Source: Pedosphaera parvula Ellin514 (lineage in GTDB: Bacteria > Verrucomicrobiota > Verrucomicrobiia > Limisphaerales > Pedosphaeraceae). From it: a DNA stretch of 64,000 nucleotides. This document shows, one piece after another, positions 1 to 64,000 of the stretch; within the stretch, counting starts at the first letter, position 1, and every line of letters begins with the position of its first letter. The notes beneath the pieces were generated by a model. It was not told the DNA's origin. It searched no databases and was given only the letters and a program-made list of their open reading frames with translations. Location: NCBI RefSeq assembly GCF_000172555.1, contig NZ_ABOX02000006.1:124001-188000 (forward strand), read 5' to 3'. The translations under genes were made by a program, and so were the position numbers.

Positions 1-1116
1 TACGTGATGTTTAATCGTCCGGCGAATTCCAGCACAACCTCATCGTTCCTGGATTCTTCCACAAACTACACCACTGTGACCACCAGCTTCCCGGTGGGTC
101 ACTCGAGTTCAAATGTGCTCCAAGCGGGTTGGGGCTTTAACACCACCACCAGCAATCAGTGGCTGCGTTTGGACACTCAGAACACCACCAAACTTGGCAA
201 CCCAACCATCGACTTCAATCAGACCTTGAAGTTCGACATCTATACCACCAAGGCCTTGCAGGTTGGCATAGGCGTTCGTGAAACCAGTACTTCGGCCGCC
301 ATCGGGGCGGATGGTGGCACCACGGGCACCTTGGAATGGGTGGGCGTTTCCGGCAAAAATGGCAGCGCTCCAATTCCGACTCATACCGTCCCGGCCAACA
401 CCTGGACGACACTTACATTCAACCTGCCAACCGAGGCAATCACAGCCGCCTTGGGCAGTGGCGATGGAGTGCTCCAATCCTCCACGGGCAAAGGCGTGCT
501 TGAAGAACTCGCCCTGGTTCCCACCGGTGGCACGGGTGCTTACACGATCTATCTGGATAATTTCCAGGTGGTGACCAGTTCCAATCTGGCCAATGTGTTC
601 ACCGTCAACGTGGGCAGCACCCTTGCCTTCACGGCTACCGCCACGGATGCCGATCTTCCAGCTCAAGTCCTTGACTTCGCACTGGATGCGGATTCCCCGG
701 CCGGAGCCAGCATTGATCAGGCTACGGGGGCGTTCACTTGGACTCCAGCCTCCACCGATGTGGGGACCAACGCGATGACCATCTTCGTAACGGATGAACC
801 CACCAATGGTGGTATTCCCAAGTCGGATTCGAAGACCATCACCGTTATCGTGGTGAATGATCCAGCGCCCGCTCAACGCATCGCCCCGGCGCCCGTTCCT
901 ACCGGCAGCATGAAGCTGTCCGTCAGTGGTGGGACAGCGCTGACCTGGCCTGCGAGCTCCGGTAAACTCTATCGCGTCCAATACAAGAGCAGTCTTGCGG
1001 ATGCGACCTGGACCGACATTAAGCCGGACGTTCTCGCCACCGGTTCAACAGCTTCGTTGAATGTGCCGCAAGATGTGCCCCAGCGCTTCTACCGCATCAT
1101 TCTGCTGAATGAATAA
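1..1116 (+). CDS. Secreted multidomain protein, C-terminal part (sugar-binding-like, Ig-like, verrucomicrobial C-terminal module)
   Basis: The reading frame is open from the first base, so the true start lies before the window and only the last ~371 residues are seen. Residues ~1-195 form a Thr/Ser/Asn-rich beta-sandwich ending in a YTIYLDNFQV strand, as in galactose-binding or carbohydrate-binding domains. Residues ~200-290 resemble a bacterial Ig/cadherin-like repeat, with GASIDQATGAFTWTP typical of putative Ig domains. The last ~70 residues (LTWPASSGKLYRVQ to RFYRIILL) match a module repeated in two other proteins of this window. It probably acts outside the cell in adhesion or polysaccharide contact, but the missing N-terminus may carry an enzyme domain. 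It is followed by a strong terminator. Confidence 0.75.
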   Translation, partial: YVMFNRPANSSTTSSFLDSSTNYTTVTTSFPVGHSSSNVLQAGWGFNTTTSNQWLRLDTQNTTKLGNPTIDFNQTLKFDIYTTKALQVGIGVRETSTSAAIGADGGTTGTLEWVGVSGKNGSAPIPTHTVPANTWTTLTFNLPTEAITAALGSGDGVLQSSTGKGVLEELALVPTGGTGAYTIYLDNFQVVTSSNLANVFTVNVGSTLAFTATATDADLPAQVLDFALDADSPAGASIDQATGAFTWTPASTDVGTNAMTIFVTDEPTNGGIPKSDSKTITVIVVNDPAPAQRIAPAPVPTGSMKLSVSGGTALTWPASSGKLYRVQYKSSLADATWTDIKPDVLATGSTASLNVPQDVPQRFYRIILLNE

Positions 1117-1170
1117 TCAACGGGCGGGCAATTATAATTTGCCCGTTCACCTCTGAAAAATTAAACCAGA

Positions 1171-1204
1171 GCGGGGCTGCTGTTACGGCAGCCCCGCTTT
1201 TTTT
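1171..1204 (+). terminator. Intrinsic terminator of the first gene
   Basis: A perfect 10-bp stem (GCGGGGCTGC at 1171-1180 with its complement at 1188-1197) has a 7-nt loop and is followed by seven T. It lies 55 bp after the stop of the truncated secreted protein. A weaker hairpin (GGGCAA/TTGCCC) precedes it at about 1127-1145. Confidence 0.9.
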
Positions 1205-1277
1205 GCCAATACTTATCTGGAAAAGGAGAGCAGGGGAGGCCCGGTTTCCGCAAGATCCAGGTGTGGGGAGATATCCT

Positions 1278-1309
1278 AAAAAAATGGTTGAGAGTTGCCT
1301 CTCAACCAT
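1278..1309 (-). terminator. Intrinsic terminator of the stress-protein gene
   Basis: An 11-bp perfect inverted repeat (ATGGTTGAGAG at 1284-1294, complement at 1299-1309) with a 4-nt loop is flanked on its left by seven A. Read on the minus strand this is a hairpin plus T tract, about 40 bp past the stop of the minus-strand gene that ends at 1348. Confidence 0.85.
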
Positions 1310-1347
1310 AAAGAAGACAGGACAAGGTAAAAAATCTACCAGGGAAT

Positions 1348-2208
1348 TTAGCGGGGTGCTCGCTGCTTTTTGTTCGCCCGTCTTTCTGCCTTCAACTGAG
1401 CCTCAGCTTCCAACCAGTTCTCAACGTCGCGCCCTGGTTGCATTCCAGTATTGACGTAAATCTCCTGCGCCCGAATCGCGATTTCTTCCCGGGTCAGTTC
1501 AGGCATTGCTACTTCTTTGCCATTGTTGGTGGCGGTGGAGGCAATAATGACGGGAGGAACTCCAGTCGCAGTTTTGCTGGTGGCAGAACCTGCAATTTCG
1601 GAGCCGCCTGAAACCGCCTGAGTAGTGACTTTCCGCAAACGAGGTTTCATCTCCTCGCGCTCTGCTGCTCCTTCTTTTCTGCCTTTGGTTTTGGGTGCAG
1701 CTTCACCGGCTGAGGCAATGTCTTCAGCGCCAGCATTTTCGAAAATCGCTTTTGCCTTGTCGGCATTGCGACTGGAATCGGTGTGGACCGAAATTAAAAT
1801 GTTTCCGCTGCGGATTTTCCCCTCATAACGCTTGGCTTCATATTCCGGTATGCCCATTCCAATCAGCGCCCCGGTAATTCCTCCCAACGTCGCGCCCACG
1901 GCTGCGCCGCTCAGAGCCGCCATGAGCGGTCCGGCTGCTATGAATGGTCCTATGCCTGGAATGGCCAGCGCGCCGATTCCGGCCAGCCAGCCGAGTGCAC
2001 CGCCCAATGCGCCCCCGGTGCCGGCTCCGGTTACAGCTCCTTCAGGTGCCTTCGTTTGTTGTTGATGTGCAAAATCTCTGCTCCCCTGTTTGTCGGGAAA
2101 AAGCACCGAAATGTCATCATGTTGAAAGCCGGCCGTCTTGAGTTGGTTCACAATTTCAACTGCCTGGCTATCGGTTTGAGCAATGCAAAAAATGGATCTT
2201 CTGGCCAT
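1348..2208 (-). CDS. YflT-like general stress protein with glycine-zipper core and DUF2934 tail
   Basis: The first ~45 residues (RRSIFCIAQTDSQAVEIV, then DDISVLFPD) match the fold seen at the start of heat-induced stress protein YflT/17M-like proteins. Residues ~65-125 are a very Gly/Ala-rich stretch with GWLAGIGALAIPGIGP and repeated GxxxG steps, able to insert into or contact membranes. It is followed by GIPEYEAKRYEGK and a second ferredoxin-like strand ILISVH. The C-terminal ~35 residues (LTREEIAIRAQEIYVNTG to WLEAEAQL) are a DUF2934 domain. The family is common in Acidobacteria and Verrucomicrobia and is linked to stress, but its reaction is unknown. ATG at 2208 is preferred to TTG at 2220; neither has a clear ribosome site. 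Confidence 0.75.
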   Translation of the reverse strand: MARRSIFCIAQTDSQAVEIVNQLKTAGFQHDDISVLFPDKQGSRDFAHQQQTKAPEGAVTGAGTGGALGGALGWLAGIGALAIPGIGPFIAAGPLMAALSGAAVGATLGGITGALIGMGIPEYEAKRYEGKIRSGNILISVHTDSSRNADKAKAIFENAGAEDIASAGEAAPKTKGRKEGAAEREEMKPRLRKVTTQAVSGGSEIAGSATSKTATGVPPVIIASTATNNGKEVAMPELTREEIAIRAQEIYVNTGMQPGRDVENWLEAEAQLKAERRANKKQRAPR

Positions 2209-2546
2209 AAAATTTTTCAATGAGATTGAATGTTTGTTAAGAGCTCCTACAGATGCCCTGTCAACAGCGCTCCTGGGGAACTTTCGTCGCTTATCGATTA
2301 TGGTAGGAATAATGAACTTGCCTATGGGGTATTCTACTGCCGAATTGGCGGAAAACTCTAAATTTCCCCATGGAATTCAGCCCCAGGACTCAGACCGGAC
2401 AGGACATCAAATTTACGATTACGAGAAAATTACTTGTCTCCGGTTTTCAAGAGAGCTTATTATCTGTCATTAGACATGAGTCGGCAGAGACCCTTCTGCG
2501 GCCATGAACAATAACTTGCTGCAAACTCTTGCAGCCAGGTGTTTAA
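2209..2546. other. Intergenic region between stress gene and tRNA-Thr
   Basis: About 340 bp that presumably hold the promoter of the minus-strand stress gene and that of the tRNA. I see a loose inverted repeat (ATGGGG near 2325 and CCCCAT near 2365) but no gene or clear regulatory motif. Confidence 0.5.
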
Positions 2547-2621
<75 letters not shown>

Positions 2622-2706
2622 CTCCTCACTAAAGTCCGGCTGGAAGCATTTAATTAATGCCCTTGCTGAGGAACTTGGTGGGCCTGGCTTTTCCGAACTG
2701 TCTGAA

Positions 2707-4446
2707 TCAAATAAGGCTCTCTTCTTTTTTTGCACTCATTCCAACGCCCGCAAGCTGCCTTTCCCTGAAACGGTTGGAGAGAACGGAAAGTGATGGGTTC
2801 GACTCGACCTTTGTTGATTTACAATCATGGTTCAGGGGCAGTTGGCAGGACACCAGGGTGCCATTCTCCCCGTTCGCACGAATATCCAACGAAGCGCCAA
2901 TCATGCTCGCGCGCGAATTCATAATGCGTAATCCCATGCGATCGCTGGGACCGGTGGTGACCGGGAAGGGGACCCCATCGTTTCGAATTGTCAAAACCAG
3001 CTTGTCTTCGTGGGCGGTGATCGAAATCCAAACATTCTTCGCCCGGCCATGTTTGATGGCGTTGCTCGCTGCTTCCTGCGCAATCTTATAAAGTTGCACC
3101 GTGGCATTGGGTTGCAGCGTCGGTAATGGTCCGGAGCTGCTAAAGTGACAGGAAATTTGGAACATCTTTTTCACGTTGCCAGCCAGTTCCTTCAACTCCA
3201 AAGCCAGATCGCCCCCTTGTGAATCCAGGGTGCTGAAATTATGGGCGAGATTATGCGTGTGGTTGATGACCTCGTTGATTAATTCCTGAATTTTCCGCGT
3301 ATCCGCCACTTTGGGAAGTTCCTTGTTCGAGGCCTTGGTTTCCAAAGCCTTAAGCATGAATGAAATGCCCATTAACTTCTGGCTCAGATCATCATGCAGG
3401 TCGAAACCAATACGCCGTCTTTCCTTTTCGGCGATTTCCAGAAGTTCCTTTTCCAGGCGGGTCCGCTCATGAATTTGACACTGTAGTTCAGCATTGGCCA
3501 CCGTCAGGTCGATCGTGCGTTCGTGAACCCTGCGTTCAAGTTCCTCGCGGGCCTGTGAGATTTCCCGATTCCGGGCGCGTAACTGCTCGTCAATGCACCT
3601 CAGGTCATGCACCATCCGGGAAAGTTCCTGCGCGTTTCTTTCGAGCTTATGTTCCGCTTCCTTGCGTTTCGTGATATCTTCAGCGATCCCGGCAACGCGA
3701 TACAACTGGCCTTGCTCATTCAACACGGGAAAGCTTCGATATTGAATCCAGCGAATATTGCCATTGCCATCAATAATCCGAAACTCTCCATTGAATTCGC
3801 CTCGTTCCATCTGGGGAACATCTTCCAGAATCTGCTTCTGATCGTCGGGATGCACGGCGACGAGCCAGGCGCGACTATCCTCCTTGAGCCTTTCCCTGGA
3901 GCGACCCCATATGTGTTCATAAGCCGGGCTGGTATATAAGGTTCGGCTTGGCCCCTCTTTGCCGGACTGATCAAACATGAAGAAAACGACGTCAATATTC
4001 TCGGTGAGTTGACGGAAGCGCTCCTCGCTTTCCCTGAGCGCGCGGTCTGATTCCCGGCGGGCCTTGCGGACGGCGGCTTCCCTCAATTCACGCTCAACCG
4101 CCGGCACCAGGCGCGCCATCTTGTCCTTCATGATATAATCATGCGCTCCGGACTTCATGGCGAGCACGGCAATGTCTTCTCCAATGTGCCCTGAGAGAAT
4201 GATAAAGGGAATGTCCAGGCCCCGCTTCGTAAAAAGCTTTAGTGCGTCCAAACCGGTGAAACCAGGCATGACATAATCTGAAATGACAATGTCCCATTCC
4301 TCCCGTTCCAAAGCGGATTCCATCTCCTTCGGATTGTCCACCCGGAAAGCATACGGTTGGTAGCCGCCTCTTTTAAGCTCCCAAAGCATCAACTGCGCAT
4401 CGTTGTCAGAATCTTCAACGACCAATACACGTAGAGGTTGGCTCAT
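2707..4446 (-). CDS. REC-PAS-histidine kinase (HisKA_3 type)
   Basis: This 579-residue protein starts with a receiver domain: acidic pair E11/D12, phosphoacceptor D57 in ISDYVMPG, and K in the MKDK loop. A PAS domain with PAC segment follows (~140-262, RWIQYRSFPVLNEQGQLYRV, ending DITKRKEAE). Next is a long coiled coil (~265-335) and a NarL-type dimerisation/phosphotransfer helix (RRRIGFDLHDDLSQKLMG). The HATPase_c domain has N-box ASNAIKHG and G-box MGLRIMNSRASMIGA. No membrane segment is seen, so it is probably cytosolic. The receiver-first order suggests that phosphorylation by another kinase gates its activity. No partner regulator is adjacent. Two perfect 15-bp direct repeats lie upstream of the start. 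Confidence 0.9.
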   Translation of the reverse strand: MSQPLRVLVVEDSDNDAQLMLWELKRGGYQPYAFRVDNPKEMESALEREEWDIVISDYVMPGFTGLDALKLFTKRGLDIPFIILSGHIGEDIAVLAMKSGAHDYIMKDKMARLVPAVERELREAAVRKARRESDRALRESEERFRQLTENIDVVFFMFDQSGKEGPSRTLYTSPAYEHIWGRSRERLKEDSRAWLVAVHPDDQKQILEDVPQMERGEFNGEFRIIDGNGNIRWIQYRSFPVLNEQGQLYRVAGIAEDITKRKEAEHKLERNAQELSRMVHDLRCIDEQLRARNREISQAREELERRVHERTIDLTVANAELQCQIHERTRLEKELLEIAEKERRRIGFDLHDDLSQKLMGISFMLKALETKASNKELPKVADTRKIQELINEVINHTHNLAHNFSTLDSQGGDLALELKELAGNVKKMFQISCHFSSSGPLPTLQPNATVQLYKIAQEAASNAIKHGRAKNVWISITAHEDKLVLTIRNDGVPFPVTTGPSDRMGLRIMNSRASMIGASLDIRANGENGTLVSCQLPLNHDCKSTKVESNPSLSVLSNRFRERQLAGVGMSAKKEESLI

Positions 4447-4522
4447 AATCTCATAGGAGGTTGGGCTATAAAGCTATGGCGCGACGATGGTTCAAAACGA
4501 TTAAAATGGGAATGGGGTAAGA

Positions 4523-4559
4523 ACCCCAAACTAATTTCCACTACACCCCAAACTAATTT
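4523..4559. repeat. Paired 15-bp direct repeats upstream of the sensor kinase gene
   Basis: ACCCCAAACTAATTT occurs exactly at 4523-4537 and again at 4545-4559, a 22-bp offset of about two helical turns. They lie 77-113 bp before the minus-strand kinase start and ~135 bp before the next plus-strand gene, so they could be an operator for either. The binding protein is unknown. Confidence 0.7.
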
Positions 4560-4692
4560 TTGCTAACCTATGCTGGTTTTTAACCATCAATTCTATAACT
4601 GCCTGTAGTTCAAATAGAAACGTTGATTCGTTCCCAGTTCTGCTGCTTGCGTGGACTTCGGTTCAGCCGTGGGGTATTTTCAATGTGTTGGC

Positions 4693-5856
4693 ATGATCTC
4701 TCCCGCTCAAAATATTAAACCAGTCGAACTCAAGGCTTCCCTTAACCAGGTGAAGCAATATGTGGGCGAAGTGGTTTACTTGTACGCGTTCGATGTTGCT
4801 TATGACATGTCGCGCCAACCGATCCGGGAATTGTTGGGCCAACCGGTGGCACAATTTGTGGTGGATTCAAGCAAGCGCAGCCCTCGTCATTTGTTTTTTT
4901 ACAAACCACAAATGGTTCGCCTCCCTCCGTTGGAACGACTCGGACCACATGGCGCCGTGCGTATGGAGCGGGTGGTGAAGATTCTGCCGGTGGGTGCCAT
5001 TAGCATTCTTGTTCGCGTTCCCTTTTCCGTGTCGCGTGTGGAAGATTTGGTGGATTACCACGATCTCGAATTTAGAAATGGTGTGTTGCAGGAAGAAGTG
5101 CGCCACTTGGCCGAGGAGATTCGTCGTGAATTAAAACCTTATCTGATCCGGCCCGTGGCCCAACTCGCGCCGGAAGAGGCATACACCGTTTTTTGCATCA
5201 AATCCCCGCTGCTTACAATTGATGGCGCCTCACTGAGTGCCGAGGATTGGCTTCGCTCCCAACGTCGCGAAGTGGCTTCCTTGCTGACCCAGGAGCCGGA
5301 CATCGAGCACCTCTCCAAACAGGAAGCGGAAGAATCCACGCAGCGCTATCTCAGCTACTATGAGCATGATCTTGTGGTGGTTGATTGGGATGCCGCCCTC
5401 ATTGTTGACGAATCGGAAAACTTTGATGAAACGCTTTATGTAATGGAGTTGGCGAATCTGCAGTTGGCTGAGTTGGAAGCCTACGATCGCATGCTGGATG
5501 AAGCTCTGGAGCGCTCTTATCGTGATTTGAGCGAGCATCGCGCCCGCACCCGGGCGGACATTTTACGCGAACTCCGCGACATACGAATCGACCTCGCCCG
5601 ATTCAATGACGAACTCTCGAACATCACCAAATTCTTTGGTGACTGGCATCTGGCGCGCGTTTACGAAAACATTTCCGCCCGTTTCCATCTCGGCGATTGG
5701 CACCGCTCCATTGATGGCAAGCTGAAGACGCTCGACGATCTCTACCAATTGCTAAAGCATGACCAGAACAATCGCTGGATGTTGATTTTGGAATCCACCA
5801 TCGTGCTGCTTTTCGTAATTGATCTCGTCATCTTATTTCTAGGACTGAAGCGTTAA
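4693..5856 (+). CDS. Conserved protein with C-terminal membrane anchor (resembles RMD1/DUF155 architecture)
   Basis: A protein of 387 residues from ATG 4693; an in-frame GTG at 4651 is possible. The N-terminal half is mixed alpha/beta (VGEVVYLYAFDVAYD, VKILPVGAISILVRVPF). Residues ~220-240 contain LVVVDWDAALIVDE, then a helical region (~240-350) rich in Glu/Arg ends in one hydrophobic segment, WMLILESTIVLLFVIDLVIL, and a short basic tail. Helical domain plus C-terminal transmembrane helix is the layout of the RMD1/DUF155 family, in which the bulk faces the cytosol. I infer the relation from layout and the DW/hydrophobic end only. No operon partner is obvious; the pseudouridine synthase starts 80 bp later on the same strand. 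Confidence 0.65.
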   Translation: MISPAQNIKPVELKASLNQVKQYVGEVVYLYAFDVAYDMSRQPIRELLGQPVAQFVVDSSKRSPRHLFFYKPQMVRLPPLERLGPHGAVRMERVVKILPVGAISILVRVPFSVSRVEDLVDYHDLEFRNGVLQEEVRHLAEEIRRELKPYLIRPVAQLAPEEAYTVFCIKSPLLTIDGASLSAEDWLRSQRREVASLLTQEPDIEHLSKQEAEESTQRYLSYYEHDLVVVDWDAALIVDESENFDETLYVMELANLQLAELEAYDRMLDEALERSYRDLSEHRARTRADILRELRDIRIDLARFNDELSNITKFFGDWHLARVYENISARFHLGDWHRSIDGKLKTLDDLYQLLKHDQNNRWMLILESTIVLLFVIDLVILFLGLKR

Positions 5857-5936
5857 TGCTGGTACAAAGTGGTGTGGTTCAACGATGCGCTGCATCGCAA
5901 CCGGAAGTTGCTTAACATCTGTAAGGGTTCCATTCA

Positions 5937-6788
5937 GTGGCTAAACCAAAAGACATCGAATTAAATAACGGCAAAACTCTCATTCCGATTCTCTATGAGG
6001 ATCGATCGGTCCTGGCCGTGGACAAGCCTGCCGGTTGGATGCTGGCTCCGGACTCATGGGATAAAACGGGTCGCAATCTCCAACTTGCTTTGCAGTCCTC
6101 CCTGAATGCCGGGGATTTCTGGGCTCATTCCCGAAATATCAAATTCCTGCGCTATGTTCACCGGTTGGATGCGGAAACGACCGGGGTGCTGTTGCTCTGC
6201 AAAAGTCTCGGGGCCTTGCGGGCTTATGGTGAATTATTCGAGACGCGGAGCGTGGAAAAGTTTTATCTGGCAGTGGTTCAAGGGATACCAAAGCAATCCG
6301 AGTGGACCTGCAAACTCCCATTGATTGCCGACCCGGTCGTGAAGGGAAAGATGCAGGTTGTCACTCCCGGTAAGCCGCTCCCCAAATCCGATCCGCGCGG
6401 CCCTCAAGCTGAACTCAAGGACGCTGAAACTCACTTCCGCGTCATCCAAACCCTGCAGGATAAAGCGCTGGTTGAGGCTCAACCCATGACGGGTCGCACC
6501 CACCAGATTCGGGTTCATCTTGCGGCCTCCGGCCATCCCATCGTCGGCGATCCACTTTACGGGAATGCTCCCGCAGCTGCTTCGAAGGGAGCCCAAATTA
6601 TTGCGCTCCGGGCGATAAAGCTCATTTATTGGGATCCTTTCCAAAAGCGTCAAATTCGCATTGCAGCGCCCACGGATGAGTTTCTCAAGATGTATGGCTT
6701 CGAGTCCAAGCCTGTGAGCACTCCAACTCCTCAACCCGAACTTTTGCCAAAAAAAGTGGGAACAAGGAAACCTTCTCATACCTCATAA
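5937..6788 (+). CDS. RluA-family RNA pseudouridine synthase
   Basis: Catalyses isomerisation of specific uridines in rRNA or tRNA to pseudouridine. The RluA-family signature is clear: ILYEDRSVLAVDKPAGW, then YVHRLDAETTGVLLL with the catalytic Asp at position 78, then MTGRTHQIRVHLAASGHPIVGDPLYG. There is no S4 domain in front, and at 283 residues it matches the short RluA/RluC-like members. The start is GTG at 5937 with a weak AAGGG about 9 bases upstream. A C-terminal basic tail (PKKVGTRKPS) may contact RNA. The target uridine cannot be assigned from sequence. Confidence 0.9.
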   Translation: MAKPKDIELNNGKTLIPILYEDRSVLAVDKPAGWMLAPDSWDKTGRNLQLALQSSLNAGDFWAHSRNIKFLRYVHRLDAETTGVLLLCKSLGALRAYGELFETRSVEKFYLAVVQGIPKQSEWTCKLPLIADPVVKGKMQVVTPGKPLPKSDPRGPQAELKDAETHFRVIQTLQDKALVEAQPMTGRTHQIRVHLAASGHPIVGDPLYGNAPAAASKGAQIIALRAIKLIYWDPFQKRQIRIAAPTDEFLKMYGFESKPVSTPTPQPELLPKKVGTRKPSHTS

Positions 6789-6934
6789 TGGTGCAGTGCA
6801 TTTTAACTTATGACCCGGCACGGTTCTTTCTGGAATAACCCCGGAGTAACTCTGGAGTTGGCAGACATTGAACAATTGTCATTTTCCGTACAGTTTCTAT
6901 TGCGGATTCGCCATCCTCTGCATAAGGTGCCAGT

Positions 6935-7354
6935 ATGAAGCTTTCCGCTAAGAGTGATTATGCTGCACGTGCTGTAATCGGGTTGGCCCGTCATTATCAA
7001 ACTGGTGAATCCCTGAGGGTGGAAGATTTGGCGGAGGGGCAGGGAATTCCACCCAATTATCTGGTTCAAATTTTAATCGAGCTTAAGTCTCAACAAATCG
7101 TCAAGAGCCTTCGCGGCAAGGAAGGTGGCTATTTGCTCGCCCGCCCACCTGCCGAAATCTCCATGGCCGACGTTCTCCGTTGCGTCCATGGCCAGGTGTT
7201 TGATTCCCCGGCACTGAGTGATCCTCTATGTCCCCCGGAATTGCGCGCGGCCTGGCAAAAACTTCAGAAGGCTGTCGATGCAGCTGCCGAGTCGATCAAT
7301 TTCCAGCAGTTGCTGGATCAGAGTGTCGACAAAGGCAAGATGTACTACATCTGA
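6935..7354 (+). CDS. Rrf2-family transcriptional regulator
   Basis: This 139-residue protein has the Rrf2 winged helix-turn-helix at the N-terminus: MKLSAKSDYAARAVIGLA, the recognition segment LAEGQGIPPNYLVQILIEL, and the wing SLRGKEGGYLLARPP. Family members such as IscR and NsrR sense Fe-S status or nitric oxide through three clustered Cys in the C-terminal half. Here only two Cys are present, in RCVHGQ and PLCPPEL, and the classical C-x5-C-x5-C cluster is missing. It is therefore probably a cluster-independent (CymR-like) or divergent member. It converges on the lipoprotein gene that ends 21 bp away; its targets are unknown. Confidence 0.9.
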   Translation: MKLSAKSDYAARAVIGLARHYQTGESLRVEDLAEGQGIPPNYLVQILIELKSQQIVKSLRGKEGGYLLARPPAEISMADVLRCVHGQVFDSPALSDPLCPPELRAAWQKLQKAVDAAAESINFQQLLDQSVDKGKMYYI

Positions 7355-7375
7355 TCTCGGATTGGTTTTGCTCTC

Positions 7376-9541
7376 TTATTTGAGCAATTGTTTGACCTTG
7401 GCCGCGTCGCTGGTTGGAGCCTGACAGGCCTTGGCGGTGCAAATATAAACAGTCGCTCCCTGTTTCGCCGGTAAAGTCCTGGCAAACTCCTCGACGGGTC
7501 CCACGTTCCCCAGAACCACCTTGGCCGGTTGATACACGGAATGGGCTGCACGCAATAGCTTTTGAGCTTCGGGCTCGGCCCGATTACCTGCAATCACGAC
7601 TCGTTTGGGTTCCTGCAGTGAAAAATCCACGGCCATCAACATATAGGGAACTGCTTGCGGAAACCGTTGCAGTCGATCCGCAAATAATCGCATCGTTCCT
7701 TCTGCCGCTTTCCGATAATCGGCACGGTCAGTGATCGCCGCCAGCTTCAAAAGAGTCAGCGTGGCAACGGAATTTCCAGAAGGTTCTGCGCCATCGTAAT
7801 CTTCCTTGATGCGAAGAATAAGGTCCGGCGCGCCTGCACTCTGCCAAAAACCTCCTTCTGCTGGATCGTAGAATTTCGCGATCATCGCATCCGCCAGGGA
7901 AATCGCAAATTCCAGATGCCTGGGATCGAGAGTTGCTTCGTAAAGATCCACGACTCCGTTCAAAAGAAAGGCGTAGGTCTCATGGAGTTGCGCGGTATCC
8001 CGCTCACCATCGCGCCAACGATGATAGAGAGTTTTGGTTTTGGCATCCCAAAGTTTGCTCTGTAAAAAAGACAGATTGTGTTCCGCTGCGGTGAGATACT
8101 CTTTATCTCCCAGGACCGCATAAGCGCGAGCAATGGCGCTGAGCATCAGTCCGTTCCAGGAGGCTAGAATCTTATCATCCAAATGTGGTCTTACCCGCTT
8201 GCTGCGGGCGGCAAACATTTTCTGCTTCGCTGACTGAAGCAAAGGCTCGTCCGCCCTGGGCAGGTTGGAATCGACGATGCTCAGAACATTCTGGTTCGGC
8301 AGCGGCTCAGGATCGCTGTGGTCTACAAAGTTTCCTCCCTCGGTAATCCCAAAATATTTCACCGCCACATTGAATTCCTCCGGGGTCAGCAATTTGGCCA
8401 ATTCCACTCGTGTCCAGCAATAGAACTTGCCTTCCTTGCCTTCGCTGTCGGCATCTTCCGCGGAGTAAAATCCGCCTTCCGCATGGGTCATGTCCCTTAG
8501 AACATAACCAATCACATCCCGCGCGGTATCAGCGTAACGGGTTTCACCACTCACCAGATAGGCGTCCAGATACAGGTTCACCAACTGGGCATTGTCATAC
8601 AACATTTTCTCAAAGTGCGGCACCAACCACTTGGCATCGACCGCATAGCGCGCAAATCCGCCGCCAATCTGATCATGAATGCCTCCACGCGCCATGTGGT
8701 CACAGGTGTTGAGCACCATGGCAATCGCTTCCTGATCATTGGAATGCACGCCGTATCGCAGCAGGAAGGCTGGCTGGCTCGGTTGAGGGAATTTCGGCGC
8801 ATCGCCAAAGCCTCCATTTCGCGAATCGTACATCTCCTTGAGCTGACCTGCGGCCTTGTTCAGAACGGCTTGCGTTAAAGCCAGGCCATTGGTCGTCTCC
8901 TTCGCCGTCATCTGTGCCAGTTGCTCGTGCAGTTGCACGGCAGAATTGGTCACGTCGCCATGTCGCGTCTCCCACAACTGGTTAATGTGCTTCAATAAAT
9001 CCAGAAAACTCGGGCGCCCATATTTGCTCTCGGGGGGGAAATACGTGCCGCCGTAAAACGGCTTCAGGTCAGGGGTCAAAAAGCAGTTCAACGGCCAGCC
9101 CCCCTGTCCGGAAGTGGATTGCACGAAGGTCATGTAGATTTTATCCACGTCCGGCCTTTCCTCCCGGTCCACCTTGATGCTGACGAAATGTTCGTTTAGA
9201 TACTTCCCGATTTCCTCCTTTTCAAAAGACTCCCGTTCCATCACATGGCACCAATGGCAGGTGGAGTAGCCGATGCTGAGGAAGATGGGTTTGTTCTCTT
9301 TGCGCGCCTTGGCAAAGGCCTCTTCCCCCCAGCCATACCAGTCCACTGGATTATACTGGTGCTGCAACAGGTAGGGCGACTTCTCGCGAGCGAGGCGGTT
9401 GGTGTGAGTATGGACTGCGGATTTGGTTGTCACAATAATCTGAGGCTGAACGTTCTTTAAATCATTGCCACACGCAGCCATTCCTTGCAAAAGAACCAGC
9501 GAGCAGCCAATGGCGGCGAATTGTTTAAAAGCCACTTCCAA
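7376..9541 (-). CDS. YyaL-type thioredoxin-domain lipoprotein (DUF255, SPATA20-like)
   Basis: A 721-residue protein beginning with a lipoprotein signal, hydrophobic [13 protein letters not shown] with a lipobox Cys at ~24, so it should be anchored in an envelope membrane. Residues ~45-200 are the DUF255 thioredoxin-like domain ([21 protein letters not shown]) with a CxxC site in [16 protein letters not shown] (Cys 95 and 98). The rest is an alpha/alpha-barrel as in N-acylglucosamine epimerases and glycosidases ([29 protein letters not shown]). The family is widespread but its substrate is unknown; most bacterial homologues are cytosolic, so the lipobox is notable. The start is TTG at 9541 or GTG six bases later; no ATG fits the frame. 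Confidence 0.9.
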
Positions 9542-9632
9542 ACCATAATCCCTTCATACGCGCAGGGCAAAGCAAACATCCTTCGAATTTTTTCCATGGT
9601 CACCACCCTCGGCCATGTTATAGCTTTGCTCC

Positions 9633-10349
9633 ATGTTGTCTGAGAGACCATGGAAAGTAGATGCCGTTCTCCGGCTGGTGTTCGGCATCTTTACATGCGT
9701 CTGTACGATCTTGTTTATCTCAACCCTGTTGCAACAAGTCGTATTGCATCGCAAGTTTGAGGAAAATTCCCTGCCCTATTTTCTTGTGGGCACTTTGAGT
9801 TTACAAGGCTCAATCCTCGTGGGAATCGCTTACTTTATTCGCTGGCAAGGGATATCATGGACCGAGGCTTTTGGATTTTTTAGACAGGGTTTGCCCAGGG
9901 TGATAGCTTGGGGATTGGCCGTGGGGCTGCTGTTTCTTCCCATCGGCTATTTATTGCAACTGGTCTCAGTAAACCTTCTGCAATTGGTTCACTACAAATC
10001 TGCCTCTCAGGAGGCAGTTCTCAGTTTGCAAAAGGCTAACTCCATGGGCGCGCGTGTTTATCTGGCTTTTTTCGCGACCATAATGGCTCCGGTCGCGGAA
10101 GAATGTCTGTTTCGCGGCATTCTTTATCCTACAATTAAAAAATATGGCGGCACGTCCATCGCTTTATGGTCAACCTCTCTGGCCTTTGCGGCCATCCACG
10201 CCAATCTGCCCATTTTCATCCCCTTGACGGTTTTTGCCATGGTCCTGACCTGGCTTTATGAAAAAACGGACAATCTTCTGGCATGCATTATCGCGCACGG
10301 CTTGTTCAATACGATCGGTGTTATCGCGATTTTAAATCAACCTGCTTGA
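9633..10349 (+). CDS. CPBP-family intramembrane metalloprotease
   Basis: A 238-residue protein with about six to seven hydrophobic segments. The three CPBP (Abi) motifs are present: EECLFRGILYP with Glu156/157 and Arg161, FAAIHANLP with His ~185, and IIAHGLFNTIG with His ~226. Bacterial members are intramembrane proteases related to eukaryotic Rce1 CAAX proteases; roles include bacteriocin self-protection and peptide processing, but most, like this one, have no known substrate. ATG 9633 is divergent from the lipoprotein gene, leaving about 90 bp for two promoters. thiL follows 35 bp downstream on the same strand, so co-transcription is possible. Confidence 0.9.
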   Translation: MLSERPWKVDAVLRLVFGIFTCVCTILFISTLLQQVVLHRKFEENSLPYFLVGTLSLQGSILVGIAYFIRWQGISWTEAFGFFRQGLPRVIAWGLAVGLLFLPIGYLLQLVSVNLLQLVHYKSASQEAVLSLQKANSMGARVYLAFFATIMAPVAEECLFRGILYPTIKKYGGTSIALWSTSLAFAAIHANLPIFIPLTVFAMVLTWLYEKTDNLLACIIAHGLFNTIGVIAILNQPA

Positions 10350-10384
10350 TTTGGCGTTGCCACAACAGATAGTTAGTTTTCGAC

Positions 10385-11317
10385 ATGAACGAATTTGAGC
10401 TGATTGGAAAGTTGACCCGCTCGCTTCCAGCTAATAAATCGCTGGTTACCGGTGCGGGAGATGATTGTGCTGTTTTGGATCTGGGAATTCCCGACCGCCT
10501 GGTCTTGTTCAAAACCGACGCCGTGGTGGAAGGTTTTCATTTTACCAGCGAAACACCTCCTGAAAAAGTCGGACGCAAGGCGCTGGGCCGTTGTATTAGT
10601 GACATCGCTGCCATGGCCGGTACGCCTAATTCCGCCCTCATTACTCTCGCCTTGCCTCGGCATTATGATTTGGATTATGTCGAAGGTATCTATGCCGGCC
10701 TGGGCGAACTCGCGCGTAAATTTGACGTTTCCATCGCGGGCGGGGAAACCACCACCAATCCCGAGCGGATATTGATCTCCATTTCCCTGCTGGGCACGGT
10801 GGAACGGGAAAAATGTATCTTCCGTTCTGGAGCCTTGGCCGGAGATGCCATTTTCGTCACCGGCGAATTGGGTGGTTCGATCAGCGGCAAGCACCTGGAT
10901 TTTGAACCGCGTCTGACGGAAGCTCACTGGCTGCGAGACCATTTTGCCATTCATTCCATGATTGATCTGAGTGATGGTCTCGCGGGCGATTTGCGTCATT
11001 TGTTGAAAGCCAGCCATGTAGGCAGTGAATTGATGGCTTCGGCCATTCCCGTCAGCCGCGAAGCCAAACTGGCATCCAAGGCGGAGAGCTCTGCCAAGCC
11101 TCCTCTGCTGGCAGCGCTTACCGATGGTGAGGATTTTGAGTTGCTCTTCACGATTGCAAGCAAAGATGCGGTGCCTTTGCTGGATGGCTGGAAGCATCAG
11201 TTTCCCAAGGTGAAATTGAGCTGCATTGGCAAAGTCACTGCTGGTGAAGGAATCAACCTCCGGGACAAGCAAGGTATTCGTCCGTTAACTGCCCATGGCT
11301 ACGTTCATCTCAAATAG
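10385..11317 (+). CDS. thiL: Thiamine-monophosphate kinase
   Basis: ThiL phosphorylates thiamine monophosphate with ATP to the cofactor thiamine pyrophosphate. The 310-residue protein has the family landmarks: N-terminal MNEFELIGKLT, the Mg/ATP-binding GAGDDCAVLD, the DAVVEGFHF segment, GRCISDIAAMAGTP, VSIAGGETTT, MIDLSDGLAGDLRHL and LTDGEDFELLF near the C-terminus. Length is close to the usual ~320. Its last 23 bases overlap the start of tsaE in another frame, which points to translational coupling. No thiamine riboswitch-like structure is evident upstream. Confidence 0.95.
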   Translation: MNEFELIGKLTRSLPANKSLVTGAGDDCAVLDLGIPDRLVLFKTDAVVEGFHFTSETPPEKVGRKALGRCISDIAAMAGTPNSALITLALPRHYDLDYVEGIYAGLGELARKFDVSIAGGETTTNPERILISISLLGTVEREKCIFRSGALAGDAIFVTGELGGSISGKHLDFEPRLTEAHWLRDHFAIHSMIDLSDGLAGDLRHLLKASHVGSELMASAIPVSREAKLASKAESSAKPPLLAALTDGEDFELLFTIASKDAVPLLDGWKHQFPKVKLSCIGKVTAGEGINLRDKQGIRPLTAHGYVHLK

Positions 11318-11747
11318 TCCCGCTGAAACAATTGCCCTCGGCGAAAGTTGGGGGCGGGATGCAAAAAGTGGACTGGTCATCGCGCTGTCCGGAGACTTGG
11401 GAGCGGGCAAAACCCAATTGACCAAAGGCATCGCCCGCGGCTTGGGAATATCGGATCGGGTGCATTCCCCCACCTTCGCCTTGCTGAATCAGTATGGCGG
11501 TGGTCGATTACCTCTTTTTCACCTGGACCTTTATCGATTGGAAACACCGGACCAGATCATTGCTGCCGGATTGGAGGAATATTTCCATCCCGCAGGTGTT
11601 TCGGTAATCGAATGGGCCGAGCGTTGGTTTTTGGCACCAGCCGACTTCCTCGCCCAGGCCGCCAAGGGGACACATCTGCGCCAGGTCCGACTGGAATCAA
11701 TCACGGAAACCGGGCGCCGCATTACCTATGAAGACTTTGGCCATTGA
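11295..11747 (+). CDS. tsaE: tRNA threonylcarbamoyladenosine biosynthesis ATPase TsaE
   Basis: TsaE is the small P-loop ATPase that works with TsaB and TsaD to make t6A at position 37 of ANN-decoding tRNAs. The Walker A motif GDLGAGKTQ is at residues 33-41. SPTFALLNQYGG and FHLDLYRLE follow the family pattern, and VIEWAERW is the conserved later motif. At 150 residues it is of normal size. The start overlaps thiL by 23 bp and the end overlaps tsaB by 20 bp, so the three are translated from one message. tsaC and tsaD are not in the window. Confidence 0.95.
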   Translation: MATFISNSPAETIALGESWGRDAKSGLVIALSGDLGAGKTQLTKGIARGLGISDRVHSPTFALLNQYGGGRLPLFHLDLYRLETPDQIIAAGLEEYFHPAGVSVIEWAERWFLAPADFLAQAAKGTHLRQVRLESITETGRRITYEDFGH

Positions 11748-12381
11748 ATTTTCCACCGATCAACGCAGTGTGGCGGTGCTCGAGGATGAAAATGTCCGTG
11801 GTGCGGCCATGGAAACAGCGACTCGTGAAACCCATGCTTTCGCGCTGATCGAACAGGCGCTGGCACAGGCCGGGATGCAGCGCGAGGAAATTGAGTGCCT
11901 CGCCATCGGCATTGGTCCCGGTTCCTATACCGGCATCCGTGCGGCCATTGCCATCGCCCAGGGTTGGCAACTCGCGCGACCAATTCAACTGGCTGGTGTT
12001 AGTAGTGTGGAGAGCCTGGTTTTTGAGGCTCAACAGAAAGCGATCTTTGGCAAAGTGGACATTGTGATTGATGCCCAAAGAAATGAATTTTATCTGGCGA
12101 ATTACGAAGTGAACGCAACCGGTTGGCGGGAAATCGAGCCTTTGCGACTTGTAACACTGGATCAGGTTAATGTCCGGCTTGGAGCTAACGAGATCCTCGT
12201 TGGACCCGAGGTAACCCGTTGGTTCAAGGACGGAACCGTGCTGTTTCCCTCCGCCAACAACCTTGGCCGGCTTGCGGCTGCTAAAAAGTCCTTCCTGACT
12301 GCCGAAAACCTGCGACCTATTTATTTAAGGGAAGTCAGTTTTGTCAAAGCACCGCCACCTCGAGTTATTCCGGTAGGATGA
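11728..12381 (+). CDS. tsaB: tRNA threonylcarbamoyladenosine biosynthesis protein TsaB
   Basis: TsaB is the inactive ASKHA-fold paralogue that dimerises with TsaD and recruits TsaE during t6A synthesis. Visible hallmarks are the N-terminal LAIEFSTDQRSVAV strand-turn-strand, ETATRETHAFALIEQALAQAG, and IGPGSYTGIRAAIAIAQGWQ, the most conserved TsaB stretch. The length of 217 residues is usual. It overlaps tsaE by 20 bp. A ~160-bp spacer without obvious terminator separates it from the next gene. Confidence 0.95.
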   Translation: MKTLAIEFSTDQRSVAVLEDENVRGAAMETATRETHAFALIEQALAQAGMQREEIECLAIGIGPGSYTGIRAAIAIAQGWQLARPIQLAGVSSVESLVFEAQQKAIFGKVDIVIDAQRNEFYLANYEVNATGWREIEPLRLVTLDQVNVRLGANEILVGPEVTRWFKDGTVLFPSANNLGRLAAAKKSFLTAENLRPIYLREVSFVKAPPPRVIPVG

Positions 12382-12539
12382 TGGGGCCTTAGGTTGGGAT
12401 TTATTGCTGCCTAAACTCTTGATAAATTCAGCAGTAAGGCTATAACAATGATCGAATTTCCGTGCACCTGGTTGCTTGAGAATATCAATCAACCAGGAAC
12501 TTAAAGCGTCACCATTCATGAGCCTGGTCACTTATAAGT

Positions 12540-13544
12540 ATGAGATTGAAGCCTTTTCCGCAAATTGAGTTACGCCGATCCACCTCCCTGGCCTTGGCAA
12601 TGGTTTGTCTGACTTTGCCCAATCTCCTGCGGGCTGAGGGCGACCCTTCTGCCGCTGTCTCCGCCCCACCACCGGCAGGCATTCCCGCAGACTCCGCCCC
12701 GATCAGGAGCCCGGAGGATCTGGCGCGGGAGAAGGCCATCGCGGAGTTCACGCAGCGGATGAAGGATGCCAATTATCCGGCCCTCTTCGAAAAGGCGGCC
12801 AGTGAGTTTGGCGTGCCCACCGATGTCCTGGCGGGCATTGCCTTTGCCGAAACCCGGTGGGAACACCTGCAGTGGCCGCCCGGGGAGACGGTGTCCCCGG
12901 AAACGGGCATGCCCCGGCCCTACGGGATCATGTCCCTCTGGGATAATGAATACTTTGGGCACAGCCTCCTGGATGCCGCCAAATTGATCGGCAAGGACCC
13001 GCAGGAGCTCAAGGATGATCCCTACCAGAACATGCGCGGGGCGGCCGCGCTTTTGAAGCAGCTCTATAGTGAGACCCCCAAGCCCGCCGATGCGCCAGGG
13101 GATGAGATTGAGAGCTGGCGCAAGGCCATCGTGAAATACAGCGGCATCCCCCAGCCCGAACTGAGTGAACAGCATGGCTTGGAGGTTTATGAGTACATGA
13201 ACGACGGTTACCACCAGTATGGCATCGAATGGGAGAAGCACCCGGTAAAGCTGGAGGCCATGCGGGCGGAAGTGGCCAAAATCAAGGCGGATGCCCAAGC
13301 CCTGGCTCTGGCCAAGGAGAAAGAGCAGGAAGCCAAAGCTGCAGCCAGCAATCCTTCTCTAAAAGTGGCCAACAAGTCCCAGTCTTCCGCTCTGGAATCC
13401 AAACCTGCTGTTGCTGCCACCGAGGCTGTTCCAGCCTCTCAGCTAAAGCAACGCTGGATCTTGGTGTCTGTTATTCTCGGGCTGCTTGCCGTTGGCGCAA
13501 TCTATATTTTCACCAGGAAACCGCAGAGCAGGCCGCGCAAGTAG
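12540..13544 (+). CDS. Exported lysozyme-like (SLT-type) protein with C-terminal membrane anchor
   Basis: A 334-residue protein. A signal-like N-terminus (SLALAMVCLTLPNLLRA) is followed by a Pro/Ala-rich linker. Residues ~75-225 resemble a goose-type or transglycosylase fold: EFGVPTDVLAGIAFAETRWEH with a candidate catalytic Glu, PYGIMSLWD, and YQNMRGAAALLKQLY, which mirrors the 'NI.GGA.LL' motif of SLT domains. A Lys/Ala/Glu coiled segment and a hydrophobic anchor (RWILVSVILGLLAVGAIYIF) with a basic tail end the protein. It could cleave or bind peptidoglycan from the inner membrane. From ~12640 to 13250 the DNA is more GC-rich and prefers CCC/GGG codons compared with neighbours. No strong ribosome site precedes ATG 12540. 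Confidence 0.7.
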   Translation: MRLKPFPQIELRRSTSLALAMVCLTLPNLLRAEGDPSAAVSAPPPAGIPADSAPIRSPEDLAREKAIAEFTQRMKDANYPALFEKAASEFGVPTDVLAGIAFAETRWEHLQWPPGETVSPETGMPRPYGIMSLWDNEYFGHSLLDAAKLIGKDPQELKDDPYQNMRGAAALLKQLYSETPKPADAPGDEIESWRKAIVKYSGIPQPELSEQHGLEVYEYMNDGYHQYGIEWEKHPVKLEAMRAEVAKIKADAQALALAKEKEQEAKAAASNPSLKVANKSQSSALESKPAVAATEAVPASQLKQRWILVSVILGLLAVGAIYIFTRKPQSRPRK

Positions 13545-13585
13545 GTTTCACTACTTTCATTCCTGCTCCTTGGCAGCCCGGTGGC

Positions 13586-13813
13586 TCAGCGCCAGAAGCC
13601 GCGCACCCAAACCCAGCGGTTATGCCGCCAAATGTAATGGCCGGGCACCCATTCCGCAGTAGGATACGGTCTGAATCCGCGCTCTTCCACCACTGCAGCC
13701 GGCGGCGGTGGTGCGGCATTTTCCCTGACAACTACTTCGCGGGTTACGCATCCGGTAAGCACGGTGAAAGTGCAAACGAGGATGAGGGGTGAGATGTTCA
13801 CGAATTTTCTCAT
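13586..13813 (-). CDS. YXWGXW repeat-type small lipoprotein
   Basis: A 75-residue protein with a lipoprotein signal (ILVCTFTVLTGC, lipobox LTGC) and a mature part of Pro/Val-rich linker followed by WVPGHYIWRHNRWVWVRGFW, one to two copies of the aromatic WxxGxW-type repeat. Small envelope lipoproteins of this kind are frequent in Verrucomicrobiota and Proteobacteria; the function is unknown. A good ribosome site (GGAAGGA) precedes the ATG. Just upstream of it a 6-bp stem hairpin (ACGGCG/CGCCGT, 13826-13844) could influence translation. Confidence 0.8.
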   Translation of the reverse strand: MRKFVNISPLILVCTFTVLTGCVTREVVVRENAAPPPPAAVVEERGFRPYPTAEWVPGHYIWRHNRWVWVRGFWR

Positions 13814-13956
13814 GTTTTCCTTCCGACGGCGTTCTCAGCGCCGTTTGTTCCTGAATTATTGTCCTTAAAATTTATGCTCCCAATGTCCAGTTCGCAAATG
13901 GGGTATCTCCATATTCCGCTGGCTCAACGGCTCTCATTTGCCCTAAAGTATGTTTG

Positions 13957-14988
13957 ATGAAAGCAGCAGTTCTTTACGGGCAGGAACAGGTTCGAGTTGA
14001 GGATATCGCTCCTATCGCTTTGAAGTCAGGTGAAGTGCGCGTCCAAATTGAAGCTGCCCTGACTTGCGGCACCGACCTCAAGGTTTTCAAGCGCGGCTAT
14101 CATGCCAAGATGATTGTTCCTCCGGCGGTTTTTGGCCATGAGCTTGCCGGCCTGATCTGCGAAGTCCATCCCGACGTCAAAGGGTGGTGCAATGGCGACC
14201 GCGTCGTCGTGGCCAATTCCGCTCCTTGCGGGCAATGTTTTTACTGTCAAAACAATCAGGAAAATCTTTGTGACGATCTTCTCTTCCTCAACGGAGCTTA
14301 TGCCGAATCCATCGTCGTTCCCACCCGGTTGGTGCAGAAAAACATGTTGCGCCTGAAAGGTTCAACCCCTTTTCGGGATGCAGCCCTCACCGAGCCGCTT
14401 GCCTGTGTCGTTCAAGGTGTCGAAGATTGCCGGCTTCGCACCGGCCAACGAGTCCTGGTGATTGGTGCCGGGCCGATCGGCTTGATGTTCGTGGCCCTGG
14501 CAAAAAATGCGGGCTGCATTGTCACTTCTGCCGGCCGTGGAGAAGTGCGTTTGCAAGCTGCCCGCCGCCTCGGTGCGGATCATGTCATCGATATCGCCAA
14601 TCAGGACAATCTGGTGCAGGCCATCAAATCCCAATCAGAATCCGTTTTCGATGTGGTGATCGAGGCCGTTGGCAAACCTGAAGTGTGGGAAGCCGCTGTC
14701 CAGTTGGTGCGCAAAGGCGGTGTCGTGAATTTCTTTGGTGGTTGTCCCTCCGGCACAAGTGTGTCGCTCGATACTGCCCTGATTCACTATTCCAATCTTA
14801 CTTTACTGGCGAGCTTCCATCACACTCCCAAGGCTATTCGCCGGGCTTTGGAATTGGTGGAGCAGGGAGTCATCCGGTCTGAAGACTTCGTCAGTGGCGA
14901 ATGCCCGCTTACTCAATTGCCTGATTTGTTCAAATCCATGACCGCAGGCAATCGCGCCGTGAAGACGCTCATCCGGGTTAAGGAATAA
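13957..14988 (+). CDS. Zinc-dependent alcohol/sorbitol-type dehydrogenase (MDR family)
   Basis: A medium-chain dehydrogenase of 343 residues that should oxidise a secondary alcohol or polyol with NAD(P). The catalytic zinc site is ALTCGTDLKVF and FGHELAG. The structural zinc loop is complete, CGQCFYCQNNQENLC. The Rossmann motif is VLVIGAGPIGLMFVALAKNAG, followed by GRGEVRLQAARRLGADHVID. The family includes threonine, sorbitol and galactitol-1-phosphate dehydrogenases; the substrate cannot be told from sequence. ATG 13957 follows an in-frame TTG directly. It converges on the DedA gene 23 bp away. Confidence 0.9.
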   Translation: MKAAVLYGQEQVRVEDIAPIALKSGEVRVQIEAALTCGTDLKVFKRGYHAKMIVPPAVFGHELAGLICEVHPDVKGWCNGDRVVVANSAPCGQCFYCQNNQENLCDDLLFLNGAYAESIVVPTRLVQKNMLRLKGSTPFRDAALTEPLACVVQGVEDCRLRTGQRVLVIGAGPIGLMFVALAKNAGCIVTSAGRGEVRLQAARRLGADHVIDIANQDNLVQAIKSQSESVFDVVIEAVGKPEVWEAAVQLVRKGGVVNFFGGCPSGTSVSLDTALIHYSNLTLLASFHHTPKAIRRALELVEQGVIRSEDFVSGECPLTQLPDLFKSMTAGNRAVKTLIRVKE

Positions 14989-15011
14989 TCTCCCGGTTAA
15001 AGGGAGTTCGC

Positions 15012-15644
15012 TTACTTTTTTGCCGGGCTTTGCTTCATGTGACGATGCACGAAGAAGTAGTAGATGCCGCCGAGCACGAGCATGATTCCGGCAACCCATA
15101 GTGCGATGCGATGATATTCTCCGCGCATCAATTCTTTATCTTCTCCCATCCTGATGCCCAACCAGCAGAGAATGGCGCACCAGATTCCCGAACCGAGAAT
15201 GGTAAAAAGCGAGAACAGCTTGTAATCCATCCGAACGATACCTGCTGGAATTCCAATCAAATGACGGACCACTGGCAGCAATCGCGAAACAAAAATACCC
15301 ATGGCCCCGAACTTGGTCGCCCAACGTTCCGCCCCTTCAATCTTCTCCGGCGAAATCATAGCGTAACGTCCATACCGCATCAATAGTGGACGGCCACCGA
15401 TTCGCGCCACCCAATACATGATGGTAGCTCCCAGCCACGACCCGAAGGTTCCGGCCAGCACAATGCCGATCACACTCATGTTGCCCTTGGTATAAGCCAG
15501 ATGTGCCGCCGGTGGTATGATGAGCTCGCTCGGCAAAGGCAGGATGGTGCTTTCAGCCGCCATCATCAGGACGATCAGTGGATACTTCCAGCTTTCCAAC
15601 TGCGCCATGTACCAGGTCATCAATGAACCAATTAGTGCTTTCAA
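15012..15644 (-). CDS. DedA-family membrane protein
   Basis: A 210-residue integral membrane protein with the DedA/VTT (SNARE-associated) core: AAESTILPLPSELIIPPA, the re-entrant loop GTFGSWLGATIMYWVARIGG, and FVSRLLPVVRHLIGIPAGIVRM carrying the conserved Arg residues. The family is linked to lipid scrambling, undecaprenyl-phosphate recycling and envelope homeostasis in E. coli and Bacillus. The C-terminus ends in two hydrophobic helices and a basic tail (RHMKQSPAKK). No operon partner is apparent. Confidence 0.9.
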   Translation of the reverse strand: MKALIGSLMTWYMAQLESWKYPLIVLMMAAESTILPLPSELIIPPAAHLAYTKGNMSVIGIVLAGTFGSWLGATIMYWVARIGGRPLLMRYGRYAMISPEKIEGAERWATKFGAMGIFVSRLLPVVRHLIGIPAGIVRMDYKLFSLFTILGSGIWCAILCWLGIRMGEDKELMRGEYHRIALWVAGIMLVLGGIYYFFVHRHMKQSPAKK

Positions 15645-15702
15645 GGTGCGCTGTTTTAACGGGAAACCGATGGGGCTGCAAGCCAGCAGTGGCTGAGGAA
15701 TG

Positions 15703-17214
15703 CTACTTCTTTATCGCTCTGGTGCTTTTGGAAGGTGAATTTGTTCTATATGCTTCAATCTCCTCCGGAGTAGCCGGTTGCGGCCAAACCGCATCCCGCC
15801 CTTTCAGCCAATTCTTATTTACGGTTGAAGCCGGTTCCGTTGGTGTGGCATCTCCGCCATTGTCCTCACCATCCTCGCCCACGGAATAAAGCAGAAATTC
15901 TCCGTTCGGTTTCACTTGATATCGCAAAGGCTCTCCATCCATCAAATCGATGGGAACCTTTTCAAGAAATTCTGGAATCAAGTTTTGCAGTTTTGAAGGA
16001 TATGTTCCATTTAGTAGATGATAGCGTTTCAAGGCAATGGCCGTTACGAGCAGACGCCTGCCAGTCTCCGCATCCGCAGATTTAATCAGGCACTTTCTGT
16101 AAATTCCATCATCACCTCCCGGTGTTAATAGGAAATGTTTGCTGATCCGGGCCACCTCCTTGTTGAGATTTGTGATTGTATTATCGTATTCCCTGAGAGC
16201 TGGAATGAAAACGCCTGTTGTTTTAACAGCACGGCAATTTTCCAGGACGGCTTGCAAGACTCTCATATGATAAAGCTCTTCCCCGTAGGACCCGGTCCAC
16301 TTCCATGCCCAGTATTTGGGATAACGTTCAATCACGGCCGTGGCCATTGCACCTAGTGTGTCTGGCTGTGGCCTCGGCGCTCCAGTGCTGAAGATAGTCA
16401 TCTGCGCGGCATAGGATTTTCTGGCCAGATTAAGTGTATCGATTCGGATGGCCCTCTCCATCGCGAAAGCATGTTCCACCGGTCCGAACATGTCCATGTT
16501 CTGCCACCTTGCTTGCAGTTCTGAAAGCTGCGCATCGTTCCACTGTTTATATTGTAAGGCTTCCCAGGTTGTGGACATGGCGATTCTTGCCATGGCTATT
16601 TTGACCAAATGGCTGATTTCTATTGGTTCCGTCTGGTAGATTTTGACCAATTCCACTGATGACATCAGATTGGTCCACGCATCGGTAAAGTCACGTTCGT
16701 GCAGTGCGACAATAGTGGAGCCTGATGCCAGTTGTTCGGCTCTCTTGAGTTGTGCCAGATGTGGCAAAAGAAGATTTGGTCCCTGGGAATAATCCAGATT
16801 GTAGTACAGTGCGGGAACCTGGAGAATTTCGCGAAGACTTAAGAGCGAGTTCCGATTCGCCTTAACCTCCGCGGTCAACCTCGGCCAGATGTTTGTCCGA
16901 CCCTCAGCAGCCAAAGATTCCTGCTGGGAGACGACCTCGGCAAGTCCCGGGGCAATGAACGGCATGGGTGAAACGGTATTGGAACCATAGACAAAAATAC
17001 CGTTCGCGTTTAAGAACACTCTCGCAGCATTCGGGGTTTGTGGTGGAGTCGCCGGAATCAATTCTTGATAGGTCAGTTTCTCCCCTTTGGCGCGAAGTTC
17101 CCGCTTATAATTTTCAACGGCCCTCTTGGAGCCAGAGTGTGGTAAAAAGACAGTGACAAATCCAAGCAGGATTACTGGAATCAGGACGAAGAGAATTTTG
17201 ATTCGCAGTTTCAC
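15703..17214 (-). CDS. Membrane-anchored protein with GspG-like C-terminus, paralogue 1
   Basis: A 503-residue protein with an N-terminal anchor (ILFVLIPVILLGFVTVF), a long mostly helical middle, and a C-terminal ~70 residues like the globular end of type II secretion major pseudopilin: ALKRYHLLNGTYPSKLQNLIP, then FLLYSVGEDGEDNGGD. It is about two-thirds identical by eye to the next gene over the full length, so the pair arose by tandem duplication. The function is unknown. The GTG start overlaps the ribosome-site-like AAGGAG, and the same oddity occurs in the paralogue; initiation at the CTG two codons later would give normal spacing. Confidence 0.75.
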   Translation of the reverse strand: MKLRIKILFVLIPVILLGFVTVFLPHSGSKRAVENYKRELRAKGEKLTYQELIPATPPQTPNAARVFLNANGIFVYGSNTVSPMPFIAPGLAEVVSQQESLAAEGRTNIWPRLTAEVKANRNSLLSLREILQVPALYYNLDYSQGPNLLLPHLAQLKRAEQLASGSTIVALHERDFTDAWTNLMSSVELVKIYQTEPIEISHLVKIAMARIAMSTTWEALQYKQWNDAQLSELQARWQNMDMFGPVEHAFAMERAIRIDTLNLARKSYAAQMTIFSTGAPRPQPDTLGAMATAVIERYPKYWAWKWTGSYGEELYHMRVLQAVLENCRAVKTTGVFIPALREYDNTITNLNKEVARISKHFLLTPGGDDGIYRKCLIKSADAETGRRLLVTAIALKRYHLLNGTYPSKLQNLIPEFLEKVPIDLMDGEPLRYQVKPNGEFLLYSVGEDGEDNGGDATPTEPASTVNKNWLKGRDAVWPQPATPEEIEAYRTNSPSKSTRAIKK

Positions 17215-17230
17215 TCCTTAAGATTTTTAC

Positions 17231-18727
17231 CTATTTCTTTTGAACTTTGGGAGATGAGTTCGTTCGATATGCCTCAATATCCTCCAGAGTGGCAGGTTGC
17301 GGCCAAACCATGTCCCGCCCTTTCAACCAGTTCTTGTTTACGGTCGAGGCGGGTTCGGTAGGTGTGGCATCTCCTCCATTGTCTTCGCCATCATCGCCTA
17401 CCGAATACAGTAGAAAACTTCCATCTGCTTGAAGTTGATACCTCAACGGCTTCCCATCCATAAAATCAATGGGAACCTTCTCGAGAAATGTAGGAACCAG
17501 ATCTTTTAATTCCGATGGATACTTTCCGTTGCAAAGTTGGTAGCGCTTCAGCGCAATGGCTGTCAGGGCTATACGTCTACCATTCTCTGCATCTGCAAAC
17601 TTGATCATGCAATCGCGAATACTCTGCTCTCCCTGCGGATCTTCAAAATGGTCACTGCTCTGGTCAAACTGCTGGTTAACGTTCGTCATTTTGGTAGCGT
17701 AGTCCATCAAAGCAGGAACAAAAGCATTACTGAATTTGGTGGCGCGGCAACTTTCAATGGTTGCTTGCACGGTTTTCATGTCGTAGAGCTCTTCTTGATA
17801 GGACCACAACCATTTCCATGCACAATAATGGGAATACCTTTGAGCTCCGTGAAGTAGTTGATCTAAATCGAAAGAATCATGTTGGAGTGTGGCATTTTTC
17901 CCAAACATGCCTGCCGGATCGTAGTACGATCTCCTCGCAAGTACAAAGTCGTCCATTTGAATGGCTCTCTCCATTGCGAAAGCCTGTTCAAGGGGACCAA
18001 ACAAATCCATGTCCTGCCAATTGGCTTGCAGTTCTGCAAGTTGTCCGTCATTCCATTGTTTACATTGTAAAGCCTCCCAAGTGGTGGCGACGGCCATGCG
18101 GGCCATGGCCAACTTGACGAGATGGCTGATTTTAAGTGGTTCGGTCTTGTATCTTCTCACCAGCGCAACTGTTGTGATGAGATTTGTCCACGCCTCTGAG
18201 AAATTTTGTTGGTGCAGGGCTGCAATGGTGGAAGCTGAAGCCAATTGCTCAGCAGCCTTTAGCGGTGCCAAATGTGGCAACAGGGTCCCGGAGCCCTTGG
18301 AATAATCCAATTTGAAATATAACGTCGGGACTTGAAGAATTTCTCGAAGGCTCAATATGGCATTACGATTTGTCTCAACTTCGGCGATAAATTTGGGCCA
18401 CACGTTCGTCCCGCCATCGGCCGAAAGGGTTTCCTGCCGATAGGCGACCAGCGCACGCCCGGGGCTGATAAAACGCATCGGCGCAGTAGAGTTGGAAATG
18501 GAAACAATAGCGCCGTTCGCCCCTAGAAATGGCTTTGCGGCATCCGGGGTCTCTGGCGGAGTTGCCTGGATTAGTTCTTGATACGTCAGCTTCTCACCCT
18601 TGGCGCGGAGTTCCCGTTTGTAACGTTCCACCGCTCTCTTGGAGCCTGCATGGGGTATAAAAGCAATGATAGTTCCAAGCAGGATCACTAGCACCAGGAC
18701 GATTAGAATTTTGACGCGCAGTTTCAC
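17231..18727 (-). CDS. Membrane-anchored protein with GspG-like C-terminus, paralogue 2
   Basis: This 498-residue tandem copy of the preceding protein ends 16 bp before it, on the same strand and probably the same transcript. It has the same N-terminal anchor (ILIVLVLVILLGTIIAF), the same GEKLTYQELI segment, the helical middle (SLREILQVPTLYFKLDY; ATTWEALQCKQWNDGQL) and the same end, LLYSVGDDGEDNGGDATP, followed by TEPASTVNKNWLKGRD. The last ~60 residues are nearly identical between copies, while the centre differs, especially an insertion around residues 255-275. Its role is unknown; the C-terminal resemblance to pseudopilins suggests a cell-surface or periplasmic assembly function. Confidence 0.75.
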   Translation of the reverse strand: MKLRVKILIVLVLVILLGTIIAFIPHAGSKRAVERYKRELRAKGEKLTYQELIQATPPETPDAAKPFLGANGAIVSISNSTAPMRFISPGRALVAYRQETLSADGGTNVWPKFIAEVETNRNAILSLREILQVPTLYFKLDYSKGSGTLLPHLAPLKAAEQLASASTIAALHQQNFSEAWTNLITTVALVRRYKTEPLKISHLVKLAMARMAVATTWEALQCKQWNDGQLAELQANWQDMDLFGPLEQAFAMERAIQMDDFVLARRSYYDPAGMFGKNATLQHDSFDLDQLLHGAQRYSHYCAWKWLWSYQEELYDMKTVQATIESCRATKFSNAFVPALMDYATKMTNVNQQFDQSSDHFEDPQGEQSIRDCMIKFADAENGRRIALTAIALKRYQLCNGKYPSELKDLVPTFLEKVPIDFMDGKPLRYQLQADGSFLLYSVGDDGEDNGGDATPTEPASTVNKNWLKGRDMVWPQPATLEDIEAYRTNSSPKVQKK

Positions 18728-18790
18728 TCCTTAAAATTTCCGTTAGTCTGCGTCCACGGCTTTGGCAAAGCAACTCTTCTCCCACTGTGC

Positions 18791-19714
18791 CTACCCCTTG
18801 AGGAAGAAACCGTGCTGCTTTTCACTGATCGGCATCCCCAGCTTCTCCATGACCGCCAGCATATCTTCCCACACTCTGCGCTTTTCACTCATGGCCTGGT
18901 TGCGCAACAGATACGCCGGATGATATGTCGGCATCAATGGAATGCCACGATACGTGTTCCAGGTGCCGCGCAACTTGGTAATGCCGACCGTCTTTCCCAG
19001 CAAGCCTTCCACGGCGGTCGCGCCCAAAGCCACCAACACTTTCGGTCGAATCAAATCAATCTGTTCGTGCAGGTAGGGAATACAGGTCGCCATTTCCTCT
19101 GAAGTCGGTTTGCGATTTCCCGCGCTCTGACCCGGCGTGTCGGGACGGCATTTCAAGATATTGGCAATGTACACATCGCCGCGTTGCAAGCCCATCGTCT
19201 GAATAATCTTCGTCAGCAACTGGCCGGCCTTGCCGACGAACGGTTCACCCTGTTCGTCTTCGTCCGCTCCCGGCGCCTCACCCACAAACATCAATTGGGC
19301 ATCAATGCTGCCGACTCCAAAAACAACATTCTTTCGCGAGGCAGCCAAATGCGCGCATTTGACGCAACTCATTGCGCGACTGCGGAGGTCAGCAAAAGCA
19401 GCAACCTTGGCTTCAGGAGAAAGTGGCGCAACAGTGATCGGAGTTTCTGCCGGAGATATCGGGAAAAGAGCTGCTGGTTTAACTGCGGGTATTTCCACTG
19501 GCGCGGGCACAGGTGCAACAACGGCTTGCCTGACGGCCGGAGCAGGGGAGGGGACCATCCTTGCCGGCGCAGGCGCGGGACTGGACGGACGCGGACCATT
19601 GGCCAATGCTGTCAAACCTTCCGGTTGCACCGAAACAAACCGCACACCCCGGGCTTTTAATCCCTGGAGGTGCTGGATCGCTGCCTCGAGCAATTGGTTA
19701 TACGCATCTGACAT
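18791..19714 (-). CDS. Family 4/5-type uracil-DNA glycosylase
   Basis: This enzyme removes uracil from DNA in base-excision repair. After an N-terminal helix and a ~75-residue Pro/Ala-rich linker comes the iron-sulfur UDG domain: [14 protein letters not shown] gives the first two cluster Cys, [20 protein letters not shown] is the family 4 active-site motif with its catalytic acidic residues, and ILKCRPD and MATCIPYL supply the other two Cys. [14 protein letters not shown] and [12 protein letters not shown] complete it. At 307 residues it is longer than typical family 4 enzymes (~200) because of the linker. A phage-polymerase-related domain is sometimes fused here, but the N-terminal part is too short for that. 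Confidence 0.92.
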
Positions 19715-19798
19715 CGTGATTATCCTAATTCTGATTCTTCAAAGTGCACGAAAATTCTAAGGTCGCTGGCACACCGATTCCTCCTCCCCATCAAACAA

Positions 19799-20485
19799 TT
19801 AACCTGGTCGTGACTGGTTCTGAAATTTATGGAGGTAACGACGGTAAACCGCATAACCCAATCCGGTAAACCCCGTCAACACGGCAGGAAAAAACAAAGT
19901 GTTATATTTGAAATATTTGAAAGCGGATGCTCCCGCCCCACCACCGAAAAAAAAGGAACAGAGCAGGATCAGGTACAACAGAATCCTCCGCCTATCCACC
20001 GGGATACGGCGGATGTAATGGCCAATAAAAATCCCCAAATCCGTAAATATGCCGGACACATGAGTCGTACGCAGCACAGCCCCGCTGTAAGTGCTGGCCA
20101 TGCCATTTTGTAGCCCGCAGGCGCTCGAAGCAAGATAGTCTCCCAGCGGGTTCGACCGATTCAAAAGCGGAACGGCTGCAAAGAGCAACAGGGATTCAAT
20201 CAGCAGCGCCACCCCATACCTTCCGCCAAGCTTTAGTGTGCTGTCCTGGATTAGAATTCCGCTGAAGATGCTTCCCGCAAGAAAAGAAGCTGCCACTGCG
20301 AATAAGCTCACGGCTGTGCCGCCTTCGCCAGTTGCGATTGCTATACCCAGGAGGGTGGTGGTACCGGTCAGATGAGTGACTGCCTGATGTCTGAAGCCCA
20401 TGTAGCCAACCGCGTTGATCATCCCGGCAATGAATGCCAGAATCGACCCGCCTATCCAGACCCAGCGCGGCAACTTGTTAATCAT
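19799..20485 (-). CDS. DUF1275 (YoaK-like) membrane protein
   Basis: A six-helix membrane protein of 228 residues. The DUF1275 pattern is clear: LAFIAGMINAVGYMG at the start, HLTGTTTLLGIAI, then GLQNGMASTYSGAVLRTTHVSGIFTDLG, which is the family signature. The family is widespread and its function is unknown. ATG 20485 is preferred to the TTG three codons earlier. It is separated by ~85 bp from the glycosylase gene and is probably independent of it. Confidence 0.9.
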   Translation of the reverse strand: MINKLPRWVWIGGSILAFIAGMINAVGYMGFRHQAVTHLTGTTTLLGIAIATGEGGTAVSLFAVAASFLAGSIFSGILIQDSTLKLGGRYGVALLIESLLLFAAVPLLNRSNPLGDYLASSACGLQNGMASTYSGAVLRTTHVSGIFTDLGIFIGHYIRRIPVDRRRILLYLILLCSFFFGGGAGASAFKYFKYNTLFFPAVLTGFTGLGYAVYRRYLHKFQNQSRPG

Positions 20486-20706
20486 ACATTCCAACCCCGG
20501 TGAATCAGAACCTGTCCCGTCTACACAGGTTAATTGCGCTTCCTGTTTTCTTCGGTCTGGCTCGCGCGGTCAAGCGAGTTGTGTGCAAATATGAAAGCTC
20601 ATATCGCCCGGGATCGACCTTATCCCAAAAAAGACATCGGGAATATTTATGAACCCAGGTAACTCCTTCGGGGTTCGCTCACTCAGAAAACGGTTGAGGT
20701 TGGCGG

Positions 20707-23700
20707 CTAATCATCGTCATCGTCCTTTGAGGTTTTTGTGATTACCAACCCCAACTTTTTCAAACCCTTTCCATGAGCCCCGGCAAACTCACGCGGATAG
20801 CGGACATTGCCCTTGACCGAATGCCAGAGGATTCGATTCAGGGTATTATCATCAGCCGCATCGGGTTTGCTGAAATCCAGTTTCATGCTTTTCTTTGCCC
20901 AATAGCGCTCCTCGGCTGTCATCTTTGCGGCCGTGGTACCAGGGTTCATCGTGTCCAATGGAATGTTATTGGATAAAGCCGTATAGCCGGTGAAATCGGG
21001 CACATTGGTAAAACAATCAAACATAAGAGGTCCCATGGCATCCATCTGGTTCATCGGGGGTATTCCCATGATTTGTTCCATGGTATGCAATACGCCGGTT
21101 TGATTATAGAACGTGCTGATTGTCTGGCCGCGCTTGGTGTAAGGGCTGATTACCAGGCAAACGGAACGGTGGCCATCGACATGATCCCAACCACTCAAGG
21201 GATCATCCTCGATGACGAAAATTACTGTGTTGCTTCCAAAACTGCTCTTGGTGACTGCTTCCACTATTCTGCCCAATGCCAGGTCGTTGTCGGCAACCGA
21301 AGCGGTTGGGATCGGGTATCCAGGAGTATTGGCCACTGTGTGATCGCCTCCCAACCCCATTATATTGAAGGTAGGCCAGAAACCATTGGACTGCGCCACC
21401 TTGAGTTCCCTGATAAACTTATCCGCACGGACCACATCAGGGATAGTGAGGGTGAAGCCGGGATAGTTGGTGGAGCAATAGGGTTTTAAAGAATCAATAT
21501 TAACGTAGTTGGCAAACTGGAGCTGAGTCCCATTGGTGTAGGCAGCATAAATCTGCAGCCAGGTGTTGCCACCGGGTCCGCTGACGTAAAGCTCGCCATA
21601 ATTTCGGAATGAAAGTCCATGCGCCAGCACATTGTTCCAAATGAAACCTGAGGAGGAGTAAGTCAGTGCGTCATCTCCGTACGGATAGCCCCGCGTAAAC
21701 CCTCCAAAAGACCTTTCCAAATGATCTGTAACATAACCCTCAGTTGACCATGAATGTCCGTCTGCCGAGTTAACACCGTTACAATAATAGTTATCCAGCA
21801 ATACATATTGGGCCGCAAGGGCATGGTGATTGGGACTGACATTCTGTGGATAGAGGCAAAAATCTGGCCAGCCGTTCCCTTGAGACATATCTCCCAAAAT
21901 CTGGTCATAGGTTTTATTCTCTTTGATGATGTAAAGGACATGTTTGAAAACGGATGGGCTGCCCAGTTTTTCCGGGACGGGAACCGGAGCTTTAGGCGCG
22001 GTAGCGGTCGCGTAAGCCTTCAAAATCTGAGGAACACGGCCATTCTCTTGAACCCTGGCTGTATACTTGCTCAAGGATTCCTTATTGGGAACGGGAATAA
22101 TATTCATGCTGCCAATTTGGGTATTCACAACAGGTGGTACTGAACCAAGCCCCTTCGCGCTGGCGACGAATAAGATGTTACTCGTGGCCAGCACTGACCC
22201 AGGATACCAATCAGTTGGGATAAATCCCTGAACCAGGCTGTTTGTGTGCTGCGCGTTTGGTAGTTCAACAACTGCAATGGCGTTGTTGCCGCCACTGGCT
22301 ACAAAGATATCTTTGCCATCTTTGCTCAAAGCGACGGCATCGCTTGCACTGCCAAATGGAAGCTGGGAATCAGGGCGTACCTGAATAATCTCCTTCACTA
22401 TTTTGTGAATGGTGTCAATGACTGTAACGGTGTCCGAATTGGCATTGGCCACATACAGAGTGCTCCCGTCCGAGCTTAATTCGATATCCGACGGATGCAG
22501 ACCGGTGGGAATCTCTGCCACTACAGAATTTGAAATCAAGTTTACTATCGAAACCGTTCCACTTGAGCCGATGCCTCGCTGATCCACCACCACCTGGCTG
22601 CCTGCTGATAGTGCCGTAGTGTCGCCGGGCAAGGGCCGCCTCCCACCCCAATCGGAAACATACGCCACCGAATTATCCTGGGAGAGCACGATATCCCAGG
22701 GAGCAATGCCCACGTTGATTTGTTTGGTAACAGTGCCACTGGCCAAATCGACCACAGCCACAATATTACTTTTTCCCACACATACATACGCTTTGCTGCC
22801 ATCGGACGAGAGTGCAACCCCGCATGGGTCTGTATCTGCTCCGATCATGCTTATGGATCTCGACCAGGACAGCATCCCATTCGTGCCGACCCCGGCTTCA
22901 TGCAGCGAATTAATTGCGTCCGTCACATAGACATGCAAACCATCCTTGCTCACTGCAATGCCATGCATCGAAGCGCCATTATTTTGGGGATAATTCAAGA
23001 GTTGCATGATGTTCAACGACGCAACATCCACCACCACCACATTCAGCATGTTTTTTACATAAATCGTTTTTCCATCCGGTGACAGTGCTAAATCCACCGG
23101 ACGTCCGCTTAATCGGATGCGTTGACCTGCACTTTGGACGATCTGTTTTGTTGGCAACACCTGCGCGTCGCCAGGCAATTGACCCACTCTGATGTCAGGT
23201 TGAAACTCACTCACCCGATAGACGGCCGATGATCCATTAAAGGGAATCGTCGCATTGAAATTTGTGAATAATCCGCCGGCGTACTGCCAGAGTGGAATGT
23301 TAATGTCGGCTGCTTGTTGAACACGAAAAGGTCCGTTGCGCCCGGTCCAGTTCAGGGTTACCGAAGAACCGTCCCTTCGCACATCCGAAATTTGGATTGC
23401 CGCGTTGCCTGGTGGAATGCCCCGGGCTTTCGCACTCCCCAGTATCCCAATCGACTCCTCGTCAAGGCAGCCATCCAGAAATTGAATGCTGTTGACATAC
23501 CCAGGCTGGGTGAACCCTGGCGAGCTAATGCCTGCTGTAAAAAGAAGCGCCGTCGGTCCCAAGGCATATCGGCCATCTATGCCTCCTGAGATAAACTGCG
23601 TGCCCACCCTTACTCCATTGACATATTTGGTAAGTTGTTGGCCATCTGGGGCAGTCAGATCCACTACAAACGCGATCCGATACCAAGTGTCAGGGAAAAG

Positions 23701-24168
23701 CTGGCCGTTGAAATGCTTTTCAGTGCCTAAGGCATTTGGTTCTAATTTGGTACTATTATCGCTAACATAGAATTCGGCATCATTCCCATCGTGATTGAAG
23801 GGATCAGTTTGGAACAGTGCGCGCCAATGACCAGTGCTGGAAGTGGGGAACATCACATCCATGATCAAGGTATATTGGTTCACGAAATATCCGCCACCAT
23901 TAGGATTTGCTCCATGTCTCATCAAAAAACCCTGCTGGATTGAATTGCTGCCGAAGCTCATCACACGCGCTCCTTCCTGGGCGATGAGCACGACCGGAAA
24001 GGTGGTTTGACTCGCCGTGTCACCGAAATATTCCAGATCGGTTCCCACGGTGGCCCGCAGGTCGCCGTGATCAAAGTCCCATTGACCCGTGACATTGGCA
24101 CTGGCAAATGCCTTCGCAGAAAAGGCAATCCAAACAACCAGACATATAATTCGGAGTAAACCTCCCAT
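20707..24168 (-). CDS. Secreted LamG / YVTN beta-propeller / phosphoesterase fusion
   Basis: A 1153-residue exported protein with signal peptide LLRIICLVVWIAFSAKAFA. Residues ~25-255 form a LamG-like concanavalin sandwich (WRALFQTDPFNHDG, INSIQFLDGCLDE). Residues ~262-325 are a degenerate copy of the verrucomicrobial C-terminal module (FRVQQAADINIPLWQY to AVYRVSEF). Residues ~340-700 are a YVTN beta-propeller (DGSTLYVANANSDTVTVID and similar repeats). Residues ~770-1110 are a phosphoesterase of the phospholipase C / alkaline phosphatase superfamily: FKHVLYIIKENKTYDQILGD and FVIEDDPLSGWDHVDGHR, the latter with metal-binding Asp and His. It ends in an acidic tail of five Asp. It probably binds a polymer surface and hydrolyses phosphoesters outside the cytoplasm. 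Confidence 0.88.
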   Translation of the reverse strand: MGGLLRIICLVVWIAFSAKAFASANVTGQWDFDHGDLRATVGTDLEYFGDTASQTTFPVVLIAQEGARVMSFGSNSIQQGFLMRHGANPNGGGYFVNQYTLIMDVMFPTSSTGHWRALFQTDPFNHDGNDAEFYVSDNSTKLEPNALGTEKHFNGQLFPDTWYRIAFVVDLTAPDGQQLTKYVNGVRVGTQFISGGIDGRYALGPTALLFTAGISSPGFTQPGYVNSIQFLDGCLDEESIGILGSAKARGIPPGNAAIQISDVRRDGSSVTLNWTGRNGPFRVQQAADINIPLWQYAGGLFTNFNATIPFNGSSAVYRVSEFQPDIRVGQLPGDAQVLPTKQIVQSAGQRIRLSGRPVDLALSPDGKTIYVKNMLNVVVVDVASLNIMQLLNYPQNNGASMHGIAVSKDGLHVYVTDAINSLHEAGVGTNGMLSWSRSISMIGADTDPCGVALSSDGSKAYVCVGKSNIVAVVDLASGTVTKQINVGIAPWDIVLSQDNSVAYVSDWGGRRPLPGDTTALSAGSQVVVDQRGIGSSGTVSIVNLISNSVVAEIPTGLHPSDIELSSDGSTLYVANANSDTVTVIDTIHKIVKEIIQVRPDSQLPFGSASDAVALSKDGKDIFVASGGNNAIAVVELPNAQHTNSLVQGFIPTDWYPGSVLATSNILFVASAKGLGSVPPVVNTQIGSMNIIPVPNKESLSKYTARVQENGRVPQILKAYATATAPKAPVPVPEKLGSPSVFKHVLYIIKENKTYDQILGDMSQGNGWPDFCLYPQNVSPNHHALAAQYVLLDNYYCNGVNSADGHSWSTEGYVTDHLERSFGGFTRGYPYGDDALTYSSSGFIWNNVLAHGLSFRNYGELYVSGPGGNTWLQIYAAYTNGTQLQFANYVNIDSLKPYCSTNYPGFTLTIPDVVRADKFIRELKVAQSNGFWPTFNIMGLGGDHTVANTPGYPIPTASVADNDLALGRIVEAVTKSSFGSNTVIFVIEDDPLSGWDHVDGHRSVCLVISPYTKRGQTISTFYNQTGVLHTMEQIMGIPPMNQMDAMGPLMFDCFTNVPDFTGYTALSNNIPLDTMNPGTTAAKMTAEERYWAKKSMKLDFSKPDAADDNTLNRILWHSVKGNVRYPREFAGAHGKGLKKLGLVITKTSKDDDDD

Positions 24169-24279
24169 ATTAAGCAAATGAAAACGACCGTTAACGAGTC
24201 TTGACTGTATGGTTTATGTACATTTGAAGTCCAGATCTAAAAACTATCAAACCTGGCTTCCCTGGAGGTGGTTCCCTCG

Positions 24280-24614
24280 TTAGGGTTTGAAACTGCAATG
24301 AAGTTTGCTATAGGTGTTGCGTACGTACTCGCGCACCGTCTCGATGCTGATGCCCAGGCGGTTGGCAATTTCCTTGTAGCGGCAAATTCGGCCAGCAATG
24401 CCAGTGTTTGCTGCTCGCGGCGGGTAAGGTTTGGCAGTGCTGACTTTGCAGTCTCGATAGGTTGAAAGTAATGCGCCGCCTTGTCAGCCATCTGGCGCGT
24501 CAACGGTACGCCCCCGAGTCGGGCCTCGTTGATGGCATCCAGCAGTTTTTCACTGGTCATCCGTTTAAGCAGGTAACCACTGGCTCCAGATGTCGTCCGG
24601 GCTGAAGGGTGACG
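24280..24614 (-). pseudogene. Broken NarL/LuxR-type response regulator remnant
   Basis: The minus strand encodes the end of a receiver domain (ASGYLLKRMTSEKLLDAINE), a linker, and LTRREQQTLALLAE, the start of a LuxR helix-turn-helix. There the frame breaks near 24385-24395. The rest of the helix-turn-helix continues in another frame (RYKEIANRLGISIETVREYV) and stops early after SKLHCSFKP. The receiver's first ~95 residues are missing, and the fragment abuts the end of the NtrC-type gene. A very similar fragment exists near 38.5 kb. Confidence 0.8.
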
Positions 24615-24616
24615 CA

Positions 24617-26035
24617 TTATTGAGCTTGCTGATATTTTTGCAATCGACGATGAAAGGCAGTGCGCGAAAGCCCCACCATCGTGGCAGCCTTGCTCTTGTT
24701 TCCATTTGCGCTGGCCAACGCCTCGAAGAGTTTTTGACGTTCGAGCGTGGCCAGATTGAGCGTTCCCGTTTCAGCGGAGGTTTGGCCGTTTGTCTTCGAT
24801 AACGTCAACGGCGCACCTGATGCAGGAGCATCGGTCGGGTGCTGGAGACGCTGCTCGGATCTGTTTAAGGACACCAAATCAGCCAACTGAATCAGCGATG
24901 TATTGGTGCTGATAACGGCACGCTCGATCATATTGCGCAGTTCACGGATGTTACCGGGAAAATCACAGTTTTGCAGATAGTCCACCGCTTCAACCGTAAA
25001 ACCAGTGAGCTCCTTTTCGTAGCGCCGGGCATAATAATTAAGAAACTGCCGCGCAAGTATCAGCATGTCCTCCCGGCGTTCCCTTAATGGTGGCATCCAC
25101 AATTCGACGACATTCAAACGGAAATAAAGATCTTCTCGAAACCGACCTTCACGCACCAAGCCTGGTAATGACTGGTTCGTCGCCGCAATTACTCGTGCCG
25201 ACATCGGTATTGTGCGCTCGCAACCCACGCGCTTGAATTGTCGGGCTTCCAATACCCGCAAAAATTTTGCCTGGAGCGAAAGATCCAGTTCGCCGATTTC
25301 ATCGAGAAACGCCGTTCCATTGGCCGCAGCCTCGAAAAGGCCCTGCTTGGAGCGGAGAGCCCCGGTGAACGATCCTTTCTCGTGCCCAAAAAGTTCACTC
25401 TCACACAGATCGCGCGGGATTGTTGAACAATCAATCTCAACAAACGGTGCCTTGTTTCCCCAGGTCAATTCATGGATACGTCGTGCGACCACGCTCTTCC
25501 CTGTCCCAGTGGGACCAGTAAGAAGTACCGTAGTGTCCGGATAGCGCGGTAGATTCCGAATTTGGGCGTCCACCTCACGCATTGCTTTGGAGTTTCCGAA
25601 GCTATACCCACCGGGGAACCAGGAGATCGGATCAGGCTTGTATTCGTGCCGAATAACCTCACGGGCAGCACCATTGGTTTCAAAGATTGCCCGAACATGC
25701 GCAGATAATTGCTTCAGGCTGAAGGGTTTGGTGAGATAATCGTTCACCCCGCTCTTCATGAGGCTGACTGCCGTCTCAAGATTTGGATTGCCGGTCAAAA
25801 ACATTACGAGAATATCCGGCTTTTGAGCCCTTAACCGGCGAAACAAGTTCTCTCCGCAGACGTCAGGCAATGAATAATCAAGGAGGGCCAGATGGATTGG
25901 CGTTGTTTGAAAGATGCTCATTGCTTCCCGCCCGGACCCGGCGGTGAACATGTTGTAGCCAAACTGCTCGAGCTCGCCCGTAATCAGTTCCAAAATCAAA
26001 GGATCATCATCTACAATGAGCAGGTTCGGGTTCAT
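24617..26035 (-). CDS. NtrC-family sigma-54-dependent response regulator
   Basis: A 472-residue enhancer-binding protein: receiver domain (D9/D10, phosphoacceptor D53 in LLDYSLPD), then an AAA+ domain with Walker A GPTGTGKS (174-181), the sigma-54 contact loop GSFTGA (221-226, usually GAFTGA), Walker B TAFLDEIGEL, and Arg-finger region FREDLYFRLNVVELWMPPLRER. The C-terminus is a Fis-type helix-turn-helix (GNKSKAATMVGLSRTAFHRRL). It opens promoters of RNA polymerase-sigma 54 when phosphorylated. No paired kinase is adjacent, but it is divergent from the chemosensory operon, which has a sigma-54-like element in front, so that operon is the likely target. Confidence 0.93.
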   Translation of the reverse strand: MNPNLLIVDDDPLILELITGELEQFGYNMFTAGSGREAMSIFQTTPIHLALLDYSLPDVCGENLFRRLRAQKPDILVMFLTGNPNLETAVSLMKSGVNDYLTKPFSLKQLSAHVRAIFETNGAAREVIRHEYKPDPISWFPGGYSFGNSKAMREVDAQIRNLPRYPDTTVLLTGPTGTGKSVVARRIHELTWGNKAPFVEIDCSTIPRDLCESELFGHEKGSFTGALRSKQGLFEAAANGTAFLDEIGELDLSLQAKFLRVLEARQFKRVGCERTIPMSARVIAATNQSLPGLVREGRFREDLYFRLNVVELWMPPLRERREDMLILARQFLNYYARRYEKELTGFTVEAVDYLQNCDFPGNIRELRNMIERAVISTNTSLIQLADLVSLNRSEQRLQHPTDAPASGAPLTLSKTNGQTSAETGTLNLATLERQKLFEALASANGNKSKAATMVGLSRTAFHRRLQKYQQAQ

Positions 26036-26445
26036 TCAGTTGAAGCGAGGTATCGTTATGCGGTGAAGAGGCGAATGTCAAGCAATGGCTGGCTGAAAGC
26101 GGCCAGATTAGATTTTCTTTTATGGTTCGCACCTCGCCAGCTTGGCAGCGACAAATCGCTCTGGTTTTCCGGCATTCGTCGCATGCCCAAGGTACACCTG
26201 AAAAGACTTTAAACTGTTCGCTATAAGTCACAACGCCTGTTTGGTGAGGGCTCGTTTAACACCCATTAAAGGTGTTCTGAGATGTATCCCAACATTCGTT
26301 ATGGAGGTGTATTTGTTGCCAGGGGCTAAGTCTCTTCGTGATTATATTTGAAACTCACCGATGCCTGTTTTCGATGGCTTATTAGGCATTCTGCTTTGCC
26401 GTGTCTAATGTCTATACACAGTATATGTGGTTCGTTCCTGTTCAA

Positions 26446-26483
26446 GTGTGCGACTCCGCTCGCTTGTGTGCGAAAATGCACAC
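26446..26483. promoter_or_regulatory. Possible activator-binding site (repeated GTGTGCGA)
   Basis: GTGTGCGA occurs at 26446-26453 and 26466-26473, exactly 20 bp apart. The second copy forms an inverted repeat, GTGTGC-N6-GCACAC, at 26466-26483. The site lies ~100-135 bp before the sigma-54-like element, the usual distance of an NtrC-type upstream activating sequence. It sits in a 581-bp divergent intergenic region (26036-26616), which also holds AACACC-N7-GGTGTT at 26258-26276 and no gene. Confidence 0.45.
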
Positions 26484-26579
26484 TGAATCGTTCAGTCGCT
26501 GGTAGCCTTTCCGTTTAGAATTCAAAAATTGGCGCAAATATCGTGCTTTCGAGGGTTTACTTGGAAATTAAAATCAATT

Positions 26580-26595
26580 TGGCACGCGGAGTGCG
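26580..26595 (+). promoter_or_regulatory. Sigma-54-like promoter element of the chemosensory operon
   Basis: TGGCACGCGGAGTGCG has GG and GC separated by 10 bp, as required for -24/-12 sigma-54 promoters, and a perfect TGGCACG half. The -12 half (GTGC) is weaker than TTGC. Geometry is tight: the predicted transcript start (~26606) lies after the ribosome-site-like AGGAGG at 26598-26603, leaving an ~11-base leader before ATG 26617, so the match could be accidental. Confidence 0.4.
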
Positions 26596-26616
26596 ACAGG
26601 AGGCTCACAACGAATC

Positions 26617-29283
26617 ATGAGCAGCACTCAAAAAATCTTGGTCGCGGATGACAGTTTGACCATCCGCAAGCTCGTCGAAGGTGTCCTCACCAAGGACGGC
26701 TATGAAGTGGTTACCGCTGTGAGTGGGGCAGATTGTCTGGCGAAAGCTGTATCCGAAAAGCCAACTCTCATCCTGCTTGACTATATTTTGCCCGATATGC
26801 AGGGCACAGAGGTTTGTCGAAGCCTTATTAATTCGCCCGATACTTGGGAAATTCCGGTGCTGATGATGAGCAGCAATGGAACGGCCATTCGGCAGCTCTA
26901 TCAGGACCTTAATAACGTTGCAGATTATTTGACCAAACCTTTTGCGCCGAGTGTTCTCAAAGCGGTGATTGGGCAGCTCCTGCGTAAGGAAATGCCTGCT
27001 GAGCACGGTGAAACCTCGACCAGGCAAACCACTGCTCAGAGCGAGCCTCCGGCAGTAGCGCCTCAAGTTGAGAATGCTGTTCCCTCAGCCTTCATGGACA
27101 AAGTTACCCGCCTTTTGAGCCTGATGGAGAATGCTCCTGCGGTAGCCGCTTCCGTTGAAAAGGTGGAGAAGGTGGCCCCGGAAAAGGAGCCAGCTCCCGC
27201 CGCCCAAGTGCGAAAAACCAAATCACGGCGCCCTGCCAAAAAAGTTTCTATTACTCCTATTGGTGGGGATGCGTTGCTCCGGAAACTCAAGCTTGCCGTG
27301 CAAAAACACCTGCGGCCGCTCATCAGGCAGATTCCAGAGTGGGAGGCGTCTCGTGGGAATGGGAACGCAGAAGATTACTTTCTTCATCGCCTGCTTGCAA
27401 AAGCCGTCCTTCAGGATTTGAGCGCGGATGTATTGCGAGCTACTGGAGCCCTGTCAAATACCGATGGAGCCTGGCGTTGTCCATCTGCTCTGGTGACACT
27501 TGATGCAGGACTCCGGCACGTTCATGCCAGCCGCGCCACTGGCGAACTGCGTATCGAGATGGGGGAGGAAACGGTGTTGGCATACTTTGAAAACGGCAAG
27601 GCGTTACTGTTGACCACCAACCACCCGCGTCAATATTGTGCCGGTGCCGCATATGATTTTCAGTCGTTGCCGCACGCGGCCATTACCGAGGCTGTCAAGG
27701 CACAGGAGGAGCAGGGTTTGCCATTCTTCGTTTCGCTTCAAGCTGGCGGACATTTGCCACAGGGGACCCCGGTTGACGAACTTTTACGCGCCCAAGGCGA
27801 GAAATGCCTGGCTCGTGCCTTTCAATCCCGTGAATCGCTCATAACTTTTCTTCCCCTCGCTCAGCTTCCTCCCATGGCGCTTGCGCATCGTCTCGATGTG
27901 CCGATCACCGAGTTATTACTTGCTTGCTATCGCTCGGTAGATGATTGGTTCATCATAGATAAGGCATTACCTGAGAAGAATACCATCCTCGTATCCTCCG
28001 TTGAATCAGGAAGTGAGCACAGTAATCTGCCCCTGAACGACGAAGAGTCATGCATATTGGAAGCGATTCGCCCGGGGCGCACGATCATCGAACTCACCGA
28101 AGGAAGCAAGCTCAAGCCATTTGAAGTTTACCACATTCTCTTCTGCCTTTTGAAGCTTGGACTTATCCGTTCTGCGCAGAATAGTGCCCCGGGAACGGAA
28201 AAAGTAGCTTCGTTGCCCTCGCCAAGTGAGAGTGAGGACGCCAGGTTGAACGAGCAAACGAGTTCGGTTTTGGACAATGGCAATTCAGAATCTTCCATGA
28301 CGGAGGCTGTTCCTTCGAGCCCGGTTGCCGTTTCGAATGAACATGACGCTTCGCAGCGCTTATCAGAATTGAGTGAGGTTTTGAAAAATTTGTCGCCGGT
28401 TACGGAAGAACAAACTTCCTTCTCCGGCCACACCCATCTCGAGACAAAGTCCCCCAAGATGGATGCTGTTCCCTCGTGCCAGGTTACAGTTCCAAATGAA
28501 CATGACGCTGCCCAGGTCTTATCCGAGGTGAGTGAGCTTGCGGAGAATTCATCGCCCGTTGCGGAAGAACAAACTTCCTCCTCAAGCCATGCACATCCCG
28601 AGAAAGAGTCCCCCAAGACGGATGCTGATCCTTCGAGCCCGGTTGCAGTTCCAAATGAACATGAGACTGCCCAGGTCTTATCCGAGGTGAGTGAGCTTGC
28701 GGAGAATTCATCGCCGGTTACGGAAGAACAAACTTCTTCCTCGATCCACGCCCATCTCGAGACAGAATCCCCCAAGACGGATGCTGATCTTTCGAGCTCG
28801 GTTGCCGCTTTGGATGAACAAGACGCTGCCCAGGTCTTATCCGAGGTGAGTGAGCTTGCGGAGAATTCATCGCCCGTTGCGGAAGAACAAACTTCCTCCT
28901 CCGGCCATGCACGTCCCGAGACGGAGTCCCCCAAGACAGATGCTGTTCCCTCGATCCCGGTTGCCGGTTCATATGAACAAGACGCTGCCGAGATATTATC
29001 CGAAGTAAGTGAGCTCGTGAAGAAATCGTCGCCGGTTGCGCAGGAAAAAACCTCCTCTTTTGGCCGCGAACATCTTGTTTCTTCTGCTCCGAATATGGTC
29101 GCCGCTTCAGAGGGCCATGATGTGTTTCAACGCCTGTCTGTAGTGAGCAATCATGATTTGAAGGATTCTTCTACTTCAACCCGTCCTGAGAACGATTTGA
29201 CTTGCCCCAGCGATGAACATGCGGGTCATGGCTCCTCAGTCATTCCCTTTCCTGGTTTTAGGCGGTCAGATCTTTCCGCATAA
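26617..29283 (+). CDS. Response regulator with PATAN (DUF4388) domain and repetitive tail
   Basis: An 888-residue protein. Residues 1-125 are a CheY-like receiver (D11/D12, phosphoacceptor D55 in LLDYILPD, TKPFAPS with the conserved Lys). After a Lys/Arg/Ala linker, residues ~215-500 contain a PATAN/DUF4388-like region (ATGELRIEMGEETVLAYFENGKALLL) and a winged-helix-like end (ILEAIRPGRTIIELTEG). Such REC-PATAN proteins in cyanobacteria steer type IV pilus motility. Residues ~560-830 are five tandem 53-residue acidic Ser/Glu/Pro repeats (LSEVSELAENSSPVAEEQTS), probably disordered. It is the first gene of the chemosensory operon; AGGAGG lies 13 bases before the ATG. Confidence 0.85.
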   Translation: MSSTQKILVADDSLTIRKLVEGVLTKDGYEVVTAVSGADCLAKAVSEKPTLILLDYILPDMQGTEVCRSLINSPDTWEIPVLMMSSNGTAIRQLYQDLNNVADYLTKPFAPSVLKAVIGQLLRKEMPAEHGETSTRQTTAQSEPPAVAPQVENAVPSAFMDKVTRLLSLMENAPAVAASVEKVEKVAPEKEPAPAAQVRKTKSRRPAKKVSITPIGGDALLRKLKLAVQKHLRPLIRQIPEWEASRGNGNAEDYFLHRLLAKAVLQDLSADVLRATGALSNTDGAWRCPSALVTLDAGLRHVHASRATGELRIEMGEETVLAYFENGKALLLTTNHPRQYCAGAAYDFQSLPHAAITEAVKAQEEQGLPFFVSLQAGGHLPQGTPVDELLRAQGEKCLARAFQSRESLITFLPLAQLPPMALAHRLDVPITELLLACYRSVDDWFIIDKALPEKNTILVSSVESGSEHSNLPLNDEESCILEAIRPGRTIIELTEGSKLKPFEVYHILFCLLKLGLIRSAQNSAPGTEKVASLPSPSESEDARLNEQTSSVLDNGNSESSMTEAVPSSPVAVSNEHDASQRLSELSEVLKNLSPVTEEQTSFSGHTHLETKSPKMDAVPSCQVTVPNEHDAAQVLSEVSELAENSSPVAEEQTSSSSHAHPEKESPKTDADPSSPVAVPNEHETAQVLSEVSELAENSSPVTEEQTSSSIHAHLETESPKTDADLSSSVAALDEQDAAQVLSEVSELAENSSPVAEEQTSSSGHARPETESPKTDAVPSIPVAGSYEQDAAEILSEVSELVKKSSPVAQEKTSSFGREHLVSSAPNMVAASEGHDVFQRLSVVSNHDLKDSSTSTRPENDLTCPSDEHAGHGSSVIPFPGFRRSDLSA
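28306..29100 (+). repeat. Five tandem 159-bp coding repeats
   Basis: The phase mark GCTG(T/A)TC(C/T) recurs at 28306, 28465, 28624, 28783 and 28942, each exactly 159 bp apart, giving five 53-codon units. The inner copies are the most alike; the outer ones have drifted. The length is a multiple of three, so copy number can change without breaking the host gene. Confidence 0.95.
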
Positions 29284-29324
29284 AAATATTTCCCAAAGCA
29301 CCGCCTAATAATTCAGCAAAACAT

Positions 29325-29687
29325 ATGGCTAAAATTCTGATTGTTGACGACCTACCAACCGAAGTGCAACTAATGCGTTCCGCAATTGCCAGTCTTGGTC
29401 ACTCGGTTGTCGTGGCTACGGATGGCGAACAAGCTGTCGAGATGGCTCACCGCGAAAGCCCGGACTTGATGCTCCTTGATGTGGTGCTTCCCCGCATGGA
29501 TGGTTTCCAGGTCTGCCGAAAAATAAAGAAGGATCCAAATACTTCGAACATACAGGTGATCCTTATCAGTTCGAAGACCCAGGAAAGTGACAAGTTTTGG
29601 GGCCTCAAACAGGGGGCAAACGCATACATCTTCAAGCCGTTCTCGCCCCAGGAACTGGTTGACGCTGTGAAGAAAAACCTCCGCTAA
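29325..29687 (+). CDS. CheY-like single-domain response regulator
   Basis: A stand-alone 120-residue receiver: acidic pair D8/D9 in ILIVDDLP, phosphoacceptor D52 in LMLLDVVLPRMDG, Ser in ILISSKTQ, Lys in IFKPFSPQEL. The RMDGFQVCRKIKKDPNT segment resembles PilG/PilH-type and twitching-motility CheY proteins more than the flagellar CheY. It likely receives phosphate from the CheA encoded 3 kb downstream and passes it on, or drains it from CheA. It is 42 bp after the REC-PATAN gene in the same operon. Confidence 0.92.
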   Translation: MAKILIVDDLPTEVQLMRSAIASLGHSVVVATDGEQAVEMAHRESPDLMLLDVVLPRMDGFQVCRKIKKDPNTSNIQVILISSKTQESDKFWGLKQGANAYIFKPFSPQELVDAVKKNLR

Positions 29688-29770
29688 CCTTTTGTCGCTG
29701 AAAAACCGTATGAGCTTAAGATCGACGCAAAAAGAAAGTTCGGCGCAATTTTGATCTCAATGGCTTTTTA

Positions 29771-30265
29771 ATGAAAACTCTTGAACCAACAATCTCCGAG
29801 ACCGGGCACAGCATCGAATCAGAGGTGCCTTCCAGGTTTTATGCCGCCTTTTATCGTCGCTCGCAGCTTTTTGCGGTGGATGTTGAACTCGTGCGCGAAG
29901 TGTTGCCGGGGCAACCGCTTACTCGCGTGCCACGCGCCGTGGAACAAATCATCGGCGTGCTGAACCTGCGAGGCGAAATTCTCCCGGTCGTGGTTATCGA
30001 TACGCACCTTGGTCTGCCCGCCGTGGTAGATGATCCTTCGCTGCCGATCCTGGTGCTGCGCCGCGGAGATTTGCTCGTGGGATTGAGAGTCGACGCCGTG
30101 CAAGGAGCGATCAGCATTCCGACTGGTGAAATCCTTTCGCACCCAGCTTCCGGAGATAAGGGACATTTAACCGGCCTCTGGCAGCCCGAAGGTCGTCCCC
30201 CGGTAACTCTGATTGCCGCCATGAAACTTATTGAAACATTTTATCAACAGACATCAACGAACTAA
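29771..30265 (+). CDS. cheW: CheW-type coupling protein
   Basis: CheW links the receptor to CheA in chemosensory arrays. The 164-residue protein shows the CheW beta-barrel pattern: FYAAFYRRSQLFAVDVELVREVL, LTRVPRAVEQIIGVLNLRGEILPVVVID with the conserved N-x-R-G turn, and LLVGLRVDAVQGAISIPTGEI. A ~22-residue N-terminal extension precedes the barrel. It lies 83 bp after the CheY gene and 55 bp before the receptor gene. Confidence 0.92.
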   Translation: MKTLEPTISETGHSIESEVPSRFYAAFYRRSQLFAVDVELVREVLPGQPLTRVPRAVEQIIGVLNLRGEILPVVVIDTHLGLPAVVDDPSLPILVLRRGDLLVGLRVDAVQGAISIPTGEILSHPASGDKGHLTGLWQPEGRPPVTLIAAMKLIETFYQQTSTN

Positions 30266-30320
30266 AAGCATTCTCAACTTATTTAAACTACTTCCATACC
30301 TCCTCAGCCCCATTTAATCT

Positions 30321-32063
30321 ATGAAAAGCAAAACTTCGACCCAAACTACGAATCTCGCTCAGGAAAAGGCGCTCGGAGGAGGCCTGTACCTCCTGCTGGG
30401 CATCAGCCTTGCTCTCGGTATCGGGGCGGCAACCTTTACGCTTTATCAGTTCCGGCATGCCAATCAGGTTTACAGCCGGATGATCAAAGAGGACGTTGCC
30501 CGTTTGGATGAAGCCCGCCGCATGCAGGTCAATTTCCAAAAGCAGATATTCGAATGGAAGAACGTCCTTCTGCATGGACACAAGTCCGAGGACTACCTTG
30601 CATATACCAAGAGCTTCTTCGCCAATGAAAAAGCCGTTAAAGATGCAGGTGTGGGCCTGCTTAAGGCCGAAGAGCCCGGTTCCCCGGTGGCCGAGGCGCT
30701 TAAAAAATTCACTGAAGCTCATCGGCAGGTGGCGGAGCGGTATCGCCAGGCATTGGATTTCTACAATGCACATGAGCAGGACGGCATCGCTGCCGATGCT
30801 ACTTTCGAAAACATAAATCGCCCGCCGATGCTCATGCTCGACGAAGCGGTCAAGGCGTATAGCAATCGCTTGATTTCAGAATCCGCCACTCAAATGGACA
30901 CCGCCAGCAAAAGCCAGGTGTTCGTCATTATCATTCTGCTGGCAGTTTGTGGCGCCGGTATTCTATTGTTCAACTACCTTGCAAAATTCGTTAGGAATTT
31001 CAACGCCCTGATCCATTCACAGCTCTCGGCCAAGGCTGAGATCGAGACGCACAACCAGCGGCTGCAGGAACAGATTCGCGATTTGCTAAGAATCGTGGCT
31101 GACGCTTCCGATGGTGATCTTACAGTGCGCGCCGCTGTCACTGAAGGCGCCATGGGCAATGTGGCTGACGCGGTGAACCTGATGTTAGAGAATGTTGGCG
31201 GTTTGCTGAAGGAAGTTCAAGCGGCTGCCGGACGTGTGGCCACCTCGGCGAATGATATTCAGATTTCTTCAGAACAACTCTCCGAGGGTTCAGTGAAGCA
31301 ATCGGGTGAGATTATCAACACCACCTCCGCAGTGCAGGAAATGGCTGCGAACATTGAATCGGTTTCCAACAACGCCGCCGCCGCTGCAGAAACCGCGCAT
31401 CGAGCCCGGGAAGCAGCTGAGGTCGGTGCCAAAGCCGTGCAACAAGTCATGGAAGGCATGGACCGAATCCGCCAGAACGTGCAGGCGGGTGCAAAGAAGA
31501 TTAAACGCCTCGGTGAGCGCTCCATGGAGATTTCGACCATTGTAAATACGATCGGCCAGATTTCCGCGCAGACGGACATGCTCGCGCTGAACGCCGCCAT
31601 CGAAGCTGCTCGAGCTGGTGAGAACGGGCGCGGGTTCACCGTCGTTGCAGAAGAAGTACGCAAGCTGGCAGAACGCACGGCGGCTGCCACGAAGGAAATC
31701 GAGAAACTCATTGCCGGCATCCAGGCTGAGACCAATGAATCCGTGTCTGTCATGGAACAGCAAACGGCTGAGGTGGAAGCGGAAAGCAGGGTCGTCGAAA
31801 GCACTGGTGGTGAACTGAGTCGAATTCACGAATCCTCCATCCAATCTTCTGAGTTGATTCGTGAAATTGATCAGGCTGCCAAACAACAGGTGCGTGGCGC
31901 CGTGGGAGTTGTGAAGGCGATGGAAACCGTTTCAGCGATTGCTCAACAAGCTCAAGCTGGCGCGAGTCAGACGAAGCTAGCCACGGAATCTCTGGCTGCT
32001 CTTTCAAGCGAGTTGCTCGAAAGCTTGAGCAAATTCAAGATCGCGACAAACGGCTCCAACTAA
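30321..32063 (+). CDS. Methyl-accepting chemotaxis protein
   Basis: A 580-residue receptor. TM1 is [20 protein letters not shown] (~17-37), then a ~160-residue helical periplasmic sensor, then TM2 ([20 protein letters not shown], ~198-218). A HAMP-like region ([17 protein letters not shown]) and a long cytoplasmic coiled coil follow. The signalling tip is [24 protein letters not shown] followed by [20 protein letters not shown]; the usual TNLLALNAA reads TDMLALNAA. Gln/Glu pairs fit for methylation are present, although no cheR lies nearby. The C-terminus lacks an NWETF-type pentapeptide. The ligand is unknown. Confidence 0.93.
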
Positions 32064-32418
32064 GCGTCGAACCAGTCGTTTCAACAACGCCAGACCATGC
32101 ATTCAACTCTAAATAATCCCCGGACGGATCTGGAAAGCATGGCTGGCGTTGAACGGCGGGTTGTTCGGGTTGGTTCAGTCCTGATTCAACGTGCAACCTG
32201 GCATGGTCGATGCAAATCTTTCGTAAACAGAAGCCGGTCCTGGTCATCGACGATGTCATCCTTTTTTCACCGGGCTGCACACTGCCGGGCAGGGGAATTC
32301 CAATGTTCGCCTCTGCTTGTAGCGGCACGTGTTACGCGTTGGCTCGGGGATTCCTTTAAACGTCCTCAGCCGGTCGCATTACAATTTACCAAAACCAGTT
32401 GTCCACTTTCCTCTTTTC
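32064..32418 (+). other. Intergenic region between receptor and cheA
   Basis: A 355-bp gap inside the operon. It contains a 49-codon frame (32210-32359) starting MQIFRKQKPVLVIDDV, which resembles the first strand and acidic pair of a receiver domain and then degenerates. I see no terminator or promoter motif I would trust. Confidence 0.4.
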
Positions 32419-35400
32419 ATGAGCACTCCTTTGCATGACATGCCCGAGTTGCGGGCGAGCTTTGAGGCCGATACAGGCACGCTGATGGAGCTTGCCAGTG
32501 AGCAATTGGCTGCCCTCGACAGGGCTGAGCCTAATTACTCTATCACGCCGTCGTTACGCAATACCATTCACTCCCTCCGTGGCGCGGCGGCCATGGTTGG
32601 AGCCCAACCACTCTCGTCGATTCTCGAAGATTATGAGCGCCTGCTGGAAGTCGCGGACAGTTTCAAACTAACCGCCCGGGAAAAGGCTCAGCAGGCCTAC
32701 TCTTTTTTGCGCAACAAGCTTCAGCATCTCCGCACCGCCATTCAAGAAACACTGGCTGGCCATACGGAGAAAGCCAGATCTTGTTACGAAATCATGCACG
32801 GGGAAGTTCTCGCCACGTGGGGTGAATATTTCTATCCTTCATCCAGAGAGGACAACGACAGTTCGCTTCGCGGGAAACACGAACGAAAGATTATCCAGAA
32901 AACTCCACGAAATACTCCCAAGGCAACTTCCTCTGACAAGCAACCGGCGGAATCTGAAGATGTCGCACGCCAGTTTCTTAGCAGCCTTGGCGTCGCTGGA
33001 CCCGCACCTAAGTCTGCACCTAAAGTTGCACCTGAACCCGCACCCGCACCTAAGGTCGCTGCACCTGAACCCGCACCCGCACCTAAGGTCGCTGCATCTG
33101 CGCCTGCACCTGCAGTCGCACCGGTGAAGGCAGAACCCGTTGCCCCAGTGGAACAGGTGGATCCGGAAATGCTTTCGTATTTTGTTCTTGAGACTACTGA
33201 AAGCCTGACTGAAATGGAGGCGCTTTTATTTGAGTGGGAAAAGACTCCTTCAGATCCCAGGATACATCAATCAGTATTCCGCCTTGCTCACACCATCAAA
33301 GGCGCTGCCAACAGTGTGGGGCTTGTGCGCATCGGTCAGTTGTTCCACGATTTGGAGGATCTGCTCGACACCCGCGTGGCGGGACGAGCCTTCGCCCGCC
33401 TGGACGAACTAATTCAACTTATCTTTGACGTTTCGGACACGGTCAAAGGTCTGGTTCGGGAAGCTCAGACTGGCGTTGCTGATGCCGTGATAGCGACTCG
33501 TGTTGTCGAGCTCGGCAGGCGGTTTCATGAAATGGCAAACGCTCCAGCTGCATCTGCCAAAGTGGAGCCTGCCAATGTTGCTGTTGTCGCGACTCCTCAA
33601 ACCACGCCCACCATCACTATCTCAACTGCAGATCGGAAGGATGCTTCGCTGGCTGTTGGAGGTGTTGAAACGCTGCGGAAGGACGCAGGTTCCCGTCCGG
33701 AATTGTCGGCGCCCGTCGTGACCGAAGCTGTCAAGGAATCAGCCGAGACCAAAATCGAAGCTGCAGACAAAACCGAGAACCAGGAGAGTCAGACGATCCG
33801 CGTTGACTCCGACCGATTGGACTTGTTGATGAATTTGATTGGCGAATTGGTCATCAGTCGCTCCCGTCTTGAAAGAAAGCTCGCAGATATTTCCCAGTTG
33901 AAAGAGGAAATGTTCCTTGGCAAGACCCGCTTGTTCCACGCCATTACCGACTTTCAAACCGGGTACGAGTACTCACAGCCTGGGGTCGAGCGCAGGTCCC
34001 TGGCGGCAGGTGCCGACAATTCCAGCGCTGCTGGTTTTAATGAAAATTCTGGAAGTAATAAGGGCCGTGTGTCGAGTGGTCCCGCAGGTTTTTCGGAGTT
34101 GGAGTTCGACCAATACAATGATTTCAACATTCTCGCCAGAACCTTGATGGAAATCGGCACAGATACCGGTGAAATCTTTAGCCAGCTAAACGGCTTCTTC
34201 GATGCATTCGGCGAGGAAACAGAGCAGTTCAGCAAGATTACTTCGCGGTTACAGGACGAAATCACACGTGTGAGGATGATGCCCTTGACCGTGCTTTTCC
34301 AACGGTTGAAGCGTTCAGCCCGCGATGCCGCACGAAAGGAAAGAAAGGAAATTGATTTCGTAAGCATTGATAACGATGCCCGCCTGGATAAACTCATTCT
34401 CGACCAACTCTACACGCCTTTGCTTCACATTGTGCGCAATGCAGTCTCTCATGGTTTGGAATCGAAAGAACGCCGTGAGAAGGCCGGTAAAAATGTTGAG
34501 GGACGGATTAGTCTGCAAGCTTCGTGCGTGGCCAACCAGGTGGTTATCGAAGTCAGTGATGATGGCCGGGGACTGGACCTGGCTGCCATCCGTACAGTTG
34601 CCATCCAGCGCGGACTGCTCCGCGCTGATTCTGAGGTGAATGATGAAATGCTCACTCAGTTTATTTTTGAATCGCGCTTTTCGACTGCGTCAAGTGTAAC
34701 TGACGTTTCGGGCCGCGGAGTCGGATTGGATGTAGTGCGGCAGGAAATCTCCCGGCTGGGTGGGACAATTCATGTGCGTTCCGTGATCGGTGAGGGCTGC
34801 ACCTTCGTTATTCATCTGCCACTCACCCTTGCCATCAATCAGGCGATGTTCATCACCGCTGGCACCGAAACTTGTGCCTTGCCTCTAAACTTTGTTGAGC
34901 GCGTTCTGGACGTGGGGACACGGAGCGTAAGCATGTCCGGAACCCAGGAATTGGTGGAGACCCAGGATGGCTTGGTGCCATTGGTTCGATTACACCGGTT
35001 GTTAAAGGTCTCGAGGAATAGCCACACCGATGGAGCGCTTGTGCTCGCACGGGTTGCTGATCGGCGGGTCGCCATAGCTGTGGATCGGGTATTGCGCAGG
35101 CAGGATATAGTTGTGAAACCGCTTGGCCCTCTCTTGCAGGGGCACCCTCTGTTTTCAGGGGCGACCCTTGCTGGTGATGGACGGGTTGTAATGATTGTAG
35201 ATTTGCCGAGATTGCTGCAAGCCCAACAAACATTTGCATCGCAGACCACCACTTCCATTGAAGAGAAACAGCCGGTGTTCGAGGCCAAGCCCTCAACCCG
35301 CCCGACAATTCTCGTCGTCGATGATTCACTGAGTGTTCGTAAGGTGATTGAGAAACATCTGAAAGCACTTCACTTCAACGTGGAGTTGGCCATCGACGGT

Positions 35401-35673
35401 CTCGATGCGCTCGAGAAGCTTCGTAACGTGCCCGTGTCACTGGTCCTTACGGATCTCGAAATGCCAAGAATGCATGGCTTCGAACTGATCGCGGAAATAC
35501 GACGCCATGAGAGCTTCCACGCCGTACCGGTAATAGTTGTCACCTCCCGCGATGCCGAGAAGCATCGGTTGCACGCCGCTTCACTGGGTGCAAACGATTA
35601 TATCATCAAGCCATTTTCCCGGGAGCAATTAGCTGAGCGCATTGATCACTATCTTTCTATTGAGCATAGCTAG
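32419..35673 (+). CDS. cheA: Hybrid CheA histidine kinase with two HPt domains and a C-terminal receiver
   Basis: A 1084-residue kinase from ATG 32419; the open frame extends to 32329. HPt 1 (~8-110) has His51 in TIHSLRGAAAMVG. After a charged and Ala/Pro linker, HPt 2 (~240-350) has His291 in LAHTIKGAANSVG. Next come the dimerisation helices (RVDSDRLDLLMNLIGELVIS), an unusually long Gly/Ser insertion near 520-560, the HATPase (HIVRNAVSHG, VSDDGRGLDL, GRGVGLDVV), a CheW-like domain, and a receiver with D1012 in LVLTDLEMP. The layout matches ChpA/FrzE-type kinases of pilus or gliding systems. It autophosphorylates, then passes phosphate to its own receiver, the CheY, the REC-PATAN protein and CheB. 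Confidence 0.95.
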   Translation: MSTPLHDMPELRASFEADTGTLMELASEQLAALDRAEPNYSITPSLRNTIHSLRGAAAMVGAQPLSSILEDYERLLEVADSFKLTAREKAQQAYSFLRNKLQHLRTAIQETLAGHTEKARSCYEIMHGEVLATWGEYFYPSSREDNDSSLRGKHERKIIQKTPRNTPKATSSDKQPAESEDVARQFLSSLGVAGPAPKSAPKVAPEPAPAPKVAAPEPAPAPKVAASAPAPAVAPVKAEPVAPVEQVDPEMLSYFVLETTESLTEMEALLFEWEKTPSDPRIHQSVFRLAHTIKGAANSVGLVRIGQLFHDLEDLLDTRVAGRAFARLDELIQLIFDVSDTVKGLVREAQTGVADAVIATRVVELGRRFHEMANAPAASAKVEPANVAVVATPQTTPTITISTADRKDASLAVGGVETLRKDAGSRPELSAPVVTEAVKESAETKIEAADKTENQESQTIRVDSDRLDLLMNLIGELVISRSRLERKLADISQLKEEMFLGKTRLFHAITDFQTGYEYSQPGVERRSLAAGADNSSAAGFNENSGSNKGRVSSGPAGFSELEFDQYNDFNILARTLMEIGTDTGEIFSQLNGFFDAFGEETEQFSKITSRLQDEITRVRMMPLTVLFQRLKRSARDAARKERKEIDFVSIDNDARLDKLILDQLYTPLLHIVRNAVSHGLESKERREKAGKNVEGRISLQASCVANQVVIEVSDDGRGLDLAAIRTVAIQRGLLRADSEVNDEMLTQFIFESRFSTASSVTDVSGRGVGLDVVRQEISRLGGTIHVRSVIGEGCTFVIHLPLTLAINQAMFITAGTETCALPLNFVERVLDVGTRSVSMSGTQELVETQDGLVPLVRLHRLLKVSRNSHTDGALVLARVADRRVAIAVDRVLRRQDIVVKPLGPLLQGHPLFSGATLAGDGRVVMIVDLPRLLQAQQTFASQTTTSIEEKQPVFEAKPSTRPTILVVDDSLSVRKVIEKHLKALHFNVELAIDGLDALEKLRNVPVSLVLTDLEMPRMHGFELIAEIRRHESFHAVPVIVVTSRDAEKHRLHAASLGANDYIIKPFSREQLAERIDHYLSIEHS
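33028..33093 (+). repeat. Perfect tandem 33-bp duplication in cheA linker
   Basis: Bases 33028-33060 and 33061-33093 are identical. They encode APEPAPAPKVA twice in the Pro/Ala linker before the second HPt domain. Further degenerate copies flank them. The exact identity points to a recent slippage event that only changes linker length. Confidence 0.95.
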
Positions 35674-35684
35674 ACACTAGATCT

Positions 35685-36905
35685 ATGGAATCGCCAGATT
35701 TGAGCCCCTCGTCCTCATCAGCCGCACCGAACCCGGGCATGTCTGCGAATGGCCACCTGCCAACAGCAGACTCTCGCATCCGCGTGCTGGTGGTTGACGA
35801 TTCCTATTTTATGCAACGCCGGCTGGCTGAAATTCTGCACGGCGCACCGGATCTGAGAGTTGTTGGTTATGCGGATAACGGCGCTGAAGCCATTCGATTG
35901 GCCGAGAAGTTGTCTCCCGATGTGATTACCATGGACATAAACATGTCCCAAATGGATGGCCTGCAAGCGATTGATTATATCATGCGCTCCAATCCGCGCC
36001 CGATTGTCATCATCAGTGCCTATACCCAAAAAGGCAGCCGGGCTGCATTTTACGGCCTTGATATTGGGGTAATCGATATCATCGAAAAACCCTCTTCCTG
36101 CGGCTCTACTTCAGACTTGCTGCACTGTACGAGTGAAATCATCAACAAGGTGCGCATGGCTGCGGGTGTTCGCCTGGCATCCAGGTTGCACCGCCTGTCG
36201 GAAGAAGGAACAGTCCCCCCCCTGGATGCGTGCGCGTCTGAGCGGCAGAATCAGATGGAGTGCGCATTGCTTCAGAACCTGCCGGATGGTTTCCCTCAAG
36301 TGATCGCAATGGGTGCATCCACCGGAGGACCCACGGTCCTTCAGAAATTGTTGGGGGCAGTGCCGCAGGAAGCTTTTCCGCCAGTTGTCATCGTACAGCA
36401 TTTGCCCGAGAAGTTTAATCGCGAACTGGCCGAGCACCTCAATGCAGTAAGTTCGCTTGAGGTCGTCGAGGCAAGGGAAGGGCAACATCTAACAAATGGT
36501 ACCGTATATATCGCTCCGGGCAGCTCCTATCTCCAGATCAACGCCCATGGTTGCCTGACAATGAATGAGGGGCCGCGCGTGAATTATCGTAAACCCTCGA
36601 TTGATGTCTTATTTAATTCATTGGCCCGCCACCACGGATCTCAGGTGATGGCTTTCGTCCTGAGCGGCATGGGAGAGGACGGCGCTGTCGGCGCCTTGGC
36701 CATTAAGCGCGCTGGAGGAGCCGTCATCGCCCAGGATGAGGCGAGCAGTATTGTTTTCAGCATGCCGGAAGCCGCGATCAAGGCCGGTGGGGTGGACCAG
36801 GTCCTTTCAGTTGAACGCATGGAACGATTGCTTTTACAACTTGGCCGGAAAGCTGCTTCCTCTGCCTCGAGGCCTCCTGCCTATAACCGTTTGTTGCAAA
36901 ATTGA
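35685..36905 (+). CDS. cheB: CheB-type receptor methylesterase/deamidase
   Basis: CheB removes methyl groups from, or deamidates, chemoreceptors. Residues ~32-155 are the receiver (D38/D39, phosphoacceptor D84 in VITMDINMSQMDG). Residues ~205-395 are the esterase with the catalytic triad: S212 in MGASTGGP, H239 in VIVQHLPEKF, D332 in LSGMGEDGAVG. The 12-bp spacing from cheA and the TGATG overlap with the next gene show operon membership. The linker (~155-200) is longer and more Cys-rich than usual. There is no methyltransferase gene (cheR) in the window. Confidence 0.95.
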   Translation: MESPDLSPSSSSAAPNPGMSANGHLPTADSRIRVLVVDDSYFMQRRLAEILHGAPDLRVVGYADNGAEAIRLAEKLSPDVITMDINMSQMDGLQAIDYIMRSNPRPIVIISAYTQKGSRAAFYGLDIGVIDIIEKPSSCGSTSDLLHCTSEIINKVRMAAGVRLASRLHRLSEEGTVPPLDACASERQNQMECALLQNLPDGFPQVIAMGASTGGPTVLQKLLGAVPQEAFPPVVIVQHLPEKFNRELAEHLNAVSSLEVVEAREGQHLTNGTVYIAPGSSYLQINAHGCLTMNEGPRVNYRKPSIDVLFNSLARHHGSQVMAFVLSGMGEDGAVGALAIKRAGGAVIAQDEASSIVFSMPEAAIKAGGVDQVLSVERMERLLLQLGRKAASSASRPPAYNRLLQN

Positions 36906-37354
36906 TGCATGCCATGACCAACAATCCTTCTCTTTCTTCCCTGGTCCCCGGTCATGGCGCGGAGAAACCGGCAACGGCTTCCCGTCGGAGTCCGGCTCAT
37001 CATGTTTTTGCTGCAGAACAGCAAGCAGTTGCTTGCCCTGCCCACAACAGCGACGGTCCCTTAAGGTTTTCAACTCTGCTCAGCCAACCAGGCGAGCGTT
37101 CAAGGAAGGTCGGGCGTCTTGTAACAAAAACTGGCAACCTCACAGTCATTTCATTGCACGCTTTGTGGGGGCTGCCACCTCAACCATCACAATCACATTT
37201 ATCGTCCGCACTGAGAGATGGCAGCGGCCCTGCGTTGAGAGCTGTGACCTCTTGGGAGGAATTATTGCTCGCTATTTTGGATGCAGGGAGCTTTCCTCAA
37301 GTCGGAAATCAAATCGACCACCTGTGTGATTCCATATCACCACAATGCCGATGA
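36905..37354 (+). CDS. Unknown protein encoded between cheB and a PATAN gene
   Basis: A 149-residue frame that I do not recognise. Its ATG overlaps the cheB stop (TGATG), and its stop overlaps the start region of the next gene (ATGCCGATGA), the layout of translationally coupled genes. The N-terminal half is Pro/Ser/Arg-rich and low in order; the second half (TGNLTVISLHALWGLPP, SWEELLLAILDAGSF) could fold. A longer frame in another phase (36736-37329) covers the same DNA, so coding status rests on the overlaps. If real, it may be a small adaptor of the chemosensory system. Confidence 0.5.
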   Translation: MHAMTNNPSLSSLVPGHGAEKPATASRRSPAHHVFAAEQQAVACPAHNSDGPLRFSTLLSQPGERSRKVGRLVTKTGNLTVISLHALWGLPPQPSQSHLSSALRDGSGPALRAVTSWEELLLAILDAGSFPQVGNQIDHLCDSISPQCR

Positions 37355-37905
37355 AAAAGAAGAAATTTGTTCACCAGCCAGACAGCGAGCAGTTGCTTGA
37401 GTTGCGACGCCGCGAGGAAGAGATCGCTGCCAAGCCATCGGCCGAGTGTTATCTCAAGCTTGCAGACGACTACCAAAATCTTGGCCTCAACAAGGAATCA
37501 GATCGTCTTCTACAGTTGGCCGAATCACTCGAGGGCGGTGACCGGGCTCACGGCCATGACCATTCCAAAGGGCTGATGTCTGGTGCCGCCAACCCGGTCA
37601 TGATCGCCGAGGTAATCCAGATTCTGAGTCGAACGACGCTCACCGGTGATCTTTCAATCGATGCGAAGACAGAGACCTTTCACCTCTACTTCGATAAAGG
37701 CCAGATAATCAATGCCTCGAGTGAACACTATCCTCCAGCTCTGAAATCATTCTGCATGGCGTTACGCGTGACCTCCGGCACATATCGTTTCGCGGAAAGG
37801 CCGGTGGACAAGATCGAACGCTTGATTGAGGGCAATACGGAAGTTCTTCTACTCAATGCCATGTATGACAAAGATCAGGAGCTTAGCCAAAAATCCGGCA
37901 CCTGA
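37345..37905 (+). CDS. PATAN (DUF4388) domain protein
   Basis: A 186-residue protein; start ATG 37345 or 37351. A basic N-terminus (MKKKKF) leads to a TPR-like helical pair (AECYLKLADDYQNLGLNKESDRLLQLA) and a His-rich spacer. A PATAN/DUF4388 domain follows at ~80-175 (VIQILSRTTLTGDLSIDA, FHLYFDKGQIINASS, ALRVTSGTYRFAE). PATAN domains mediate protein contacts of receiver proteins; here the domain stands alone without a receiver, so it may bind the REC-PATAN protein or the output machinery. It is the last gene of the chemosensory operon. Confidence 0.8.
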   Translation: MPMKKKKFVHQPDSEQLLELRRREEEIAAKPSAECYLKLADDYQNLGLNKESDRLLQLAESLEGGDRAHGHDHSKGLMSGAANPVMIAEVIQILSRTTLTGDLSIDAKTETFHLYFDKGQIINASSEHYPPALKSFCMALRVTSGTYRFAERPVDKIERLIEGNTEVLLLNAMYDKDQELSQKSGT

Positions 37906-39180
37906 GTTCTCCTGCCAATCCGCGCCGCGCCGTCTTTAGTTTCAACGGGGCGGTCAGCATTTCACTGTCAGGATGGAGTATTTGCAGGAAATGATGTCAG
38001 ATCGAGCACTTCGTCCGTTGCCAGGAAGAGATCCAGTTCCAGGTGCTTTCCTGATTCGCCGCGGCAGTTCCTGCCGATGTTCGACCACCTAACTTGACCA
38101 CCCAACGATTGCTGGTTTGGTCCCACACTTATTCGGAAGCATCAGCCATGATTCTCGTTCTGGTTGTTGAGGGAAATTCAGTGCAATTGCCCGCGATATT
38201 TGCTGTCGAGCAGATTGAATCCGGAAATCAATGATCGCTGATTTTGACGTGGCTTTTCCGGTTGCGCCCTTGAGATTCAGTGAGACAATCTAATGTTGGA
38301 AAAACCAGCCTGAGTCCAACCAATTGGACCACTGTGCCCATTGATCTATAACCATCGGTTGCAGGCGTTGATCGACCTTCCTCCACTTGGTTTGGAGTCG
38401 ATATCTTTGTCCGCCGGCCTTGTTGTTCTGCAGGTGCTTGACAACGGCCTCGGTGCGAGAACTGACATGGAGCTTACGGCAGGTGGCGCATACGTATTCA
38501 CGAGCTGTCTGAATACTGATTCCCATGCGATCTGCGATCTCCTTGTAGCACCAAACTAACCCTGCAAGATTGCTGTTGGCAGCCTCCATTACAATATTTC
38601 ATGAAGGAATTGTTCAGGTAAAATGAATGGAAAAACTGTTTGCAAAGTTCAAGCTTGACCATTCCTTCGGCGAGGATGGTTTCATTCTGGTAAAGACTAT
38701 AAACGGTTTGTCTTACCTTGGCTTTTAGCGGTGGGTGAACACAGGGATGAGTGTTCTACATTGTCTAAATGCTGTTTCGCACTGTCCAGCTTTAAGGCGT
38801 CAATGGCCGATCGTGGCCCGGCCAGGTTCAGCCCGTAAATCCACTCTTCGCCATTAGGGCAAGTAATCGTTTCCCTGCCAGCCACATTTCCGCTTATGCC
38901 CTAACAGGGCACTATTCTTGGCACAGGTTTTGCGGGTCTGAGGTTGGGCGACCTGCCTCCAAATTGTCAGGCTAAGTGGATTGATAATCCTGGAAGCCAG
39001 TCGATCGATTTGCAGGTTATAGAAGGTCCCCAAGGTCTTGGCATGGCTCAAGCGCATAAACAGTGAGAATCAAACAATATAATCGTTCAACAGCCTCAAT
39101 TGAAAGGGCCGGTCAGTGTTTCGGGGACAGGGTCTCGAAACATCCCTGCAGCTCCTGCCTATTGAGATACCAATAGTTTT
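37906..39180. other. Long gene-poor stretch after the chemosensory operon
   Basis: About 1.27 kb. Apart from the LuxR helix-turn-helix remnant at 38412-38589 I find no convincing gene; short frames at 38697-38885 and 38854-39057 have no recognisable features. The stretch probably holds decayed sequence plus the promoter of the coiled-coil gene at 39181. Confidence 0.6.
38412..38589 (-). pseudogene. LuxR-type helix-turn-helix remnant
   Basis: The minus strand encodes WCYKEIADRMGISIQTAREY and then RKLHVSSRTEAVVKHL, a nearly complete NarL/LuxR DNA-binding domain, but nothing of the receiver or linker precedes it and no ribosome site is seen. The open frame runs on to 38290 through sequence unlike the family. 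The DNA is closely similar to the broken copy at 24280-24614. Confidence 0.75.
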
Positions 39181-40128
39181 ATGAAAAAAGCTCCCATTCT
39201 TATATTTCTGTCTCTGCTAACCTGTTGCACAGAGGTTTGGGCGGATGATCCTGATGACCAGTACGTCGCGATTTATAAACTATTCGAACAGGCCGACTCG
39301 CTGAAGGAAAACGGGCAGCCTGCACTGGCATTGGCCAAATATCGGGAATCGCAATACGCTTTGAAGAATCTTCAATTTCGATACCCTGACTGGAATGTAA
39401 AAGTGTTTGTTTACCGCCAGCACTATCTGGCAAATAAGGTATCCGAACTTGCCGCCAAGGTTCCTCAGTCTGAACAAAACAGCAATTCAACGACAACTTT
39501 GGATGTCTCTGAATCGTCCAGAAATGGTTTGATGTCACCCGCGATTACCGGTGCTGGTGATGATTCCCCGGCTCTACCTGTTGATTCCGGAGAACAAATC
39601 AAAGCCTTGGAGAATCGTATGTACGAAAAAGAACTGGAGAGCAGGGCCTTGCAATTGAAGCTCAAGGAGACTCTGACAACCAAACGGGCTGTGGCAAGCC
39701 CGGAAGAGGTGACCAAGTCAACGGAAAGAATTAACGAGCTCAAAAAGGAAAACGAGCTGCTCAAGGCCACTTTAGACCAGGCAAAGAAGAAAGTCATTGT
39801 TACTGCTTCGGACGGTTTGAACCAGAGTCGCCAGTCCCAAGCCGAAACGAGTCAAAAACTGAGCGAGTTAGCCCGGACCAATGCAGGATTGACCCTCGAA
39901 CAGGAAGTGTTGCAGGGGAAAATCAAGACTTTTGAACAGCAGATTGCCGATTTAAAGCGCAAGGCCGCTGCGGCAACGCAGAGTGAGGACCAATCCAGGC
40001 AGTTGAAAGAAGCTCGGACCAGAATCGCCAGCCTCCAATCTCAACAAGAGGCTATGCAGCAGGAAAAAATAGACCTTCAAGAGAAGATGAGGAGACAGGA
40101 ACGGACATTAGTAGTGCCTGCATACTAA
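39181..40128 (+). CDS. Exported coiled-coil protein
   Basis: A 315-residue protein with signal peptide KKAPILIFLSLLTCCTEVWA. The first ~90 mature residues (YVAIYKLFEQADSLKENGQPALALAKYRESQYAL, then FRYPDWNVKVFVYRQHYLANK) form TPR-like helices found at the start of many verrucomicrobial coiled-coil proteins. After a Ser/Thr-rich linker, residues ~135-305 are almost continuous heptads rich in Lys, Glu and Gln. I do not recognise a named family; a structural periplasmic role is likely. TTGAGATACC lies upstream, but no clear ribosome site is visible. Confidence 0.8.
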   Translation: MKKAPILIFLSLLTCCTEVWADDPDDQYVAIYKLFEQADSLKENGQPALALAKYRESQYALKNLQFRYPDWNVKVFVYRQHYLANKVSELAAKVPQSEQNSNSTTTLDVSESSRNGLMSPAITGAGDDSPALPVDSGEQIKALENRMYEKELESRALQLKLKETLTTKRAVASPEEVTKSTERINELKKENELLKATLDQAKKKVIVTASDGLNQSRQSQAETSQKLSELARTNAGLTLEQEVLQGKIKTFEQQIADLKRKAAAATQSEDQSRQLKEARTRIASLQSQQEAMQQEKIDLQEKMRRQERTLVVPAY

Positions 40129-40530
40129 GACTGTTTCCAGCATTCATCCGGGCGTCGTCCATTTGAAAATGGCCGGCTCAAAATTGCCTCGCTTCCAGCA
40201 AGCGTAGCTACTTCCCATTATTACGTAAGCAGCCTCCGAACTCCCACTTTGAAGTTGCAAAGAAAGGGTGTTCTTTCTGTATGGCTGGGCCATGAATGGT
40301 CATCAAGTGATCAAGTCCCGGTTATGCAACTCGATCTTCTCCTGAGACGGGTTTGAGTGCTAATACACACGAAGCCATCACCAGGTTACCAATTTCAGAA
40401 CGAGATTCTTCAGGGCGAGAGACCACAAATATATACTGCCAACTCACATTCCGAGATTCATGATGTGACAGCAGCAGGACTGGGGAAGATATCGAAAATC
40501 TCTAAACCAGTATAAGAGTCTGACTATCAA
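40129..40530. other. Intergenic region before tRNA-Arg
   Basis: About 400 bp between the coiled-coil gene and the minus-strand tRNA. I see no coding frame, strong hairpin or repeat in it. Confidence 0.5.
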
Positions 40531-40607
40531 TGGTGCACCCGGTAGGATTTGAACCTACAACCTTCTGATCCGAAGTCAGAAGCTCTATCCAATTGAGCTA
40601 CGGGTGC
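40531..40607 (-). tRNA. tRNA-Arg (anticodon TCG)
   Basis: Minus-strand cloverleaf: acceptor GCACCCG pairs with CGGGTGC, D arm GCTC/GAGC, anticodon stem TCTGA/TCAGA with loop CTTCGGA (anticodon TCG, codon CGA), T arm GTAGG/CCTAC, discriminator A and encoded CCA (40531-40533). Position 37 is G, so it is not a t6A substrate. Confidence 0.97.
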
Positions 40608-40822
40608 AAAATTTACAGGTCGGAAAAGCCAGGCAAGCCAAATCCTCGACCACGATTCGATTGAGCCACACTCGACCGAATATTTCAATATGCATCTGCA
40701 ATGAAGATGATTTCATGACCGGCTTCGGGTTTCGCAAAGAACGGAAATGGGAAAACTGAATCGAATGGGCTCGCCTTAAGCACTTGGCAAAGATCTTAAG
40801 TCCCATTAAGTAATCCCCCTGA

Positions 40823-41599
40823 ATGAGCCAGTATGAAGAACGTTTCGGCGGCATAGGCCGTCTTTATTCTGCTGCGGGGTTGGAGCGTATCCGTTCCGCT
40901 CACGTCTGTGTGATTGGCATCGGTGGTGTGGGTTCATGGGCTGTCGAGGCCCTGGCCCGTTCTGGCACGGGTGAGTTGACGCTCATTGATCTCGATGAGG
41001 TCTGTGTCAGCAACGTGAACCGCCAGCTGCACGCTCTGGATGGCGAGATTGGAAAATCGAAAGTCGAGGTGATGGCCCGGCGAACTCAAGCCATCAATCC
41101 CGAGTGCAAAGTTCATGCCGTGAACGCTTTCTTTACGGAATCCAACGCGCAGGAAATCCTCGCTACCCGCTTTGACTATGTGCTTGATGCCATCGATAGC
41201 TCTTCTAAAAAATGCCTGATGATCGCGCTGTGCCGTGACAAAGGCATTCCCATTATCACGACCGGGGCTGCGGGCGGTCGTCGTAATCCCGCCGCCATTC
41301 AACTGGTTGACCTGACCCAATCCACAAATGACCGTCTCCTGCGGGAAACCCGAAGCAAACTGCGCACCCGCCATGGTTTTCCACGCGGCGAAAAAAAGTT
41401 CAACGTCGCCTGTGTCTGCTCAACGGAACTCCCGGTTTATCCCTCTCAGGATGGTTCGGTATGCCCTCAACCCGAACCAGGCACTGACCACCGGCTCAAT
41501 TGCAGCAGTGGCTTTGGCAGCGCAACTTTCGTGACTGGCGCTTTTGCCTTTCTTGCGACTGCGCATATCGTTCACGAGATTGCGCAACGTGAAAAATAA
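40823..41599 (+). CDS. tcdA: tRNA threonylcarbamoyladenosine dehydratase
   Basis: An E1-like enzyme (CsdL/YgdL family) that cyclises t6A to ct6A in ANN-decoding tRNAs using ATP. The protein of 258 residues shows YEERFGGIGRLYSAAGLERI at the start, the adenylate-binding VIGIGGVGSWAVEALARSG, DLDEVCVSNVNRQLHA, and DYVLDAIDSSSKKCLMIALC. The end (GSATFVTGAFAFLATAHIVH) is typical. It converges on the tatD gene 14 bp away. Together with tsaE and tsaB, three genes of one tRNA modification pathway lie in this window, though not in one operon. Confidence 0.93.
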   Translation: MSQYEERFGGIGRLYSAAGLERIRSAHVCVIGIGGVGSWAVEALARSGTGELTLIDLDEVCVSNVNRQLHALDGEIGKSKVEVMARRTQAINPECKVHAVNAFFTESNAQEILATRFDYVLDAIDSSSKKCLMIALCRDKGIPIITTGAAGGRRNPAAIQLVDLTQSTNDRLLRETRSKLRTRHGFPRGEKKFNVACVCSTELPVYPSQDGSVCPQPEPGTDHRLNCSSGFGSATFVTGAFAFLATAHIVHEIAQREK

Positions 41600-41613
41600 C
41601 TGTTGTCAAAGAA

Positions 41614-42426
41614 CTAATCCAGCAGCCTGCCAAACAGTTTCCTAAAGTTCTCTTCAGTTCTCTGCCTCAGCACATCCGCCTGCTCATCCACCAGCTCTGC
41701 TACAAAACGATAGATGGCCCCAATGTTAGCCGGGTTGTTCACTGCTTTTCCTGAACTTTCACCAGTGATCGGAAAGTCGGTATATTTTTCCGGCGGCAAC
41801 ATGTCCGGTGCATCGGTCTCGATCAGCAATCGGTCACGCGGCACCTGCCGGAACACCTCCTGTTGCCTGCCTTTTCGTTCCTGGGCAAAATGTCCAGAGA
41901 TTGAAAAGTAGGCGCCCAGTTTTGCGAGCGGCTGAATCATCTCCTGCGGTCCGCCATAGGAATGGAGCAAAAAACCACACTGCGGTCGAGGTTGTTCCTG
42001 TAGCAGTTCCAGCAGCCTTCCCCAGGCGCGCAAACAGTGAATGCTCACCGGCAGGTTTCTTTCAGCAGCCAGCCGTAATTGCCATACAAACACTTCCTCC
42101 TGCTGCGGCAGATCGTAATCTTCGATCCATCGATCCAGTCCGATCTCTCCAATCCCTGCCGGAACCTGATTTAGACAAGTCGTCAATTTTTCCTGCCAAT
42201 GAACAGAACGTTGAGAGACGTACCATGGATGCAAACCAAATGTGGGAATGACCATGCGGTTGTTGCGAGCCAATTCCAACACTGCCGGCCAATCCTGCTC
42301 CTGGGTGCCATTGACAACCATCTTTGCGACGTTCAATTCGTTCAATTGCCTCTGTATCGTGCCCAAATGAGGAGAAAGCTCGGTGGCCTGCAAATGGTTA
42401 TGAGCGTCGTAAAGTGCCGCACTCAT
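41614..42426 (-). CDS. TatD-family metal-dependent hydrolase
   Basis: A 270-residue TIM-barrel hydrolase. The metal-binding start is LYDAHNHL (H-x-H); GLHPWYV, the IGEIGLDRW Glu, VSIHCLRAWGRLLELL and LLIETDAPDML (C-terminal Asp) follow the TatD pattern. Members are Mg-dependent nucleases (3'-5' exonuclease in E. coli TatD) or have unknown substrates. The first bases overlap the end of the sufE-like gene by 4 bp (ATGA), so the two are coupled. Confidence 0.9.
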   Translation of the reverse strand: MSAALYDAHNHLQATELSPHLGTIQRQLNELNVAKMVVNGTQEQDWPAVLELARNNRMVIPTFGLHPWYVSQRSVHWQEKLTTCLNQVPAGIGEIGLDRWIEDYDLPQQEEVFVWQLRLAAERNLPVSIHCLRAWGRLLELLQEQPRPQCGFLLHSYGGPQEMIQPLAKLGAYFSISGHFAQERKGRQQEVFRQVPRDRLLIETDAPDMLPPEKYTDFPITGESSGKAVNNPANIGAIYRFVAELVDEQADVLRQRTEENFRKLFGRLLD

Positions 42427-42866
42427 TCAAGTTTCCTTTTGGGTTCTGAAACTGAGGTCAATTGAGTCTGGGCATAATCGCGGATTTTTTCCCAGACTCG
42501 TGCCAAGCCATTCCGCCGATTGGGGGTTAAATGTTGTGTGATTCCTACTTCAGCCAAAAACGAGGGATCATGGCTCACAATTTCCAAAGGCGTCAGATCA
42601 CTATAAAAATTGCAAAGCACCGTGGAAATACCCTTCATGATGGCGGATTCGGAATCCGTGTGAAAATAACATTTTCCCTCTTTAAACTCCGACACCAGCC
42701 ACAGTTTTGCCAGACAACCTTCCACGCGATAAGCATCGATCTTGAACGTTTCCTTCAGCGGCTCCTGTCTGCGGCCTTGTTCCACCACGTAGGCAAATCG
42801 TTGCTGCGCATCTTTGAAGTGCGCGAGCTCGGTTAGCAATGCCTGCTTCTTGTCTTTGGCTGTCAT
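42423..42866 (-). CDS. sufE: SufE-family sulfur acceptor
   Basis: SufE accepts persulfide sulfur from a cysteine desulfurase (SufS/CsdA) and delivers it for Fe-S assembly. The 147-residue protein carries the key Cys51 in YRVEGCLAKLWLV, matching E. coli SufE Cys51. It also has YVVEQGRRQEPL, SAIMKGISTVLCNFYSDLTP, and LTPNRRNGLARVWEKIRDYA at the end. No suf operon is nearby; instead it is coupled to tatD. In E. coli the paralogue CsdE works with CsdL, the tcdA homologue, whose gene here lies just beyond tatD, so a CsdE-like role is plausible. Confidence 0.92.
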   Translation of the reverse strand: MTAKDKKQALLTELAHFKDAQQRFAYVVEQGRRQEPLKETFKIDAYRVEGCLAKLWLVSEFKEGKCYFHTDSESAIMKGISTVLCNFYSDLTPLEIVSHDPSFLAEVGITQHLTPNRRNGLARVWEKIRDYAQTQLTSVSEPKRKLE

Positions 42867-42995
42867 GGTTGTTAAAACGTCATTTGCCGAGGCAGACTAG
42901 CATCAGGCTCATTACAACACCAGATTGGGGTAATTAGGTATCCAGAGTGATAAATCTACCGGTTGATTCTTCACGTTCCTCTGGCATTTTGTATT

Positions 42996-43565
42996 ATGAG
43001 TGCGAAGACATCCACAGTGTCGGTGCCTCGGGACCTCGAAAGGTGCATCAACCCACCGCGTGTACTTTCTTTTAATTTGAAGGATGACGGCAGCATACCC
43101 AACAACCCGAAACTACCTCTGTTAATTTATCATCAAGCTATTGATCTAGCTGAGCGCCGAGATCCCGCCTCCATTTTTGAGCGTTTGTTTGCCGCTCACG
43201 ACTGGGAAGGTTCCTGGCGAAATGGAATTTATACGTTTCACCACTATCACAGCACCACCCACGAAGTCCTTGGTATCTACAATGGCTCGGCCACCGTCCG
43301 CTTCGGTGGTGAAAATGGTATCACGCAAAAATTGCGCTACGGCGATGTCGTTATCATTCCAGCTGGTGTGGCTCATAAAAATCTCGGTTCGAGTGCCAAC
43401 CTTGGAGTTGTCGGCGCTTATCCTGGCGGCCAACCATGGGATATGAATTATGGCCGGAAAGGCGAGCGTCCGCAGGCTGACCATAATATCGCGCACGCTC
43501 CATTCCCTGAAGCTGATCCCATCTACAGTCATGAGGGCCCAATCTTCCAATATTGGAACAGTTAA
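42996..43565 (+). CDS. Cupin-domain protein (YjlB-like)
   Basis: A single-domain cupin of 189 residues from ATG 42996; a TTG 33 bases earlier is less likely. The two cupin motifs are visible: FHHYHSTTHEVLGIYNGSATVRFGG (H-x-H, Glu) and YGDVVIIPAGVAHKNLG (His), giving a probable metal site. Similar small YjlB-type cupins have no known reaction; sugar isomerase or dioxygenase activities are possible. It converges on the VWA gene, 9 bp away. Confidence 0.85.
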   Translation: MSAKTSTVSVPRDLERCINPPRVLSFNLKDDGSIPNNPKLPLLIYHQAIDLAERRDPASIFERLFAAHDWEGSWRNGIYTFHHYHSTTHEVLGIYNGSATVRFGGENGITQKLRYGDVVIIPAGVAHKNLGSSANLGVVGAYPGGQPWDMNYGRKGERPQADHNIAHAPFPEADPIYSHEGPIFQYWNS

Positions 43566-43573
43566 CCTCCAGT

Positions 43574-44728
43574 CTACTTCGTCACGGCTACGTTTCGTGT
43601 CGCCGCCCATTGTCCAATATCCTGTTTGGAAATCGCCGCCGCCATAAGCTCCGGAAACAAATCGGGGGTGCAGGCAAATGAAGGAATCTCCATGCCGGCA
43701 AATGCTGCGGCGTGTTGATGATCAAACATCGGAGCCCCGTCATCATTTAACGCCAGCAAGGTCACCACCTGCGTCCCCGCAGCTACAATGGATCCCATGC
43801 GTTTCAACATTTCCTTGCTGTTGCCACCTTCATAAAGATCGCTGATCAATACAAGAATTGTGTCCTGCGGTTGGCGGATCAATCCCTGGCAATAGCTCAA
43901 TGCCTTGTTGATATCCGTACCACCTCCCAGTTGCGTGCCAAACAACACATCCACCGGATCACTCAGCTTATCGCTTAAATCCACGACTGCCGTATCGAAC
44001 ACCACCATCCGCGTTTGCACTGCTGGCAGCGATGCGAGTACCGCGCTGAAAATTCCCGCGTAAACCACCGAAGTTGCCATCGACCCACTCTGATCCACGC
44101 ACAAAATAATGTCGCGAAGCGATGAGCGCTTGCGTCCGTAACCAATCCGTGTTTCTGGGACAATCGTGCGATACTCCGGTTGATAATGTTTCAAGTTGGC
44201 CCGAATGGTGCGGTTCCAATCAATTTCATTGTGCCGCGGCCTGCGATTGCGTGTCGCGCGATTCAAGCTCCCCATCACCGCCTGTCGCATCGGATTCGCC
44301 AGTTTCCGTTCCAACTCTTCAACTACCTTCCGAACAACCATCCGTGCCGTTTCCCTAGTCTTGCTCGGCATGATGTTTTTCAAGGCCAACAGATTCGCCA
44401 CCAGGTGCACATCCGGTTGGACTGCCTGCAACAATTCCGGCTCCAGCAACATCTGCTGCAGATTCAATCGTTCCAATGCATCCTTCTGCATCACCTGCAC
44501 CACTGTTGAAGGGAAGTAAGTCCGAATATCTCCCAGCCAGCGCGAAACGTTGGGATTCGAACTGCCAAGTCCGCCCTTCCGCTCGGACTCATAAAGCGCA
44601 CCCAATGCCTTGTCCATTCCAGCGTCGGTTCCGGACAGCCCAAAGCCTGTCCCGTCTGCCTCATCTCCACCCAAAACCAACCGCCACCGTCTCAATCTTT
44701 CCTCTTTATTCTGTGTAGCTGTGGACAT
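43574..44728 (-). CDS. VWA-domain protein, CoxE/YehP-like
   Basis: A 384-residue cytosolic protein. The N-terminal half (~1-195) is helical and basic, with RRPRHNEIDWNRTIRANLKHY before the VWA domain. The C-terminal VWA domain (~205-365) has an intact MIDAS: DQSGSM, then LGGGTDINKAL, then LISDLYEGG. MIDAS domains bind ligands through Mg and commonly pair with MoxR AAA+ ATPases, one of which is encoded 2.4 kb upstream. It is the last gene of the SWIM-DUF5691-MoxR-DUF5682-VWA cluster and starts 12 bp after DUF5682. The layout resembles the uncharacterised E. coli yehL-yehM-yehP-yehQ genes. Confidence 0.88.
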   Translation of the reverse strand: MSTATQNKEERLRRWRLVLGGDEADGTGFGLSGTDAGMDKALGALYESERKGGLGSSNPNVSRWLGDIRTYFPSTVVQVMQKDALERLNLQQMLLEPELLQAVQPDVHLVANLLALKNIMPSKTRETARMVVRKVVEELERKLANPMRQAVMGSLNRATRNRRPRHNEIDWNRTIRANLKHYQPEYRTIVPETRIGYGRKRSSLRDIILCVDQSGSMATSVVYAGIFSAVLASLPAVQTRMVVFDTAVVDLSDKLSDPVDVLFGTQLGGGTDINKALSYCQGLIRQPQDTILVLISDLYEGGNSKEMLKRMGSIVAAGTQVVTLLALNDDGAPMFDHQHAAAFAGMEIPSFACTPDLFPELMAAAISKQDIGQWAATRNVAVTK

Positions 44729-44740
44729 GGTAAATTCCCT

Positions 44741-47074
44741 TTAGTTTTCAATTCCCAACAACTTTGCAACCAACGGCAGAACCTTCGCTGCGCGTTCCTC
44801 GTCGAAATCCATCTTTTGCACCTGGCTTGCAAGCTTTGACGTTCCGCTCCGCACTCGTTCGCCCATCTGCCTTCTTTCGGGTGCGGAGAAGGTCGAAAAA
44901 GTTCTCCGCAGCAGAGGCAGTAATGCTGTAAAGGTTTCATCCTTCAACTCGCAAACCCACTCATCCAACACCTGCCACAACGATTCATCGTGCAGGAGCA
45001 ACAATCCGCTTCCTTTGAGAAAACCTTCCACCCAGGCCGCCGCCTGAACAGGCTCATTCGCGGTGGATAATGCCAATCCCATCCGCCGCGCCGATTCCTC
45101 CCGGCTGAAAACTCCCGCATCCATCAGCAGGCGACAACACCGCCCCGCTAACAATCCGTGAATTCCTTGCTGCTGCGAGAGTTGTTTTAAAACTGTCTGC
45201 CACGCCTTGAGATACTCTTCCTTTTGCAACAGTGAGAGCGCACTTTGAACCGCCAGCAAACGTTCGAACATATCTGCTGCCGCCTCATCATCCAGCGAAG
45301 CACATGCTACCGGCAACCCAATGCAAATTCTCGCCACCAATCCCGAAACAATCTGATCGATCAACGTCGAGTCTGTCTGACGCACGTTGCCATATCTTAA
45401 AATCTGCGCCAATGGCGGCAGCGCGGCCATCAACTGCGGCACATCACTCGCCACCGCTGCTTCGTTTTGCAGCCGGACCATGATATGCCGAATCGCATCA
45501 GGCAAATCAGCCAGCAACGTTTGGTCCAACAACGCCGTCAATTCCGGCAACGCCGGCGCCTCCTCTGCCAATTTATACGCCCGACCCGACGCCGCACTCG
45601 CCACCGTGTTTCCCCAAATGGCTGCCTCAATAATCGCGACCGCAAATTCCGGCTGCCATCGCACGCGCCACACTTCGTGAAAAGTCCCTTTCTTCCCGCT
45701 CGCCCGCTCTGCCTGGCCCCATGGAATGTTCAATAAATTCAGTCGATGCAACAATTGGCTCCGTCCAAGATCCGTATCTTTGCGTAAGTCCAGGTCCAGC
45801 ATTTTCTCCAAAGCCTCCGGCGGCAAACGCAGTCGTTTCTGCTCGCGTTGCAAATCCTGTTGCAATGGCACCACCGGCGTTTCATCCGGCACTTTGCCCA
45901 GACGCTCGCTCACCACGAGCTTGTCATGGATCAACCGCAACGGCAGATGTTCGCCGTGACACAAAACCGTTTGCGTTGCTTCATTTAATTCGGGCAGGCC
46001 GGGCAGGGGACGACTCCTCACTGCCGCCAACGACTCCGCCAGCCGCACGGTTTCAATCACGCTAGCTGACGACGCATCCAAATCTTCTCCGCGCAGCAGA
46101 TGCGCCACCCGCGTCAGCCACTTGATGATAATATCCTGCGTCTCCGCGTTCCTGCCTTTCTTGCCATCCCGGCAATCCCACAGGTGCTGATACCATCCCG
46201 GCGATTCAATCCCCGCGCCATAACCGCTCGCAAACGCCAGCCGCCCGTAAGTCCACGGCACCCACGTCGCCTGGACCTTCACTTTCAGCAATCCTTTCAG
46301 CAACTCCGCGTCCTCCTTCGCCGCTGGCATTTTCGTCAATGCCGGCGCATGCCAAGCTCCACACACAACCGCTATTCGCTGAAATCCTTCCTTCTCCGCC
46401 ACGCGAATGGTCTGCCGCATGTGCGCTTCACGTCGTTGCTCGCGAAGCGGATTGAGTATCGCCAATGAAGATTCCAACGACGCCTCGCGTAATGCCGTCA
46501 TTGCCTCCAGAATCGCTTCAAACAGTTCCGTGCTATTATGCCGATGCTCCACCATGTGTTCCCACCAACGCTCGCTGTCGCTATAACCCGCCGCTTCCGC
46601 CAGGTGGGCGAGGGGATCACGTTGCAACAAGGCTTTCAAAGCAGGTAACAATGCTGGCTCTATCGGCTGTTCCTGAGTAATTTCGCATTCCTCACACTCT
46701 GCTTCCGCATCGGCTTCATCACCTTTGACTGCGATCTCCTTTGCCTCCAAAGCTTCCTCCGCCAATTGATGTGTCAGCGGCAAATCCATGAAGCGCACCG
46801 GAACATTTTTGCCGAAGCCATATCGCAGGGCCTGCCATTCGGGCGAGAACACCGCAAACGGATAATAAACTGCCTGCTTGGGATTCTCCGGCACATAGAC
46901 GAGCAACGCCACCGGCGGTTCCATCTGTTCATGCATCAGCAGCGGTAGCGCTGCTTCCGCATCGGGTGGACCTTCCACCAAAATCATGTCAGGCTTCAAC
47001 GCTTCCAGCGCCTCGCGCAAACTCCGCGCTGAGCCGGGACCATGATGTCTTATACCAAAGATATGAACCGACAT
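44741..47074 (-). CDS. DUF5682-family protein
   Basis: A 777-residue protein whose role is unknown. The N-terminus reads HIFGIRHHGPGSARSL, then MILVEGPPDAEAALPLL; near residue 235 comes RIAVVCGAWHAPAL. This spacing of an early His pair, an acidic EGPPD and a late GxWH recalls the TIKI/TraB/EreA-like superfamily of metal-dependent hydrolases; that link is my inference. The second half (~350-777) is helical and repetitive, perhaps a scaffold for the ATPase. It lies 18 bp after moxR and 12 bp before the VWA gene. E. coli YehM appears to be the equivalent by size and context. Confidence 0.85.
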   Translation of the reverse strand: MSVHIFGIRHHGPGSARSLREALEALKPDMILVEGPPDAEAALPLLMHEQMEPPVALLVYVPENPKQAVYYPFAVFSPEWQALRYGFGKNVPVRFMDLPLTHQLAEEALEAKEIAVKGDEADAEAECEECEITQEQPIEPALLPALKALLQRDPLAHLAEAAGYSDSERWWEHMVEHRHNSTELFEAILEAMTALREASLESSLAILNPLREQRREAHMRQTIRVAEKEGFQRIAVVCGAWHAPALTKMPAAKEDAELLKGLLKVKVQATWVPWTYGRLAFASGYGAGIESPGWYQHLWDCRDGKKGRNAETQDIIIKWLTRVAHLLRGEDLDASSASVIETVRLAESLAAVRSRPLPGLPELNEATQTVLCHGEHLPLRLIHDKLVVSERLGKVPDETPVVPLQQDLQREQKRLRLPPEALEKMLDLDLRKDTDLGRSQLLHRLNLLNIPWGQAERASGKKGTFHEVWRVRWQPEFAVAIIEAAIWGNTVASAASGRAYKLAEEAPALPELTALLDQTLLADLPDAIRHIMVRLQNEAAVASDVPQLMAALPPLAQILRYGNVRQTDSTLIDQIVSGLVARICIGLPVACASLDDEAAADMFERLLAVQSALSLLQKEEYLKAWQTVLKQLSQQQGIHGLLAGRCCRLLMDAGVFSREESARRMGLALSTANEPVQAAAWVEGFLKGSGLLLLHDESLWQVLDEWVCELKDETFTALLPLLRRTFSTFSAPERRQMGERVRSGTSKLASQVQKMDFDEERAAKVLPLVAKLLGIEN

Positions 47075-47092
47075 GGTGATATCCTTCCTGGC

Positions 47093-48169
47093 TCAATCGT
47101 GATTTTTGCAAGCCCGGTACAAATCCTTCCAACCGTCCCGCTCCTTCACCACGGTTTCCAAATATTCCTGCCACACAACCCGGTCTTGAATCGGATCCTT
47201 CACCACCGCTCCGATCAAACCACTCGCCACATCGGCCGCCCGCATCGTTCCATCGCCAAAATGCGCCGCGAGTGAAAGCCCATTGTTCACCACTGAAATG
47301 GCTTCCGCTGTGCTGAGAGTTCCCGTGGGCGATTTCACCTTGGTTTTTCCATCCGCTGTCGCTCCGCTGCGTAACTCGCGAAATACCGTTACGATCCGCC
47401 GTATCTCCTCCAAGGCTGGTGGTTCGGCCGGCAATTCCAGCGCGCGCCCCAAACTCTCCACCCGCTGTTGCACGATGCTCACTTCTTCCTCGATCGAATC
47501 CGGCAGCGGCAGCACCACGGTGTTAAAGCGCCGCTTCAACGCGCTCGAAAGTTCATTCACCCCGCGATCCCGATTGTTTGCGGTGGCAATCACATTGAAT
47601 CCTTTCACCGCCTGCACTTCTTCTCCCAGTTCAGGAATTGGCAGTGTCTTTTCCGACAAAATCGTGATCAACGAATCCTGCACGTCAGCGGGAATGCGTG
47701 TCAGTTCCTCGACCCGCGCAATCTTTCCCTCCTGCATCGCGCGCATCAATGGACTCGCCACCAGCGCCTTCCGCGATGGCCCCTCCGCCAGCAACCGCGC
47801 ATAATTCCAACCATAGCGCACCGATTCCTCACTCGTTCCCGCCGTGCCCTGCACCAGCAACGTCGAGTCCCCCGCAATCGCCGCCGCCAGATGTTCGGCG
47901 ACCCAGGTCTTCGCCGTGCCCGGCACTCCCAGCAAGAGCAGCGCCCGATCCGTCGCCAGCGTCGCAATCGCAATTTCAATCACCCGCCGGTTGCCGATAT
48001 ATTTTGGCGACACCACAAACCCGTCGTCCAGTTTTCCACCCAGCAGGTAAGTCGCCACTGCCCATGGCGATAATTGCCAGCGCGGCGGACGCGTCTTCGT
48101 ATCCACCTTCGCCAGTTTTGATAATTCCTCCGCATACTGTTGTTCCGCATGTTCCCTTAATGCATTCAT
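47093..48169 (-). CDS. MoxR-type AAA+ ATPase
   Basis: A 358-residue ATPase. Walker A is GVPGTAKT (81-88). The Walker B position reads ARVEELTRIPADVQDSL, so the usual Asp of ADEINRAP is Glu; sensor 1 is IATANNRDRGVNELSSALKRRF. MoxR ATPases act as chaperones that insert metals or remodel VWA partners. The gene sits between DUF5691 (214 bp upstream) and DUF5682 (18 bp downstream). Upstream lie four helically phased GTTAACT repeats, so it may have its own promoter. It resembles E. coli YehL in context. Confidence 0.92.
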   Translation of the reverse strand: MNALREHAEQQYAEELSKLAKVDTKTRPPRWQLSPWAVATYLLGGKLDDGFVVSPKYIGNRRVIEIAIATLATDRALLLLGVPGTAKTWVAEHLAAAIAGDSTLLVQGTAGTSEESVRYGWNYARLLAEGPSRKALVASPLMRAMQEGKIARVEELTRIPADVQDSLITILSEKTLPIPELGEEVQAVKGFNVIATANNRDRGVNELSSALKRRFNTVVLPLPDSIEEEVSIVQQRVESLGRALELPAEPPALEEIRRIVTVFRELRSGATADGKTKVKSPTGTLSTAEAISVVNNGLSLAAHFGDGTMRAADVASGLIGAVVKDPIQDRVVWQEYLETVVKERDGWKDLYRACKNHD

Positions 48170-48347
48170 AATGTTTTATTTCAAATTAAGTCGAAGTTTT
48201 TCCCGTTTTAAATTGCGGCAAATGATTGGCGGACACGAGAGATGGCCTACGCGGAACACGAAACACGCAACATACAGTTTCGAACATTCCATGACGCTCG
48301 TTCCCATTTGAAATTGGAAATTTGTCATTCGAAATTAAAGTTGTGCC

Positions 48348-48384
48348 GTTAACTGCCGTTAGCTCCGGTTAACTCGTGTTAACT
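48348..48384. repeat. Four 10-bp-phased GTTA(A/G)CT repeats
   Basis: GTTAACT occurs at 48348, 48368 and 48378 and GTTAGCT at 48358, exactly 10 bp apart, so all four face the same side of the helix. They lie between the end of the DUF5691 gene and the moxR start, ~180 bp before the latter, inside a 214-bp gap with no gene. Confidence 0.8.
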
Positions 48385-49907
48385 CACGTTTCTTTCAACG
48401 CCACCACCATGTCATGCCGGAATTGTACCATCGCAATAAACTGATCCACCACTTCCGACCACAAATTCCAATGCTTCCCATCCACCGGCCAGCCCTCCGC
48501 CAGGTTGCCCGCGAGTCCCGGGTCCATCCACTTGCCCACCGCCACCAGATGACTGCGCGCCATCCAATCACCCGATTTTGCAAGTTCCTTCGCCTGCAGC
48601 GCCACGGCCTTCGAAAACTCCTTGCTCCACGGCCCACCGGCCTTGGCCAGCATCGATTCGAACACCAGGTCCACACTCCAGCCGCTCTCAAAAGCTTTCA
48701 GTATGCACTTCTCCCGTTGCTCCGCTGGCAGCACCGAAAGCAACTCGCCCGTTTGCGGCAGCATCGTTTTCTTCTCGCCAGTTTCCATCAGCAACGCCTC
48801 CGCCCAAACCGCATCGCGCGATTTCACCGCCGCATTCGCCCATGCCTCCATCAACAACCCCCGCCATTCCTTTTCGGCGGCTGCCATGGCAATCAACTCC
48901 TCGACCGTCATTTGATATTGCGCACTCCAAAAGCCAATCGGCACATTCTCAATAATCTGCTTCAGCCAAAATGCCTTCTCGCCCAGTCCGGAAAGTTTCC
49001 GCGTTTCAATCCCATCCCGCGCCATCGCCTTGTCGCAGTCAGAAGGCAATGTCACCTCAATCTTCGCTTTGCCGGCTTTGCCTTTCTTCCCTTTATCCGC
49101 CGCCTCGATTTTCACCAGCGGTTGCAACCGCTCCATCATCCTTTGCGCGAACCGCGACTCCGGCAACCGCGCCAGCAAGCCAGCGGCCGCCTGACGCACT
49201 TCCTTCCGCTTATCATCCAACGCACTCTCCAAAAAATTCTCATCAGCTACGCTCAACCCAAACTGCATCGCACCCACAAACGCCGCCCGATCCTCCGGTG
49301 ACTCCTGAGCCCACGTCGATTGCAACAACTCCCGGCTTCGTGCCGCCTCACGCTTTCGTAGTCGTTGCAAGAAAGTCAATCGCGCCGCCCGGCTTCCCGT
49401 TTCCCAAATCGCCTCATCCTCCACCGCGCCCGCCACCCAGCTCCAATCGGCATTCTGTCCCGCCAGCCATACTCCCCGCTGGCCAATCACTTTCAAAATC
49501 GCTTCCCGCCACTCAGCATTTTTAGTCCCGACATCCAGCAACGCCGGCAAATCCTCCGCCTGCACGCGCTTCCCGCATTCTGCACTCGCCGCCAGCCATT
49601 CCGGCAACACCTCACCGAAACGTCCGCCCAGCATCTCCTTCAAAAACGCCGCTGCCCGCGCACTGCAACCTGGCAAAGTCTCTTCCGCCGCCGGTTCCAC
49701 TGCTGTGATCTTCTCAATCCCTGGCACCCGTCCGACTCTTTGATGCAGAAATAACAATCCCGCCGTTCCCAGCAGTTGCGCTTCTGCCGGTTGCTTTTCG
49801 AGCCTCGAAAGTATCGCCTGCAACGGTTGTTCCGCTTTCGGTAAATTCCCTTGCCGCTCCGTTCCGAGCAAAGCCACCTGCGCCAGTTGTTGCACCGTCT
49901 GGTTCAT
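48384..49907 (-). CDS. DUF5691-family protein
   Basis: A 507-residue protein starting at ATG 49907, which overlaps the SWIM gene stop by 4 bp (ATGA); an upstream in-frame extension to 50105 would lie inside the SWIM gene and is rejected. It begins MNQTVQQLAQVALLGTERQG, the usual DUF5691 start, and is nearly all helical. HEAT-like segments are visible (ESALDDKRKEVRQAAAGLLARLPESRFAQRM). A Lys/Gly linker (ADKGKKGKAGK) divides two halves. No enzymatic motif is evident; the repeats suggest a scaffold or adaptor between the SWIM protein and the ATPase. Confidence 0.85.
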   Translation of the reverse strand: MNQTVQQLAQVALLGTERQGNLPKAEQPLQAILSRLEKQPAEAQLLGTAGLLFLHQRVGRVPGIEKITAVEPAAEETLPGCSARAAAFLKEMLGGRFGEVLPEWLAASAECGKRVQAEDLPALLDVGTKNAEWREAILKVIGQRGVWLAGQNADWSWVAGAVEDEAIWETGSRAARLTFLQRLRKREAARSRELLQSTWAQESPEDRAAFVGAMQFGLSVADENFLESALDDKRKEVRQAAAGLLARLPESRFAQRMMERLQPLVKIEAADKGKKGKAGKAKIEVTLPSDCDKAMARDGIETRKLSGLGEKAFWLKQIIENVPIGFWSAQYQMTVEELIAMAAAEKEWRGLLMEAWANAAVKSRDAVWAEALLMETGEKKTMLPQTGELLSVLPAEQREKCILKAFESGWSVDLVFESMLAKAGGPWSKEFSKAVALQAKELAKSGDWMARSHLVAVGKWMDPGLAGNLAEGWPVDGKHWNLWSEVVDQFIAMVQFRHDMVVALKET

Positions 49908-51247
49908 GCTTCCTCCCTCTGCTTTCGACTCCACAAATGGGCAAATCGTCCTTCCGCCGAAACGCTCACGGGTTGCAGGAAATCTCCATCCCACTCGCCA
50001 AAAACCGTTACCGCTCGGCCACCGCTCATCGCCAGTAATTCCCAACCCTTCGCAAAACTCGGTGTCAATGGCACGCACCGTCCTTCTCCATCGCGCAACT
50101 GCCACCGCTCATCCCTTCTCACCGGCACCACCGCACTCAGGCGCATCGGAAATTGCTCAATCCATGGATGCATCGCCAACGCCTCCGCATACGCCGCCAT
50201 CAAATCCGCAATGCTGGCCTGTCCCGGTATTCCATCCAAATTCTTCGACACCCCACCGCGCTCCTTAATGATCGCCCGCATCGGGTAGGCCGACGGAAAA
50301 TAAACCACTTCACCCTCGAAAGCCGTGCCCGGCACGAGACTCGTGTCCAATGGCTGCGTCAAATGCGCGAAATGCAGATGCATCGCGTTCCGTCCGCTCT
50401 GCTTCCCATGCAGCCACGTCCGTTGCACCCGGATTTTGTCCTCCTCTTCCAACGTCCTTCCCAGCACCAGCCACTCATCCTTCACACCCGAATTGCCGAG
50501 CAATTCATCCTGGTTCTGCGTCCACCCGATCAATGTCCGAATGTCGTTTTGCAATTCCACCGACAATGTCTCAATGCGTTGAAATCCTTCACGCAACAAA
50601 TGCAATCTACCCAGTTGCTCCAGCAATCGCTCCGGCCACCCTTCACCCGACGCCGGAATTCCCGACAACTCCCGCACGCGACGCGCAATCCCCGGCGCCT
50701 GCGCATCAATCATCCGCGCCGCTGTCGATTCCCAAAAACTGTTCGGCCGACCCTGCGCTCCCGCCAATCCCTGCCGCACCAGGTCGCTCATCCAAATCTC
50801 CAACTCCTTCAATCCCGCCGAAACCTTCGCCTCCCGTTCCGCCACCCGCTTCTTCTGCGCCTCAGGATCGCTGATCTTCTCCCCGGCCTGCGCCTTGGCC
50901 ACCTTCTTCTCCGCCCGTTGCGTCCGGCCCGCGAGCCATTCGTTCACCCAGTCCGGTGGTGTTCCTTCCGCCACCGCACCCGGTTGACCTGCCAATATCA
51001 GGAATAATCCCAGCGAATGCTTGCACGGAAACTTCCGGCTCGGGCAGGTGCATTTGAAGGCTGGCTCATTTAAATCAATGCTCGCCTGGTAAGGATTCTT
51101 CCCGCTCCCCTGGCACAAACCCCACGCCGACTGCCCGTCCCGCCCCATCGACACCCATTTCCGCGGCGATGCCAATTCCTTCCCCGACTTCGCCGAACTC
51201 GCATCCGGTGCCAGTGATAAAACTTTCTCAGTAGTCCAAGTATCCAT
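49904..51247 (-). CDS. SWIM zinc-finger protein (YehQ-like)
   Basis: A 447-residue protein with a SWIM zinc finger near residues 70-90: FKCTCPSRKFPCKHSLGLFL (C-x-C...C-x-H). SWIM domains bind zinc and contact DNA, RNA or proteins. A basic Lys/Arg/Glu-rich coiled segment (WLAGRTQRAEKKVAKAQAGEK) follows, then a long helical part without known motifs. It is the first gene of the five-gene minus-strand cluster, with its stop overlapping the DUF5691 start. The region just upstream (51248 on) is intergenic and should carry the cluster promoter. Confidence 0.9.
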   Translation of the reverse strand: MDTWTTEKVLSLAPDASSAKSGKELASPRKWVSMGRDGQSAWGLCQGSGKNPYQASIDLNEPAFKCTCPSRKFPCKHSLGLFLILAGQPGAVAEGTPPDWVNEWLAGRTQRAEKKVAKAQAGEKISDPEAQKKRVAEREAKVSAGLKELEIWMSDLVRQGLAGAQGRPNSFWESTAARMIDAQAPGIARRVRELSGIPASGEGWPERLLEQLGRLHLLREGFQRIETLSVELQNDIRTLIGWTQNQDELLGNSGVKDEWLVLGRTLEEEDKIRVQRTWLHGKQSGRNAMHLHFAHLTQPLDTSLVPGTAFEGEVVYFPSAYPMRAIIKERGGVSKNLDGIPGQASIADLMAAYAEALAMHPWIEQFPMRLSAVVPVRRDERWQLRDGEGRCVPLTPSFAKGWELLAMSGGRAVTVFGEWDGDFLQPVSVSAEGRFAHLWSRKQREEA

Positions 51248-51885
51248 AAACCTTACGGTGAGAGTGACGCCCTATAATCGTGCATTCACTTTTAAAATCA
51301 AATCCAAACACCGCCCACGATCACGCAATTCAAATCCCATTTCCATTCGTGTTGTTTCGTGGCCAACTGTTTCTCCGACTCCTCGTTCAATCCACGGTTC
51401 CCTATTCTCATACCCACAACCTAACCAGGGGGGTGGGACATACGTTGTCCACCCCTTAAAATAATTTCAAAAATCTTTCTTTGATGGCCAGCTACTTACG
51501 AGAATGTTTAGAAAACTGACTATCCTTTACTGTTGAAAATGGCTCGACCACAATCGGGCCGGCATCATTATGGGTGTTAATTCCAAATAAATCCCGCTTC
51601 CGCCCCGTTTTCCCACGCTGAAAGCGTGGGTGTATGGAAGCCCAGGGTCCAGCCCCGCCTTTGGGGGCGCAACCCTGGGTAAAATGCAAAATGAAAAATC
51701 CCCGCTTCGGCCCACGATTTTAATTGTCTCAACGCACGCGCCCGAAGCGGAACCCGCCCACCCAATCCAGCGCCATTCAGTTTAAGAAAAATTCGTGCCA
51801 TCCTTTTAGCGTTAATTAGTAGTATCAAGCCGATGGATGAAAACAATCTTGCCGTCTCTCATGCATTTTGGTCAAACCACATTGC
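51248..51885. other. Intergenic region with dispersed repeat copy A
   Basis: About 640 bp upstream of the SWIM cluster and downstream of the HEAT-repeat gene. It contains the hairpin-rich repeat at 51612-51750. Short frames across the repeat appear only because of its GC-rich palindromes. The stretch 51250-51480 likely holds the SWIM promoter; no clear motif is seen. Confidence 0.6.
51612..51750. repeat. Dispersed hairpin-rich repeat, copy A
   Basis: Three nested palindromes in a row: CCCACGCT-GAA-AGCGTGGG (51612-51630), CCCAGGGT...ACCCTGGG (51641-51679, enclosing GCCCC/GGGGC), and CCGCTTCGG...CCGAAGCGG (51702-51750). The same order and sequence recur at 53736-53868, so this is a mobile or structured element rather than a chance hairpin. 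Confidence 0.9.
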
Positions 51886-52656
51886 TTAATGTCTCCGAAA
51901 TCCTTTTTCCTCTAGAATCGAATTGATCTCCGGATGATCAAATTCTTCGGCTGCTTCCTGAGCATATCCGGGTAATTCTCCCTCTGGATTTTGCAACTCC
52001 TCAATGATTAGTCGTACCACACGCTCATCCTTTCTCCGCGCCAAGCCGACCATCGCTTCGCCTTTTGCGTCTGGATACTTGTCGTTCAAACGATCAAACA
52101 ATGCTTCTCTGATTTCGGGCGAATCAACATCGATCATTGAGCCCAATCCAAATGTTGCCCAGTCTCGAATGTCCTCGTCGGAATCCTTTGAAAGTTCAAT
52201 TAAACCTTGGATGGCTGTTGGATCCGTTTGACACTGCAACCCATGTGTCACCGCATATCGAATGTCAGCATTTGCATGATTCTTTAAATTCAATAACAAA
52301 TTGATGGCGCGCGCCTCCTTCAGATGCCCTAAAGCGAAGCAAATCGCTTTGATTACCTCGACCGACTTTTCCCTTTCAAGCGTTGACATCAACATGTCCC
52401 CTGACTCCTTGCGAAATGGCAGTGCCGGTGCGCCCAATTGCCCGAGCACATTGGCCGCCAAGATTCGCTCTTTTTCCTTCTCGCTACGAATCAGGCTTCT
52501 CACTACTTCAAAAACCTCGTGACCCCCGCGGCGTCTTAACTCTCTAATTGCGTCCCAGGCCAGATTTTCATCCTCGGAATCTCGCGCAATGGCAATGAAC
52601 TCCTGTACCACTTTGCCCTTTAGTTCATCTGGATTTTCCATCCCTGCATTTTGCAT
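51886..52656 (-). CDS. HEAT-repeat protein
   Basis: A 256-residue all-helical protein with about five HEAT/PBS-type repeats (AANVLGQLGAPALPF, AICFALGHLKEARAINLLLNL, WATFGLGSMIDVDSPEIREAL, AKGEAMVGLARRKDERVVRLI). Such proteins serve as binding scaffolds; no catalytic residues are seen. The start is ATG 52656 or 52641. It begins 9 bp after the PP2C stop, so the two are likely co-transcribed and may cooperate in regulated protein binding. Confidence 0.8.
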   Translation of the reverse strand: MQNAGMENPDELKGKVVQEFIAIARDSEDENLAWDAIRELRRRGGHEVFEVVRSLIRSEKEKERILAANVLGQLGAPALPFRKESGDMLMSTLEREKSVEVIKAICFALGHLKEARAINLLLNLKNHANADIRYAVTHGLQCQTDPTAIQGLIELSKDSDEDIRDWATFGLGSMIDVDSPEIREALFDRLNDKYPDAKGEAMVGLARRKDERVVRLIIEELQNPEGELPGYAQEAAEEFDHPEINSILEEKGFRRH

Positions 52657-52665
52657 GGTTGCAAT

Positions 52666-53280
52666 CTATCCGTTTGCCAATATCACCGCCACATCATCCT
52701 GCAAATTCCCCGAAGGTAACCTTACCAACTCCACCAGTGCTCTGGCCGCACCTCTCGCATCAGATGCCCTGACCACCTCACAAATCCTCTCCGCCCCGGT
52801 ATATTTGAACAACCCATCCGTTCCCAGCAACAACGTGCCTTCTCTAAATTCTTTTCTGAACGACACCACATTCACACGGCCACTCCCAAGGAATGGCTTT
52901 CTAATCTGATTCTCCGTCAACCGCTCATAACTCCCCGCACCAATCAACCAAGCCTCCGAATCCCCCACACTCGCTCCGACAATCACATCTCCAGCCACGA
53001 CCACAATCACCGCCGTCGTTTCACCTGCCACTGGATCAGCTGCAATCTCTCGATCGATTTCCTCCAAGAGTTGCGAGCAGGCGAGGGGATCCATCGTAAT
53101 CAATCTGGCAACATTTCCTCGCACCATATCGATGACCTTTTGCGCCGCCTCTGCACCACCACTCCTGCCACCCGCACCATCCGCCACCACCAAAATCGTC
53201 GTGCCGAATTGCTCAATGATCTCCCCCCGATCCTGCAACTCCACATTCCCCGCCTCAATCAACTTCGCTGTCTGAATCAT
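52666..53280 (-). CDS. PP2C-type serine/threonine phosphatase-like protein
   Basis: A compact 204-residue PP2C (PPM) domain: TILVVADGAGGRSGGAEAA supplies the first metal-binding Asp, VIVGASVGDSEAWLIG the second motif, LLLGTDGLFKYTG the third, and LQDDVAVILA the last metal-binding Asp. It is shorter than typical (~240), missing part of the flap region. Partner kinases are not present in the window. GAAGGAG precedes the ATG by about 6 bases. Likely target: a neighbouring signalling protein or the HEAT scaffold. Confidence 0.87.
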   Translation of the reverse strand: MIQTAKLIEAGNVELQDRGEIIEQFGTTILVVADGAGGRSGGAEAAQKVIDMVRGNVARLITMDPLACSQLLEEIDREIAADPVAGETTAVIVVVAGDVIVGASVGDSEAWLIGAGSYERLTENQIRKPFLGSGRVNVVSFRKEFREGTLLLGTDGLFKYTGAERICEVVRASDARGAARALVELVRLPSGNLQDDVAVILANG

Positions 53281-53308
53281 TCTACTCCTTCAATGTCAGA
53301 ATCCGGGC

Positions 53309-53671
53309 TTACACAACAACCCACCTATACTCCAAACTTGACCCGCCGAAATTGACAAGCAATGCGCGCTCCTTCTTTGTTGCCTGAAGGTGGTGTTTGA
53401 CTTGCGCCTCCTCCTTCGACGTCAACGCCGTCGTCGCCCGTAAATCCACGATGATTTCTCCATGGCAAACAAGACTGGCTTTGTAGAACACGCCCAAGGG
53501 TTTCCCTTTGTAATAAATCGGGAATTGAACATCCTGTTCAAAAGGAACTTTCTGCATTCCCAATTCCACCGCGAGGGCCTCCTGGTAAACCTCTTCCGGA
53601 AACCCGCCTCGCAATTCACGATGCACCTCCGTGCAGGCCTTGATGATTTCATTTTGCGAATCCTTGTTCAT
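53309..53671 (-). CDS. GxxExxY-family protein
   Basis: A 120-residue protein with the naming motif GGFPEEVYQEAL (G-x-x-E-x-x-Y), a restriction-endonuclease-like strand pattern, VQFPIYYKGKPLGVF, and IIVDLRATTALTSKEEAQVKHHLQAT. The family is common in Verrucomicrobiota, Planctomycetes and Bacteroidetes, with many copies per genome. The D...EAQ pattern suggests a PD-(D/E)xK-type fold, but no activity is established. It lies 28 bp before the PP2C start. Confidence 0.88.
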   Translation of the reverse strand: MNKDSQNEIIKACTEVHRELRGGFPEEVYQEALAVELGMQKVPFEQDVQFPIYYKGKPLGVFYKASLVCHGEIIVDLRATTALTSKEEAQVKHHLQATKKERALLVNFGGSSLEYRWVVV

Positions 53672-53735
53672 AGTTACTCAACATTCCGAATTCGCCCCCG
53701 CTATGCCAGCAAAAAGTGTCACCTCGCAGGGCCGC

Positions 53736-53868
53736 CCCACGCTGAAAGCGTGGGAGTACGGGAGCCCAGGGTCCAGCCCGTCTTTCGGGCGCAACCCTGG
53801 GTTAAATTAAAAAGAATCGCCGCTTCGGCCCACGATGCTAATCAACTCCACACACTCATCCGAAGCGG
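53736..53868. repeat. Dispersed hairpin-rich repeat, copy B
   Basis: Second copy of the element at 51612-51750: CCCACGCT/AGCGTGGG (53736-53754), CCCAGGGT/ACCCTGGG (53765-53801), CCGCTTCGG/CCGAAGCGG (53820-53868). It sits in a 399-bp gap (53672-54070) that otherwise contains only the presumed promoters of the two flanking genes. Confidence 0.9.
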
Positions 53869-54070
53869 AACCCACCAGCGCAATACAGTGCATCCATCTC
53901 GGGCACTCAAGTCTCTATCGAAACCGGTGGGGTATTCCTCAACCAGAGAGTAGGCCTTCACGCTACTACCCCATTCGCATCTCTCAATTAAACTCACGTA
54001 AGAAGGAGTTTTACCATCAACCACAAAACCATCCAGGCCCAGGCTCTGGAACACAACCATTGAACAACTT

Positions 54071-54724
54071 ATGAAATTTACCGCTAAATATTCCGCCATC
54101 CTCGGCCTCATCATCCCCATGCTCGGAACCGCTTACGCTCAAACCTCCGCGCCACCAGCCCAGGTCACCTCGTCTTATGCACCCATCGTCTTTCCTGCCA
54201 AAAACCAAACCCCGGAGCAGATGGACAAGGATAAGGCCGATTGCTACGCCTGGGCCAGGCAACAAACCGGCTACGATCCGGTCGCTGCCTCCATGCAGGC
54301 CCAAAGCCAGCCTTCGCAGCAGGTAATCTCGCAACCGCCCGCAACCTATTCCCAGTCAGTCCCTCCACCACCTCCACAACAAGGCGGCGCAGTCCGTGGC
54401 GGAGCGAGAGGTGCAGCCGGTGGTGCGGCCATTGGAGCCATCGCTGGCGATGCCGGTAAGGGTGCGGCCATTGGTGCTGCGTCAGGTGGTGCCATCGGTG
54501 GCGTCCGACAACGCCGTGCCAATGAAGCCCAACAACAACAAGCCGCCGCGCAACAGCAGGCCATTGCCCAGCAACAGGCAGCCCAGCAACAAGCCGCACT
54601 CAATCAACAAGCTGCCCAGCAACAAGCGTCAGCCAACCAGCAGGCCGGCAACCAACAAAAACTCGACGCCTACAAACGCGCCTTCGAAGCCTGCATGGAA
54701 GGCAAGGGTTATACAGTGAAGTGA
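54071..54724 (+). CDS. Glycine-zipper exported protein with Gln-rich tail
   Basis: A 217-residue protein with signal peptide SAILGLIIPMLGTAYA. Residues ~55-75 (MDKDKADCYAWARQQTGYDP) and the C-terminal YKRAFEACMEGKGYTVK resemble ends of outer-membrane glycine-zipper proteins with two conserved Cys. The core ~105-150 is a glycine zipper (GGARGAAGGAAIGAIAGDAG). Residues ~155-200 are a Gln/Ala-rich low-complexity stretch of CAA/CAG codons prone to length change. It is likely an envelope protein; the function is unknown. It converges on the RNA repair locus. Confidence 0.8.
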   Translation: MKFTAKYSAILGLIIPMLGTAYAQTSAPPAQVTSSYAPIVFPAKNQTPEQMDKDKADCYAWARQQTGYDPVAASMQAQSQPSQQVISQPPATYSQSVPPPPPQQGGAVRGGARGAAGGAAIGAIAGDAGKGAAIGAASGGAIGGVRQRRANEAQQQQAAAQQQAIAQQQAAQQQAALNQQAAQQQASANQQAGNQQKLDAYKRAFEACMEGKGYTVK

Positions 54725-54742
54725 GGCGACCATAGTTCCGAC

Positions 54743-55513
54743 TCATTTCGATCCCAACCTCAATCGTTTCAACAACGAATCCAGCGCTCCCTTGCCTGAA
54801 GGCACTTCGGGCAAGGAGCTTTGCTGATACGCATTCTCCAACTCCGCCCGCAGGCGCTCATATTCCTTCGTATAAAACTCCATGTCAGCGTCCGCGAGTG
54901 TGGACTTCTCCGGCCCACCCAGTTTCCGCGCTACCAAGTCATGGATATACGAAAGCTTGAACTCCTCGTTTAAGGTCACCAGGTTCGCCTCAATCTGCCC
55001 CGTCCTCATCAAGTGAATCCCCGTTAACAGCACGCGATACACATAAAGAAGCGGCTTCACGCGACGCGGCCGCTCCTTGTCGAACAATTTCCACTGCGTC
55101 TCCGCAAACCCAAAGTAATGGTGACTGTGATGCTTGGTGATGCACAACTTCCCGATCTCCTTCAGCTCCTCATGCTCTGGCGTCGTTTGAATGATCAGTG
55201 GCGAATAAAGTTGCTCCAGCACATAACCATTCTTCTTCAGCATCAAGCCAAAGAACTTTTTCGCATCATGTGTCACCAGATCAAACTCCAACCCATCCTC
55301 AATCTTCGAAACCTCAATCGTCTCACGCCCGGTGCTCAGCCCAATCACCTCATTCACCGGCAGCACATGCACCCCGCGCAAATCATAATCCGAATCCGGC
55401 GACGGAAATCCGTACAGATGCGCCCCACTCACCGTCACAAAGAGCAGGGGATACAGCTGCTTCGCCGCTTCCGCTTCCAACCTTTTCCTGATTTTCTCTT
55501 GAATAACAAGCAT
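54743..55513 (-). CDS. RlaP-like nucleotidyltransferase 2
   Basis: A 256-residue polymerase-beta-fold nucleotidyltransferase. The catalytic signature is VTVSGAHLYGFPSPDSDYDLRG with Ser29-Gly30 and Asp42/Asp44 (D-x-D), followed by GVHVLPVNEVIGL and LVTHDAKKFFGLMLKKNG. RlaP (RNA ligase-associated polymerase) proteins are predicted to add nucleotides to broken RNA ends before ligation. ATG 55513 is chosen because GGAGGAA lies 8 bases upstream; an in-frame TTG is at 55531. It is the last gene of the RNA repair operon, 36 bp after its paralogue. Confidence 0.85.
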   Translation of the reverse strand: MLVIQEKIRKRLEAEAAKQLYPLLFVTVSGAHLYGFPSPDSDYDLRGVHVLPVNEVIGLSTGRETIEVSKIEDGLEFDLVTHDAKKFFGLMLKKNGYVLEQLYSPLIIQTTPEHEELKEIGKLCITKHHSHHYFGFAETQWKLFDKERPRRVKPLLYVYRVLLTGIHLMRTGQIEANLVTLNEEFKLSYIHDLVARKLGGPEKSTLADADMEFYTKEYERLRAELENAYQQSSLPEVPSGKGALDSLLKRLRLGSK

Positions 55514-55549
55514 CTCAAGTTCCTCCAGCAAATTATTCCAACTTTCATC

Positions 55550-56467
55550 TTATCTAACCATGGTGCCTCTTGCCCTGACCAGAAAAGTATTCACCTTCTC
55601 ATAATCCGGCCGCTCCGGCAGTTTCGTCGCTGCATACGCCGCATCAAATTCCTTGTGCAAACTCAACCGCCAGGTGTTCACTTCTGCCCAAGGCAGCTCA
55701 CCTCGTTTAATCGCCAGCAACTGTTCCCGATGCTCACCCACACGCACCGGCACCACTCCTTCTTTGAGCGCCGTCACACCGGATAGCAGCAACCGGATCA
55801 AATGCATCGCATGCTTCCATTTAATCTCGCCCCGTGCCCGCAAATCCTGTTCCAGCTTTTTAAACTGCGACATCACGTAACCATTGTAAGTCTGGTAAAT
55901 CACCTTCGAGAGAAAGCTCTCCCGTATTGCCAACAACTCCTGCGCCAATGGCGTCGCCAATTCAACCAGCGGTGTATACAGGCATTCCAAAATGTTCGGA
56001 TTCGCCTTCAACGCCAGCACCAGGAATTTCTGCAACTCCCAGTAAGCCTCTTCATTCTCCGGATTTTCCAATTGCTCCGGCACCCCATATAACGACCAAT
56101 GCAATTCCGCAGGCGGTAAATAAATCCCGCGCCGATCCGTATCTGACTCCTCTCCCTCCAACCCATACGCCCGCGACCCAACGACACACCGATAAATCAC
56201 AAACGAGTAATAATCTATCTCCGCTGCATGCGGATTTTCCGCACCAATTCCTTCTCCCTTGAATTGCTTCAATAATGACAATTGCTGACGACTGAATGCC
56301 CCTTCGGTTCCATCAGCGAACCGAACGCGGTAAGAATGCGTCCCATCCAGCGGCGCTTCAACAATCACGCCCACCGACCCGGCAGCATGCAAAAGCTCTC
56401 CCGTCGCCGACCTCAATTCCGTCCGCGTCACTACTTGAGTTCCCGTTGGTATGATTAAATGCATCAT
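55550..56467 (-). CDS. RlaP-like nucleotidyltransferase 1 with N-terminal beta-barrel
   Basis: A 305-residue protein. Residues ~5-65 form a small SH3-like barrel (GSVGVIVEAPLDGTHSYRVRFADG). Residues ~85-300 are an RlaP-type nucleotidyltransferase: YRCVVGSRAYGLEGEESDTDRRGIYLPP with Gly97-Ser98 and Asp109/Asp111, NPNILECLYTPLVE, and IKWKHAMHLIRLLLSGV, shared with its neighbour. The two differ in the extra barrel and in detail, so they may act on different ends or nucleotides. The ATG follows the HD/kinase stop after one base. Confidence 0.87.
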   Translation of the reverse strand: MMHLIIPTGTQVVTRTELRSATGELLHAAGSVGVIVEAPLDGTHSYRVRFADGTEGAFSRQQLSLLKQFKGEGIGAENPHAAEIDYYSFVIYRCVVGSRAYGLEGEESDTDRRGIYLPPAELHWSLYGVPEQLENPENEEAYWELQKFLVLALKANPNILECLYTPLVELATPLAQELLAIRESFLSKVIYQTYNGYVMSQFKKLEQDLRARGEIKWKHAMHLIRLLLSGVTALKEGVVPVRVGEHREQLLAIKRGELPWAEVNTWRLSLHKEFDAAYAATKLPERPDYEKVNTFLVRARGTMVR

Positions 56468-56468
56468 G

Positions 56469-57587
56469 CTAAACTTCTCCCACCAATGTCAGACCATGAC
56501 ACTCCGTGATTTGCGGCGGCTCCAGTTTTTCAAGAAGATGATGAATTACCTTCTCAGGAACACGTTGCTCCCTCCGCCGATTCCGTTCCAGAATATTTGA
56601 TATGGTTGGCTCGATGTAAACGATCTCAATGCGCGCTCCATAATCTGCAAACAAATCAATCCACCGCTTGCGCGTCTGTTGCATTGTGTTTGTCGCGTTA
56701 AATGCAAAATCCCTCCCGGCGCGCAAGTGTCCCCGAACTTCCTCCCGGGCAGCTTGAATTACCTTTCCCTGATTCTCTGTGGCATCAATGTCCAAATCCT
56801 CTCGAATCTGATCCAGGGCCACCACCGGAAGTCCCGGCTTGTGCTTCTGCAACCACGTATCCTTGCCCGAGCCAGGTAAACCAGACATCAAGGTCGCAGT
56901 GCATTTGTAATCCTCGCGCGGAATATAATGCAGGCTTGAAAGCTCCTTGCGATAAAACAGGAACCGCGCGTGATCATTTGCAAACGAATACGCGCGCTCA
57001 AAGCATTGATTTTCTTCCGCAATGATCTTCCAAAAGTGCAGCTTCTCCTCAGGCCGGCTCGTCTCCTCCGCTTTACGACCGCGGGTGTCTGCTATCGAGA
57101 ATAGATAAAGCAACCGGTTGTTCAGCAACCAGGAAAGTGAAATCACTTCCTGAACCTCGTGTCCTTTCTCGAGCAGATAAGGCGGACGTCCATGGTACCG
57201 CACCAAATGCACAATCTCCTCCCGTGTGTTCAGGTCAACCTGCAAGTCGCGGAGAACCTTGCGCGCCAACGCCGCCCCAACAATCGAGTGCTTCGGCGAC
57301 CGGGTGCGTCCTGAATCCGGATCAATCTCCGTCGTTGCCGGTTTGCCGCAATCATGGAGCAGGGCAGTGAACAGCAGCTTTAACTGAGAGAGTCGATCCA
57401 ACGCCCGATACTCTGCCAGCTTCGCAACTTCGTCCCAAACCATCTTGGTATGCGTCCACACGTCACCCTCCGCATGCCATTTCGAATCCTGCCCGCAAGC
57501 TGCCATCGCAGCAGCCCATGACTGCTTTTCAGCCCAGGTGATAATCTGCGCATTCGTCGCATTTATAATGTCCCGCCACGTTTTCAT
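56469..57587 (-). CDS. HD-domain / P-loop polynucleotide kinase fusion
   Basis: A 372-residue fusion of two RNA end-healing domains. The N-terminal HD phosphohydrolase (~1-190) has [23 protein letters not shown] (His-Asp pair ~78-79) and [14 protein letters not shown]; such domains can open 2',3'-cyclic phosphates. The C-terminal P-loop kinase (~225-372) has [39 protein letters not shown] and [11 protein letters not shown], the Pnkp-type pattern for 5'-OH phosphorylation. ATG 57587 overlaps the RNA ligase stop by 4 bp (ATGA). Together the domains would give the 3'-OH and 5'-phosphate needed by that ligase. Confidence 0.88.
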
Positions 57588-58324
57588 TCCCAAATATTCA
57601 CTCCCTCAATCAACAGGTTTTGCACCATGGCCTGATGCTGCCAATGTTCACTCCGTTTTACCTTTTCAACAAATTCCGGGCGCACCATTTTTGCCCTGCC
57701 TGTTACTCTTCCCTCAGTTTCGATTCTGAGATATAGCCCTTCCATCAATGTATCCGTCCCGCCGCTGATGGGATTTTCAAAGGCGCTGTCAAAAGCCGAA
57801 TTACCAACCAAATCCACCAATTCCTCCAAAGTCGACTTGCCTCTTTGAATCACCGGCACCGTCTGAATGCGGGTGCCTTCAAGCATCTTCAGCCGGGTCT
57901 CCAGATTAAGAAACTCGCCGGCATCCTTGTCGTAAATATCGAACTCAAAAAAATAATGGGGCAAACCGCGATAATGCACCGAGTGCTTCGCATACAACCA
58001 TTCTCCATAGAGTATGAAGCGACTGCCTAACATCTCTTCGAAGGCATTTCGTTTCACCGCCGTCCATTGCTTGAACAAATCATATTGCGGATGCATGCCC
58101 TCAGTGATTTCGTGCCCTCGACACTGCAACACCATCCTGCCCGCGGTTGTAAAGTGAATGCCCACATTAGTCCCATCCAACTTCTCTTCCACGATCAAAG
58201 AAGGATCTTTGATACACGCTTCGGACTCTTTATGTCCAAGGTGTTTATCATCATCCGTGCCCTGGGAGCCGAATAAATGCGGCGTCCGCGGATACTTAAC
58301 AAAATCATCTCTGCTCGAACCCAT
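57584..58324 (-). CDS. KxDG-type RNA ligase (Rnl2-like)
   Basis: An ATP-dependent ligase of the covalent nucleotidyltransferase superfamily, 246 residues. Motif I is [17 protein letters not shown] with the AMP-accepting Lys48. Motif III is the [12 protein letters not shown] region, motif [11 protein letters not shown], and motif [11 protein letters not shown]. It lacks a long C-terminal domain and so resembles the compact RNA_ligase family that seals 3'-OH and 5'-phosphate ends. Its ribosome site (CAGGAG) lies 8 bases before the ATG, and a perfect 14-bp palindrome sits ~20-34 bases upstream. The stop overlaps the start of the HD/kinase gene. Confidence 0.9.
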
Positions 58325-58344
58325 AAATCTCCTGACTCATTTCT

Positions 58345-58358
58345 CATTTGCGCAAATG
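58345..58358. promoter_or_regulatory. 14-bp perfect palindrome upstream of RNA ligase gene
   Basis: CATTTGCGCAAATG reads the same on both strands and lies 21-34 bases before the ligase start. Position and symmetry fit an operator for a dimeric regulator, perhaps of an internal promoter. No regulator gene is in this operon. Confidence 0.5.
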
Positions 58359-58376
58359 AATTACTCTTTTTAAAGG

Positions 58377-58428
58377 AAACATTGGCCAACACGCGAACGC
58401 TCTCTTGCGTCCGCGGTTGGCCATGTTT
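58377..58428. promoter_or_regulatory. Hairpin between rtcB and the RNA ligase gene
   Basis: AAACATTGGCCAAC (58377-58390) pairs with GTTGGCCATGTTT (58416-58428) with one bulged base; inside, ACGC (58391-58394) pairs with GCGT (58407-58410). The long stem starts 15 bp after the rtcB stop and is not followed by a T run, so it may be an mRNA processing or stability element or a target of the repair enzymes, rather than a normal terminator. Confidence 0.5.
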
Positions 58429-58442
58429 GCGTTAACGTTTCC

Positions 58443-59954
58443 TTATGCCGCCCCTCTCAACCCCAATTCGGCATCCTTGATCACAAACCGCGCTTTCAGT
58501 TTCGCCACTGGGCTTGCCAGCCCGGCTTCTTCAACGGAGCGCAACACCTCTCCGAAGTCCTTGTACGCCGCTGGCGCTTCGTCCTTCGGATAAACGCGGC
58601 AGTTGGTCAGGATGTCATGCTTCGCCAGTCCGGCATCCACCTTCTCCTGGTCTAGTTCGCGAATCGCGGCCTTGCGCCCTTTGCAACGACCCGCGCCGTG
58701 GTTCACCGAGTAACAGCTCTTCTCTGCACCCGAATCCGCCACCATCACCACCGAACCATCCTGCGGATTTCCCGGCAGAAGGATCGGGTGACCAGTCTCG
58801 TAATACGGCGTATCAATCAACGAATAGTGCCCGGCCGGAAACGCGCGCGTCGCACCCTTGCGATGCACCCACGCTTCCTCGCCATTCACCCGTTCGCGAC
58901 GCGCAATATTGTGGCTGATGAAGTAGACCAGTTGTCCCTTCACTCCCGGAATCACTTCCTGAAACGCCTCCAACACCAGCGCATTGATCAGGAGATGATT
59001 CACCGTTGCAAAGTTCGCACCCATCGCCATGTCATCCAGGTAATCGTTCGCCTCCGCCGTTCCCAGCGGTGCATAGACCAATTCCTTGTCCTGACCTGGT
59101 AGCGCGATACCCCAACGCTCGAACTTCTCCTGCAACGTGCGGAACTGCCCCGACGCCAACCTGTGACCCATCCCGCGCGAACCGCAGTGCGACAGGAACG
59201 CGACGCAATTGTCCTTCATGCCAAACACCTCAGCCGCGCGACGCGCCCGCTGGTTATCCACCAACTCCACGACTTCGCACTCACCGAAATGATTGCCGCC
59301 GCCATACGAGCCAAGTTGAATCACCTTTTCCTCAAAGTTCGGGATCTTGCCTTCCGCGATCAAGTAAGCGAGACGATTGCCCAACGCATCCTTCGTATCA
59401 TCATGCCCGACATGAAACGCATCTTCACAACGACTCGCCCATTCTTGTGGAATACCCAAAGCCGCACACACTACCGGCGAAGCCCCTTCAATCAGGACCT
59501 TTTCGCCGTTGACTGTGCTGACCTTGCGCGCCTTCCGCGCCGAACGCTGACCGCGACCCGCTCCCGTCGGCGTGCGCTCCAGAATCGCATTGATCAACGC
59601 ACGACGCACACCACGGTCCACGACCGCATCTGCCGGCAGATCCATCTGCAGGAGACTCATCGAGCACTTGATATCCACGCCCACAGGACCCGGGTAAATA
59701 TGCGTTGGCGATACCAACACACAACCAACCGGTGCGCCATAGCCGCAGTGTGCATCCGGGTTCAGGACCAAATCCGTCACCCCCGGCGCACCACGCGAGT
59801 TCATCGCCTGCTCAAGGCACTTCTCATCAAACGTCTGGCGAATCGCCTTCGTTCCAATCACCGTGATTGGCTTGCCCTTGTTCTCAGGCGCCGGAATAAA
59901 GCCCGTCGCTCCACCAGTCACCTGAATCATCTGTGGATTAAATTCTGCACTCAT
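58443..59954 (-). CDS. rtcB: RtcB RNA-splicing ligase
   Basis: RtcB joins RNA 3'-phosphate or 2',3'-cyclic phosphate to 5'-OH with GTP and Mn. The 503-residue protein has every hallmark: LNPDAHCGYGAPVGCV, VGVDIKCSM with the metal-binding Cys, GSYGGGNHFGECEVVE, LSHCGSRGMGH, YFISHNIARRE, and SVNHGAGRCKGRKAA, whose His is the guanylylation site. It is longer than E. coli RtcB (408) and nearer to archaeal and eukaryotic lengths. It starts 12 bp after the small ADP-ribosylation-type gene. No rtcA (cyclase) or archease gene is seen in the window. Confidence 0.96.
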   Translation of the reverse strand: MSAEFNPQMIQVTGGATGFIPAPENKGKPITVIGTKAIRQTFDEKCLEQAMNSRGAPGVTDLVLNPDAHCGYGAPVGCVLVSPTHIYPGPVGVDIKCSMSLLQMDLPADAVVDRGVRRALINAILERTPTGAGRGQRSARKARKVSTVNGEKVLIEGASPVVCAALGIPQEWASRCEDAFHVGHDDTKDALGNRLAYLIAEGKIPNFEEKVIQLGSYGGGNHFGECEVVELVDNQRARRAAEVFGMKDNCVAFLSHCGSRGMGHRLASGQFRTLQEKFERWGIALPGQDKELVYAPLGTAEANDYLDDMAMGANFATVNHLLINALVLEAFQEVIPGVKGQLVYFISHNIARRERVNGEEAWVHRKGATRAFPAGHYSLIDTPYYETGHPILLPGNPQDGSVVMVADSGAEKSCYSVNHGAGRCKGRKAAIRELDQEKVDAGLAKHDILTNCRVYPKDEAPAAYKDFGEVLRSVEEAGLASPVAKLKARFVIKDAELGLRGAA

Positions 59955-59966
59955 AACAACTCACTT

Positions 59967-60317
59967 CTACTTGTGGAACTCGGCAATCACTTCGATCTCG
60001 CCAACAATGTTCCGATTAAACTCATTCAAATCTTCTGCCGGAATCCAATATTCATTATGCTTGGAGGCTCCAACATTCTTAACATCATACTTGCTCAAAA
60101 ACTCTTTCCTCACCTGAAACCGGGTGACATACCCCGATCCCGAATCCGGCACGTTCCAGCGCTGTGCAATCTGCACTGCATACTCTTCGTTTGTGACCGG
60201 ATAAAAGATCGGCTGCTCCGGCAACCTGGGCGGAAACCCCTTGAAGCCTCCTTCGCGTACCAATCCCAGTTCCTTCGGTCCGACCGGACGAAAGAGCGTT
60301 ATTGTCTCGTTGTTCAT
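59967..60317 (-). CDS. Small ADP-ribosylation/crystallin J1-type protein
   Basis: A 116-residue protein: ITLFRPVGPKELGLVREGGF, then FPPRLPEQPIFYPVTNEEYA, then GYVTRFQVRKEFLSKYDV, and EYWIPAEDLNEFNRNIVGEI. I recall close relatives labelled 'ADP-ribosylation/crystallin J1', but catalytic function is not shown. The layout (Arg near the first strand, Tyr pair, acidic Glu at NRNIVGEIEVI) could fit a minimal ADP-ribosyltransferase fold; that is inference. Position between slipin and rtcB suggests a role in RNA end modification, for example removing a 2'-phosphate as Tpt1/KptA does. AAGGAAG lies before the ATG. Confidence 0.75.
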   Translation of the reverse strand: MNNETITLFRPVGPKELGLVREGGFKGFPPRLPEQPIFYPVTNEEYAVQIAQRWNVPDSGSGYVTRFQVRKEFLSKYDVKNVGASKHNEYWIPAEDLNEFNRNIVGEIEVIAEFHK

Positions 60318-60418
60318 TAAATTACTTCCTTAATTACTGTATTCGTTCGTTGCTGGAAACGTAAGTTTGCGACCGCATTTATTTCTGCGCTCGAAACCTT
60401 ACGAATCCAGCGACGTGC

Positions 60419-61219
60419 TTAGTTTTCTTCCGAACTCTTTTTGTGATCAGACTCAGCTTTGCCATTACCATTCTTCATCGGCACAAACCCACCCAGCATT
60501 CCCATCACCAGCGTATTGCCGGTGGTACCCGCGGCCCCGATCGACTGCATCAAGCGGAGGTTCATCAATGCCGGATTGCCTTCCATCAACCGCGCGGCAT
60601 TCGCCAGGTTGCGCAAAGCCGCAGTTTCACAACGTGCCCGCTCCAATGCCGCCTGACCTTCCTTTTGCGCGCGCAATACTTCCGAGAACGCCTTCTTCAG
60701 CTCGCTCGGAAACATCACATCCTTGACCTCTACGGCATGCACCTCGATGCCAAGCTTCTCCGCTTCCAGCTTAACCAACGCCAGCAATTCCTTGCCGATG
60801 TCCAGGCGCTTGTCCAGCAATGCCTCGATCGACTGGCCCGCAATCACCGAGCGCAACGCCAACTGTGTTGCGTTATACAGCGACGCCACATAATCTTGCA
60901 CGGTATGCATCGCCGTTTCGCACTCAATGATCTGGTAAGTCAGCACCGCGCTGACCTTCAAGCCCACGTTCTCCGCACTCAACACCTCCTGGCCGGCAAC
61001 GGTCAGGATCGTCTTGCGCATATCCACGAGCTGCACCGTGTAACCACTCTTCCAGAATCGGTGTTTGCCCGGACTGATGCGATGCCACGACTTGCCGTTG
61101 TAATACAACAGCCCGTAGAAGCCCTCCGACACCGTAAACACAGTCCATCGACTCGCAACTATCAACGGCACCACGATTGCCGCTGCAAGTGCAATAGTCC
61201 AAAAAATGTTCTCCATCAT
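60419..61219 (-). CDS. Slipin / SPFH (band 7) domain membrane protein
   Basis: A 266-residue protein with an N-terminal membrane segment (IFWTIALAAAIVVPLIVA) and an SPFH domain (~25-200): VSEGFYGLLYYNGKSWHRISPG, KTILTVAGQEVLSAENVGLKVSAVLTYQI, LDIGKELLALVKLEAEKLGIEVHAVEVKDV. The C-terminal helical part (FSEVLRAQKEGQAALERARCETAALRNLANAARLM) is typical of slipins. Slipins form membrane rings and in some bacteria co-occur with RNA repair genes. It is the first gene of the repair locus, ~100 bp before the next. GAAGGA precedes the ATG. Confidence 0.9.
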   Translation of the reverse strand: MMENIFWTIALAAAIVVPLIVASRWTVFTVSEGFYGLLYYNGKSWHRISPGKHRFWKSGYTVQLVDMRKTILTVAGQEVLSAENVGLKVSAVLTYQIIECETAMHTVQDYVASLYNATQLALRSVIAGQSIEALLDKRLDIGKELLALVKLEAEKLGIEVHAVEVKDVMFPSELKKAFSEVLRAQKEGQAALERARCETAALRNLANAARLMEGNPALMNLRLMQSIGAAGTTGNTLVMGMLGGFVPMKNGNGKAESDHKKSSEEN

Positions 61220-61465
61220 AATTTTTCCTTCGACTGCCCATGGCGAGGAATCGCGGGTCCGCAGCGGGAGACTGCCGAAGCAATCTCGCTGAGCTGTCTT
61301 CCCGTTGCGCTCACGCGCCGATTCCCAGCCACAGGCTTTACCTTTTTGTCTGTTAATGGGGTTTCGAACCCCGCTTACCGGTTCTCACCAGTTTTCGCAC
61401 CAGCCAACGCGCAGAACTTGTCTGCAGATTCCACGCAGACAAGCTGCTGGCCTGATCGAAATTGC

Positions 61466-62050
61466 CTACTCACTTAAGAACAACCTCCAGTCCGCAATGC
61501 CCTGGTGATTCCGAATCAACGCCGTCATCGGCAATTCCTTCGGAGCCTTCGGCATCGTGAGCAATTTCAGTCCCGCCTCATCCGGCAAACGATTGCCCTT
61601 GCGCGAATTGATCGCCTTGCAAGCCCAGACGCAATTGTCCCACGCGTCCTTGCCGCCGCGCGATACCGGCAGGATGTGATCAATGCTCCCTTCCTCCGGC
61701 TTCAGCACGCGACCGGTGTACTGGCAGCGATTCCCATCGCGCTCGCGAATCGCCTTCGCTCCAAACTTCGGGCGCTTCTTTGGCACCTTCGCGAAATTCG
61801 CCAGCACAATCACCGTCGGCATACGGATCGCGCCGCGCACCGTCCGGACCGCTTCATCCTGCTCACGAATCGGCAATGTCAACCACTCGGCCCAACTCAC
61901 TGGGCGAATCTGGTCTTCGGCTTCGATTTCCAAACCTGTCGCTACCCCGGTCGCCATCTGACAAATGGCATCCTCCGGTGTACGGATGTTGATCGCCTGC
62001 CAATTCCGGTTCAGCACCAGAACACTCGCCTTATTCAGTTTGTTGCTCAT
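61466..62050 (-). CDS. HNH endonuclease
   Basis: A 194-residue protein. The N-terminal part (ASVLVLNRNWQAINIRTPEDAICQMATG) and the HNH site (RDGNRCQYTGRVLKPEEGSI then DHILPVSRGGKDAWDNCVWACKAINSRKGNR) match small stand-alone HNH proteins widespread in bacteria. The His-Asn-His metal site is present, but the first zinc-type CxxC is reduced to one Cys in CQYTG plus one in WACKA. It may nick or cut DNA; the role is unknown. The stop is 246 bp before the slipin start on the same strand, so inclusion in the RNA repair operon is possible but unproven. Confidence 0.9.
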   Translation of the reverse strand: MSNKLNKASVLVLNRNWQAINIRTPEDAICQMATGVATGLEIEAEDQIRPVSWAEWLTLPIREQDEAVRTVRGAIRMPTVIVLANFAKVPKKRPKFGAKAIRERDGNRCQYTGRVLKPEEGSIDHILPVSRGGKDAWDNCVWACKAINSRKGNRLPDEAGLKLLTMPKAPKELPMTALIRNHQGIADWRLFLSE

Positions 62051-62191
62051 AAATCTTCCAATCTTCTCAAGTGAAGACCGAAGTCTTCATTCTTCGTACG
62101 GTGTTTGTTCCTTGTTGTAGCCATGGTGGTAATCACTTATTGAAAACTCCTCCAGGATGTGATTTGCTTGCACCCAATCAGACGGTCATCT

Positions 62192-63817
62192 GTGAAACTT
62201 TCCAGAACTGCTTCTGCGGTTGGAGTTCTTATCCTGGCTTTTATTTTGAATTTGCCTTTGAACGCGCAGAATTTCGGTGGCGGCCCCCCGCAACCATTTA
62301 CGGATAACTGCATTCCCGCTCATGAACGCCAGCAGATCGAGCTGAACATCTCAAGGAGCATGGCACGCCTGGGTCTTGCTGAATCGATTCTTTCCAATCC
62401 TCCTGCGTTGTATCCCTTCGTCCCGATTGCCGGTACCGTTTGGGATGATCGGTTCATCAACAATTTCGTCGATCTGAATACAAGCTCCGGCATCCAGGAT
62501 TGGGATTGCACCGACTTCACCTACGACGGTCACCAAGGACATGACATTGACCTCCGCTCATTCGGCGAGCAGGACGTTGGCGTTCCCGTGTTCGCCGCTC
62601 TCGATGGCACGGTTGTAGACTGGCATGATGGCGAGTTTGATAAGAACACATCAATGGGTGGCCAGCCTGCCAATTATGTCGTGATCTTCCATGGGGGCAC
62701 GCATTACACCTGGTACTACCACCTGCGCAACGGCAGCATTGCCGTTACCAATGGACAGGTTCTCAAGGCCGGAACTCAAGTCGGACTCGCCGCCAGCAGC
62801 GGCAATAGCACGGGACCGCACCTGCATTTTGAATCCCGCTTTAACAACACTTTCTACGAACCCTCAGCAGGCACTTGTCGACCGGGCACGACCGGTTGGG
62901 TGCATCAAATTCCGATTCGTCGCGACATGTGGATCGAGGACTTTGCGATGCACAACACGAACAATTTTCCCGATACCGCCTTCTTTCCCTACAATCCTGT
63001 CCGCACCGGCACCTTCGTCAGAACGGGCAGTTTCCAACCAATCGGTGCCTGGTATATCATCCATAACCAGCCGGCAAACAGCACTTGGAGGCTGCGTTAT
63101 CTACGACCCAATGGAACCCTGTTTTTTGATTCCGGAACCAATCCTCACAACAACGCGACCGCTTACCGCTATGCAAGTTGGTGGGTGTATTATAACTTAA
63201 CTCCGGACATCGCCGGTACCTGGACTTTTGAACTCTCGATTAACGGACAGGTCATGGTGCAAGCACCGTTCTTTGTATTAAATGCGGGTGGGGTGCCTGT
63301 GAATCATGTTCCCAATCCCATCGGTGCCGCCTTTGATCCGGTTGCTCCCACCACCAATGATGTGGTTTTCTGTCGCCTCACCATTCCCTTGATCGCGGAT
63401 CCTGATTTTGATCTGATGCGCAATCGGTTTCAGTGGAGTATTAATGGTGCCCCATTCCGCGATGTCACCAATGCTGCACATGCCGATGCCATACCTCGCG
63501 GCGCCGCCAAACCCGGCGACCTGCTGCGCTGTACTGTTACCCCGTACGATGGCCTGGCATTTGGCACTCCGGTTACAGTCCAAGCACTTGTCCCGGGCGG
63601 AACGCCCATGCGACTTGGTATTCAGCGCCTCCCCGCCAATCCTAATCTCCAGATTTCCTGGCCAACCTCGGCCCTGCACTATGCTCTTCAGGCAAACAGC
63701 AACCTTTCCACGAGTAATTGGTCCATCGTTACGAACGCGCCGGTCGTGAGCGGCACGAATAACGTGGTTACCAACAGCGTGCAAGGAAGCCGATTTTACC
63801 GATTGATTGCGCCGTAA
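62192..63817 (+). CDS. Secreted M23-family peptidase with verrucomicrobial C-terminal module
   Basis: A 541-residue exported protein from GTG 62192, with signal peptide SRTASAVGVLILAFILNLPLNA; an in-frame GTG at 62159 would spoil the signal. Residues ~100-230 are the LytM/M23 metallopeptidase: GHQGHDIDLRSFG gives the first zinc His and Asp, and TGPHLHFESRF the H-x-H. Such enzymes cut cross-bridges in peptidoglycan or other peptides. Beta-rich domains follow (~275-470), with the C-terminal ~70 residues (LQISWPTSALHYALQANS to FYRLIAP) matching the end of the first gene. It is divergent from the HNH gene. Confidence 0.9.
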   Translation: MKLSRTASAVGVLILAFILNLPLNAQNFGGGPPQPFTDNCIPAHERQQIELNISRSMARLGLAESILSNPPALYPFVPIAGTVWDDRFINNFVDLNTSSGIQDWDCTDFTYDGHQGHDIDLRSFGEQDVGVPVFAALDGTVVDWHDGEFDKNTSMGGQPANYVVIFHGGTHYTWYYHLRNGSIAVTNGQVLKAGTQVGLAASSGNSTGPHLHFESRFNNTFYEPSAGTCRPGTTGWVHQIPIRRDMWIEDFAMHNTNNFPDTAFFPYNPVRTGTFVRTGSFQPIGAWYIIHNQPANSTWRLRYLRPNGTLFFDSGTNPHNNATAYRYASWWVYYNLTPDIAGTWTFELSINGQVMVQAPFFVLNAGGVPVNHVPNPIGAAFDPVAPTTNDVVFCRLTIPLIADPDFDLMRNRFQWSINGAPFRDVTNAAHADAIPRGAAKPGDLLRCTVTPYDGLAFGTPVTVQALVPGGTPMRLGIQRLPANPNLQISWPTSALHYALQANSNLSTSNWSIVTNAPVVSGTNNVVTNSVQGSRFYRLIAP

Positions 63818-63819
63818 AC

Positions 63820-63985
63820 TGGCTGCCGAACCTGGTAACGCTCCAGGACTCCCTGCGTCAAAGGCAGGTGTGCCACTTCCACACTCTTCGGCAAATTGGT
63901 AGCCCATGATGGTAACTCTCCACCTTGGGTAGTTTGTAAGACTACGGCTTTAAAATGGCTGCCTCGCCTGGCTTTGCTCCAGGAC
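63820..63985. repeat. Two ~30-bp hairpin direct repeats at the right edge
   Basis: TGGCTGCC-N3-CCTGG-N4-GCTCCAGGAC occurs at about 63820-63849 and 63956-63985, offset by 136 bp. Each copy contains a CCTGG/CCAGG inverted pair able to form a small hairpin. No gene is evident between them; more copies may lie beyond the window. Confidence 0.5.
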
Positions 63986-64000
63986 CAGCAGTGTCAGAGA

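Follow-up and report, generated by a model that had tools for sequence, protein, structure and literature searches.

A conserved SWIM-DUF5691-MoxR-DUF5682-VWA operon in Pedosphaera parvula Ellin514 related to E. coli yehL-yehM-yehP-yehQ

Gene content and organization of the operon

The window analyzed here is a stretch of 64,000 nucleotides from Pedosphaera parvula Ellin514 (contig NZ_ABOX02000006.1, positions 124,001 to 188,000), to which all coordinates below refer. It carries five open reading frames, all on the minus strand, that form one operon with the gene order SWIM - DUF5691 - MoxR - DUF5682 - VWA. Each of the five ORFs listed in the first-pass annotation was found at the coordinates it gave, and Pfam agreed with its family names, the assignments being clear for the VWA, DUF5682, MoxR, and DUF5691 proteins and barely above the cut-off for the SWIM protein (21.4 vs. 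19.6 bits). The start of the DUF5691 gene was corrected to an ATG at 49907 (507 residues), replacing the mechanically assigned GTG at 50105. As this ATG shares bases with the stop codon of the SWIM gene (ATGA), the SWIM and DUF5691 genes are probably translationally coupled. The intergenic gaps are 214 bp between DUF5691 and MoxR, 18 bp between MoxR and DUF5682, and 12 bp between DUF5682 and VWA, and scans of the operon region for repeats, promoters, and terminators revealed nothing notable.

The first gene of the operon encodes a SWIM zinc-finger protein of 447 residues (49904..51247, minus strand; PF04434, E 1.8e-4) whose AlphaFold model has a mean pLDDT of 94. Its SWIM finger (residues 65-83; 50999..51055, minus strand) was identified by Pfam, by the conservation of the zinc ligands C66, C68, C75, and H77, which are invariant in 59/59 relatives, and by the structural alignment of residues 3-113 with the SWIM region of ZSWIM8 (Z 8.6). 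The C-terminal region (residues 245-433; 49949..50515, minus strand) is modelled as two OB-like barrels and matched HIN-200, RPA70, SSB, and telomere-binding proteins at middling Z scores of about 5-6.4. Based on these matches to the structure model, we believe that the protein probably ends in tandem OB-like barrels, a feature newly recognized here. The earlier suggestion that the SWIM protein contacts nucleic acid gains partial support from the resemblance of its C-terminus to the tandem OB domains of DNA binders, tempered by the middling strength of that match (Z about 6). The second gene product, the DUF5691 protein (507 residues; 48384..49907, minus strand; PF18944, E 7e-138), is a probable alpha-helical repeat scaffold; its description as HEAT-like is based on a HEAT_2 match with a sub-threshold score.

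The MoxR AAA+ ATPase (358 residues; 47093..48169, minus strand; AAA_5, E 1.2e-39) can be placed by sequence in the YehL subfamily, with the VWA gene as its partner. It is 42-43% identical to YehL over 350 residues and by far the best match to YehL in this genome, the other MoxR-like matches being partial and 25-31% identical. Its Walker A motif, EE Walker B motif, sensor-1 N198, and R213/R214 are invariant in 71/71 relatives, and position 88 is S or T. Downstream lies the DUF5682 protein of the YehM family (777 residues; 44741..47074, minus strand), which matched PF18934 over its full length (E 6e-299) and is modelled (mean pLDDT 89) as an N-terminal alpha/beta domain and a long alpha-solenoid. 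The last gene encodes a CoxE-like VWA protein (384 residues; 43574..44728, minus strand; PF05762 VWA_CoxE, E 9e-50), the sole match in this genome when it was searched with YehP. Its MIDAS is intact, as first described, with D212-x-S214-x-S216, T271, and D297 all present; D212, S214, S216, and D297 are invariant in 74/74 relatives and T271 is found in 72/74.

Conservation of the gene set and the E. coli yeh genes

Among the 55 database loci with sufficient flanking sequence, all five genes were present in 48, and the order SWIM - DUF5691 - MoxR - DUF5682 - VWA was retained in 46, which excludes chance as the source of the arrangement. This order spans cyanobacteria to Bacteroidota and occurs in Rhizobium and, with one small gene inserted, in Deinococcus, while in Methylosinus the first four genes are collinear. 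Of the six genomes that have a split set, every one encodes the cognate MoxR (75-82% identical) and five encode DUF5691. SWIM and DUF5691 are fused at one locus (L032) and probably at a second in Hymenobacter (L142). The pairwise distance matrices of the five proteins are correlated (r 0.79-0.93), and MoxR is very slow-evolving, with a mean pairwise identity of 75% across phyla. Within the phylum of the window DUF5682 is patchy, being above cut-off in 9/289 genomes. The first-pass annotation had proposed a conserved AAA+/VWA machine and had named rare linkage of the five genes across genomes as the finding that would overturn it; rare linkage is contradicted both by the collinearity of the 46 loci and by the co-occurrence of the genes even where the set is split, and the five genes constitute a well-supported module.

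The E. coli genes yehL-yehM-yehP-yehQ represent a close variant of this operon. The products of yehL, yehM, and yehP are orthologous to the MoxR, DUF5682, and VWA proteins (42, 29, and 37% identity, respectively), the three genes are collinear with their counterparts, and both operons have a SWIM gene. However, the E. coli operon lacks DUF5691, and its SWIM gene, yehQ, is last rather than first. The alignment of YehQ with the SWIM protein is limited to the SWIM finger (E 0.0016), by which we ruled out YehQ as the equivalent of a fused SWIM and DUF5691 protein. The likeness to the yeh genes that had been noted earlier holds for three orthologs, but for YehQ it extends to the finger only, and it has no DUF5691 component. 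A DUF4132 gene, yehI, adjoins the yeh operon. The same organism has another MoxR-VWA pair, RavA-ViaA, which resembles YehL-YehP in this respect but belongs to a different MoxR subfamily and has other partners (PMC3893208). The yeh operon belongs to the E. coli core genome, occurring in 95% of genomes. These genes, which are also widespread elsewhere, have no assigned function, and the names DUF5682 and DUF5691 had no mention in the open literature that we searched.

The N-terminal domain of the DUF5682 protein

The N-terminal domain of DUF5682 (residues 1-290; 46205..47074, minus strand) has landmarks of the TIKI/TraB/ChaN type, as judged from invariant residues, profiles, and a fold match. 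Nine residues (R9, H10, E34, E79, D97, R215, E216, G239, and H242) are invariant in 87/87 DUF5682 sequences and stay so when sequences of the divergent E. coli type are aligned with them. The landmarks GxxH, E, and R(N/D/E)..I..GxxH occur in that order in 85/87 DUF5682, 7/7 TraB, 3/3 ChaN, and 2/4 Ere sequences, a pattern that was drawn post hoc from sequences already seen and that 15/438 unrelated proteins match as well. The R..I..GxxH spacing of DUF5682 equals that of TraB to within one residue. In profile comparisons DUF5682 matched ChaN at E 6e-4 and, when more diverse sets were used, ChaN and TraB at E 0.003-0.004; these are weak scores, of about 30 relative to a null maximum of 20.9 among 42 unrelated families. 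Profiles of the Ere family did not match DUF5682, which lacks the first-motif Glu of the Ere/RRSP-type TIKI enzymes.

At the level of structure, residues 1-254 aligned with chain E of 7w5z over 186 residues (Z 9.7, rmsd 4.7). The 7w5z complex was reported to have a TraB-family subunit (PMC10060162); comparison of TraB sequences and profiles with this chain did not confirm its identity as a TraB protein. Direct sequence searches of the PDB with DUF5682 profiles produced no match, and a Foldseek search of the PDB with the whole model was dominated by alpha-solenoids and had no hit of any kind at E <= 0.001. Taken with the invariant residues, these data lead us to propose, for the first time, that the N-terminus of DUF5682 probably belongs to the TIKI/TraB/ChaN-type fold and enzyme class. 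It shares the landmarks of the TIKI/TraB/ChaN/EreA superfamily and differs from it by fusion to a long solenoid, and the conserved residues suggest that DUF5682 may be a hydrolase.

Possible functions and the DUF4132 partner

Our preferred reading, which we put forward tentatively as a real possibility, is that a cytosolic MoxR-VWA chaperone acts on DUF5682, a probable hydrolase, to remodel or activate it, with SWIM/DUF5691 as the nucleic-acid-binding scaffold. A MoxR hexamer would be the ATP motor and the CoxE-like VWA protein its co-chaperone and MIDAS adaptor, consistent with the remodeling of clients by other MoxR-VWA pairs, e.g., NorQD (PMC13036017). DUF5682 would be the client in this reading, though MoxR-VWA may act on a different protein; binding and remodeling would mature, load, or switch on the TIKI/TraB-like hydrolase domain, with the solenoid as a docking arm. 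SWIM and DUF5691 would act as a single scaffold whose zinc finger and tandem OB barrels anchor the complex either to nucleic acid itself or to a client bound there. A DUF4132 protein, or sometimes a WGR protein, may join the complex in many lineages.

It is feasible, but in our view rather unlikely, that the operon instead encodes a metal- or cofactor-insertion chaperone similar to NorQD or CoxDE, with DUF5682 and SWIM-DUF5691 as accessory specificity factors for a metalloenzyme encoded elsewhere. The VWA protein does fall in Pfam VWA_CoxE, metal insertion is the role of those MoxR-VWA pairs whose function is known (PMC13036017, PMC9976466), and the name of molR, a neighbor of the E. coli operon, refers to the use of molybdate, according to a citation in PMC8533742. 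However, NorQD and CoxDE adjoin their clients, whereas no recurrent metalloenzyme was identified in the flanks of 80 loci, and metal chaperones need fewer than five conserved genes; the operon shares with these systems the MoxR motor and CoxE-family VWA partner but adds three conserved partners, and the invariance of DUF5682 is itself enzyme-like.

The first-pass annotation also raised a conflict system. In an anti-phage or other system of this kind, a MoxR-VWA threshold switch would unleash a toxic DUF5682 hydrolase on infection sensed by the SWIM/OB proteins through nucleic acid. MoxR-vWA ternary systems with such logic have been proposed (PMC7159879), and besides its patchiness in the phylum, noted above, the operon is present on some plasmids. 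Those systems share MoxR, vWA, and further components with this operon, but their four defining third components are missing here: Pfam identified no VMAP, iSTAND, FtsH, or beta-propeller partner among the five genes (bpMoxR was slightly under cut-off). PADLOC 2.0, which predates some later-described systems, produced only trivial P-loop matches to IetA, and the neighbors are ordinary metabolic genes, with no recurrent defense genes in the flanks of 80 loci. There is no recurrent variable gene that could be an effector, the same five families being retained in 46/55 loci. Together with E. coli core status and the slow evolution of MoxR, these results disfavor the conflict reading, anti-phage or other, which we consider improbable.

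Very improbable is an RNA-repair or RNA-quality module, in which MoxR-VWA would clear proteins off damaged RNA alongside RtcB/RlaP-type repair: RtcB, RNA ligase, kinase-like, and two RlaP genes do lie just upstream in the window on the same strand, RlaP is enriched among the genomes of the phylum that encode DUF5682 (6/9 vs. 32/280, p 2e-4, an association that may stem from genome size), and RNA binding by the OB and SWIM domains is conceivable, but a 638-bp gap and three additional genes separate this cluster from the operon, and at other loci no RlaP or kinase relative is near and RtcB occurs at two only, on the opposite strand, such that these neighbors are ruled out as general partners.

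Returning to the chaperone-hydrolase reading, we recognized a DUF4132 gene as a recurrent sixth member beside operon loci, an association newly noted here; in this genome it sits on another contig, outside the operon. DUF4132 co-occurs with DUF5682 (p 2e-5, a value that genome size may inflate). In D. radiodurans DUF4132 and WGR genes are upregulated on DdrO depletion (PMC8533742), and E. coli molR is counted among LexA-regulated genes (PMC11039860), which lends indirect support to the stress reading suggested earlier. The recurrence of this partner across many lineages suggests that the machine may work in the context of nucleic-acid damage or a related stress. The fullest form of this idea is an undescribed damage or stress pathway whose conservation would extend to both E. 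coli and cyanobacteria. In it, a cytosolic hydrolase of the TIKI/TraB fold (protease or esterase) would be under the control of a MoxR-VWA motor seated on a SWIM/OB nucleic-acid scaffold, and damage would induce the DUF4132/WGR proteins as its partners. This form is unlikely to hold in its entirety. The putative active-site residues, the DUF4132 partner, and the link to damage regulons open the question of these E. coli genes to specific knockouts, point mutants, and pull-downs.

LexA-type boxes were absent upstream of the operons in the beta/gamma loci, the window, and the K-12 yehL region, which counts against the damage setting, as does the location outside this operon of the partner gene through which that link is drawn. 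As separate observations, one Gram-positive-type LexA box was found at another locus (L055), and a LexA-type box with one mismatch lies just upstream of yehF; 7 such matches were counted vs. 4 expected by chance.

Linkage and order of the five genes

ORF and Pfam reading places all five genes on the minus strand at 43574-51247, as the first-pass annotation had them, and the catalytic or metal-binding signatures of the MoxR, VWA and SWIM proteins are invariant or almost so among relatives. The DUF5691 gene starts at 49907 with an ATG that overlaps the stop codon of SWIM (a GTG at 50105 was rejected as an artefact of a mechanical ORF list). Gaps of 214, 18 and 12 bp separate DUF5691 from MoxR, MoxR from DUF5682 and DUF5682 from VWA, respectively, and SWIM lies 638 bp from the next upstream gene.

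Species-representative genomes were scanned with a DUF5682 profile and the best 80 of at least 577 relatives (577 being the count from one pattern) were kept, a sample biased toward near relatives of the window's DUF5682. The relatives come from cyanobacteria, acidobacteria, planctomycetes, Chloroflexi, Verrucomicrobia, Bacteroidota, Pseudomonadota, Abditibacteria and others. The conserved linkage proposed by the first-pass annotation was borne out, as within these best 80 all five families are present in 48 of the 55 loci with enough flank, and 46 of the 55 have the order SWIM-DUF5691-MoxR-DUF5682-VWA. The order is identical on an annotated Rhizobium plasmid and kept, with one small gene inserted, on an annotated Deinococcus plasmid, and the first four genes are present on an annotated Methylosinus plasmid. 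Six genomes with an incomplete neighbor set at the DUF5682 locus (MoxR being adjacent in one) were followed up; all six encode a cognate MoxR (75-82% identity) and five encode DUF5691. Across 289 genomes of the Verrucomicrobiota, DUF5691 and DUF5682 occur together in six and DUF5691 only in one (p 8e-10). Correlations between the distance matrices of these proteins range over 0.79-0.93 and partly reflect shared ancestry. In one locus from another genome (L032:5767-8727) SWIM and DUF5691 form one open frame, an apparent fusion, and in Hymenobacter (L142:4189-7218) a 3030-bp DUF5691 gene occupies the place of both, apparently also a fusion judging by gene length and position only.

The SWIM and DUF5682 proteins

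The SWIM protein model is confident (pLDDT 94). The protein aligns over residues 3-113 with the SWIM region of ZSWIM8 (Z 8.6), and over residues 245-433 with proteins that have tandem OB domains, namely HIN-200, RPA70, SSB and telomere proteins (Z ~5-6.4). From this C-terminal alignment we may fairly infer nucleic-acid binding, which had earlier been suggested from the SWIM finger, rather than report it as a result, because a Z below 8 can reflect a common arrangement. In Caulobacter, gene 3482, encoding a SWIM zinc finger family protein, was among biofilm-altered transposon mutants (PMC13001252).

In the DUF5682 model (mean pLDDT 89) an alpha/beta domain at the N-terminus is followed by a long alpha-solenoid. 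Residues R9, H10, E34, E79, D97, R215, E216, G239 and H242 show no variation across 87 sequences, nor in an alignment adding E. coli YehM, three other proteins of the E. coli type (variant B) and that of locus L008. The order and spacing of its GxxH, E and R-x(7)-I-x(15)-GxxH parallel the R-x(7)-I-x(14)-GxxH of TraB. Profile comparison gave E values of 6e-4 (shallow alignment) and 0.0034 (diverse alignment) against ChaN and 0.0038 against TraB, every match falling on the same R..GxxH motif and scoring higher than any of the 42 unrelated families. By the yardstick of ChaN-Ere and ChaN-TraB, to which the same test gives ~1e-6 to 1e-5, these values are suggestive, not conclusive, of kinship. In a structural second look 7w5z chain E ranked first (Z 9.7, residues 1-254); this Tetrahymena complex IV is reported to contain a TraB-family protein (PMC10060162), a statement made of the complex and not of chain E. 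TIKI enzymes use a 2His/2Glu set (PMC6254334); DUF5682 offers E34 and two invariant histidines but, as in TraB, the first-motif glutamate is missing. An unverified faecal "phage" scaffold (L143, MT835988.1), probably bacterial DNA, also carries a DUF5682 relative of nearly full length (30% identity).

The E. coli variant and candidate roles

The resemblance to E. coli yehL-yehM-yehP-yehQ that had been noted holds for three genes: the MoxR, DUF5682 and VWA orthologs are collinear with the window operon, and YehL and YehP queries returned its MoxR and VWA genes as clear best matches in the window genome. However, the E. coli operon is without DUF5691, and YehQ has only the SWIM finger in common with the window SWIM protein (E 0.0016). 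Loci L103, L105 and L107, from other genomes, are of the same variant B; in the first, a DNA gyrase B-like protein lies between MoxR and DUF5682 (L103:6426-7577). Because the four-gene stretch has a match in 5301 of 5426 E. coli genomes, which covers at least 80% of it in 5162, yehLMPQ is core in this species and not an accessory defence island.

MoxR-VWA pairs remodel clients. As motor, adaptor and enzyme-like protein are strictly conserved in one operon, the simplest reading is that MoxR-VWA would act on DUF5682 while SWIM-DUF5691 would locate the complex, a proposal that we hold tentatively, at somewhat less than even chances. The motor of NorQD acts on the linker of its VWA partner (PMC13036017). 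A metal chaperone would accord with the CoxE-type VWA, yet the operon has no neighboring client, and we consider this reading unlikely. The conflict system entertained by the first-pass annotation is improbable, as the genes are core in E. coli, evolve slowly and have ordinary neighbors, those downstream in the window (40823-43565) being ThiF, a TatD-type nuclease, SufE and a cupin protein. About 3.5 kb upstream, on the minus strand at 54743-59954, is an RNA-repair cluster (RtcB, a PF09414 RNA ligase, an HD/AAA_33 kinase-like protein and two RlaP); a HEAT-repeat protein, a PP2C-type phosphatase and a PDDEXK_3 protein lie between it and the operon (51886-53671, minus strand). These neighbors and the co-occurrence of RlaP at phylum level suggest a role in RNA repair, but the adjacency was not found in other loci, and we hold such a role very doubtful.

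DUF4132 and other associated genes

The YehL subfamily has already been named in the MoxR literature (PMC3893208, PMC11432383); the five-gene architecture, TIKI-like assignment, OB barrels and DUF4132 association were absent from the open literature searched, subscription papers being outside its scope. DUF4132 behaves as a sixth member of the set: six Bacteroidota loci have such a gene immediately downstream of VWA (one family, of which Pfam identified one member), three verrucomicrobial loci have one between MoxR and DUF5682, and three variant-B loci have one alongside; in E. coli, yehL is preceded by yehI (DUF4132), the yehH pseudogene and yehF (WGR family). Within the phylum DUF4132 co-occurs with DUF5682 (5/9 versus 6/186 under a conservative assumption, p 2e-5), to which genome size may contribute. 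A DUF4132 protein of the window genome itself, whose C-terminal domain is DUF7737, is encoded on contig C14 (L145:7716-10253), with no linkage to the operon. Depletion of DdrO, the repressor of the damage response in Deinococcus radiodurans, leads to a strong increase in a DUF4132 gene and in a WGR-domain gene (PMC8533742), and E. coli molR is counted as a LexA-regulated gene (PMC11039860). Lastly, a NADAR gene lies between DUF5682 and VWA at L018:7710-8147 (by Pfam) and L026:12359-12793 (by similarity), loci of unrelated phyla, and these insertions hint at a link to ADP-ribose chemistry.
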